Part shown: positions 1-35,348 of the stretch, in pieces
How positions within the stretch are numbered: position 1 is the stretch's first letter
Layout: each line of letters starts with the position of its first letter
Virus record (IMG/VR): IMGVR_UViG_3300000234_000014
Coordinates: 1 to 35,348 of that record
Source: a virus
Strand: one strand, 5' to 3'
Length of the DNA stretch: 35,348 bases
Notes under the pieces: model-generated
Seen by the model: the letters and a program-made list of their open reading frames with translations, nothing else
Database searches by the model: none
What the model was told of the DNA's origin: nothing
Made by a program: the position numbers and the translations under genes

Positions 1-1
1 A

Positions 2-781
2 TGTGTTGAATATTGGATGAATAAAGGAATGAGTGAAGATGAAGCTAAGATTGCAGTTTCTGATAAACAGAAGAACTTCAGCCTTGAGATCTGCGTTGAA
101 AAACACGGGATTGTAGAAGGAATTAAAATATGGCAAGATAGACAAGATAAATGGCAGAATACTCTTAGGTCAAAATCAAAAGAAGAAATTGATTTTATGA
201 ATAGTAAAAAATCTTCTATAAAATTTAAAGAATCGATTGATGAAACGATAAAACATTATTATGATGTTAGAAAAATGAAGCTCTTTAATAACATTGAAGA
301 ATATATTGAATATAATAAAAACATCAATTTTTCATATATTTTTTACCCAGTTCATAAAAAAATCGAAAAAATTGGTAAACTTCAGTATGAAATTTTTTTA
401 ATGGTTCATACTGATGATCACATTAAAAATACATTGCACGCGAATACAAAGTATGATAAATTTATTGTTTTTGGTAGTAAAAAAGTTGGTTTAAGAATGT
501 GGGTAGGTGATAGTTTATTAAGAAGTAGTTATGAAATTTATTTTTATGATAAGTTCAAAGAACTATACCCAAATATTGACATTTCTATTGATAAGCGGTA
601 TCCTAACTCTAATATGAGATATGACTTTATGATCAAAGATGATTTTATTGAAATTTGCCCTGAATTTCATAATGATGAATTATACAAGCAAAAAATTATA
701 AAAAAACAAAATTTATTTTGTTGTCGTATTTTAGTTACCAAAGATGATATAGATAATTATCTGGAAAATTTAAACTTATGA
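2..781 (+). CDS. Vsr-like (EDxHD-type) homing endonuclease, 5' partial
   Basis: The frame is open to the first base of the window, so the true start is probably upstream; the first ATG inside is at 17. The N-terminal part (residues 1-60 counted from that Met) has the YW...G.S.eEA and Q..F.LE patterns common in phage mobile endonucleases. The C-terminal part looks like the Vsr-like nuclease fold: SSYEIYF (E173), YPNSNMRYDF (D203), IEI (E212) and FHND (H218, D220), which fits the EDxHD signature. Such enzymes are known from fractured phage genes, where they lie between the two halves of a split intein and spread the insertion. Here the gene lies directly before, and overlaps by ATGA, an ORF that starts with an intein fragment fused to gp46. 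The nuclease assignment is by motif; DNA target unknown. Confidence 0.72.
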   Translation, partial: CVEYWMNKGMSEDEAKIAVSDKQKNFSLEICVEKHGIVEGIKIWQDRQDKWQNTLRSKSKEEIDFMNSKKSSIKFKESIDETIKHYYDVRKMKLFNNIEEYIEYNKNINFSYIFYPVHKKIEKIGKLQYEIFLMVHTDDHIKNTLHANTKYDKFIVFGSKKVGLRMWVGDSLLRSSYEIYFYDKFKELYPNIDISIDKRYPNSNMRYDFMIKDDFIEICPEFHNDELYKQKIIKKQNLFCCRILVTKDDIDNYLENLNL

Positions 782-1143
782 AATGTACTGTTAAAGATAT
801 TGTGGATTTTTATTCAAAGAACCCTCAATACATAGGATATATTGAGGTATTAACTCGATCTGAATATAAACCAATTGAGTACGCCGACATCACAGCATAT
901 AACTCTGATGTATATGAAATTAAGACAGAAACTCATCGCCTCCAATGTTCGCCCGAACATCGCGTGTGGGTATGTGATGATTGGAAGCATGTAAAAAACC
1001 TAAGCGTTGGCGAAGAAATACATACGGACTCAGGAAATGAAAAAATTACTTCAATTAAATTAGAATCATTTAAAGAAGATTTATATGATTTGCAAGTGGC
1101 TGAAGTTCATGAATACTACACTAATGGAATCACTTCTCATAAT
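778..1143 (+). other. Atypically split intein, long C-fragment (122 residues) in gp46
   Basis: The fragment carries block B (TETHRLQCSPEHRVWV, containing the ..xxH element), a block F-like stretch (DLYDLQVAEVHEYY) and block G (NGITSHN followed by Ser). Only block A with the first Cys is missing, so the N-fragment upstream should be very short, perhaps 20-30 residues. That is unlike the roughly 100+36 split of the two other inteins in this window. The insertion point is inside the ATP-binding P-loop, a typical highly conserved intein site. Confidence 0.85.
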
Positions 1144-2754
1144 TCGAGCTTTATGGATGCGATTACATTTGCTCTTTTCGGTAAACCGTTGAGAAATATT
1201 AACAAGCCCCAATTAGTTAATTCAAAAAATAATAAAGAATTATTCGTTGAACTTGTATTTGATATTGATTCAACTGAGTATATCATCAAGCGCGGGATTA
1301 AACCTGCTATATTTGAAATCTATGAGAATGGAACTTTAATTAATCAAAGCGCCGCATCTATTGATTATCAGGAGTATCTTGAAAAGATGATACTCAAGAT
1401 GAATGTGCACACGTTTACACAAACAGTCATTCTTTCCAAAGCGACATTCATTCCTTTTATGAAATTGAATTTAGCTCAACGTAGATTATTCATCGAGAAT
1501 ATTCTTGGATTGGAAATATTTGCGTTAATGAATGAGCTGTTCAAGTTGGACTTCAACCAAACCAAAGAAACGTTTTCTACTGTTAAGACAAGCCTCGAAA
1601 TATTAAAGAATAAGGCGGATGTACAGAAAACATATCTTGATAAACTAAAAGCGCTTGTTAAGAAAGTTGAGGATGAAAGTAACACTAAACGACAAAGCGA
1701 AATTGATTCTCTAACTTCGGAGTTAACCGCACTTAACGAAAAGATTTCACAATTAGAAGCGGCATTAAAACATCTAGAAATAACTTCGCACGACGTTGAA
1801 GAAATAAACGATAAGATCAGATCATTTGAAGAAATTGGACATAAAGCGTCCGTGCGATTTTCCGATGCGGATAAACTGTATCAGTTTTTTACCACTAATG
1901 ATTCGTGTCCCACATGCTCCCAAGTTATTATTCAGTCGCTAAAAGATGAAAAGATACAGGATAATGAATCTAAGAAAATAAAGTATGAAACGTTGATTTC
2001 GGATTGCAATGAAAAAGTTGATTTGTTGAAATTACATTTACAGAAACTGAATGTTAGCTTAATGCAAGCAAAAGAGTTAAATACAAAGTACAAAACGCTT
2101 AAATCTAAGAAAGACCAAATTGAAAAAGAGCTTTTAAGTTTATCCGCTGAAACTGTTCCAACAAACAATAATGACGAGATTAAAAATGAAACATCCAAGC
2201 TGACGTCCATTATTCATGAAATGCAGATTAAGATTTCGGAGCGAAATGAATTAGCTAAAGAAATAGAATATGCGACTATGTTAACGACTATCCTTAAAGA
2301 TGGCGGAATCAAAGCCTATGTTATTAAGTCGTATATCAATACCATCAATACGCTTATATCAAATAACTTGACAAAATTGAATTTTCTTGTTAAATTTGAA
2401 CTTGACGAAGAGTTCAAAGAAACGATTTTATCAAGGCGCATTGATACGTTTTCGTACTTTAATTTTTCGGAAGGAGAAAAGCTGAGGATCGATCTAGCGA
2501 TCATTATCGCATGGCGCGAGTTGTTAAAGATGCGCGGATCAATCAATACCAATTTATTAATCTTCGATGAAATCTTGGATGGCTCAATTGATGCTGCTGG
2601 TAGAGATGCAATGGTTGACATTTTAAACGAACTATCGCATACTAATTTATTCGTCATATCACACTCTGATGGTGTGTGGAATGATAAATTTAGAGGGCGT
2701 TTGGAGTTCGCGAACGAACAAGGGTTTTCGAAGATTAAGTCGAAAAACATTTAA
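778..2754 (+). CDS. 46: Intein C-fragment fused to the C-terminal part of gp46 (SbcC/Rad50-like recombination nuclease subunit)
   Basis: Residues 1-122 are intein and end in the splice site SHN; the extein starts at S123 with SSFMDAITFALFGKP, which matches T4 gp46 just after its Walker A GK. The rest is a 536-residue SMC-like ATPase: a coiled coil, the zinc hook CPTC (C377, C380), a second coiled coil, the ABC signature FSEGEK (563-568) and Walker B LLIFDE (593-598). With gp47 it would process DNA ends for recombination-dependent replication. The Walker A part must lie upstream of the window in a separate N-extein/IntN polypeptide, so the enzyme should work only after protein trans-splicing. 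The start ATG overlaps the stop of the endonuclease gene, implying translational coupling. Confidence 0.93.
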   Translation: MKCTVKDIVDFYSKNPQYIGYIEVLTRSEYKPIEYADITAYNSDVYEIKTETHRLQCSPEHRVWVCDDWKHVKNLSVGEEIHTDSGNEKITSIKLESFKEDLYDLQVAEVHEYYTNGITSHNSSFMDAITFALFGKPLRNINKPQLVNSKNNKELFVELVFDIDSTEYIIKRGIKPAIFEIYENGTLINQSAASIDYQEYLEKMILKMNVHTFTQTVILSKATFIPFMKLNLAQRRLFIENILGLEIFALMNELFKLDFNQTKETFSTVKTSLEILKNKADVQKTYLDKLKALVKKVEDESNTKRQSEIDSLTSELTALNEKISQLEAALKHLEITSHDVEEINDKIRSFEEIGHKASVRFSDADKLYQFFTTNDSCPTCSQVIIQSLKDEKIQDNESKKIKYETLISDCNEKVDLLKLHLQKLNVSLMQAKELNTKYKTLKSKKDQIEKELLSLSAETVPTNNNDEIKNETSKLTSIIHEMQIKISERNELAKEIEYATMLTTILKDGGIKAYVIKSYINTINTLISNNLTKLNFLVKFELDEEFKETILSRRIDTFSYFNFSEGEKLRIDLAIIIAWRELLKMRGSINTNLLIFDEILDGSIDAAGRDAMVDILNELSHTNLFVISHSDGVWNDKFRGRLEFANEQGFSKIKSKNI

Positions 2755-2781
2755 CTATTTTTAAACAAGGTGGAGAACATA

Positions 2782-3447
2782 ATGAAGCTGAGCAAATATA
2801 CAATCGAAATCCTGAAAAATTTCGCAACAATTAATCAGGGAATTTTGATTAAGCAAGGCAATCGCCTGCGAACAATGAGCGTGATGAAAAACATCTTTGC
2901 CGAAGCGACTATTTCCGAGGACTTTGAAAAAGAGTTCGCAATTTATGATCTAAGCGAATTCCTTTCAACGTTGAGCATTTTCTCTGATTGCGATACCACA
3001 TTCACCGACAATCATATCAAGATTAAATCCGGCAACACATCAATCAAATATTATTACTCGGAGCCTAGCATCGTTGTAACGCCTCCAGATAAAGAGATTA
3101 AGATCAACACCCCGGATTTTTCCTGTGTGCTTCCCGATCTCGCAGACGTCATTCGCGCCGCAAACATTATGAAGCTGGAAGACTTGAGTGTTCAGCGCAA
3201 GGATGGCGGAACTATTTGCATTCGCGCGCATAACGTATCAACTCCCGGAAATGATTATGTAATCGAATTGAATGCCGATGATTGTGATACAGAGCTTGAT
3301 ACGTTTTCTTTCAACTTCAAACTACAAAACCTGCGCTTCATGCCCGGCGTTTATAACTTGAAAATTGCCAAGAAAGGTGTAGCAATTTTTAGTCATAATG
3401 AAGCAGATTTGACTTACGCAGTAACTCTTGAAACGACATCTAAGTGA
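2782..3447 (+). CDS. 45: Sliding clamp, DNA polymerase processivity factor gp45
   Basis: The protein starts MKLSKYTIEILKNFATI and closely follows T4 gp45 (MKLSKDTTALLKNFATI). At 221 residues it has nearly the T4 length (about 228). It forms the trimeric clamp loaded by gp44/gp62, tethers gp43, and in T4 also acts as the mobile activator of late transcription. The ATG at 2782 is chosen over the in-frame GTG at 2770 because AGGTGGAG lies just upstream and the N-terminus then matches T4. It follows gene 46 after 27 bases and precedes gene 44, the T4 order. No intein or truncation is seen. Confidence 0.95.
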   Translation: MKLSKYTIEILKNFATINQGILIKQGNRLRTMSVMKNIFAEATISEDFEKEFAIYDLSEFLSTLSIFSDCDTTFTDNHIKIKSGNTSIKYYYSEPSIVVTPPDKEIKINTPDFSCVLPDLADVIRAANIMKLEDLSVQRKDGGTICIRAHNVSTPGNDYVIELNADDCDTELDTFSFNFKLQNLRFMPGVYNLKIAKKGVAIFSHNEADLTYAVTLETTSK

Positions 3448-3456
3448 GATTGAATA

Positions 3457-4086
3457 ATGCGCGAACATTTTTTATGGGTTGAAAAATACAGACCAAAGAC
3501 TATCGCCGAGACAATTCTACCTGACAGACTTAAAACATATTTTCAATCCCTTGTTAATAAGGGCGAGATGCAAAACATGTTGCTTGTCGGTGGACCGGGA
3601 ACTGGAAAAACGACTGTTGCGCGTGCAATGTGTGAAGAACTTGGAAATGATTACATTGTAATTAATGCTTCTGAGAACGGAGGGATTGACACGCTAAGAA
3701 CCACAATCCGCAGTTTTGCTTCCTCGGTGTCATTGAATGGTAAGATTAAAGTTGTAATTCTTGACGAAGCGGATTTTTTGAACTGTTTTGATGGTAATCA
3801 AGAAGTTATTATTTCTAGCGAAGATGGTATACATCTTCCGCGCAGACTTGAAGACTTAGAAAATGAAAGAGTTAAAATGCCTTGTTATAATTTTGAAACG
3901 GGGCAGATTGAAGAAACGGAAGGTCATGTATTCTGTAGCGGATATTCTGAAGTTTTTGAAGTTGAATTCGAAGACGGAAGTACAATGCTTTGCACAAAAG
4001 ACCATGAGTTTTTTGACGAATACGGCGAGTCTAAAACTATTACCGATCTAAGTTTATTTTCTATAAATGAGAATGAGACAAATTAA
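3457..4086 (+). CDS. 44: gp44 clamp-loader large subunit, N-terminal extein fused to N-intein
   Basis: Residues 1-109 are the start of an AAA+ clamp-loader ATPase: LWVEKYRPKTIAE, Walker A GGPGTGKTTVA and Walker B VVILDEADF. After DEADFLN an intein begins at C110 and runs to the stop at residue 209. Block B is visible as LCTKDHEFF. The remaining gp44 sequence is in the next ORF behind a matching C-intein. Joining 109 residues from here with 203 from there gives 312, close to T4 gp44 (319). Active gp44 therefore needs trans-splicing of two polypeptides. The stop TAA at 4084-4086 overlaps the possible upstream starts of the second ORF (4067 and 4073). Confidence 0.93.
   Translation: MREHFLWVEKYRPKTIAETILPDRLKTYFQSLVNKGEMQNMLLVGGPGTGKTTVARAMCEELGNDYIVINASENGGIDTLRTTIRSFASSVSLNGKIKVVILDEADFLNCFDGNQEVIISSEDGIHLPRRLEDLENERVKMPCYNFETGQIEETEGHVFCSGYSEVFEVEFEDGSTMLCTKDHEFFDEYGESKTITDLSLFSINENETN
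3784..4083 (+). other. Split intein N-fragment (100 residues) of gp44
   Basis: It starts at Cys110 of the ORF (CFDGNQEVIISSEDG, block A) and includes block B (TKDH). It lacks blocks F and G, which are encoded at 4160-4270. The insertion lies directly after the Walker B motif of the ATPase. No endonuclease ORF remains between the two halves. Confidence 0.9.
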
Positions 4087-4159
4087 AGATGTAAATTTAG
4101 TTCCCGAAGGTTGGATTCTTGGGAACAAATTAAAAACAATAGAAATAGATGGGATAAAC

Positions 4160-4270
4160 ATGAAAAAAATCAAGAGCATTAAATCGGTAGGCAATCGTAA
4201 GGTTTATGACGTTACCACGTTGTCACACAATAAAAATTTCATTCTATCGAATGGAGTCGTCGCGCATAAT
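4160..4270 (+). other. Split intein C-fragment (37 residues) of gp44
   Basis: Block F (VYDVTTLSHNKNFIL) and block G (NGVVAHN, then Cys) are both complete. The last Asn is at 4268-4270. It shares the core SIK..GNRKV with the uvsX C-intein in this window. Confidence 0.9.
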
Positions 4271-4882
4271 TGCAATTCTACTCAACCAAGTCTTCGCAAT
4301 TTCATGGAAGAATTTGCGTTGAATTGTCGATTCATTCTAACTGCGAACTATGCAAACAAGATCCTAGATCCAATCAAGTCTCGGTGTTCTGTAATTGAAT
4401 ATAATTTCACCAAGGAAGAAAAGTTTGAGTTAATTAAGCAATTCGATCAACGTGCTAAAGATGTATTAACCGCTGAAGGCATTACATTTGATAAGTCTGT
4501 TCTTGCGGAAGTCGTCATGCGCTACTTCCCAGACTTCAGAAAAATCTTCAATGAATTGCAGCGATTTAGTCATGATGGAACGTTGAATGCGGGCGTCATG
4601 AATTCGTTCTCTGAATCTGCGCTTGTAGAGCTAATTAAGTATCTTAAAGCAAGCGAATTCACGAAGATGCGAAAGTGGATTGTAGACCATATTGATAATG
4701 ATTTTTCTTCGATCGTTCGTTCGCTATATGATGGGATGTACAAATATGTTGAATCTGATAGTATCCCAGAGCTAGTTTTAATTCTAGCGGACTTCGATTA
4801 TAAACGCGCATTTGTTACCGATCCCGAAATTCATTTAGTCGCTATGCTAACGACAATTATGATGCAGGTTAAATTCAAATGA
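4160..4882 (+). CDS. 44: C-intein fused to the gp44 C-terminal extein
   Basis: From the ATG at 4160 the first 37 residues are a C-intein (MKKIKSIKSVGNRKVYDV..., ending NGVVAHN), followed by C+1 and the extein CNSTQPSLRNFMEEF. The extein holds the AAA+ sensor region (RFILTANYANKILDPIKSR), with the SRC arginine motif, and the clamp-loader collar domain; T4-like landmarks such as FPDFRK are present. The frame is open back to 4067, with ATGs at 4067 and 4073. The Met at 4160 is preferred because it gives a normal-length C-intein and matches the start of the uvsX C-intein, though its ribosome site (GATGGGAT) is weak. The stop overlaps gene 62 by ATGA. Confidence 0.9.
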   Translation: MKKIKSIKSVGNRKVYDVTTLSHNKNFILSNGVVAHNCNSTQPSLRNFMEEFALNCRFILTANYANKILDPIKSRCSVIEYNFTKEEKFELIKQFDQRAKDVLTAEGITFDKSVLAEVVMRYFPDFRKIFNELQRFSHDGTLNAGVMNSFSESALVELIKYLKASEFTKMRKWIVDHIDNDFSSIVRSLYDGMYKYVESDSIPELVLILADFDYKRAFVTDPEIHLVAMLTTIMMQVKFK

Positions 4883-5262
4883 CACCGTTTGATATTGCAT
4901 CTAACATCAACGAAAAAAAACCTTTGTTAGAAGACTTTAAAGAGTATAGCGCGTTCATGATCAATCGCATTTTCTCTAACACTTCTGATACGGTGTTTTT
5001 TGCAAATGAGATGAATAAACACGCCTCGCTTGACAAGTTAATTCAATATCATTTTTATTATTTTGGACTCAACAAAAAGAAAAGGTACGGAAAATGGCAT
5101 AAAAACGAAGTTGACTTTAAAGAAATTGACATCCAAGATGTGATGTTGTATTATAACTACTCGAGGATTCGGGCGGTCGAAGCATTGGGCATCCTTACTG
5201 TGGATGATGTTAAAAAAATTAAAAAACTTATGGATAGAGGTGGAAAACGTGATCGAGATTAA
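4879..5262 (+). CDS. 62: gp62 clamp-loader small subunit
   Basis: This 127-residue protein lies directly after gene 44 and before regA, the T4 gene order. It contains KKRYGKWHK, matching the gp62 hallmark RGKRYGKW. It would form the clamp-loader complex with gp44 and open gp45 on primer ends. It is clearly shorter than T4 gp62 (187 residues), mostly at the N-terminus, so the family assignment rests on the short motif and synteny. The start overlaps the gene 44 stop (ATGA at 4879-4882) and its end overlaps the regA start, so the 44-62-regA group is translationally coupled. Confidence 0.85.
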   Translation: MTPFDIASNINEKKPLLEDFKEYSAFMINRIFSNTSDTVFFANEMNKHASLDKLIQYHFYYFGLNKKKRYGKWHKNEVDFKEIDIQDVMLYYNYSRIRAVEALGILTVDDVKKIKKLMDRGGKRDRD

Positions 5263-5641
5263 AGTACCAAAAGATGATGTAGCATTTTTGAAAATTCGCG
5301 AGACGCTTTCTCGCATTGGCATTCCAACACAAAAGGACGGGGAATTGCCTACGTTGTGGCAGTCGTGTCATATTTTGCAAAAACAAGGTCGATATTATAT
5401 TGTACACTTCAAAGAGATGTTTTTGATTGATAAGAAAGAGTCGAAAACAGTTATCACGAATGAGGATATTGCACGACGTGATGCGATTGCGTTTTTGCTG
5501 AATGAATGGGGACTTGTTGAATTGCTTGAACCTATTGATAAAGGGGATACTAAAGTTTTCGTTGTCGCGTTTAAAGACAAAGAAAATTGGCAGCTGAAGC
5601 CAAAGTACACAATGCGAAAAATTAAGAAAGATGAGGAATGA
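5249..5641 (+). CDS. regA: RegA translational repressor
   Basis: The product (130 residues) aligns along its length with T4 RegA: an N-terminus like MIEITLKK, then QSCHILQKQGRYYIVHFKEM, ARRDAIAFLLNEWGLVE and LKPKYTMRKI near the end. RegA binds ribosome-binding regions of early phage mRNAs and blocks their translation, including in T4 its own message and those of genes 44 and 45. The start is GTG at 5249, preceded by AGAGG and lying inside the end of gene 62. This start reproduces the T4 N-terminus, whereas the longer ORF from 5204 would add non-homologous residues. Confidence 0.93.
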   Translation: MIEIKVPKDDVAFLKIRETLSRIGIPTQKDGELPTLWQSCHILQKQGRYYIVHFKEMFLIDKKESKTVITNEDIARRDAIAFLLNEWGLVELLEPIDKGDTKVFVVAFKDKENWQLKPKYTMRKIKKDEE

Positions 5642-5643
5642 AT

Positions 5644-6354
5644 ATGAATATGAGTAATGAAGTTGAACTACAATCCGACGTATCAATTGAGGAAATTTCT
5701 TCAAGCGCGAACGCAGAAAAACAAAAACCGCACCAAAAAACGGTAGTTAATTCTTCACCGAAACCTTTGATAGGCGGACCCGATGAATATATCCTTGCTA
5801 ACCCAGTCGTCCCTACAATGAATGATCCGATCGCGCTATTAACTAAACTGAAAATTTATTCAGTTTCCGGAGAACTGCCAAAAATTACAACTGATGGTTC
5901 TGCGTGTATGGATGTTAAAGCTCATTTGCTCAAAGATTCATATGTTACATCGTATGATGAGCATAATAATGAGCAGCGAATTAAAGTTGAGCAATATGCA
6001 GAATTTGAATACCCAGCGATCAAGGTAAATCCTAAATGTCGCGTCATGGTTCCAACAGGACTGTTTATGGATATTCCGCATGGGTATTCAGTTCGTATGC
6101 ACTCGCGTTCAGGTCTTGCATTGAAAAACCATTTAGTTCTCGCGAATGGTGAAGCGGTTATTGATTCAGATTACATTCATGAAGTTTTTGTTATCTTAGC
6201 TAATAACAGCAATCAACGTCAATTCATCCAAGATGGTGCAAGAATTGCACAGATGGAATTGGTAAAAAATTGTGTGTTTGAAGTAGTAAAATCTAACGAA
6301 AAGCCTAAGCAAAAAACAAAGCGCGATGGCGGATTCGGATCAACAGGAGTTTAA
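5644..6354 (+). CDS. dut: Trimeric dUTP diphosphatase with N-terminal extension
   Basis: dUTPase converts dUTP to dUMP, keeping uracil out of DNA and feeding dTMP synthesis. The conserved motifs are present in order: I (TTDGSACMDVKA), II (MHSRSGLA), III (GEAVIDSDYIHEV), IV (QDGARIAQM) and V (RDGGFGSTG) at the C-terminus. About 60 polar, probably disordered residues precede the catalytic domain, which is unusual. Three in-frame ATGs lie at 5638, 5644 and 5650; GAGGA at 5633-5637 is best spaced for 5644. T4 uses an unrelated all-alpha dCTPase-dUTPase (gp56), so this is a different solution to the same task. The start overlaps or abuts the regA stop. Confidence 0.92.
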   Translation: MNMSNEVELQSDVSIEEISSSANAEKQKPHQKTVVNSSPKPLIGGPDEYILANPVVPTMNDPIALLTKLKIYSVSGELPKITTDGSACMDVKAHLLKDSYVTSYDEHNNEQRIKVEQYAEFEYPAIKVNPKCRVMVPTGLFMDIPHGYSVRMHSRSGLALKNHLVLANGEAVIDSDYIHEVFVILANNSNQRQFIQDGARIAQMELVKNCVFEVVKSNEKPKQKTKRDGGFGSTGV

Positions 6355-6356
6355 AA

Positions 6357-6638
6357 ATGAATTTAGAAATTGGTGATGTGAAGCTGTCTGATGTCGCAAG
6401 CAAAGAAATTCGCGATGCGATTATTGATGCGTCAAACCAGATGACTATTATAGAAGGTTATCGCGATAACCTTAAAGAGATCAAAGCGCTCCTTAAGGAT
6501 GAATATAATCTTCGTCCTAAAATTATTAATGCTTTGATTAAGGCTTACCATAAGCAAGCAAAGACCACGATGGTTGATGAAGCGAATGAATTTGAAGAGT
6601 TGTATTCTGAAATTTTTAAAGAAGAGGTAGTAGTATGA
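6357..6638 (+). CDS. dsbA: DsbA-like double-stranded DNA-binding protein
   Basis: The 93-residue acidic, helical protein resembles T4 DsbA (89 residues). Shared elements are the IIDASNQ..IIEGYRDNLKEIK segment, followed by KDEYNLRPKIINALIKAYHKQ, and an acidic end (EFEELYSEIFKE). In T4, DsbA binds near late promoters and modulates late transcription. The gene starts just after dut, with AGGAGT seven bases upstream, and overlaps the next gene by ATGA. Identification is from recalled family similarity over the whole short length. Confidence 0.75.
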   Translation: MNLEIGDVKLSDVASKEIRDAIIDASNQMTIIEGYRDNLKEIKALLKDEYNLRPKIINALIKAYHKQAKTTMVDEANEFEELYSEIFKEEVVV

Positions 6639-6943
6639 GCGATGTTACAGTTAAAGCAGTATTTTTGAAACACGTATCGCATCCAATCGCAGGATTCTGT
6701 AAAGAGACCTTGCGCGGATGGATTATTGAAGCTCCGGTTTATGTTGTTATGGGTAAGAATGATGTGACTCTAGTTCCGTTCATGGGAATGTTTGAGGAAG
6801 ATAAGATTACATTTAAAGAGGACGAACTTTTGTTCACGGACGCCCCGTTTAATGTCACTCCTCAAGTTGAATCCCTTTATCGAAATATGATGGGGCAAAA
6901 ATCAGATCTGATTCTGCCACCAGAGCCATCGATTATCGTTTAA
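6635..6943 (+). CDS. Conserved phage protein of unknown function
   Basis: A 102-residue soluble protein with no motif I recognise. It looks beta-rich: KAVFLKHVSHPIAGF, then GWIIEAPVYVVMGKNDVTLVPFMGMFEED. No signal peptide or membrane segment is seen. It overlaps dsbA by ATGA, has GAGGTAG as ribosome site, and is the last gene of the + strand unit before the only minus-strand gene, with which it overlaps tail to tail by three bases. Its position suggests co-expression with regA, dut and dsbA, but nothing points to a specific role. Confidence 0.7.
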   Translation: MSDVTVKAVFLKHVSHPIAGFCKETLRGWIIEAPVYVVMGKNDVTLVPFMGMFEEDKITFKEDELLFTDAPFNVTPQVESLYRNMMGQKSDLILPPEPSIIV

Positions 6944-7371
6944 TCCGGAGAGTCAATATTCAAATATCTCGACCTCGACAACGAGGTATTTCTGTATTGG
7001 GTTTCCGCTTGAATTTTTGCCGTTTCTGAATCGTTTCTATATTTCATACTAATCCACTTACTTGCAACCGCATTTGATGCTACGATGCCAAGATATATCA
7101 TCCATATTAACTCGAGAGATCCGCCTTGGGCTGCAATTCCTGGAATGATATTCATGGCAAGAAACGCGATTGTTGCTGCGAAGTATGCAACGCTAGACCA
7201 TAGCTTACTATGCGAAGCTACTTTAGTTCCTTCGTGTGTTAATAAATCGGATAAATCAATATTCTTTAACGCTTTAATGAACATAAAGGAAAAGACTATG
7301 ATAAACAGAATCAAGAAGATTGCGCTTAATAAAGGAAATATATTAGTGATAACTAATTCTGTTATAGACAT
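6940..7371 (-). CDS. Small membrane protein, holin candidate
   Basis: A 143-residue protein with three likely membrane segments: residues about 9-33 (IFPLLSAIFLILFIIVFSF), 58-78 (SSVAYFAATIAFLAMNII) and 88-106 (LIWMIYLGIVASNAVASKW), then a charged C-terminal tail. The pattern SHSKLWSSVAYFAATIAF followed by IWMIYLGIVAS resembles small phage membrane proteins sometimes annotated as holins. It is the only gene on the minus strand here. A box AATAAATA (minus strand, 7394-7401) lies about 22 bases before the start, one mismatch from the T4 late box TATAAATA, which would suit a late lysis gene. A holin function is inference; another inner-membrane function is equally possible. Confidence 0.7.
   Translation of the reverse strand: MSITELVITNIFPLLSAIFLILFIIVFSFMFIKALKNIDLSDLLTHEGTKVASHSKLWSSVAYFAATIAFLAMNIIPGIAAQGGSLELIWMIYLGIVASNAVASKWISMKYRNDSETAKIQAETQYRNTSLSRSRYLNIDSPD
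6972..6987 (+). terminator. Perfect 6-bp hairpin at the convergent gene end, possible weak terminator
   Basis: ACCTCG, loop ACAA, CGAGGT, then ATTTCT. It lies 29 bases after the stop of the + strand gene and inside the end of the minus-strand gene, where it could end + strand transcription. The T tract is short, so this is a weak call. Confidence 0.3.
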
Positions 7372-7399
7372 AGTAGTATTCTTTTAAAATAATTATTTA

Positions 7400-7428
7400 T
7401 TGATTTTTAACTCTTATTGCGATATAAT
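7400..7428 (+). promoter_or_regulatory. Sigma70-type promoter for gene 43
   Basis: TTGATT (7400-7405), 17-base spacer, consensus TATAAT (7423-7428). It sits in the divergent gap 27 bases before the gene 43A start. Confidence 0.7.
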
Positions 7429-7454
7429 GATAAACTAGATATAGGAGAACGAAT

Positions 7455-8936
7455 TTGAAGGCTTATACAAATATAGAGCAATATGGAAATAAAATCTTCC
7501 ATCGCTATAATGAAGATGGAATCGCTAAGATTGATGTAATAGAAAGTGACTCATTTGAATTGTTTATTAAAAATAGCAGCGGAAAACATAAGAGCTTTTT
7601 CGGCGATACAGTGATGTCGAAGTTATTTGACACGATCCGGGATGCTAAAGCCTTTGTAGATGAATATAAAGGTGTTACTGGATTTGATATATTTGGACAA
7701 ACTCAGTACAAATATCAATATATTCAAAATCATTATCCGGACGATATTGTCCCGGATATGTCCGCATTTAAAATTATGAATATGGATATTGAAACGGATT
7801 ATGGTGATACTTTTCCATATCCGAGTCTCGCTGAGTATCAGATTCAAGCGATTACTCTTAAACAATTTGGCAAGGGTAAGATGACAACATTTGGATTGAA
7901 AAAGTTTAATAATCCAAACCCGAAGGAAATTGATTATATAGAATGTTCAAGTGAAGCTGATCTGCTGCGTCGTTTCTTTCTTTTTTGGGAATCTGAATCC
8001 CCGGATGTAATTACTGGCTGGAATATTGAGGGGTTTGATATTCCATATCTAGTTAATAGAAGTGAAAAGATTCTAGGTGTAAATTCGTCTAACTTATTTT
8101 CGCCTTTGCATAAATTCGTTAAGAATGTTGTTAAAGAAACTAGGATGCTTAACGGAGATATGACATATAAGTTCTTCGGAATCGCGGTTGTTGATTATAT
8201 TAACATATACAAGAAGTATTCAACTGAGAAACTCGAATCGTACTCACTGAACTTTGTAGCCGAATATGAACTAGATGAGCAGAAAATTGAATATACTGGA
8301 TCATTAAAAGAGTTATATGAATCCGATTTTGACAAATATATCCTTTACAACATCCACGACGTTCGTCTAGTTGAGATGATTGATAACAAACTGCAATTTA
8401 TGTTCTTAGCCGTATCTCTTTCATATATTGCAAAATGTAATCTTTCGGATGTGTTTTCACCTGTTAGATTTTGGGATTTGATGGTATATAACAAACTAAA
8501 CAAAGATCGCATTGCTATTCCAATTAAAGATGATTACTCAAATGATGAAGGATATGACGGCGCGTATGTCAAAGATCCTATTCCTGGATCCTATGACTGG
8601 ATTATGTCATTTGACTTAACGTCCCTGTATCCAAGTATTATCAGACAATTTAACATGTCTCCGGAGATGTTAGTTAATCGTGGAGATGGTAACAGCATTT
8701 TAGATTCATTGATCGATAGAACATATCAATTCAAAGAAGACTTGGTTGAGTCTAATGTTGCAATGGCGGCAAACGGATCAACATATAAACGCGAAAGTCA
8801 AGGCGTATTCCCAGCTCTTATGGAATCTATGTTTAATCTTCGAAAGGTTTATAAACGCCAAATGCTCGATGCTCAATCTGTACTTGAAGTTATTAACGCG
8901 GAACTAGATCGAAGGAGTATAAAACATAAACACTAA
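7455..8936 (+). CDS. 43: DNA polymerase gp43A: exonuclease and first half of polymerase domain of a split family B enzyme
   Basis: The product (493 residues) is the N-terminal half of a T4-type family B replicative polymerase. The 3'-5' exonuclease motifs are Exo I MNMDIE (D111, E113; T4 D112, E114), Exo II NIEGFDIPY and Exo III YNIHDVRLV. Polymerase motif A is SFDLTSLYPSII (D387). The chain ends in the fingers domain (RKVYKRQMLDA..., then DRRSIKHKH) at a TAA; motifs B and C are in the next ORF. The start is TTG at 7455 behind AGGAG, giving MKAYTNIEQYGN, like T4 MKEFYISIETVGN. No intein sequence is present at the end, so the two halves should assemble non-covalently. Confidence 0.93.
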   Translation: MKAYTNIEQYGNKIFHRYNEDGIAKIDVIESDSFELFIKNSSGKHKSFFGDTVMSKLFDTIRDAKAFVDEYKGVTGFDIFGQTQYKYQYIQNHYPDDIVPDMSAFKIMNMDIETDYGDTFPYPSLAEYQIQAITLKQFGKGKMTTFGLKKFNNPNPKEIDYIECSSEADLLRRFFLFWESESPDVITGWNIEGFDIPYLVNRSEKILGVNSSNLFSPLHKFVKNVVKETRMLNGDMTYKFFGIAVVDYINIYKKYSTEKLESYSLNFVAEYELDEQKIEYTGSLKELYESDFDKYILYNIHDVRLVEMIDNKLQFMFLAVSLSYIAKCNLSDVFSPVRFWDLMVYNKLNKDRIAIPIKDDYSNDEGYDGAYVKDPIPGSYDWIMSFDLTSLYPSIIRQFNMSPEMLVNRGDGNSILDSLIDRTYQFKEDLVESNVAMAANGSTYKRESQGVFPALMESMFNLRKVYKRQMLDAQSVLEVINAELDRRSIKHKH

Positions 8937-8999
8937 GAAAATATAGTTGACGCGAAATACGGAAACTATCACAGATGATTATATTTAATTGAGGGGTTT
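8937..8999 (+). other. Intercistronic sequence splitting gene 43
   Basis: Sixty-three bases separate gp43A and gp43B. Both cistrons are in the same frame, and between them lie two in-frame stops (TAA 8934-8936 and TGA 8976-8978). The spacer ends with GAGGGG (8991-8996), a good ribosome site for the ATG at 9000. It holds no ORF, intein or obvious hairpin. A similar short untranslated spacer splitting gene 43 is known from Aeromonas T4-like phages (44RR, 25), as I recall. Confidence 0.75.
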
Positions 9000-10094
9000 A
9001 TGAAAGATTTAAAGCATATGACGGATGAGGAACTTTTAGCTTACAGAGTTAAAACGGAAAATGAAATAACATTATTTAACGTAAATCAAATGGCATTTAA
9101 ACTGATTTTGAACAGCGCGTATGGAGCGCTTGGTAACGCTCACTTCAGATATTTTGAGCGAGATATTGCTGAAGGTATTACATTGACAGGGCAGTTCATT
9201 ATTAGAAGCGTTCTAAACTCTATGAATGAATTTATGAACTTAACGCTGAAAACTAAAGGCATTGATTATGTAATTGCGGGCGACACTGACTCTATTATGG
9301 TCAATGTTAGTGGCGTGATTGAAAAAATTGGATTGCAGGACAAGGATAAAATCGTTGACTTTCTTGACATGTTTGCTAAAAAGAAAGTCGAAGTTATGCT
9401 TAAAGAATTGTTCGACGATATTTCAACTTATCTGAATGCGTTTGATAACGTATTGCATATGAAGCGCGAATCCATCGGCGATCGCGCAATCTGGAGAGCA
9501 AAGAAGAATTATGTAATTCGCGTACTCGATAACGAAGGTGTGCGATATACTACGCCGAAAGTTAAAATTGTTGGCATTGAAGTAGTTAGGTCTTCATCCC
9601 CGCGTATTTGCCGCAATGCGTTAAAGGATGCAATTTATATTTTACTTGGCGGCAATGAGCAAGAACTTATCGACTTTGTTACATCATTTAAAGAAAAGTT
9701 TATGACTGAGAAGTACGAAACAATCGCATCACCTCGCGGCGTTAGTGATATTGGTAAATGGGTTGATTCTAAAACTATGTGGAAGTCGGCAACTCCATTC
9801 CATGTTAAAGGTGCAATTCTTTATAATCATTTGCTTGAAGTTAATAATTTGAATCGTTATAGAGTAATTAAAAATAGTGACAAGATTAAACTATTACCAT
9901 TAAAAGAAAGAAACCCGTGGAGGACGACTACTATAGCATTCCACGATGAAATTCATCCTGAACTGGGTATAACGAAATATATTGACGTTAATTCTCAATA
10001 TATTAAAACATTCCTGAATCCGTTGCATTCGTTGACTAATCTTGTAGGATGGAAAACGGAAGCGGTCAATAGTATTGATGATTTTTTCTCTTGA
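9000..10094 (+). CDS. 43: DNA polymerase gp43B: second half of polymerase domain, thumb
   Basis: This 364-residue half continues the fingers (MKDLKHMTDEELLAYRVKTE) and contains motif B (NQMAFKLILNSAYGALGN), motif C (IAGDTDSIMV; D95, D97), the KKNYVIRV segment and the thumb, with GIEVVRSSSPRICRNALKDA. It ends FLNPLHSLTNLVGW..., then SIDDFFS, like the gp43 tail that contacts the clamp. The catalytic Asp residues are therefore split between two polypeptides: motif A in gp43A, motif C here. The start has GAGGGG five bases upstream. Together the halves have 857 residues, near T4 gp43 (898). Confidence 0.94.
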   Translation: MKDLKHMTDEELLAYRVKTENEITLFNVNQMAFKLILNSAYGALGNAHFRYFERDIAEGITLTGQFIIRSVLNSMNEFMNLTLKTKGIDYVIAGDTDSIMVNVSGVIEKIGLQDKDKIVDFLDMFAKKKVEVMLKELFDDISTYLNAFDNVLHMKRESIGDRAIWRAKKNYVIRVLDNEGVRYTTPKVKIVGIEVVRSSSPRICRNALKDAIYILLGGNEQELIDFVTSFKEKFMTEKYETIASPRGVSDIGKWVDSKTMWKSATPFHVKGAILYNHLLEVNNLNRYRVIKNSDKIKLLPLKERNPWRTTTIAFHDEIHPELGITKYIDVNSQYIKTFLNPLHSLTNLVGWKTEAVNSIDDFFS

Positions 10095-10119
10095 CATTCA
10101 ACAATAATCGTGTTATGTT
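10091..10119 (+). promoter_or_regulatory. Promoter for uvsX
   Basis: Consensus TTGACA (10091-10096), 17-base spacer, TATGTT (10114-10119) with a TGn extension at 10111-10113. It begins at the gp43B stop codon and lies 27 bases before the uvsX start, which has AAAGGAG. Confidence 0.6.
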
Positions 10120-10145
10120 AATAAACAAATATTAAAGGAGACTCT

Positions 10146-11054
10146 ATGTCTTTAAAGCAACGTTTACTTAAAAACAGCACAATCAAAGAAACGGACGTTC
10201 TTTGCGATTCCAAAGTTTTTAACACCAAAGATATGATCACTACGAGTGTTCCAGCAATTAATATTGCTCTGTCTTCAAAAGTTGATGGAGGATTAACGCC
10301 GGGACTTCTAATGCTCGCCGGACCATCGAAACACTTTAAGTCGGGCTTCGCACTTTTAATGGCTAAGTCATATCTCGACAAATATCCTGATTCTATTATG
10401 TTGTTTTATGACTCAGAGTTTGGAACGCCTCAGTCATATTTCGACGCTTTTGGAATTGATACTAATCGAGTAGTACATACCCCAGTTACTAACATCGAAC
10501 AGCTAAAACACGATATATCCAAACAGCTCGATGAAATTACAACGGGCGACAAAGTCATTATTATCATTGACTCGATTGGCAACCTAGCATCTAAGAAAGA
10601 AGTTGAGGATGCTATGGACGGAAAATCTGTAGCTGATATGACTCGCGCTAAACAATTGAAATCTACTTTCCGAATTATCACTCCACATTTAACGCTGAAA
10701 GATATTCCGTTGATTGCAATAAATCACACGTATAAAACGATGGAACTCTACTCGAAGGATATTGTGGGAGGTGGATGTGTCGCACCTGATACCGAAGTTT
10801 TAATGTCTGATGGAAATTATAAAATAATCTGTGACATTTTACCCGGAGAACACGTTCAAACTCTTTTAGGCGAAAAGGAGGTCGAATATACTTGGGACTA
10901 TACTACTCTTATTGAAGGTGAGCCCGAATGTTATGAAGTTACTTTTGATGATGGGTTTACAGTAGTATGCTCGTATAAACATCGTTTCTTGAATGATAAA
11001 AATGAGTGGATAGAAGCTAGGGATATTAAAGAAGGTATGATGTTTATTTCTTAA
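10146..11054 (+). CDS. uvsX: UvsX recombinase N-terminal extein fused to N-intein
   Basis: Residues 1-210 are the N-terminal part of T4-type UvsX, the RecA-like strand-exchange protein: an SLKQRLLKNSTIKETD start, Walker A GPSKHFKSGF, MLFYDSEFG, Walker B VIIIIDSIGNLASKKE and DMTRAKQLKSTFRI. The extein stops at KDIVGGG. An intein begins at C211 and continues to the stop at residue 302, with block A (CVAPDTEVLMSDG) and block B (VCSYKHRFL). The rest of UvsX follows a matching C-intein in the next ORF. 210 plus 139 extein residues give a 349-residue recombinase (T4: 391). Recombination would depend on trans-splicing. Confidence 0.94.
   Translation: MSLKQRLLKNSTIKETDVLCDSKVFNTKDMITTSVPAINIALSSKVDGGLTPGLLMLAGPSKHFKSGFALLMAKSYLDKYPDSIMLFYDSEFGTPQSYFDAFGIDTNRVVHTPVTNIEQLKHDISKQLDEITTGDKVIIIIDSIGNLASKKEVEDAMDGKSVADMTRAKQLKSTFRIITPHLTLKDIPLIAINHTYKTMELYSKDIVGGGCVAPDTEVLMSDGNYKIICDILPGEHVQTLLGEKEVEYTWDYTTLIEGEPECYEVTFDDGFTVVCSYKHRFLNDKNEWIEARDIKEGMMFIS
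10776..11051 (+). other. Split intein N-fragment (92 residues) of UvsX
   Basis: It runs from Cys211 to the ORF end and carries blocks A and B; in block B a Ser (SYKH) stands where Thr is usual. The insertion is between VGGG and TGAYYS, in the ATPase core near the DNA-binding loops. Confidence 0.9.
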
Positions 11055-11085
11055 AGCATCCTCCTGTATTGACACTCTACGGAAG

Positions 11086-11196
11086 ATGAAGAAGGATTAT
11101 ATAGAGAGTTTGGGATTTAAATATTATGAAGTTTTTGAGCGACAATTCAAAATCGATCCTGATATAGTTTTGAAATTATTAGTAGAGGGAATAAAA
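11086..11196 (+). pseudogene. Remnant of a homing endonuclease C-terminus inside the uvsX split
   Basis: The frame leading into the C-intein encodes about 37 residues that do not belong to an intein: KKDYIESLGFKYYEVFERQF followed by KIDPDIVLKLL. This matches the usual C-terminal end of Vsr/DUF559-like nucleases (..DeyLeslGyk...E.eF..n...v...il). No catalytic part remains in the 142 bases between the two uvsX halves. The likely history is deletion of an endonuclease gene that once sat between the halves, as one still does before gene 46. Confidence 0.55.
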
Positions 11197-11304
11197 ATGA
11201 AAACGGTAATATCAATTAAAAAAATTGGGAATCGTAAAGTATGCGATTTAACAGTAAAAGATGCTCAACATTATATTTTGAAGAATGGTGTTATCTCGCA
11301 TAAT
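11197..11304 (+). other. Split intein C-fragment (36 residues) of UvsX
   Basis: Block F (VCDLTVKDAQHYIL) and block G (NGVISHN, then Thr) are complete. Threonine at +1 matches the native residue of UvsX (GGGTG in T4), as expected for an intein in a conserved site. Confidence 0.9.
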
Positions 11305-11724
11305 ACTGGCGCATACTACTCATCTGATGCTATTTGGATTATTGGGCGTCAACAGGATAAGGATGCAAGTGGCGAGATTAACGGCTACAATTTCATCATC
11401 AATGTAGAAAAATCTCGACATGTCCGCGAGAAATCTAAAATTCCAATTACTATTTCGCATAAGGGCGGAATCATACAGTGGTCTGGTCTTATGGATATAG
11501 CTCTCGAAACTGGACACGTCGTTAAACCTAGTAATGGGTGGTATCAAAAAGTTAACATCGAAACTGGAGAAGTTATCGATCCTAAGATGAGACTTAAAGA
11601 TACGATGACATCTGAATTTTGGGCTGATATTCTTGGTGCGGAAAGTTTCAAAACTTCGGTTGAAAATATGTACTCAGTATCTAATGGGGCGATTCTTAAT
11701 GTCGAGGAAAGTGTAAATGAATAA
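11197..11724 (+). CDS. uvsX: C-intein fused to UvsX C-terminal extein
   Basis: From the ATG at 11197, behind AGAGGGA, the first 36 residues are a C-intein (MKTVISIKKIGNRKVCDLTV..., ending NGVISHN), followed by T+1 and the extein TGAYYSSDAIWIIGRQQDKD. The extein matches T4 UvsX in YNFIINVEKSRHVREKSK, SGLMDIALETGHVVKPSNGW and the acidic tail NVEESVNE. The same frame is open back to 11086 with an endonuclease-like remnant, but the internal start has the better ribosome site and gives a canonical C-intein. The end overlaps the next gene by eight bases. Confidence 0.91.
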   Translation: MKTVISIKKIGNRKVCDLTVKDAQHYILKNGVISHNTGAYYSSDAIWIIGRQQDKDASGEINGYNFIINVEKSRHVREKSKIPITISHKGGIIQWSGLMDIALETGHVVKPSNGWYQKVNIETGEVIDPKMRLKDTMTSEFWADILGAESFKTSVENMYSVSNGAILNVEESVNE

Positions 11725-12055
11725 GCGTGAACTGAAAACTATGTTGAATACCTATGAATTCGTAAGTATCAAATTCACTAAAAAGGACGGAACTGTGCGC
11801 GATATGATCGCCACATTAGTTCACGTTCCACCTGTTAAAATACCTCCAGCCGTTCAAAAACTAAGTGAAATAGATTTAAGTTTGCCGTTGAGTGAAGATG
11901 CTGCAAAAGCTCTTAATGATTATGAGAGATTATCTCAAAAGCAGTCCAAAACATACATTCCGGAACATGATCATTTGATTCGAGTAGTGGATTCTGAGAA
12001 AAATGAGTGGCGCTCAATTATTATTGAAAACATTATCAGCACGACTCCGGTATAA
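11717..12055 (+). CDS. WYL_2 / Sm-like SH3 beta-barrel protein
   Basis: This 112-residue protein has the two halves of the WYL_2 (formerly DUF2693) pattern seen in T4-like and cyanophages: VSIKFTKKDGTVRDMIATL near the N-terminus, and HDHLIRVVDSEKNEWRSIII near the C-terminus. The middle is a polar insert (residues about 45-80). The fold is a small beta-barrel; the function is not established, though regulation or nucleic-acid binding is often guessed. It overlaps the end of uvsX and would be co-translated with it. Its last codons contain a late promoter-like box. Confidence 0.75.
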   Translation: MNKRELKTMLNTYEFVSIKFTKKDGTVRDMIATLVHVPPVKIPPAVQKLSEIDLSLPLSEDAAKALNDYERLSQKQSKTYIPEHDHLIRVVDSEKNEWRSIIIENIISTTPV

Positions 12056-12058
12056 ATA
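12051..12058 (+). promoter_or_regulatory. T4-type late promoter box before nrdA
   Basis: Exact TATAAATA, spanning the stop codon of the previous gene and 19-31 bases before the possible nrdA starts. In T4 this box alone serves gp55-directed late transcription. Late expression of nrd would be unusual, so a chance match is possible. Confidence 0.4.
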
Positions 12059-12076
12059 CAGACCCATCCTATTCAC

Positions 12077-14365
12077 ATGAGACAAATAATGATTAAAGTT
12101 AAAAAAAGAAACGGAAGTTTAGAACAGTTAGATATCGAAAAAATTCATAAAGTTGTGACATGGGCATGTGAAGGATTAAATGATGTATCGATATCCGAAG
12201 TTGAATTGAAAGCGAATATTGAATTTTATGATGGAATTTCAACACAAGATATTCACGACACGTTAGTCAAGTCGGCTCACGATTTAATTACAGAGCATAA
12301 CACTAATTATCAATATGTAGCGGGTCGTTTATTATCTTTCTCAATGAGAAAAGATGCTTGGGGAGGTCCGAATCCTCCAAAGCTAAAAGACTTTGTAAAA
12401 GCACAAGTCGAGAATAAATTTTATACTGAAGAATTGGCACAGTTATATTCTGATGCTGATTTTGATAAAATGGAAACTTGGTTGGATCATGAACGCGATT
12501 TGGAAATGTCATATATTGGTGTTAAAGAATATCGCGGTAAATATGCAATTCGTAATAGAGCGCTTGCATCAAAAAGCGCAACCGAAACGCCTCAATTTAC
12601 ATTTATCATGATTGCAGCTACTCAATTCATGAATTATCCAGTTGAAACTAGACTGGAATATGTGCGCAGAGCATATAAACAATATTCGGAATATTGGCTC
12701 AGTCAGCCTACGCCTATTATGGGAGGAATGCGAACTCCGCTGAAGCAATTTAGTTCATGTGTTTTAATTGAAGTTGAAGATAGTTTAGATTCAATTAATG
12801 CAGGTAATAATGCCATTGTCGATTACATCTCAGCTCGAGCTGGGATTGGACTCGCCTGTGGAGCAATTCGCGCAGAGAATGACATCGTTAGAAACGGAGA
12901 AGTTGTCCATACAGGCATGATCCCTTTTCTTAAACTATTTGAAGCGGCGGTTAAATCGTGTTCTCAAGGTGGAATTCGCGGTGGCTCCGCGACTGTATGG
13001 CTTCCAATTTGGCATAAAGATGTCGAAGATTTTCTTGTGCTAAAAAACAACAAAGGTACGCATGACAATCGAGTTCGCAAAGTTGACTATGGCTTTCAGT
13101 TTAATAAAATGCTACATAGACGATTTCTTGAAGGTAAGTCTGTAAGTCTATTCTCGCCTGCTGCTGTTCCTGGATTGCTTGATGCGTTTTATGCCGATGA
13201 AAATGAATTTATTCGTCTTTATGAAGAAGCGGAACGCAATGGAGTTCCATGCAATACAATTACCGCAAATGATATTTATAGCATTTATGCGTGTGAGCGT
13301 GGTGAGACTGGACGTTTATATTATCAAGATGTAGATAACGTTAATAACCAAGGTTCGTTTATTCGAGATGTCGCGCCGATTAAAATGTCAAATTTGTGCG
13401 CTGAGATAAATCAGCACACTAAGCCGGTGAAACTTAATGGCGATGGCTTGATTGCCTTGTGTACACTTGCCGCGTTTAATATGGGATTGTTCACTGGGAA
13501 TCTTGCTCGAGATGAAAAGAAAATTGCAGAAACGGCTGAGATTGCGGTTCGCTCGCTAGATGCGTTGTTAACATATCAGGATTACAAACATCCGGCAGCT
13601 AAACGCCATACAGATCTTTATCGTCCACTTGGAGTTGGTGTCATCAACTACGCATATTTCTTAGCAAAAAATAGAGTGAAATATGGTGAGAGTAGAGCGC
13701 TTGAATTAACGAATATTTACTTCGAAATGATGTCGTTCCATTTACTCAAGGCTTCTGTCCAGCTTGCAAAAGAATTCGGACGAGTACCAGGGTTTGATGA
13801 TTTACAATATTCACGTGGATTGATTCCTCAAATTGATTTATACAATAGAAATATTGATGAACTTGTAAACACGAAACTTCGGATGGATTGGGAGTCGTTG
13901 CGCGATGATATCAAAACTTATGGAGTTCGTAATGCGACGTTGATGGCACTTATGCCAAGCGAGACATCGAGTAAGGTATCAAATGCTACTAATGGTATCG
14001 AACCTCCGCGTGGAATTGTAGTTGTTAAAGGTAATAAGGATAATCACTCTAAACAAGTTATCCCTGATCCAAGATTGAAAAATCACTTTACATACGCTTG
14101 GAAGTCGCCTACCATTAATATGAATATCATTAAGACGGCGTCTGTTATGCAAAGATGGGTCGATCAAGGTATTTCCGTAAACACATATTACAATCTCGCA
14201 CATTACCCAGATGGCGTCCCGATTGAACAAATTTTTGAAGAAATTCTAATGTTCTCTTACTATGGTGGAAAGCAGATTTATTACCATAACGTTGAAGATC
14301 AATCATCTGAAATTTTGAATGAAGAAGATGATGATTCCTGCGTTGATGGTGCATGTAAAATTTAA
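12077..14365 (+). CDS. nrdA: Class I ribonucleotide reductase alpha subunit NrdA
   Basis: NrdA reduces ribonucleoside diphosphates to deoxy forms. The 762-residue protein has the usual length. It opens with an ATP-cone (KVKKRNGSLEQLDIEKIHKV), then FSSCVLIEV with the first active-site Cys, the catalytic triad in SNLCAEI (N439, C441, E443), ALCTLAAFNMG with the second Cys, the tyrosine pair in VNTYYN and the C-terminal shuttle pair CVDGAC (C755, C760). No intein interrupts it, although T4-like nrd genes are frequent intein and intron sites. Starts at 12077 or 12089 are possible; neither has a strong ribosome site. It precedes nrdB with 13 bases between. Confidence 0.96.
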   Translation: MRQIMIKVKKRNGSLEQLDIEKIHKVVTWACEGLNDVSISEVELKANIEFYDGISTQDIHDTLVKSAHDLITEHNTNYQYVAGRLLSFSMRKDAWGGPNPPKLKDFVKAQVENKFYTEELAQLYSDADFDKMETWLDHERDLEMSYIGVKEYRGKYAIRNRALASKSATETPQFTFIMIAATQFMNYPVETRLEYVRRAYKQYSEYWLSQPTPIMGGMRTPLKQFSSCVLIEVEDSLDSINAGNNAIVDYISARAGIGLACGAIRAENDIVRNGEVVHTGMIPFLKLFEAAVKSCSQGGIRGGSATVWLPIWHKDVEDFLVLKNNKGTHDNRVRKVDYGFQFNKMLHRRFLEGKSVSLFSPAAVPGLLDAFYADENEFIRLYEEAERNGVPCNTITANDIYSIYACERGETGRLYYQDVDNVNNQGSFIRDVAPIKMSNLCAEINQHTKPVKLNGDGLIALCTLAAFNMGLFTGNLARDEKKIAETAEIAVRSLDALLTYQDYKHPAAKRHTDLYRPLGVGVINYAYFLAKNRVKYGESRALELTNIYFEMMSFHLLKASVQLAKEFGRVPGFDDLQYSRGLIPQIDLYNRNIDELVNTKLRMDWESLRDDIKTYGVRNATLMALMPSETSSKVSNATNGIEPPRGIVVVKGNKDNHSKQVIPDPRLKNHFTYAWKSPTINMNIIKTASVMQRWVDQGISVNTYYNLAHYPDGVPIEQIFEEILMFSYYGGKQIYYHNVEDQSSEILNEEDDDSCVDGACKI

Positions 14366-14378
14366 GGAGTTAAAAAAG

Positions 14379-15521
14379 ATGTCATATAAAGTATTTTGCC
14401 CTAAAGAACAGAACATTCTTGAAAATATGATGTTCTTCGATGATTCGTGCCCAAACATTGCGCGATATGACATTCAAAAGCATCCAATTTTTGAACGCCT
14501 TATTGATAAACATCACTCCTATTTCTGGAGACCCGAAGAAGTTGAATTAAGCAAAGATAGGATCGATTTTAAGAATCTTGACGAACATATGAAATTCGTT
14601 TTCGTGTCAAATTTGTCATATCAGATTTTACTCGATTCTGTGCAAGGACGCGCCCCTAATGTCGCGTTCCTGCCGTTTGTAACCGACCCGACGCTCGAAA
14701 CGTATATCGTTACATGGGCGTTCGATGAAACGATTCACTCCCGATCGTACACACACATTCTTCGTAATGTGTTAGCACAACCAGGTTTAGTGTTTGATGA
14801 TATTTTGAAAAACACAAAAATCATGGAACGCGCCGCATCCGTTACAGAAAGTTACGACGACTTGATTTCTTATGGGCAGATATATCAAGTCCATGGCGAA
14901 GGTGATGTAACAGTAGGGGACAAAGTCATAAATGTCACACTAAGAGAATTGAAGAAGAAGTTACTCATAACAATGGTGTCGGTGAATATTCTTGAGGGTG
15001 TTAGATTTTACGTTTCCTTTGCATGTTCTTTTGCGTTTAAAGAATTGGGGCAGATGGAAGGTAACGCAAAAATCATCAAATTGATTGCGCGAGACGAAGC
15101 ATTACACTTAGCTGGAACTCAAAATATCATCAACAAATGGCGCAAGGGCGAAGATGATTTGGAGATGCAAGAAATATTCGAAGAAATCACTCCGCAAATT
15201 TACAAAATGTATGATGATGCTCTAATCCAAGAAAAAGAATGGGCGGAGTATTTGTTTGGAAACGGATCCATGCTCGGGCTTAACACGAAAATCTTGAGCG
15301 ATTATGTTGAATATATTACAAACTCGCGCATGAGATCTATCGGATTAAAACAGCATTACAACCAGAAGAAAGATCCGATTCCATGGATGCAAGCACATTT
15401 ATCTTCGGATAGCATTCAAACTGCCGCGCAAGAAACTGAGATTGAGTCGTATGTTTCTGCGGGAGGAATTCGAATCGGAACACCAAACGGAGCAAACTTC
15501 GCAAATAAATTTAAATTTTAA
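14379..15521 (+). CDS. nrdB: Class I ribonucleotide reductase beta subunit NrdB
   Basis: NrdB houses the diiron-tyrosyl radical used by NrdA. All metal ligands appear intact: Asp in LLDSVQGRAP, Glu and His in FDETIHSRSYTHI, with the radical Tyr in the same segment, Glu in NILEGVRFY, and Glu/His in RDEALHLAG. At 380 residues the length is normal (T4 NrdB 388). The C-terminus (GANFANKFKF) is the peptide that docks on NrdA. The start at 14379 is set by AAGGAGT at 14364-14370; the longer ORF from 14319 lies inside nrdA and is not homologous. It is uninterrupted, whereas T4 nrdB carries a group I intron. Confidence 0.96.
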   Translation: MSYKVFCPKEQNILENMMFFDDSCPNIARYDIQKHPIFERLIDKHHSYFWRPEEVELSKDRIDFKNLDEHMKFVFVSNLSYQILLDSVQGRAPNVAFLPFVTDPTLETYIVTWAFDETIHSRSYTHILRNVLAQPGLVFDDILKNTKIMERAASVTESYDDLISYGQIYQVHGEGDVTVGDKVINVTLRELKKKLLITMVSVNILEGVRFYVSFACSFAFKELGQMEGNAKIIKLIARDEALHLAGTQNIINKWRKGEDDLEMQEIFEEITPQIYKMYDDALIQEKEWAEYLFGNGSMLGLNTKILSDYVEYITNSRMRSIGLKQHYNQKKDPIPWMQAHLSSDSIQTAAQETEIESYVSAGGIRIGTPNGANFANKFKF

Positions 15522-15544
15522 AGGTGTAGATTTCAAAATAGTTG

Positions 15545-15572
15545 TTGACATCTAAAATTTTAAGTGTATAAT
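15545..15572 (+). promoter_or_regulatory. Consensus sigma70 promoter, copy 1 of a repeated promoter/leader
   Basis: TTGACA (15545-15550), 16-base spacer, TATAAT (15567-15572). A dyad GTGTA-N5-TACAC overlaps the -10 box. The block from AATAGTTG to the start codon is nearly repeated at about 17468-17540. Confidence 0.78.
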
Positions 15573-15610
15573 GTACACATAGAGTTAAGAAACCAAGTGG
15601 AGATGTAGAT

Positions 15611-16594
15611 ATGTCGAGAGCTAACACGACTGAAGTGATGTATGGTAAAGAGCCTCCAATTACAATGTCGCTAATTCGATTGCTAAATTGGTACTCAGCA
15701 ACAACTGAACCGAAAGATGCCAAAGTGTATTGTGTGAATATTCTCGGAGTAGATTTTGAAAAGATTGATGCTAGTTACTTTCCAACACTGTATCCACTCC
15801 TACGACTACAAGCAAGAGGATATGAATTTGATGAACGTCAGCGAGCTCAAATTGAAAAAAGAATTGCAACGCTTGCAGAAAAACGTCCTCCAGAGGTCAC
15901 TGACTCATCCACTAAGAAAACACGGATTCAGGAAATTTTCGAGGTAGCGGATAAAGTTAATCAATACCTCGATCAGATGATCAAAACTCAACGCATTAAT
16001 TTTGATGCTCAATTGTTTGATTTTTCGGCATGTTCCAAAGAAGAAAAGGAAATTATTCGTAAAGAGATTTCCGAATTTACGAAAGATTTTGAGGATGAAA
16101 ATTTTACTGAATATTATTCAGTGGGAAAGATTTTCGCGCGCCGCATCCTATCATTTAAAGCCGAGTTGATGAATAAATTAACAGCGAAGCGCGCTGTTAA
16201 CAGAAAGCCCCGTGTAACTAAGGCGGTCGATGCGGCTAAAACAACATCAAAAGTTAAGTTCGCAAATGCTTATCCGGCAGCTCAAGTTGAAGGGCAAACC
16301 CCCATCGCACTTGTTGGTAAGACTATTGCACTTGTAATTGACATCGAATCGCGCAAGCTGATTAAATATCATGCAGCCGAAGGGCAAAAATTTGAGTTCA
16401 AAGGAACAACATTACAAAATGTCGATCTTGAGAAATCCAAATCTAAAACTTTGCGTAAACCAATTGAACAAGTTCGAGAACTCGCATCACTTACTACACG
16501 ACAAGGATTGAAGTTTTTTGATGCTATTAGCGCAGTTGAGCGAGACACAACTGGGCGCTTTAATGAAAACATGGTTATTTTAAGAATTATCTAA
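15611..16594 (+). CDS. Phage protein of unknown function, 327 residues
   Basis: I do not recognise this protein. It starts MSRANTTEVMYGKEPPI behind GTGGAG and a strong consensus promoter, so early, high expression is likely. The N-terminal half is helical and charged (about residues 75-190, with DERQRAQIEKRIATLAEKRP). A basic linker at about 195-215 (KLTAKRAVNRKPRVTK) leads to a beta-rich C-terminal domain that begins near ALVGKTIALVIDIESRKL. The basic linker suggests nucleic-acid contact, but that is inference. No membrane segment or signal peptide. It directly precedes the pentapeptide-repeat gene. Confidence 0.7.
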   Translation: MSRANTTEVMYGKEPPITMSLIRLLNWYSATTEPKDAKVYCVNILGVDFEKIDASYFPTLYPLLRLQARGYEFDERQRAQIEKRIATLAEKRPPEVTDSSTKKTRIQEIFEVADKVNQYLDQMIKTQRINFDAQLFDFSACSKEEKEIIRKEISEFTKDFEDENFTEYYSVGKIFARRILSFKAELMNKLTAKRAVNRKPRVTKAVDAAKTTSKVKFANAYPAAQVEGQTPIALVGKTIALVIDIESRKLIKYHAAEGQKFEFKGTTLQNVDLEKSKSKTLRKPIEQVRELASLTTRQGLKFFDAISAVERDTTGRFNENMVILRII

Positions 16595-16604
16595 GATCTT
16601 GTAT

Positions 16605-17156
16605 ATGAAAAAAATTACACAATCAGAACTAGATGATGTTTTATATCTTCATAGAAAGTGGTTAAAAACTTCCAGAGGAAAGCCATTAGTATTACGAAAC
16701 TCGGATTTAAGCAGTTTGAATTTTGCTGGGCAGGATCTATCATTTGCAATATTTGATTCATCAAATTTATCCGAATCGAATCTAAGCGATACCATCTTAT
16801 ATGAGACAGTTTTAAGCGGAGCAAATTTAGCTAATGCGGATATGCGCAGAGCAAATTTAAATAATTGTTTCGTGATTAGATCAAACTTTCGGGAAGCTAA
16901 TCTTGAAAGTGCTATCATGGACTACGTTTATATAAATGATAACAAATTAAATAATGTAGAGTTTTTTGCTGACGTGGTAGTTTTAAAAACAGCTGAATGG
17001 ATAGCTCATATTAGAAAAGATTCAATTCGAATAGGGTGTCAAATCCATTCTTTTGACAAGTGGATGGCATTTACGGATAATGATATCGATTCTATCGATA
17101 AAAAAGCAAGTTCAACGTGGAAAAATTCAAACCTTTCATTCGTGAGTACTATCTAA
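16605..17156 (+). CDS. Pentapeptide-repeat protein
   Basis: Residues about 25-110 are tandem A(D/N)Lxx-type pentapeptides: NSDLSSLNFAGQDLSFAIF, then SNLSESNLSDTILYETVLSG, ANLANADMRRANLNNC and NFREANLESA. These fold into a right-handed quadrilateral beta-helix. Some family members mimic DNA and act on gyrase; nothing here shows that specifically. The C-terminal 60 residues (AEWIAHIRKDSIRIGCQIHS, then KWMAFTDNDID) resemble a short domain often appended to phage and bacterial pentapeptide proteins. The start may be ATG 16605 or TTG 16599; neither has a clear ribosome site, so coupling to the upstream gene is likely. Confidence 0.82.
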   Translation: MKKITQSELDDVLYLHRKWLKTSRGKPLVLRNSDLSSLNFAGQDLSFAIFDSSNLSESNLSDTILYETVLSGANLANADMRRANLNNCFVIRSNFREANLESAIMDYVYINDNKLNNVEFFADVVVLKTAEWIAHIRKDSIRIGCQIHSFDKWMAFTDNDIDSIDKKASSTWKNSNLSFVSTI

Positions 17157-17212
17157 AATTATTGAAAAATAATAAAGATTACGATCCAAAACATAATTAA
17201 TAAGGAGTCATT

Positions 17213-17461
17213 ATGGCAATTACTTTATACAATCAAACAATCGTCGCGATTGATGATGACAGCGGATTTGAAGTTTTTCGATTGAATACAGAAGATGGAG
17301 TTTGCGCCGATTTGAATTTTTCGATGCAGGTTCAATTTTATTCTTGGGAAGAGATCAGCGAGTCTGTATCTAAAGCGCTGGAGTCTATGAACTTGCAAAG
17401 CGATATTGATGTGCGGGAAGAAAATGAAGAATCAAAAAAACATGGAGTTAAATTGCATTGA
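17213..17461 (+). CDS. Small acidic phage protein, unknown function
   Basis: An 82-residue, strongly acidic protein (MAITLYNQTIVAIDDDSGF at the start, DVREENEESKKHG near the end). It has a good ribosome site (AAGGAG) and sits between the pentapeptide gene and the second copy of the repeated promoter. No motif, membrane segment or known family is seen. Acidic small early proteins of phages often bind host proteins, but there is no direct evidence here. Confidence 0.6.
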   Translation: MAITLYNQTIVAIDDDSGFEVFRLNTEDGVCADLNFSMQVQFYSWEEISESVSKALESMNLQSDIDVREENEESKKHGVKLH

Positions 17462-17475
17462 TCTGAAAATAGTTG

Positions 17476-17505
17476 TTGACACATGCGAAATTTTGAATGT
17501 ATAAT
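17476..17505 (+). promoter_or_regulatory. Consensus sigma70 promoter, copy 2 of a repeated promoter/leader
   Basis: TTGACA (17476-17481), 18-base spacer, TATAAT (17500-17505), followed by GTACACAT exactly as in the copy at 15545. The leader after it (GATGTAGA before the ATG) is also alike. Confidence 0.78.
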
Positions 17506-17540
17506 GTACACATGAACTAACAAAACGTGAGGATGTAGAG

Positions 17541-17669
17541 ATGACAATGTTTGTAATGTTTAATGGAATTGTGTACTCAGTCGAAGACTTCGATGGAACA
17601 ACCTTGTATCTTCTTGATGAAGATGGCGGAACGGCAGAAGCATCTTTTGAGCAAGTTGAGTTCATATGA
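17541..17669 (+). CDS. Very small acidic ORF (42 residues)
   Basis: It starts MTMFVMFNGIVYSVEDFDG and ends EASFEQVEFI, with TGA at 17667-17669. It is the first gene behind the second consensus promoter, with GTGAGGATG as ribosome region, and is followed by an overlapping ORF (ATGA). The short beta-strand pattern (Ngi.ysvedfdg..lyLldedG) suggests a small beta-barrel. No family is recognised. Promoter, spacing and overlap support it being translated. Confidence 0.6.
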   Translation: MTMFVMFNGIVYSVEDFDGTTLYLLDEDGGTAEASFEQVEFI

Positions 17670-17755
17670 ACAAACGTCGCGGTGGGAAACTCCAATACAC
17701 AGTTCAAAAAGAAATAATCACTCAAGGTAAAGATGGACGATTGGTTATTTTTTAA
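17666..17755 (+). CDS. Very small basic ORF (29 residues)
   Basis: MNKRRGGKLQYTVQKEIIT and so on, ending GRLVIF. It starts inside the stop of the previous ORF (ATGA at 17666-17669) and ends inside the next gene. The evidence is only its tight coupling; it may be a short basic peptide or a chance ORF. No function can be given. Confidence 0.35.
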   Translation: MNKRRGGKLQYTVQKEIITQGKDGRLVIF

Positions 17756-17969
17756 AAATAAATCCAAGTCTGTGCGTTATAAAGCAAACGCCGTGGTAGA
17801 TATTTTTCCAGCTCCATTCGTAGAGGATACACTTGAAATGAACGCGCCAAAAGAAAACACTGAAGTTGAAGTTATCCTTTTTATCCTGTTTGTCTGTGTT
17901 CTATTTGTAGGCGGATATTTTGGGCTGCTAGAACTTTCAGCTTCATTAGCTTCTAAAGCACTGAAATGA
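17733..17969 (+). CDS. Small single-pass membrane protein
   Basis: The 78-residue protein has one clear membrane segment near its C-terminus (about residues 47-70: EVILFILFVCVLFVGGYFGL). About 45 polar residues, with FPAPFVEDTLEM in the middle, precede it. It has AAGG upstream, overlaps the previous small ORF, and shares ATGA with the next small membrane ORF. Two adjacent, coupled single-span proteins suggest a host-membrane function such as superinfection exclusion or a spanin-like role; this is inference. Confidence 0.6.
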   Translation: MDDWLFFKNKSKSVRYKANAVVDIFPAPFVEDTLEMNAPKENTEVEVILFILFVCVLFVGGYFGLLELSASLASKALK

Positions 17970-18088
17970 AAATTCAAAACCAAATACTAGATGCGATATA
18001 TTTCATTATTGTGTGGGCTATTCGCTTTTCATACGCATTATTGATATTAATCCTTTTTCTTTTAAACCTTGTCTTACGGAGTACATAA
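17966..18088 (+). CDS. Very small membrane ORF (40 residues)
   Basis: MKIQNQILDAIYFIIVWAIR and so on, ending LILILFLLNLVLRST. Most of the chain is one hydrophobic helix (about residues 10-36). It overlaps the previous gene by ATGA and ends two bases before the next start, so it fits the coding pattern of the operon. No family recognised. Confidence 0.5.
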   Translation: MKIQNQILDAIYFIIVWAIRFSYALLILILFLLNLVLRST

Positions 18089-18089
18089 A

Positions 18090-18389
18090 ATGACAGAATC
18101 AACACAATGGGCAGATGTCGCGGAATATTCATTGGCAGCAACCGAAACGCCCGATGAACTTGTTTTCATTATCGAGAGCGGACCTGCTAAAGAGGCAATC
18201 GTCGTGGTTAACGGGATGGAAATTGACCCCGAGCAGAGCATCGGAATTTCGTATCATGTCCACACGAATCCTAATTCAGCATCTGCAGAAATTATTGAAG
18301 AAGAGTTGGACAAAATTTTCAATATGTTGCTCACTCGAATTGTATCTGAAGATTTTGAAAAAACTACCGGTCAAATGAGTCTCGACTAA
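18090..18389 (+). CDS. Small acidic phage protein, unknown function
   Basis: A 99-residue acidic protein: MTESTQWADVAEYSLAATE, a beta-rich centre (DELVFIIESGPAKEAIVVVN) and a helical end (AEIIEEELDKIFNMLLTRIV). The ATG at 18090 is chosen because CGGAG lies just upstream; the longer ORF from 18069 runs through that ribosome site. Its stop overlaps the start of the ligase gene (TAATG), so it is coupled to the ligase. No family recognised. Confidence 0.6.
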   Translation: MTESTQWADVAEYSLAATETPDELVFIIESGPAKEAIVVVNGMEIDPEQSIGISYHVHTNPNSASAEIIEEELDKIFNMLLTRIVSEDFEKTTGQMSLD

Positions 18390-19645
18390 TGCAACAACTT
18401 TTCACTCTAATCCCTTTGATCGCAGCAACTCCTTCGACAAATGAAAAGAAAGAATTAATTTCACAATTCGTTTGCAAAGAGTCTTTGAATTTAATCAAGC
18501 GAACATTTGATACATCTGAAACTTTCGGCATCAAGAAAATTAAGATGCCAAAAGAATTTCGCGATGATGGAAGTATCGGATTTAAAGAATTTAGTGATTT
18601 ACTTGATTCGTTGCAAGCGCGCCGCTTAACTGGCAATGAAGCGCGCGATAGTGTTACCGAAACTCTTTCGCGATTTAATGAGAATCATGCAAAAATTCTC
18701 GCAGGTGTAATTCAAAAAGACTTGAAGTGTCGCGCAACTGCTACATTGTTCAATAACGTTTTCCCGGATCTAATTCCAGTATTCAAAGTACAATTAGCTA
18801 AAAAGCTAACTGATGTTAATGCCGTCAAGTATCCTGTGATTTCTGATTATAAGTATGATGGAACCCGGACTGTCGCATTTGTAACTAAAGGTCAGCCAGT
18901 TGTATATCGCAATGGTCGAAGCGGATTAATTCAAGATCATCTGGTTGGACTTTTTGATGAAGAGTTGTATAAGTTTCTTGAGTTTAATGGGCAAACGAGC
19001 ATCGTCCTTGATGGTGAAGTAATGGGCGATACCTTCGCTTCTACAATCAAATCGAAGAAGACGGATGATACAGAATTCAAAAGTCAGTTGAAATTCTTCA
19101 TTTTTGACATCATCGAAGATGATGATAACAAAACGATCCAACTAAATAGATTGGATATTATTAAAGAAATAATTGATCAGAATGATTTCAAACTAATCAA
19201 TAAGACGAATTGGATTGTTGCGCGCAACAAACAAGAACTTGAAGAGTCGTTTAATGTTGCTACTGAACGCGGATTTGAAGGTTTGATTATCAAAGATCCG
19301 TTTGCGTTCTATAGCCCGGATCGAACAAATGCTTGGGTGAAGTGGAAGCCCGTATTATCATTTGATGGTGTGATTACTGAAGTCGAAAAAGGCGAAGGTG
19401 AGTTCTCAGAGGGAATGATGGGAGCCCTGACTATTGAAGGTGTAGACGAAAATGGCACTCCATTTATTGCTAATGTAGGTACTGGATTTAATCATAAAGA
19501 GCGTAAAGACTTATGGGCAAATCGTGGAGAAATTATTGGGCTTACTATTGAAGTAGAAGCGCAAGAAATGACACTTGCAGAAAATGCAACCGTGCATTCA
19601 TTGAGATTTCCAGCTTTTGTAAAGTTTCGTCCTGATAAAGATTAA
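18389..19645 (+). CDS. 30: ATP-dependent DNA ligase, T4 gp30 type
   Basis: It seals nicks at Okazaki junctions and in repair. The nucleotidyltransferase motifs are in order: I KYDGTR (K155, the AMP-lysine; T4 K159), III with VLDGEVMG and FFIFDII, IV FEGLIIKDP and V WVKWKP. An OB-fold follows (GVITEVEKGEGEFSEGMMG, then KFRPDKD at the end). An N-terminal helical domain of about 120 residues precedes the core. At 418 residues it is somewhat shorter than T4 ligase (487). It closes its transcription unit; a strong terminator follows 32 bases after the stop. Confidence 0.95.
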   Translation: MQQLFTLIPLIAATPSTNEKKELISQFVCKESLNLIKRTFDTSETFGIKKIKMPKEFRDDGSIGFKEFSDLLDSLQARRLTGNEARDSVTETLSRFNENHAKILAGVIQKDLKCRATATLFNNVFPDLIPVFKVQLAKKLTDVNAVKYPVISDYKYDGTRTVAFVTKGQPVVYRNGRSGLIQDHLVGLFDEELYKFLEFNGQTSIVLDGEVMGDTFASTIKSKKTDDTEFKSQLKFFIFDIIEDDDNKTIQLNRLDIIKEIIDQNDFKLINKTNWIVARNKQELEESFNVATERGFEGLIIKDPFAFYSPDRTNAWVKWKPVLSFDGVITEVEKGEGEFSEGMMGALTIEGVDENGTPFIANVGTGFNHKERKDLWANRGEIIGLTIEVEAQEMTLAENATVHSLRFPAFVKFRPDKD

Positions 19646-19676
19646 ACATAGAATCAGGTAAAAATTCAATTTTAGC

Positions 19677-19711
19677 CCCTTATAAATCAACAACTTATAA
19701 GGGTTTTTTTT
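19677..19711 (+). terminator. Rho-independent terminator after DNA ligase
   Basis: Perfect 9-bp stem CCCTTATAA / TTATAAGGG with a 9-base loop, followed by eight T. This is the clearest terminator in the window. Confidence 0.93.
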
Positions 19712-19746
19712 ATCAAAATATCAAAAACGTACCAATATAGTGATGC

Positions 19747-19787
19747 GTTTTTCTTAAACTGCAATTTAAACACATTTTAAGAAAAAC
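19747..19787. repeat. Long perfect inverted repeat in the leader of the next gene
   Basis: GTTTTTCTTAAA (19747-19758) and TTTAAGAAAAAC (19776-19787) form a 12-bp perfect stem with a 17-base loop, 24 bases before the start at 19812. There is no T tract after it, so it is not a standard terminator. It could be an operator, an RNA stability hairpin, or a processing site. Confidence 0.6.
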
Positions 19788-19811
19788 AATCAATTAAATC
19801 AAGGAGTTATA

Positions 19812-20222
19812 ATGCGCCATCAAATTTATCACAAGGATTTTTCACATCCACCAGAAGGGTGGATTTTTGTATTCGGATCAAATGAAAGAGGTGCGCATGG
19901 GGCAGGCGCCGCTCGTTATGCGCGCGATAAACTAGGAGCTGTGACGGGCATTGGTATGGGTGAAACTGGAAGATGTTATGCAATTCCAACGAAAGACCGC
20001 GATATTGTAACTTTATCAATAGACAAAGTAGCTTTATATGTTTATGCGTTTTGTCGATTCGTTATTTCGAACCCGGATAAAAACTTTTTCATCACCTCGG
20101 TTGGTTGTGGTCTGGCTGGGTTTCATCCTAAAGATATGAGCATTCTTTTTGACGCTATTGTCGGATTCCCGAACGTATCTTTTGTCGAAGAATGGAAGCC
20201 ATACATTGAGCTTGATATTTGA
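19812..20222 (+). CDS. A1S_2505-like phage non-structural protein, macro-domain-like
   Basis: 136 residues. The pattern EGWIFVFGSNERGAHGAGAA, then YAIPTKD, FFITSVGCGLAGF and HPKDMSILFDAI is that of a small phage family often named A1S_2505-like. The glycine-rich GxHGAGAA loop and the GCGLAG loop recall the nucleotide- or ADP-ribose-binding loops of macro domains, so ADP-ribose binding or removal is a plausible but unproven role. It has AAGGAG and stands alone between a strong terminator with an inverted repeat and the DpdA promoter, so it probably has its own control. Confidence 0.72.
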   Translation: MRHQIYHKDFSHPPEGWIFVFGSNERGAHGAGAARYARDKLGAVTGIGMGETGRCYAIPTKDRDIVTLSIDKVALYVYAFCRFVISNPDKNFFITSVGCGLAGFHPKDMSILFDAIVGFPNVSFVEEWKPYIELDI

Positions 20223-20240
20223 TGAGTTCTGTACTACAAT
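20212..20240 (+). promoter_or_regulatory. Promoter for the 7-deazaguanine DNA modification cluster
   Basis: TTGATA (20212-20217), 17-base spacer, TACAAT (20235-20240); one mismatch in each box. It overlaps the end of the preceding gene and lies 25 bases before dpdA. Confidence 0.75.
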
Positions 20241-20265
20241 AATTTATTAAGATTGAGGTTGTAAT

Positions 20266-21492
20266 ATGATTCAATTCGAATATGTAGTGTCTGGTCCATC
20301 TTATATTAGACTGGGGTACCCAGAATCCAGTATGCCAGAATTCACCGATATATTTTTAGATAAATTCACATACTTAAAAAATAAATCCGTAGATTATAAT
20401 CATGAGTTTTCAATTCTTTATAATGCCTATACAGAAAAAAACTTAGGAGATGTTATTTTCAATAATTTTAGATCGGGCTTTAATAACATTTATGCGGATT
20501 CTGGGGGATTGCAGATTATTACTCAGGGAAAGAGTATTTCTAGAGAAATGAAAATGGAAGTGTATAAGAATCAACTCGCGTATTCTGATTTTGGTATGTG
20601 TTTTGACGAGATTCCGCTAAAGATTTTTGGTTCGGGCAAGTCAAAGCGAGGCGATACTAACAATAGATTATTTGATACTAAAAACATTAAAGAGTTCGCT
20701 GTTGCTACAGCGAACAATGTAATAGATCAAATAAATGCTTACGTTAATAATGGTTCGGAAACCAAACCTATATTAATCATGCACGGAAATTGTTATGCGA
20801 CATTTATGGAATGGTATGATTCAGTGATGACAGCGATCCCAGATAACAAAAGAAAATACATATCTGGGATTGCGTTGAGTGGCGCGTCAATTGGTACAGG
20901 TTTATTGGAAGACGTAGAGAGAGCATTCTTCTTTTCTCAAATTAAAAACGATATTCAACATCTACATCTATTGGGGTTAGGGAGTACATCGCGAGCGCAT
21001 CCGTTCTTAGTATTTCAGCAAACTGGACTTTTAGATGGAGTTAAAATTAGCTACGATTCAACAACACATTCAAGCGCGCCTCACATGGGTAGATACTTTA
21101 TAAAAGATAAAGCTCTAAATTTTAGTAGGGAATTTGATTATAAATTTGAAATTGTATACAATGATATTCAGAGTAAATTTGATATGGGGTTGACCATCGA
21201 AGAGTTTCATAAAGCTATGGTCACCCCCGCAAGACAACTCGATAAGATAGGTAATACATTTTCTGCGTTCACTGGGGCGATTGTATCTTCTATAGAAAAT
21301 TTTATGATTGACCTAAATAATCTAAGATTTGATGAGGATCTAAAATATAAAATTGACAAAAATCTTATCGGCTTATATAATGTAAAAACAAAGGAAGATT
21401 TCGATATGTGGATGCGAGAAGTAGGTAGGTTTGTACCTAGCAAGCGCATATCGGCTAGAACTGTAATCGCTTTAGATTCATTTTTTAACTAA
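20266..21492 (+). CDS. dpdA: DpdA-like DNA transglycosylase (7-deazaguanine insertion into DNA)
   Basis: 408 residues. The TGT-like barrel signature YADSGGLQIITQGK (D78 as the likely general base, like DSGGFQ in TGT), GIALSGASIG, HLHLLGLGS and ISYDSTTHSS (D264 as candidate nucleophile) mark it as a tRNA-guanine-transglycosylase paralogue. DpdA proteins exchange guanine in DNA for preQ0. This fits the FolE, QueD, QueE and QueC genes that follow on the same strand. No tRNA-specific C-terminal zinc motif is seen. It has GAGG as ribosome site and its own promoter, and heads a compact unit with the MIPS-like, HAD-like, queC and queE genes. Confidence 0.85.
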   Translation: MIQFEYVVSGPSYIRLGYPESSMPEFTDIFLDKFTYLKNKSVDYNHEFSILYNAYTEKNLGDVIFNNFRSGFNNIYADSGGLQIITQGKSISREMKMEVYKNQLAYSDFGMCFDEIPLKIFGSGKSKRGDTNNRLFDTKNIKEFAVATANNVIDQINAYVNNGSETKPILIMHGNCYATFMEWYDSVMTAIPDNKRKYISGIALSGASIGTGLLEDVERAFFFSQIKNDIQHLHLLGLGSTSRAHPFLVFQQTGLLDGVKISYDSTTHSSAPHMGRYFIKDKALNFSREFDYKFEIVYNDIQSKFDMGLTIEEFHKAMVTPARQLDKIGNTFSAFTGAIVSSIENFMIDLNNLRFDEDLKYKIDKNLIGLYNVKTKEDFDMWMREVGRFVPSKRISARTVIALDSFFN

Positions 21493-21507
21493 TTTCGGAG
21501 AATACGA

Positions 21508-22632
21508 ATGATTAATGTGGCTATTTTTGGAGTAGGTAATTGTGCATCTGCTCTTGTTCAGGGTGTCAATTACTATAAAGAAAACGATGTCTCGGTGCCG
21601 GGTATTATGTTTAGGGATATTGGAGGATATGGAGTATCAGATATTAAATTCGTTGAGGCTTGGGATGTAGATGTACGCAAAGTAGGTAAAAAATTGAAAG
21701 ATGCAATTTTTGCACATCCCAACTGCTGCCGAGTGTTTCATACAAACATTGACAATGTTTGTACTGTTAGAATGGGTCATATAGGCGATGGAATTTCAGA
21801 TCATATGTTAAACTTTCACGACGAAATTAGATTTGAGCCTTCTACAGAAAAAGAACCGTCCGTAGAAGATGTTGCGGAAATTCTGCGCGAGTCTAACGTA
21901 AACGTGGCTCTTAATTATCTTCCTGTGGGGTCGCAGGAATCAACTGAATTTTACATGAATGCGTGTTTGCTTGCTAAGGTTCCTGTGGTCAACTGCATTC
22001 CCGTATTCATCGCGTCTGATCCAGTCTGGGAACAAAAATTTATCGATGCCGGAATACCTATTATCGGCGACGATATGAGATCTCAAGTTGGTGCCAGTAT
22101 TTTATCACAAGTCCTCCAAGAACTCGCGTTTGATAGAGGAACTCGTGTGAAATTTCACCAGCAGTTAAACGTAGGCGGCAATACAGATTTTGCAAACATG
22201 ATGAACCCCGAACGCATAAAGAGTAAGAAAACATCTAAAGAGAATGTTATTCGTTCTCAAAATGATATTAGAAATGTTGAAGTTGAAAAGGATTCATTGT
22301 TTGCTGGACCATCATCATTCATTCCATATCTTAAAGATAAAAAGGTTGCGTATTTTAGAATGGAATTGGAATCTTTTGGAGGCGCACCTATTAACATTGA
22401 TGTGAAGCTTGAAGTACAAGATTCTGAAAATTCTGCCGGCGTCGTTATTGATGCTATTAGATATTTACAAGTTGCCAAGGAGCTCGGAATTACAGGAGCA
22501 TTGCGAGGACCTTCATCTTGGACTCAAAAGACTCCACCGAAACAGATGATGTATCGAGACGCGCTCGCAGAATGTGAAGCACTTGCGAAGCGGGAGATTA
22601 CACAATCTACATATCATCAGGTTAAACAATGA
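21508..22632 (+). CDS. Myo-inositol-1-phosphate synthase homologue
   Basis: 374 residues matching the prokaryotic-type Ino1 family (inositol-3-phosphate synthase). The NAD-binding start is VAIFGVGNCASALVQGVNYY. Typical family blocks follow: NYLPVGSQESTEFYM, PVVNCIPVFIASDP, GIPIIGDDMRSQVGASILSQ, QLNVGGNTDFANM and LESFGGAPINIDVKL. The enzyme turns glucose-6-phosphate into inositol-1-phosphate with NAD. It lies 15 bases after dpdA, with CGGAG, and overlaps the HAD-like gene, so it belongs to the modification operon. Its role in a phage is not known to me; a sugar or cyclitol precursor for DNA or capsid decoration is inference. Confidence 0.9.
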   Translation: MINVAIFGVGNCASALVQGVNYYKENDVSVPGIMFRDIGGYGVSDIKFVEAWDVDVRKVGKKLKDAIFAHPNCCRVFHTNIDNVCTVRMGHIGDGISDHMLNFHDEIRFEPSTEKEPSVEDVAEILRESNVNVALNYLPVGSQESTEFYMNACLLAKVPVVNCIPVFIASDPVWEQKFIDAGIPIIGDDMRSQVGASILSQVLQELAFDRGTRVKFHQQLNVGGNTDFANMMNPERIKSKKTSKENVIRSQNDIRNVEVEKDSLFAGPSSFIPYLKDKKVAYFRMELESFGGAPINIDVKLEVQDSENSAGVVIDAIRYLQVAKELGITGALRGPSSWTQKTPPKQMMYRDALAECEALAKREITQSTYHQVKQ

Positions 22633-23021
22633 TAAAAATAGCATCTTATGACATAGATGGTGTAATATTTCTCGGTTTTGATTTTCCTTGGATAACTCCA
22701 AGGAAAATGGATATTATTATTACGGGTAGATCCTTTGAAGAAGAGCGAGAGACAAATGATATGCTCCTATCAAGGGGAATTCTCAATAAAGTATTTTTTA
22801 ATCCTTTAAAATTTGATTCTAAAACAAGAGAATCTTCTGGCATTCACAAAGCCAAAACCATAGAGGAATTTAATAAATCTCAAAACGAATTCGTTATATC
22901 TGTACATTTTGATGATGACCCGATTCAGATAAGTGTTATAAAAGAGAGATTGACAGAATTAGAAGTTGTGGAAATCCGACATTCTTTAGTCGATAAGGAA
23001 AATGTCAGACATATTAGATAG
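22629..23021 (+). CDS. Small HAD-like phosphatase-family protein
   Basis: 130 residues. Motif I is DIDGVIF (residues 8-14) at the N-terminus, motif II is IITGRSFEEERE, and motif IV is VHFDDDPIQI near the end; a lysine in the HKAKTIEEF region could serve as motif III. It is small, with no clear cap domain, like capless polynucleotide-phosphatase-type HAD proteins. It overlaps the MIPS homologue by ATGA, so it is coupled to it. Dephosphorylation of inositol phosphate or of a nucleotide intermediate would fit, but the substrate is unknown. Motif I lacks the second typical Thr/Val context, so activity needs proof. Confidence 0.7.
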   Translation: MIKIASYDIDGVIFLGFDFPWITPRKMDIIITGRSFEEERETNDMLLSRGILNKVFFNPLKFDSKTRESSGIHKAKTIEEFNKSQNEFVISVHFDDDPIQISVIKERLTELEVVEIRHSLVDKENVRHIR

Positions 23022-23032
23022 AGAGTACAAAG

Positions 23033-23845
23033 ATGAAAATAACAATACTATATTCCGGCGGGCTTGATAGCTTTATAATGTATAAACTCGCCATGAGTAA
23101 TTACCCAGATGCGGACATTAAATGTGTTTATTATGCTCATGGCGCAGAATCTGAAGAATTTGAAATTGCATCTCTACCAGATTTTGTAATTGTTAAGCGC
23201 ATTGACTGGCTCGGTAAGGATATAAGACCTAAGGCTAAAATTGAAGATCCATTTGCTGGAGAGATTTATATTCCCGGTAGAAACATGGTATTTTGTACTC
23301 TTGCTGCTAGTCAATTTCTACCTGACCAAATCTGGTTGGGAGTTTTGAGAGATGAAAACAACAATAAAGCTACAGATAAAAATACAACATTTAAAAATTT
23401 ATCGAAATCTTTAATTTCTTATGTATTATCGCCATTTTTAGATCAATGTGATATAGTTTTTCCTTTTGATGATCTAGGATGGACTAAAGAAGACAGCGTG
23501 CGCTGGGCGCTAACACATAATACAACTGAAGAAGAGTTGAAAAGTACAATTTCATGCTGGAGTCATAATGGTGAACCATGCGGAAGGTGTAAACAATGCT
23601 TCAAAAGAAAACTCGTATTTTCTATCAACGGTATATCCGAAAAGTTTAAGGAAGATCCATTAAATTCTGAATATGGATTTAATTTAGCTAAAAACTTTTT
23701 GACAGCTAAATTTTTGTATAATACAACAAATACAGATGAATTAACCGTCGCCGATTTAATTGAGCGGTCTTTGGATAATAGATTAGCATTTAACTCAAAT
23801 TATTCAGAAAAACTAAAAGACTTTTTTAAAGGTTGCAAAAAATGA
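23033..23845 (+). CDS. queC: 7-cyano-7-deazaguanine (preQ0) synthase QueC
   Basis: QueC turns 7-carboxy-7-deazaguanine into preQ0 using ATP and ammonia. The PP-loop is LYSGGLDSF (S8-S13), followed by PGRNMVFCTLAASQF and the zinc site CWSHNGEPCGRCKQCFKRK (four Cys) that is diagnostic for QueC. At 270 residues it is slightly longer than bacterial QueC (about 230), with a helical C-terminal tail. No amidotransferase fusion is present, so it is not a GAT-QueC making the formamidino form. The stop overlaps the queE start by ATGA. Confidence 0.92.
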   Translation: MKITILYSGGLDSFIMYKLAMSNYPDADIKCVYYAHGAESEEFEIASLPDFVIVKRIDWLGKDIRPKAKIEDPFAGEIYIPGRNMVFCTLAASQFLPDQIWLGVLRDENNNKATDKNTTFKNLSKSLISYVLSPFLDQCDIVFPFDDLGWTKEDSVRWALTHNTTEEELKSTISCWSHNGEPCGRCKQCFKRKLVFSINGISEKFKEDPLNSEYGFNLAKNFLTAKFLYNTTNTDELTVADLIERSLDNRLAFNSNYSEKLKDFFKGCKK

Positions 23846-24726
23846 AAATTAGGACATCTGAAGTTTTTACGTCTTTTCAAGGCGAAGGTGAGTATGCTGG
23901 CACGCCAGCAGTGTGGGTTAGGTTTTTTGGATGCAATTTAGAATGTCAAGGTTTTGGACAGGACTATCCAACAAAACCCGAGACGTATAAAAAAGACGTC
24001 ATTGACGTATCAACAATCAAGCGAATTGAGGATCTGCCCGTTATTCAATATGGATGTGATTCTGGATATTCGTGGTCTAATAAGTTTAAACACTTAGCGA
24101 CTGATTACGATGAAAAAACAATCGTCGCTAAGATGCTGGAAGTTATGAAGTCAAATCTCGGATCAACCAATTTCGTACATCCAGTAACAAATCAGCCTAT
24201 TATGATTTGTTTCACTGGTGGAGAACCGATGCTCTATCAAAAAGCAATTATGGCAATCTTCTATGAATTGTTTTCTTCGCATGGCATTGTTCCTCCTATC
24301 ATTATGATTGAAACAAACACGACTGTATCGCTAACTGACGATTTTTCTGACTTCATTGAAAGTAATGGGGATAGCGTTGAGTTTGTATTCTCATGCTCGC
24401 CGAAATTATTCACTGTGTCTGGAGAGCAAGGCGCAATAAACACAGGAACAGTTCAATCCTATATCAATCAAGTGAAGCGCACCAGCTTGAAACTTGTTTG
24501 TAATGGAACCAATGCGTGTTGGAATGAAATTGAATTATTTCTACAAACAATTACATATCAAACAATAGATAGACTCGTTAACGTGTGGATTATGCCAGTC
24601 GGCGCAACTAAGGAGCAACAAGAGCTCCCATCAATTGCGAATATTGCAGATGAAGCAATGCGCCGAGGTTATAAAGTTGCAACAAGAAATCACGTTTATG
24701 TTTATGGAAATTGTGCTGGAAAATAG
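23842..24726 (+). CDS. queE: 7-carboxy-7-deazaguanine synthase QueE, phage-type radical SAM
   Basis: The protein opens KIRTSEVFTSFQGEGEYAGT, the QueE hallmark, then VWVRFFGCNLEC. Downstream are CFTGGEPMLYQ (SAM-binding GGEP) and a C-terminal WIMPVGATKEQQ. QueE makes CDG from 6-carboxytetrahydropterin. The iron-sulphur cysteines are spaced C-x3-C-x36-C (third in QYGCDSGYSW) instead of CxxxCxxC; I recall similar sequences in other T4-like phages annotated as QueE-like. The ATG at 23842 is chosen over TTG at 23833 because it overlaps the queC stop and has AAAGG upstream. 294 residues, longer than most bacterial QueE. Confidence 0.87.
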   Translation: MKIRTSEVFTSFQGEGEYAGTPAVWVRFFGCNLECQGFGQDYPTKPETYKKDVIDVSTIKRIEDLPVIQYGCDSGYSWSNKFKHLATDYDEKTIVAKMLEVMKSNLGSTNFVHPVTNQPIMICFTGGEPMLYQKAIMAIFYELFSSHGIVPPIIMIETNTTVSLTDDFSDFIESNGDSVEFVFSCSPKLFTVSGEQGAINTGTVQSYINQVKRTSLKLVCNGTNACWNEIELFLQTITYQTIDRLVNVWIMPVGATKEQQELPSIANIADEAMRRGYKVATRNHVYVYGNCAGK

Positions 24727-24735
24727 GAGAACAAT

Positions 24736-25176
24736 ATGAATGTCAGTTATGACGAAGTAAATGAGTTCGTCGAATCACTAAGAACGATGGAGTTTTCTGC
24801 CGTAGTTGGAATCTATCGCGGCGGATTACCTTTAGCTGTTACGTTGTCGCATTATTTCGATGTTCCGCTTGGAATTATTAAATTTCAGCGGCTTGATGGA
24901 AATGATAAGGTTCCAACATGGTTACATAAGCCAGATAATATCGAAAATTGTCTAGTTATTGACGACATTGTAGATAGCGGGATTACTCTTGAGCACATCT
25001 GCGATTTTATGGAGTATCCTTTTGTATTTGGATCATTAGTATCAAATCATTCACATAAGCATATCATGAAAGCATTCGGGTATCCACGATCGGAATTGCG
25101 CGGTGTAGTCTCCGGAAAATATAATCCTGATAAAAGTGATTGGGTGTACTTTCCTTGGGAATTAAAAAGAAGTTGA
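24736..25176 (+). CDS. Type I phosphoribosyltransferase
   Basis: 146 residues with the PRPP-binding loop VIDDIVDSGIT (74-84), the pyrophosphate loop IYRGGLPLA (26-34) and a C-terminal WVYFPWE, a pattern seen in xanthine/hypoxanthine-type enzymes. It would join a purine-like base to PRPP. It lies between queE and queD, in the modification cluster, with AGGAG upstream. Salvage of guanine, or phosphoribosylation of a 7-deazapurine base, are both possible; the sequence alone does not decide. No homologue of this kind is part of the standard preQ0 pathway. Confidence 0.8.
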   Translation: MNVSYDEVNEFVESLRTMEFSAVVGIYRGGLPLAVTLSHYFDVPLGIIKFQRLDGNDKVPTWLHKPDNIENCLVIDDIVDSGITLEHICDFMEYPFVFGSLVSNHSHKHIMKAFGYPRSELRGVVSGKYNPDKSDWVYFPWELKRS

Positions 25177-25201
25177 CATATTTTCACATTTAATGTAGCA
25201 T
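25173..25201 (+). promoter_or_regulatory. Promoter for queD-folE
   Basis: TTGACA (25173-25178), 17-base spacer, TAGCAT (25196-25201, four of six). It starts at the stop of the phosphoribosyltransferase gene and lies 31 bases before queD. Confidence 0.55.
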
Positions 25202-25232
25202 TAAAAAGTTAAACACACAGAGGAATAAACAA

Positions 25233-25805
25233 ATGAATTTTAGCGTCATCAAAACATTCGCAGAAATGCCTTGCGCTCATACACAAGATGCGGACATGCT
25301 TCCTGATGGCTCACCTGGTCCTTGTGCATCTTTACATGGATATGCCCGCACAGTGACAATGACAGTGACTGGTCAACTTTGCGAATATGGTTGGGTTATT
25401 CCTTTTGGTGCGTTTAAGGACATTCGTAAATTCTTGGAATACTACTTTGATCACACATCACTCTTTTCTGCAAGCGATCATCGTCAAGAAGCAATTCAAC
25501 AAGCAACACTTTCCGGCATCACAGGCACATCCCGCATTTTACCTTATGGCGTTTCAATGGAGATGTCTGGCTTGTTTGTTTGGGAACAAGTAAACCCATA
25601 TATTCTACAGCAAACTGATGGTCGCGCGTGGCTGGAAAAAATCGAGATGCGCGAGCACTCAAAAAACGCGGGTAGCATTCAGTTTACCGAAAGCGAGTGT
25701 CGTCGCCAGTACGCGCGAACAGTTAATACTGGAACTTCAATTATGACAATGCAACCCGTTTGGGATGAAGTTGCACCATTGCGCGCAGTAAATATTCATA
25801 TCTAA
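25233..25805 (+). CDS. queD: 6-carboxytetrahydropterin synthase QueD, divergent zinc site
   Basis: QueD makes 6-carboxytetrahydropterin from dihydroneopterin triphosphate. Family features: FAEMPCAH with a first zinc His, GPCASLHGY with the catalytic Cys, FDHTSLF with the Asp-His pair, and IEMREHSKNAG near the end. Two departures are visible. The zinc motif HGH reads HGY, and the usual DF after the glycine loop reads PF (GWVIPFGAFKD). At 190 residues it is longer than bacterial QueD (about 120). Position next to folE supports the role. Such divergence may be normal for the phage subgroup or may mean altered chemistry. Confidence 0.8.
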   Translation: MNFSVIKTFAEMPCAHTQDADMLPDGSPGPCASLHGYARTVTMTVTGQLCEYGWVIPFGAFKDIRKFLEYYFDHTSLFSASDHRQEAIQQATLSGITGTSRILPYGVSMEMSGLFVWEQVNPYILQQTDGRAWLEKIEMREHSKNAGSIQFTESECRRQYARTVNTGTSIMTMQPVWDEVAPLRAVNIHI

Positions 25806-25819
25806 GGAGGAATTTATTA

Positions 25820-26488
25820 ATGGATAAAACTAAAACTAACCCGCACTTAGGACTTGAAGTGCATAAACATCTTCTTTCAAAAGGCGTTGAAACTCCCGGC
25901 GTCGGAAAATTCCAAGTTCCAAGTAAAAGTGAAGTAATGGATATTGTTCGAGGGTCGACATTTGACTCAATGACGGCGATGGGACTTGATATGGAAGATG
26001 ATTCGTTATGCGAGACACCTAACCGCGTCGCCAAGATGTATTGCAATGAAATTTTATATGGATTGAACACGGATAATTTTCCTAAATGTACAGTCATCGA
26101 AAATAAGATGGGGTATAACGAAATGCTTATGGAGCGTAACGTTAAAGTGATGTCGTTTTGTGAACATCACTTACTTCCTATTCTCGGGCAAGCTCATGTT
26201 GCATACATTCCCGGTAAAAATGTTATTGGTCTGTCGAAAATTCAACGTGTCGTTGATTTCTTTTCACGACGCCCGCAAGTTCAGGAGCGTCTAACAGAAC
26301 AAGTATTTCATGCACTTCAATATGTTCTCGGAACTGAGGATGTCGCTGTTGTAATTGCAGCTGAACACCTATGCGTTAAAATGCGAGGCGTTGAGGATGT
26401 ATGTTCTGATACCGTTTCTGCTAAATTAGGCGGTTCCTTTCTTAAACCAGAAGTGCGAGCTGAGTTCTATGCAATGATCAAAATCTAA
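25820..26488 (+). CDS. folE: GTP cyclohydrolase I, FolE
   Basis: FolE converts GTP to dihydroneopterin triphosphate, the first step toward preQ0. Zinc ligands are present: CEHHLLP (Cys, His) and EHLCVKMRG (Cys). Typical blocks DMEDDSLCETPNRVAKMY, VAYIPGKNVIGLSKI, RVVDFFSRRPQVQERLTEQV and the C-terminal DTVSAKLGG are intact. 222 residues equals the E. coli length (222). A strong ribosome site (AAGGAGG) is found 15 bases before the start. With queD, queE, queC and dpdA it makes the phage independent of host levels of the precursor. Confidence 0.96.
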   Translation: MDKTKTNPHLGLEVHKHLLSKGVETPGVGKFQVPSKSEVMDIVRGSTFDSMTAMGLDMEDDSLCETPNRVAKMYCNEILYGLNTDNFPKCTVIENKMGYNEMLMERNVKVMSFCEHHLLPILGQAHVAYIPGKNVIGLSKIQRVVDFFSRRPQVQERLTEQVFHALQYVLGTEDVAVVIAAEHLCVKMRGVEDVCSDTVSAKLGGSFLKPEVRAEFYAMIKI

Positions 26489-26497
26489 GGAGCGTAT

Positions 26498-27898
26498 ATG
26501 TCTGAATTTTCGACAGAATCTATCATCCTGTCAAATTTATGTAAAAATTCAGAGTATGCTTCAAAGGTTCTTGCATATCTAGAACCCGAGTATTTTAAAG
26601 AGTCAATAGATAAAGAAGCATTTAACATCATTAGGAATTATATTGTAGATTACAACACAGTTCCATCTAAACCGATACTTGCGCGCGATTTAGTCGAAAA
26701 AACTAATCTATTGAGCCATAAGAAAACTCGCGATGATATTGTTAATTTCGTCAAGCATATTTTTTCAATAGAAACAAACTCAGATGAATGGTTATTAAAA
26801 GAAACAGAATCATTTTGTAGAGAAAGGGCAATTCATAATGCGATTGTAAAGTCAATTTCAATTTATGACGGAACAGATTCAAGTTCCACCGTTAACGCAA
26901 TTCCCGATATTTTAAAAAATGCAATTGGAATATCATTTGATTCGTCGATTGGGCATGACTATTTTAATAGCACCGATCTTCGATATGATTATTACACAAC
27001 AACTGAAAACAAAATCGAATTTGATATTGGCATTCTGAACAAAGTTACCGAAGGCGGATGCCCGAGAAAAACGCTTAATATTATTCTTGCTCCTATTAAT
27101 TCGGGTAAGACGATGACAATGATTCATCTCGCTTCGGCTTATTTTAAAGCTGGATATAATGTGCTGTATTTCACTATGGAAATGTCCGAAGTTGAAATCA
27201 TGAAGCGCGTTGATGCAAATGTATTAAAAATTCCGTTATCTGAATTACAAAATTTACGGAAAGATGATTTTCTAACTAATGTGGAGAAGTTGCGCGCAAA
27301 AAGCGTCGGGAAACTTAAAGTTAAAGAGTTTCCGACATCAAGCGCTCATACCGGACATCTGCGACACGTCATTGACGAATATAAATTGAAGGAGAACTTC
27401 ATCCCGGATATCATATTCGTCGATTATCTTGGAATTACAGCGTCAGCAAAATATAAACCCGGAAGTCAAAATTCTTATACGATTTTGAAATCGGTTGCGG
27501 AAGAATTAAGAGCGCTTGCACAGGAAACGAATTCGGTGTTATGGACTGCTATGCAGATTCAGCGCGGGGCGATGGAATCTACTGATATTGAGATGAGTGA
27601 AATTTCCGATTCTGTTGGCATTCCAGCGGTTGCAGATTTTATGCTTGCACTCATTCGAACGGAAGAACTCGATTCAATGGGGCAGCTAATGATTAAGCAG
27701 CTTAAAAGTCGATATAGCAACAAGTCAAAATTAATGAGATTTATTGTTGGGGTTGATCTTGAGCAACAACGATTATTCGATGTTGATATCGCAATTTCGG
27801 ACAAATTAGTGACGATGCAGCGAGAACAGTCGCCAGAAAGTCCAAAACCTGCATGGATGAATAAATCGACTTCTAAATCGGGTGGACTAAAGGTATGA
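26498..27898 (+). CDS. 41: Replicative DNA helicase gp41 (DnaB family)
   Basis: The 466-residue protein has a DnaB-like N-terminal helical domain (SIILSNLCKNSEYASKVLAY) and a RecA-like motor: Walker A LAPINSGKTMT, NVLYFTMEMSEVEIMKR, Walker B PDIIFVDYLGI and LWTAMQIQRGAM with sensor residues. It unwinds DNA ahead of gp43 on the lagging strand with the gp61 primase, which is not in this window. T4 gp41 is 475 residues. No intein is present, although this helicase is a known split-intein site in other phages. The start has AAGGAG, and the stop overlaps the deaminase gene by ATGA. Confidence 0.94.
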   Translation: MSEFSTESIILSNLCKNSEYASKVLAYLEPEYFKESIDKEAFNIIRNYIVDYNTVPSKPILARDLVEKTNLLSHKKTRDDIVNFVKHIFSIETNSDEWLLKETESFCRERAIHNAIVKSISIYDGTDSSSTVNAIPDILKNAIGISFDSSIGHDYFNSTDLRYDYYTTTENKIEFDIGILNKVTEGGCPRKTLNIILAPINSGKTMTMIHLASAYFKAGYNVLYFTMEMSEVEIMKRVDANVLKIPLSELQNLRKDDFLTNVEKLRAKSVGKLKVKEFPTSSAHTGHLRHVIDEYKLKENFIPDIIFVDYLGITASAKYKPGSQNSYTILKSVAEELRALAQETNSVLWTAMQIQRGAMESTDIEMSEISDSVGIPAVADFMLALIRTEELDSMGQLMIKQLKSRYSNKSKLMRFIVGVDLEQQRLFDVDIAISDKLVTMQREQSPESPKPAWMNKSTSKSGGLKV

Positions 27899-28317
27899 TT
27901 CCCGATTATAATTCATTTTATATGAATGTAGCCTATAACATCGCCCAGAGATCGCCATGCAATCGAAAGAAAGTTGGCGCAATTATCGTTACATATTCAG
28001 GTGAGATTATATCAAGCGGATTTAACAGTCCATTTGATATTTCACATCCATGTGAATGTCATGAAACCGGAGAAACTTTAGATAATGTAATTCATGCTGA
28101 AGCTAAAGCGATTGCACAGTTATCCCTTTGCGGAATGTCGGATTTACCAACTAATTGTTCGATGTATGTTACATTATCGCCGTGTATATATTGTGCTAAT
28201 TTGATTTTAGCTTCGACCATAATTGATAAAGTTTTTTACCGAGCGTCATTCAGCGATAAACGAGGAATTGAATTACTCGAAAAATATGGTGTGAAATGTA
28301 TAAAACTAAATAACTAA
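27895..28317 (+). CDS. cd: Deoxycytidylate (dCMP) deaminase
   Basis: This zinc deaminase converts dCMP to dUMP, which is then methylated to dTMP. The zinc and proton-shuttle motif is IHAEAKAIAQL (His, Glu), and the second zinc motif is TLSPCIYCANLI (two Cys). The start (FYMNVAYNIAQRSPCNRKKV) is typical of the family. It has 140 residues, shorter than T4 gpcd (193), mainly in the insert between motifs. With dut and nrdA/nrdB it makes a phage-owned supply of deoxynucleotides. It overlaps the end of gene 41. Confidence 0.93.
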   Translation: MIPDYNSFYMNVAYNIAQRSPCNRKKVGAIIVTYSGEIISSGFNSPFDISHPCECHETGETLDNVIHAEAKAIAQLSLCGMSDLPTNCSMYVTLSPCIYCANLILASTIIDKVFYRASFSDKRGIELLEKYGVKCIKLNN

Positions 28318-28338
28318 AAATTAATGAAGAGAATATAT

Positions 28339-29436
28339 ATGATCACATTTAAAGAATTCCTCATTCGTGAAGGTGGTAATTTTGCTGTAGGGGATATTGA
28401 AGCTGATAGAATAGATTTAAACAAAATAAGTCGAAAAGAAATTGTACCCGTTTTAAAACAATCATTAACGCAAATATCAATAGCGTTTGAGAAGTTTAGC
28501 GGGTTTCCTTTATGGAGTAATGAACTACTGAAAAGTAATGAATATCTTTCAGGTTCTGCGTTTCATTTCTTTGATACATCATCAAGAGACGACGATACAT
28601 TTAAATCAGTCAAGCCTTCCGTCGGAGATATTGACACTCAAGTCGATGGAACTCTAGAGCCTAAGTTAAAGAATTTCTTAGATTCGCTCAGTACAACTAA
28701 ATTTGGAGATCTTACTTTCGTAGGATTTAAAAAATCAGCCGGACAATTCATTACTTTATGGACTTCGACTAAGTTTAAAATTAATATACAAATTGATTTA
28801 GAACTTGTAGATTATCATAATGGAAAACCTACTCCGTGGTCACAATTCTCGCATTCTTCGGAATGGAGTGATATGGAAGAAGGAATTAAGGGCGTTGCTC
28901 ACAAGTATATGCTCAGAGCATTAGATGCTAAGAATCTCAAAGATGTAATTGTACTTTCCGGAAAGAAACGAGTACCGAAAGTTATTAAAGCTACCGAACT
29001 CGCGTTTTCCGTTCAAAATGGTTTACGAATTAAGTTAGCTCCAGTGTTAGATGATTCTGGAAACCATGTTAATGAAAATGGATTATTAGTCTACAATGAA
29101 ATTCCTTCAAGCGAATCGAATTACATCAAAGATATTCGTGTGATGTTTGAATTATTTTTCGGAAAGATTCCTACTGCTAATGAAGTTAAACAATTTTCTT
29201 CATTTGTCGGTCTTGTGGATTTATGTAAAAAATACAATACTCAATCAGATAACCATAAAATTCTTTCAGGTTTCGTGAATACATTATGGGGCAAAGGTGC
29301 TCAATCTCTTTATAGAGATGATAAACTAAAAGATTTCAAAGAAAAGAAAATAATGTTTGAATATATTGCAACCAAATTTAATTCATCGATTGATGTATAT
29401 CAAACGGATATCGATGTTTATTATAAAGGCGGTTAA
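28339..29436 (+). CDS. Nucleotidyltransferase-like protein with capsid-targeting-like N-terminus
   Basis: 365 residues from the ATG at 28339, which has AAGAGA upstream; the ATG at 28324 would add MKRIY and has no ribosome site. The start MITFKEFLIREGG resembles the T4 internal-protein targeting peptide MKTYQEFIAE, with IRE as a possible gp21-type cleavage point. The catalytic-looking part has SGSAFHFF, then VKPSVGDIDTQVDG (D97, D99) and NIQIDLELV as a third acidic strand, the pattern of the Pol beta-type nucleotidyltransferase fold. The substrate is unknown. It heads four tightly packed genes. Confidence 0.65.
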   Translation: MITFKEFLIREGGNFAVGDIEADRIDLNKISRKEIVPVLKQSLTQISIAFEKFSGFPLWSNELLKSNEYLSGSAFHFFDTSSRDDDTFKSVKPSVGDIDTQVDGTLEPKLKNFLDSLSTTKFGDLTFVGFKKSAGQFITLWTSTKFKINIQIDLELVDYHNGKPTPWSQFSHSSEWSDMEEGIKGVAHKYMLRALDAKNLKDVIVLSGKKRVPKVIKATELAFSVQNGLRIKLAPVLDDSGNHVNENGLLVYNEIPSSESNYIKDIRVMFELFFGKIPTANEVKQFSSFVGLVDLCKKYNTQSDNHKILSGFVNTLWGKGAQSLYRDDKLKDFKEKKIMFEYIATKFNSSIDVYQTDIDVYYKGG

Positions 29437-29438
29437 TT

Positions 29439-30365
29439 ATGAGCGAAAAAATAACAGGACAACAATTAGCTCAGGTATTAAGCGAAAATGGATTTATTTG
29501 TGATAGAGTGACTCGAACGAGCATACAAGTAAAAACATCTAAATCGAGATTAGACGAGGTTGATACTCTACTAGGAGTATTAAAACATTTAGGCGCAAAA
29601 TATGATTCGAGTGCAAGTGGTTCTAGTATAGGGGCTATAATCGTCGATAATGTTAAAATTTTAATTAAATCGAATTCAACGACTAACGTTTTAGCTGCCG
29701 AAGAATTAGCTATCAGGCAATTGAATGTATATATAATGGAAGCGATGGTAGAAAATGGCGGCTCAATTGCAATAAATTGTAATGGAAAGATATATCACAA
29801 CATCGTAAAATGCGAATCGACGAAAGGTACGCCTAAATCGGATTTTCATTTAGTGAATAATAAAGGAGAATCGGTAATCTGGATTTCCCATAAAAAAGGC
29901 AAATCCTCAAAAGATTTCCAACAATGGGGAGGAATTACCGAAAAAGAAATTGCGACAAAATTCAAACATATTTTTGATAAAATAACGAAAATTATAAAGG
30001 CTGATATATCTGCGCAGAAAAAAGATGTTGATATTATGCCTAACGGAGAATCATATTTCTTTTCAAACATACATAAAGACTTGAAGATGATGTCGGTGTA
30101 TGGAGTGAAATATGGCGCCGGATATTGCGAACAAAATGTACAAGTTTTATTACAAGGAAATATAAGTCTTAAAAAAAGTGGAAATCATTATGAACTACAT
30201 GCAGATGGACATGTACATTATAATGGCGATGAAATGAGAGGAGAATTTGAACCCGGAATTGCTGTGATTTATAAAGGCGATCGTTCACAGTTAGATCTAC
30301 GGGGCGCAAGAGCTACAGTCAGTCCAGCGGGCGGGCGTAAATATAAAAAGGTATTTAAGTTATGA
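29439..30365 (+). CDS. Unknown phage protein, possible PD-(D/E)xK-like domain
   Basis: 308 residues, two bases after the nucleotidyltransferase-like gene, with AAAGGCGG as ribosome site, and overlapping the next gene by ATGA. I do not recognise the family. The segment GTPKSDFHLVNNKGESVIWI followed by SHKKG (D135, K152) has the layout of a PD-(D/E)xK nuclease core, with Ser-His in place of the usual acidic residue before Lys. The C-terminal region is beta-rich (LQGNISLKKSGNHYELHADG) and ends with a basic tail (GGRKYKKVFKL). Nuclease function is inference from this one segment. Confidence 0.6.
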   Translation: MSEKITGQQLAQVLSENGFICDRVTRTSIQVKTSKSRLDEVDTLLGVLKHLGAKYDSSASGSSIGAIIVDNVKILIKSNSTTNVLAAEELAIRQLNVYIMEAMVENGGSIAINCNGKIYHNIVKCESTKGTPKSDFHLVNNKGESVIWISHKKGKSSKDFQQWGGITEKEIATKFKHIFDKITKIIKADISAQKKDVDIMPNGESYFFSNIHKDLKMMSVYGVKYGAGYCEQNVQVLLQGNISLKKSGNHYELHADGHVHYNGDEMRGEFEPGIAVIYKGDRSQLDLRGARATVSPAGGRKYKKVFKL

Positions 30366-31279
30366 TTAGTTTTAAAGAATGGTTAGATACGGTTTCTGTT
30401 ATAATTCTTGAAGATGACGTTTCATCATCTAAGCGCGTAGGAATTGAGCACTTTCAAAAGATGAAGCCCGAAGAATTTTTGAATTGGTTAAAAACTGTTA
30501 AAAACGATTTAGGGGGAATAATCAAGGACGTTAAAACTGTTGGTAAAATCGACGGGCTTGGTGCAAGATTCGGAAAAAACAAACTAGGGGATATTTTCTT
30601 CGAAGGAAGTAGAACGGGTCCAATATTCGATTCAGGAAGTTTTTCTCTTTACGCAACTAATAAAGGATCATCGCCAGAAGTTATTGAACGGTCTAAACAT
30701 TATGATGATATGCTTGAAATTATAAAGCAATCTAAAGCTGTTAAATCATTGCCAGCTAATGTTAAAGTGGTATGCGAGATATTCTACAACCCAATGGCTC
30801 AAGACTTAAAAGATGGAATCGTATTTGTAACTGTTAAATATGATAAGAGTAAACTAGGATCGTTAATGACTATTCTTCCTTACGAAGTTATAGATTCGAC
30901 AACGGGTGAGGCGTTAAAAAATAGCGACGAAATCGTAGAAGCATTAATCAAACAAAGCACAGATGAAATTAAAATAATTAATCCGCGATTGAAAATGAAT
31001 TCTATTAATATTGAAGGGCATTTAGATATATTATCTTCATTGCAATCAGATGCTATGGATATTATTAAATCCCGTAAACATGCTGATAGAGAATCAAAAG
31101 CGAAAATATTAGCTATAATTGACGCCGCTAAAAGTCAATTAGCTGATTATATTTTAAATTCTAATGCCATTGAAGGGAAATATAATCTCGGAGATGAAAT
31201 TGAAGGTATTGTGCTTCACTTACCTCACGGAATATATAAAATAACCACAGATAAATTCAAAGAGAGTAAGAAGAAATGA
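30362..31279 (+). CDS. Ligase-like covalent nucleotidyltransferase
   Basis: 305 residues. Motif I of the DNA/RNA ligase superfamily is visible as TVGKIDGLGARFG (K62 as the AMP-lysine). VVCEIFYNP matches motif III, DEIEGIVLHLPHGIYKIT matches motif IV (EGIVL), and the nearby YKITTDKFK may be motif V. There is no obvious OB-fold. The N-terminus MISFKEWLDTVSVIILE resembles the capsid-targeting-like start two genes upstream, with ILE as a possible cleavage point. It is coupled by ATGA to both neighbours. An RNA- or DNA-repair role is likely for the superfamily; the substrate is unknown. Confidence 0.68.
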   Translation: MISFKEWLDTVSVIILEDDVSSSKRVGIEHFQKMKPEEFLNWLKTVKNDLGGIIKDVKTVGKIDGLGARFGKNKLGDIFFEGSRTGPIFDSGSFSLYATNKGSSPEVIERSKHYDDMLEIIKQSKAVKSLPANVKVVCEIFYNPMAQDLKDGIVFVTVKYDKSKLGSLMTILPYEVIDSTTGEALKNSDEIVEALIKQSTDEIKIINPRLKMNSINIEGHLDILSSLQSDAMDIIKSRKHADRESKAKILAIIDAAKSQLADYILNSNAIEGKYNLGDEIEGIVLHLPHGIYKITTDKFKESKKK

Positions 31280-31941
31280 TTATATTCGAAGCATTTGTAT
31301 TTGATGAATCTAAGTTACCAGAGAGACAAGATAAGTCAGCTGAATTATTTCTTGGTAGAATGCAGCCCGTTCACATCGGACATAAGAAAATTATTGATAG
31401 CATGAAAAATCCATTCATCGCTATTGTTAAAGGCTCAAAATCAAGCGAAGATAAATCGAAGAATCCGCTAGATTTTAATGAACAGAAACGTTTGTTGAAG
31501 AAAATTTCAAACGCGCAAATTATCGAAGTTAGTGTAGGTTATATTCCAGAGATTATCAAAGATATTCGATTGAAATGGTTTGAAGTGGATGTAGTGTATG
31601 CGGGCGCAGATAGAATTGAAGGTTATAAAAAGCAAATTGACGCTATAAATAAAAAACTAGAAGACAATAAGCAAATCAAAGTTACTTTCAAAGAAACCGA
31701 GCGCGTTACAAGCGCAACAACAGTTCGAACTGCGATTAGATCTGGCGACGCGGCAACATTTAAAAAAGTTATGCCTAAAGAATTACATAACGAGTTTGAT
31801 CATCTCAGAAAATTACTTGCAGAAGAAGTTACCGGCACAAGTAACGTCGCAGCAACCGATTTACCTATAACTTCTAAAAAGTTGAAAAATAAAACTGAAT
31901 ATGTTGACGAAATTTTAAAGCGTAAACCACAAGAGAAGTAA
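31276..31941 (+). CDS. NMNAT-like cytidylyltransferase-fold protein
   Basis: 221 residues. FLGRMQPVHIGHKKII is the GxxQPxHxGH adenylyl-binding motif of NMN adenylyltransferases, and TSATTVRTAIRSGD is the second nucleotide motif (SxTxxR). Such enzymes make NAD from NMN and ATP. T4-like phages such as KVP40 carry NAD-salvage genes of this sort, as I recall. The start MIIFEAFVFDES is a weaker version of the targeting-like peptide on the neighbours. The C-terminal 50 residues (KLLAEEVTGTSNVAATDLPI and onward) are a polar tail. Overlaps the ligase-like gene by ATGA. NAD or another dinucleotide as product remains open. Confidence 0.75.
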   Translation: MIIFEAFVFDESKLPERQDKSAELFLGRMQPVHIGHKKIIDSMKNPFIAIVKGSKSSEDKSKNPLDFNEQKRLLKKISNAQIIEVSVGYIPEIIKDIRLKWFEVDVVYAGADRIEGYKKQIDAINKKLEDNKQIKVTFKETERVTSATTVRTAIRSGDAATFKKVMPKELHNEFDHLRKLLAEEVTGTSNVAATDLPITSKKLKNKTEYVDEILKRKPQEK

Positions 31942-31942
31942 T

Positions 31943-32683
31943 ATGCCACTACCATCAATTGATCATCCAATTCACACAACTGTTCTACCAATTTCGGGTA
32001 AGGAAGTTCAATTCAGACCCATCCTTATGAAGGAACATAAGATTGTCATGCTCGCTCAACAACTTGATGATATTACAAATACCATCGAAACGCTTTCGAG
32101 AGTTGTTAAAGGATGTACACTTGGAGAAGTGGATGTACAAGATTTAGCATATGTTGATTTTGAATGGCTATTCTTACAAATTAGAGCTAAGTCGTTCGGA
32201 GAATTCCACGAACTGCGTTATATCTGCAAAAATAATGTAGATGACGGGAATGGCGGAACTAAATCGTGCGATACTCCTATTTTAAGTGGAATCAATTTAA
32301 CTGAAGTTAAAATCGACTTCGATAAATCCAAGTTAATTATTCCATTAAAGGATAAGATTGGCGTTAAAATGAGAATTCCAACATTTAGAGAAATGATGTT
32401 AGGGGCAGCCGATAAAAATTTAGTTGAAATGACTAATGATGTATTGCTTCAATCCATCGATTATGTATTTGATGAAGAGAAAGTATATACAAGAGGTGTC
32501 GATTTTACGTATGAAGAATTAAGCGATTTCTTAGATAATCTAGCGCCGGAATATCAAGAAAAACTCGCCGAGTTCTTTGAAACTGGATTTCCAAAATTAA
32601 CTTATGTTATTGAAATCAAGTGCAAACGATGCGGACATACTGAAAAGATTTTATTATCGGGTATCCGCGATTTTTTAGAGTAA
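31943..32683 (+). CDS. 26: Baseplate hub subunit gp26
   Basis: 246 residues with the T4 baseplate protein pattern (Pfam T4_baseplate): HTTVLPISGKEVQFRPILM, the IETLSRVVKGCTL helix, YVDFEWLFLQIRAKSFGE and a C-terminal KCKRCGHTEK. Four Cys (two in CKNN...KSC and two in CKRC) may bind zinc. In T4, gp26 helps form the central baseplate hub. It is one base from the previous gene, and its stop overlaps the next, gp51-like ORF, which is the T4 order (26, 51). Its position marks the switch to late structural genes. Confidence 0.88.
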   Translation: MPLPSIDHPIHTTVLPISGKEVQFRPILMKEHKIVMLAQQLDDITNTIETLSRVVKGCTLGEVDVQDLAYVDFEWLFLQIRAKSFGEFHELRYICKNNVDDGNGGTKSCDTPILSGINLTEVKIDFDKSKLIIPLKDKIGVKMRIPTFREMMLGAADKNLVEMTNDVLLQSIDYVFDEEKVYTRGVDFTYEELSDFLDNLAPEYQEKLAEFFETGFPKLTYVIEIKCKRCGHTEKILLSGIRDFLE

Positions 32684-32859
32684 TGGTTGATAATGCGGAT
32701 ATGTTTGACTTTTATAAAACAAACATGATTCTAAAAACTGAATATGGATTTATTATTGATGAAATTGAAGGCATGTTTCCTTTTGAAAGAGTGATTTACA
32801 TAAATCTTATAAATACTCGGCAGAAGGAGAAAGCAAAAAATGAATCAAACTCTAGATAG
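32683..32859 (+). CDS. 51: Small gp51-like baseplate hub assembly protein
   Basis: A 58-residue ORF starting inside the gene 26 stop (TAATG). It contains EYGFIIDEIEGMFPFERVIY; the yPFER(v/e)xy element and the short helical build are those of the gp51 group. In T4, gene 51 directly follows gene 26 and its product helps assemble the baseplate hub without staying in it. The call rests on synteny plus this short motif. The ORF end overlaps the next gene by 20 bases, and a late promoter lies within it. Confidence 0.65.
   Translation: MVDNADMFDFYKTNMILKTEYGFIIDEIEGMFPFERVIYINLINTRQKEKAKNESNSR
32808..32815 (+). promoter_or_regulatory. T4-type late promoter
   Basis: Exact TATAAATA, 24 bases before the start of the tape-measure/hub-like gene, inside the gp51-like ORF. 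Its position before a structural gene makes this a convincing late promoter. Confidence 0.8.
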
Positions 32860-35348
32860 TGTACTTGAAAAATTAAATGAAGCCGATACCAAGAAACGCA
32901 AAGAGTCGTTTCTTGCTTCTGTTGCTGAAAGTTACAAACTGAGCAGTGTTCAAAGCGCGGATTTATCATTTAAATCGTTCGCAAAATCGTTAACTGAAAG
33001 TTCTGCAAATATTGAAAATTTGACATCGCGTCAGCTTAATTCATTACAGCGAGATCTAACTAGAACACTAGAAACAATAGAGCAATCCTCATTTGATAAT
33101 AAGGATTTAATTGTTGCTGCATATAAAAAACAAATTACAGCAATAGAAGCTGATAAACACGATGAACGCCGAGCTAAACGCGAAAAATTAACTCAAGGTG
33201 TTGCAAGTGGAGTTTCTGACGTATTTGATGTTAGATCTATGTATTCTGCCACAGTAGGGAATGATCCTATTTCAAGTGCAATTTACAAATTGACATCATC
33301 TGCAATCGGCGGCATCGTTTCTAATATGAAAGAAAATGCTGAGATGAAGCGTACAGGGCAACTACAATCTCAAGTAAACAGCACTAGAGACGAATTAAAT
33401 GCGTTTGGAGGGGCACCAGTGCGGGCACCAGTTCCTGCGCCTGGAGCAGCGCCAGCGCCATTATGGAGACCGGGAAATCCTCGTCCGGTACCCGCTCCAC
33501 TTCTAAACTCAAGTTTCGACAGAATTAGATCTAACGGGTCTAGTCAATTATTGCTGACCGAAACAAGACGTTATGGCGACATGCACAACGATCACCTAAA
33601 GAAAATCCACAAATTAACAAAGGATAATCATACCGAACTTGTTGCGATTAAAAAATTATTAGGAGAGGAAGATGATGAAGGATTTATTGAAAAATTAAAA
33701 GAATTCATGACATCCTTACTAGCATTAAGAGCTATGCTCGGTGGAGGATTACCTGGCGGATTACCAAATGGATTACCAAATGGAAATGGTAGAGGAAGAC
33801 CGCCAACACCTAACGCTCCAGGTCCAAACGGTCGACCAGGTCCGAATCCACCTCCAAGACCACAAGGTAGAGGTGGGCGCTTATTAGGTAATGTTGGGCG
33901 AGCAATCGGAGGAGCCGCGAGAGGAGCTGCTGGTGCTCTAGGTAGTTTAGCAACTGCTGCGGCTCCTCATGCCGCGCGTCTAGCTGGTCCTGCTGCTGCG
34001 GTTGCTGGATCTGGTTATATGGGATGGGAAGTTGGCAGCGCAATTAATGAAAAATTTATCGAAGGAACCAAATTCCAAGACGTTCTAGGCGAAGGTCTAA
34101 CTCGCGCGATGGCGGCTCTTGGTAATGAAGAAGCAAAAGAGACTCTTGCGCGAGTAGATGCAAATAAAAAGCAACAAGAAATTCTTAAAGCTAAAGAATC
34201 TAAGAAAGATGATATTAAAACAAAACAAGCTGTTTTATCCACAGATGAAAACATTAAAAAATTAACCGATTATTTCATCGAAGAAGATAATCCTATCACA
34301 GTTCTTAACGATAATAAAGAAGCTAACAAAGTCGGTCCCGGTGCTGAAACTGCTGAAAAACAAAAATCCAATTTCATCAAAGATCAAACACAAAAACAAC
34401 CCGAAGGAGCGGCGAAATCATTCACTCAGGAAGCTACTAATCGTAAGAAATTTGAACCTACGAATAAAGGAGAATCTGCGCAAGGAACATCGCCGGATTC
34501 GAAACTCGGATCTTTAAGCGCAAAGTATGAATCTGGTAAACGTGGATCTGAAGCTATCGGTTATGACGTAGATGGCGGAACAAGTTATGGTAAGTATCAG
34601 ATTTCATCTAAAGCTGGGACGATGTCGAAATTTCTGAAACATGCTGAAGAATCCGGTCAGAAAGATCTTGCTGATAGATTAAGATCTGCTGGTGCTGAAA
34701 ATGATACGGGCTCAACGAGTGGAGCAGCCGTTGATGCTTGGAAAGCTGAAGTAGCAGCTAATCCAAAATTAATGCAGGAACTTGAACACGGCTTCATTCA
34801 AAAAACACATTATGCTCCAGCGGCAGCAAAGGCTGAAGCGCTTGGATTTGATATGAATAACCGCGCAACGCAAGACATGGTTTGGTCTGGGTCTGTACAA
34901 CACGGAAAAGTCAATAAAATTCTTGAACAAACTGCATCCGATCCAAAATTTGCACAAATGTCAAACGATGAAAAGATTGAAGCATTTTATGGAAAGCGCA
35001 AAGAATATGTCTCGGGATTAAATAAATCTGAAAAAGAGAAAGCAAGTTTAATGAGTCGCTATGATCGCGAACTTGTAGACGCTAAAGCAATGAATAAAGC
35101 TCAAAACACCGAGACAAGACTTCCATCTGGAGATAGTAAACTCCCTTCAACGCTACCCGATTCTGTTGCTAATATGCCTATAAAAGATTCAAATGGGCAA
35201 ACTAAGACCGCCGAACAAATGGGCATAAAATCGTGGGAAGATTTACATGCTAAAGGAGGACAAGCGTTTGCGGGCGGTGAAAATGATCCAGCAACTCTTT
35301 ACGCGACATCTAAAATTGCGGAAGGTTTGGGTAGCAATTTCGACAGAG
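32840..35348 (+). CDS. Tape-measure/baseplate-hub-like virion protein with muralytic domain, 3' partial
   Basis: The frame is open from the ATG at 32840, with AGAAGGAGA upstream, to the end of the window: 836 residues so far. Residues 1-130 are helical and charged. A Pro/Gly-rich linker (about 295-335, GGLPGGLPNGLPNGNGRG) and an Ala/Gly-rich hydrophobic segment (about 345-395) follow, as in tape-measure-type proteins. Residues about 556-720 form a lysozyme-like domain: LSAKYESG (E564 as likely catalytic Glu), GTSYGKYQISS and WSGSVQHG. It probably degrades peptidoglycan during DNA entry. Position after 26 and 51 suggests a gp29- or hub-type role, but the sequence does not settle which T4 gene it replaces. 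Confidence 0.78.
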   Translation, partial: MNQTLDSVLEKLNEADTKKRKESFLASVAESYKLSSVQSADLSFKSFAKSLTESSANIENLTSRQLNSLQRDLTRTLETIEQSSFDNKDLIVAAYKKQITAIEADKHDERRAKREKLTQGVASGVSDVFDVRSMYSATVGNDPISSAIYKLTSSAIGGIVSNMKENAEMKRTGQLQSQVNSTRDELNAFGGAPVRAPVPAPGAAPAPLWRPGNPRPVPAPLLNSSFDRIRSNGSSQLLLTETRRYGDMHNDHLKKIHKLTKDNHTELVAIKKLLGEEDDEGFIEKLKEFMTSLLALRAMLGGGLPGGLPNGLPNGNGRGRPPTPNAPGPNGRPGPNPPPRPQGRGGRLLGNVGRAIGGAARGAAGALGSLATAAAPHAARLAGPAAAVAGSGYMGWEVGSAINEKFIEGTKFQDVLGEGLTRAMAALGNEEAKETLARVDANKKQQEILKAKESKKDDIKTKQAVLSTDENIKKLTDYFIEEDNPITVLNDNKEANKVGPGAETAEKQKSNFIKDQTQKQPEGAAKSFTQEATNRKKFEPTNKGESAQGTSPDSKLGSLSAKYESGKRGSEAIGYDVDGGTSYGKYQISSKAGTMSKFLKHAEESGQKDLADRLRSAGAENDTGSTSGAAVDAWKAEVAANPKLMQELEHGFIQKTHYAPAAAKAEALGFDMNNRATQDMVWSGSVQHGKVNKILEQTASDPKFAQMSNDEKIEAFYGKRKEYVSGLNKSEKEKASLMSRYDRELVDAKAMNKAQNTETRLPSGDSKLPSTLPDSVANMPIKDSNGQTKTAEQMGIKSWEDLHAKGGQAFAGGENDPATLYATSKIAEGLGSNFDR

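Follow-up and report, generated by a model that had tools for sequence, protein, structure and literature searches.

Four tightly coupled genes, P1 to P4, occupy the + strand at 28339..31941 of the 35,348-nt viral sequence analyzed here (the window). P1 (28339..29436), identified from its ORF, a match to phrog_19290 (E 3e-36), an alignment, an AF2 model and Foldseek, encodes a pol-beta-superfamily nucleotidyltransferase-like protein of 365 aa. Its stop at 29436 is followed by the ATG of P2 at 29439; P2 (29439..30365) matches phrog_13937. P2 overlaps P3 at 30362-30365, and P3 in turn overlaps P4 at 31276-31279. P3 (30362..31279) encodes a predicted ATP-dependent, RNA-ligase-like ligase, recognized by alignment and Foldseek, and P4 (31276..31941) a HIGH/NMNAT-like nucleotidylyltransferase. 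The 2-nt spacing between P1 and P2 together with the two overlaps bears out the description of these genes as coupled in the first-pass annotation, a set of remarks made from the same DNA. A gp26-type baseplate gene begins at 31943, directly after the P4 stop at 31941. An SD-like GAAGAGA (28326..28332, + strand) ends 6 nt upstream of ATG 28339 and no SD-like stretch precedes the alternative, longer ORF start at 28324, so that ATG 28339 is likely the true start of P1. The late-promoter sequence TAAATA was present at most 60 nt upstream of 19/56 P1 genes compared to 125/673 other ORFs, an excess too modest to serve as a main argument.

Fold-level assignment of the encoded proteins

Pfam detected no domain in P1 or P3 and PDB sequence profiles gave only chance matches for both, and the two proteins were therefore assigned by fold. 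The AF2 model of P1 has a pLDDT of 91 and its best Foldseek matches are DNA polymerase beta (prob 1.00, TM only 0.27), while GS72-73, D97, D99 and D153 are invariant in the P1 alignment and correspond to G-S, D-x-D and a third carboxylate. At the level of the modeled fold, P1 has the features of a DNA polymerase beta-type nucleotidyltransferase. For P3, Foldseek ranked RNA ligases on top, including T4 Rnl2 (prob 1.00, E 1e-4, TM about 0.35-0.4), and matched DNA ligases too. The P3 alignment revealed motif I as K62-I-D-G and motif IV as EGIVL, its EGIV lying near the C-terminus, with K62, D64 and E139 invariant. With the KxDG motif I, the later motifs and the modeled fold, P3 is predicted to be an ATP-dependent RNA/DNA ligase; it is RNA-ligase-like, and joining of RNA ends is its predicted activity. 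As the TM values are low, any substrate class given to P1 and P3 is tentative. The only Pfam match for P4 was CTP_transf_like (E 8e-7), which makes it a HIGH nucleotidylyltransferase, weakly similar to NMNATs. Thus, the assignments originally made for the set, nucleotidyltransferase, ligase and NMNAT-like protein, stand at fold level.

P1 and P3 show no detectable sequence similarity to T4 Rnl1, T4 Rnl2 or the T4 internal proteins, and T4 nrdC.11, a T4 nucleotidyltransferase, was likewise rejected as a relative of either, with no detectable homology. A search for cellular P1 in 84,980 species genomes returned a single match, an Anaerolineae MAG contig that is probably a phage contig.

P1 and P3 carry candidate capsid-targeting prepeptides

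In T4, targeting is directed by tag residues 4 and 7, and the prohead protease gp21 cleaves behind the sequence L/I-x-E (PMC9026906). P1 begins with MITFKEFLIRE/GGN (tag at 28339..28371, + strand; the slash marks the proposed gp21 cut, here after E11 and before G12-G13-N14), and P3 begins with a 17-residue tag, MISFKEWLDTVSVIILE/DDV (30362..30412, + strand), with the proposed cut after E17. The closest known tag is that of T4 IPI, whose N-terminus in the T4 record is MKTFKEFTSTTTPVSTITE/A. P1 and P3 share with T4 IPI, IPII and IPIII (Mullaney and Black; PMC9026906) a short M-x-[TS]-[FY]-x-E-[FW] peptide, aromatics at positions 4 and 7 (F4/F7 in P1, F4/W7 in P3) and an L/I-x-E site. Furthermore, the short tag of IPII and IPIII and the long tag of IPI are paralleled by the short form in P1 and the long form in P3.

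A motif derived from T4, M-x(0-2)-[TS][FY]x[ED][FWY], was applied to all start codons with an open frame of 19 aa. It recovered ipI, ipII and ipIII in T4 and matched 3/1493 start codons in the window, two of them being the gene starts of P1 and P3 and the third lying inside nrdA. This motif, combined with family-wise conservation, replaced a first, looser regular expression that matched 16 internal Met codons across six sequence sets.

The first-pass annotation had likened three N-termini to T4 internal proteins and read them as removable capsid-targeting peptides. All three are present, but only those of P1 and P3 are upheld. P4 begins with the tag-like MIIFEAFVFDE/S (31276..31308, + strand), which keeps F4 and F7; because FDE stands where (L/I)xE is expected and the nearest P4 homologs (L002, L004, L064, L080) are untagged, a tag on P4 was not confirmed and we dropped it from the proposal. 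P2 is untagged in this phage, though members of its family are tagged in relatives L012, L156, L205, L160 and L164; in L156 the peptide MLSFKTYITE runs straight into the start Met with which the untagged form, MSNLAGKEL, begins.

We then compared the cut sites among relatives. The residue directly before the invariant GGN of P1 is E in 61 of 66 distinct relatives, Met in 3 and Cys in 2 (L008 and L010, which are related to each other), and when P1 sequences were clustered at 60% identity, 22/26 clusters had only E and 3 only M at this position. Two residues further upstream, L, I or V is found in all 63 tagged relatives (63/63), and the full (L/I/V)xE/GGN pattern in 61/63. Otherwise the P1 prepeptide is variable, with a mean pairwise identity of 11% and a length of 6-25 aa; Campylobacter group II phages, for example, have a tagged P1 that starts with MKLSELMFILE/GGN. 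In Campylobacter phage IBB_35 the P1 homolog is AEF56792.1, encoded on contig 1. Among tagged P3 relatives, 19/21 have (L/I/V)xE at the cut point, and the remaining two tags (L077, L079) finish in FFE or FLE. The initial observation that IRE and ILE fit the gp21 rule (IRE/G in P1, ILE/D in P3) holds and gains considerable strength from the relatives.

In the AF2 models, pLDDT drops below 50 only for residues 1-12 of P1 and, at the N-terminus of P3, for residues 1-18, and the untagged P1 homologs of Xanthomonas phage X1, Stenotrophomonas phage Moby and Vibrio phage pv27 begin exactly with M-GGN. The predicted disorder in both proteins and these M-GGN starts indicate that the tag is detachable and lies outside the folded protein. 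As P1 is untagged in these three phages, packaging is not required for its role there. Among 11 virion bands of CP220 (PMC2853527), the P1 homolog is not obviously represented.

We also considered that the N-terminal likeness is due to chance or to a common amphipathic start, with the E before GGN kept for the structure of the P1 fold. Short motifs do arise by chance, the original comparison comprised three sequences and the loose motif also matched some internal Met codons. However, the start Met takes the place of E in the untagged homologs, AF2 predicts the tag segment to be disordered, the prepeptide varies in sequence and length but not at the two cut-site positions, the unrelated P3 and P2 families bear the same tag, and the linkers of fused relatives (described below) keep the site at one of two junctions only. 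We regard this explanation as very improbable. Altogether, the comparative evidence strongly supports P1 and P3 each bearing a removable, putative capsid-targeting prepeptide with a gp21 site.

Head protease and other tagged proteins in relatives

gp21 and gp23 were not found in the 35-kb window, itself a piece of a larger genome, and the head-module contigs of relatives do have gp21: it was found in G001, G003, G007, X1, G012, G013, G015, G018 and G023, and all the contigs examined that have a full gp23 also encode it. The gp23 propeptides of four gp21-bearing relatives show (L/I/V)xE, their last sites (LAE, LAE, LHE and LNE) lying shortly before the mature domain. Tags were also present on PARP-like proteins of 1.3 kaa in G001 and G003, on a polynucleotide-kinase-like protein in G007 and on an ORF of 81 aa that directly precedes gp21 in X1. 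The giant PARP-like proteins share the tag type of P1 and P3 and invite comparison with T4 Alt.

The peptides might instead be core-binding and processing signals on internal head parts, with P1 and P3 serving assembly or protection of DNA ends and not being injected effectors. The T4 core proteins gp67, gp68 and gp22 are gp21 substrates too (PMC9026906), and the position of the tagged 81-aa ORF of X1 fits such a role. P1 and P3 are, however, folded enzymes with conserved catalytic residues, resembling cargo rather than scaffold; the enzymes occur untagged in other phages; and T4 proteins with such a tag are injected (PMC9026906, PMC9391042). A purely structural role thus appears unlikely.

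Proposed packaging, cleavage and injection of P1 and P3

From the sequence and fold features and the conservation of the cut sites we infer packaging, cleavage, injection and substrate, and favor, with a probability of roughly 0.8, that a T4-like phage packages P1 and P3 as internal proteins of its head, cuts their tags with gp21 and injects them, the cargo most likely repairing RNA ends. The 11-residue (P1) and 17-residue (P3) N-terminal peptides would act like the T4 capsid-targeting sequence, with the aromatics at positions 4 and 7 binding the prohead core. gp21 would then cleave after (L/I/V)xE, giving mature P1 a free Gly-Gly-Asn N-terminus and releasing the enzymes inside the head, from which they would exit together with the DNA. 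The cargo would comprise a pol-beta-type nucleotidyltransferase, an RNA-ligase-like ATP-dependent ligase and an NMNAT-like enzyme, to which one relative adds the tagged polynucleotide-kinase-like protein, and would most likely mend RNA ends, such as those left when a host anticodon nuclease cuts tRNAs, before phage gene expression. The set may act as the repair or counter-defence kit suggested at the outset.

Known T4 systems resemble this proposal in part. The T4 internal proteins are small, IPI being a GmrSD inhibitor, whereas the cargo here consists of conserved enzymes of 300-365 aa. T4 Alt, an injected ADP-ribosyltransferase, is a head-packaged enzyme cut by gp21, as proposed for P1 and P3, but it is a different enzyme and its N-terminus lacks the [TS][FY]xEF form. 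The tRNA repair pair T4 Pnkp/Rnl1 resembles a ligase with the polynucleotide-kinase-like protein of G007 and a likely function in RNA-end repair; Pnkp and Rnl1 are, however, untagged and made after infection, while the set here would enter along with the DNA and adds a pol-beta nucleotidyltransferase.

It is also conceivable, if rather less probable, that the set is packaged and injected but serves NAD/ADP-ribose metabolism, with P4 rebuilding NAD against NADase defences and P1 and P3 nucleotidylating macromolecules. In favor of this, P4 belongs to the HIGH nucleotidylyltransferases and weakly resembles NMNATs, both NAD salvage by phages and ADP-ribosyltransferases packaged in the head have been described (PMC9503650), and relatives encode the tagged PARP-like proteins. 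Yet P4 is the least convincingly tagged member here, the gene block contains no NadV partner for it, a ligase and a pol-beta nucleotidyltransferase play no part in NAD synthesis, and ligase, nucleotidyltransferase and the tagged kinase-like protein together point to nucleic-acid ends.

The conserved (L/I/V)xE site predicts that nucleic-acid repair enzymes arrive pre-made and that the capsid protease releases some of them from a polyprotein. The targeting mechanism is already known; the enzymatic cargo and the cleavable polyprotein appear new. To our knowledge, little is known of the enzymes that T4-like phages inject, T4 Alt and a handful of internal proteins excepted. An (L/I/V)xE in constant position ahead of a conserved mature N-terminus offers an easy way to test the sequences of many uncultured phages for capsid cargo.

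Fused relatives and a possible cleavable polyprotein

Many relatives encode P1, P3 and a P4-like domain as one fused protein (34 such proteins, e.g. L014-L017 and L019). The linker between P1 and P3 contains an (L/I/V)xE site in 34/34 fused relatives compared to 8.5 expected, whereas the P3/P4 linker contains it in 0/32 compared to 9.7 expected; the sequences behind each count are kin, and the expected values are not strict probabilities. This pattern is as in a polyprotein cleaved by the prohead protease: the P1-P3-P4 chain would carry a single tag at its N-terminus and, of its two junctions, only the one between P1 and P3 would hold an internal gp21 site. We lean slightly towards a nucleotidyltransferase-ligase-NMNAT polyprotein being loaded into the prohead by one tag, cut by the prohead protease once inside the capsid and injected as a ready repair kit that acts before phage gene expression, with the window holding a version split into genes, P1 and P3 each tagged separately. 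Polyvalent proteins (PMC5512222) are comparable: they are large phage proteins of several domains for which packaging and injection are predicted and release of the domains by proteolysis was proposed. In these proteins the peptidase is embedded in the chain, whereas the cut sites here match the separate prohead protease of the phage, and RNA ligases are not reported with them in the portion of that work consulted. In the window the genes are separate, and a multi-effector chain of this type was encountered in the 34 fused relatives only.

P1 and P3 carry putative T4-like capsid-targeting N-termini

The 35,348-base IMG/VR record derives from a T4-like phage. It opens with replication genes, which their translations identify as gp46, gp45, gp44, gp43, uvsX, nrdA/B and gp41 types, and leads on to tail genes. 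The four coupled genes (28339-31941) described by the first-pass annotation follow a dCMP deaminase gene (27895-28317): P1 (28339-29436), P2 (29439-30365), P3 (30362-31279) and P4 (31276-31941). A gp26-type baseplate gene (31943) comes after them. Xanthomonas phage X1 and Stenotrophomonas phage Moby have a comparable block at the same location.

P1 begins MITFKEFLIRE/GGN and P3 MISFKEWLDTVSVIILE/DDV (slash, proposed cut by the prohead protease gp21). In the T4 record, the internal head proteins IPII and IPIII begin MKTYQEFIAE/A and IPI begins MKTFKEFTSTTTPVSTITE/A; on the basis of these N-termini, P1 corresponds to the short form of the tag and P3 to the long one. According to a review of Black's work (PMC9026906), tag residues 4 and 7 steer targeting, and L/I-x-E is the motif after which gp21 cleaves; P1 and P3 agree with both rules, their tags ending in IRE and ILE as had been noted, and the cut-site pattern is kept in most of their relatives. 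Of the window's 1493 candidate start codons, 3 match a motif derived solely from T4, the P1 and P3 starts being two of these. The tag also proposed for the NMNAT-like P4 did not hold up: MIIFEAFVFDE/S fits at residues 4 and 7 but FDE is not L/I-x-E, and the nearest P4 relatives start without any tag. Neither P2 nor P4 of the window phage has a complete tag. In the AlphaFold model of P1 (pLDDT 91) residues 1-12 alone fall below 50, as do residues 1-18 and one internal loop in that of P3. Besides ipI-ipIII, T4 has a further 54-aa ORF with a capsid-targeting motif, starting MKTFKEFIKEDMVAGDSGG (T4 loci L212-L215).

The proposed cut site is conserved among relatives

A P1-alignment scan of IMG/VR gave 155 relatives; 80 were retained, and, named phages included, 66 distinct P1 domains were compared. 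Immediately before the invariant Gly-Gly-Asn, 61 domains have Glu, 3 Met and 2 Cys. Each of the 63 domains without Met there has L, I or V as the third residue ahead of the cut. The rest of the prepeptide (6-25 residues) has a mean pairwise identity of 11%. Among 26 clusters at 60% identity, 22 are all-Glu and three all-Met; the latter (X1, Moby and Vibrio pv27) start exactly at M-GGN. The start Met of untagged P1 thus occupies the proposed cut position, so that cleavage of tagged P1 and Met removal from untagged P1 would leave an identical Gly-Gly-Asn N-terminus.

In 34 distinct relatives a single chain of 685-2031 aa contains both P1 and P3, and in 32 of these a HIGH-type P4-like domain follows P3. 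These fusions have only one N-terminal prepeptide, and every one of the 34 carries an (L/I/V)xE site, mostly followed by A, no more than 25 residues upstream of the P3 core, against 8.5 expected from each protein's own frequency. The P3/P4 linkers of the same proteins have none (0/32 against 9.7 expected), a contrast that argues against a composition effect. As the sequences are related by descent, these counts are not strict probabilities.

gp21 (PF03420) is encoded on nine relatives' contigs (G001, G003, G007, X1, G012, G013, G015, G018 and G023), three of them fusion-bearing (G013, G015 and G018); all examined contigs that match gp23 in full encode it. The gp23 propeptides of G001, G003, G007 and X1 contain (L/I/V)xE sites, the last a short way upstream of the mature domain. 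The first-pass annotation had proposed a search for gp21; neither gp21 nor gp23 was found in the 35,348-base window fragment.

At the sequence level the first-pass proposal holds for P1 and P3, and the relatives raise a weak resemblance to a strong case for tags on both; packaging, cleavage and injection are predicted.

The tag is modular

Among tagged stand-alone P3 relatives, (L/I/V)xE closes the tag just upstream of the P3 core in 19 of 21 (exceptions, loci L077 and L079). Within the P2 family, one relative (L156) reads MLSFKTYITE/MSNLAGKELYKYDWR and another (L163) begins directly at MSNLAGKELYKYDWR; at locus L012, near-identical MKSFKQFL or MKTFKQFL starts stand on P1, P2 and P3 alike. Further tagged proteins occur in X1 and in the long relatives G001, G003 and G007: PARP-like 1.3-kaa proteins, an AAA protein, one protein of polynucleotide-kinase/zeta-like type and an ORF directly upstream of gp21.

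The tagged PARP-like giants of G001 and G003 (L030 and L041) both keep a second, internal tag-like SFKEFLRE/A about 100 aa from the C-terminus. In G007 (L035 1377-3744), two adjacent tagged genes match the two halves of phrog_12810, one of them polynucleotide-kinase/zeta-toxin-like. Two proteins, 77 and 139 aa long, whose tag-like starts close with LAE/D and LYE/D, adjoin the untagged P1-P4 block of X1 (L020 15470-17001). Unlike window P4, more distant P4-type HIGH nucleotidylyltransferases of other phages (L165, L196, L201 and L203) have full tags (MVNSFSQFLVE, MKNFFQFLSE, MKTFLQFISE).

The predicted cargo and other window genes

P1 residues G72-S73, D97, D99 and D153 are kept in all aligned relatives, and its fold matches DNA polymerase beta (probability 1.00, low TM-score). 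P3 has the KxDG ligase motif, with T4 RNA ligase 2 and other RNA ligases as best structural matches. A ligase, an end-modifying nucleotidyltransferase and a kinase-like companion suggest RNA-end repair as the cargo's role; the main rival is NAD supply via P4, a HIGH nucleotidylyltransferase. A search for cellular P1 homologs came up empty but for a single metagenome-bin contig.

Such tags are already known, as are injected enzymes (T4 Alt), and polyvalent injected proteins were proposed earlier (PMC5512222, PMC9503650). No paper describing the present cargo, or polyproteins with prohead-protease sites, was found in the literature searched.

Elsewhere in the window, the gp46-, gp44- and uvsX-type genes (778-2754, 3457-4882 and 10146-11724) each have intein-like segments on the evidence of their translations only, and the gp43-type DNA polymerase (7455-10094) is two ORFs (7455-8936 and 9000-10094). 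Tgt-like, QueC/QueE-like and FolE-like genes (20266-26488), several of them common to X1 and Moby, likely represent a 7-deazaguanine DNA modification or queuosine pathway.
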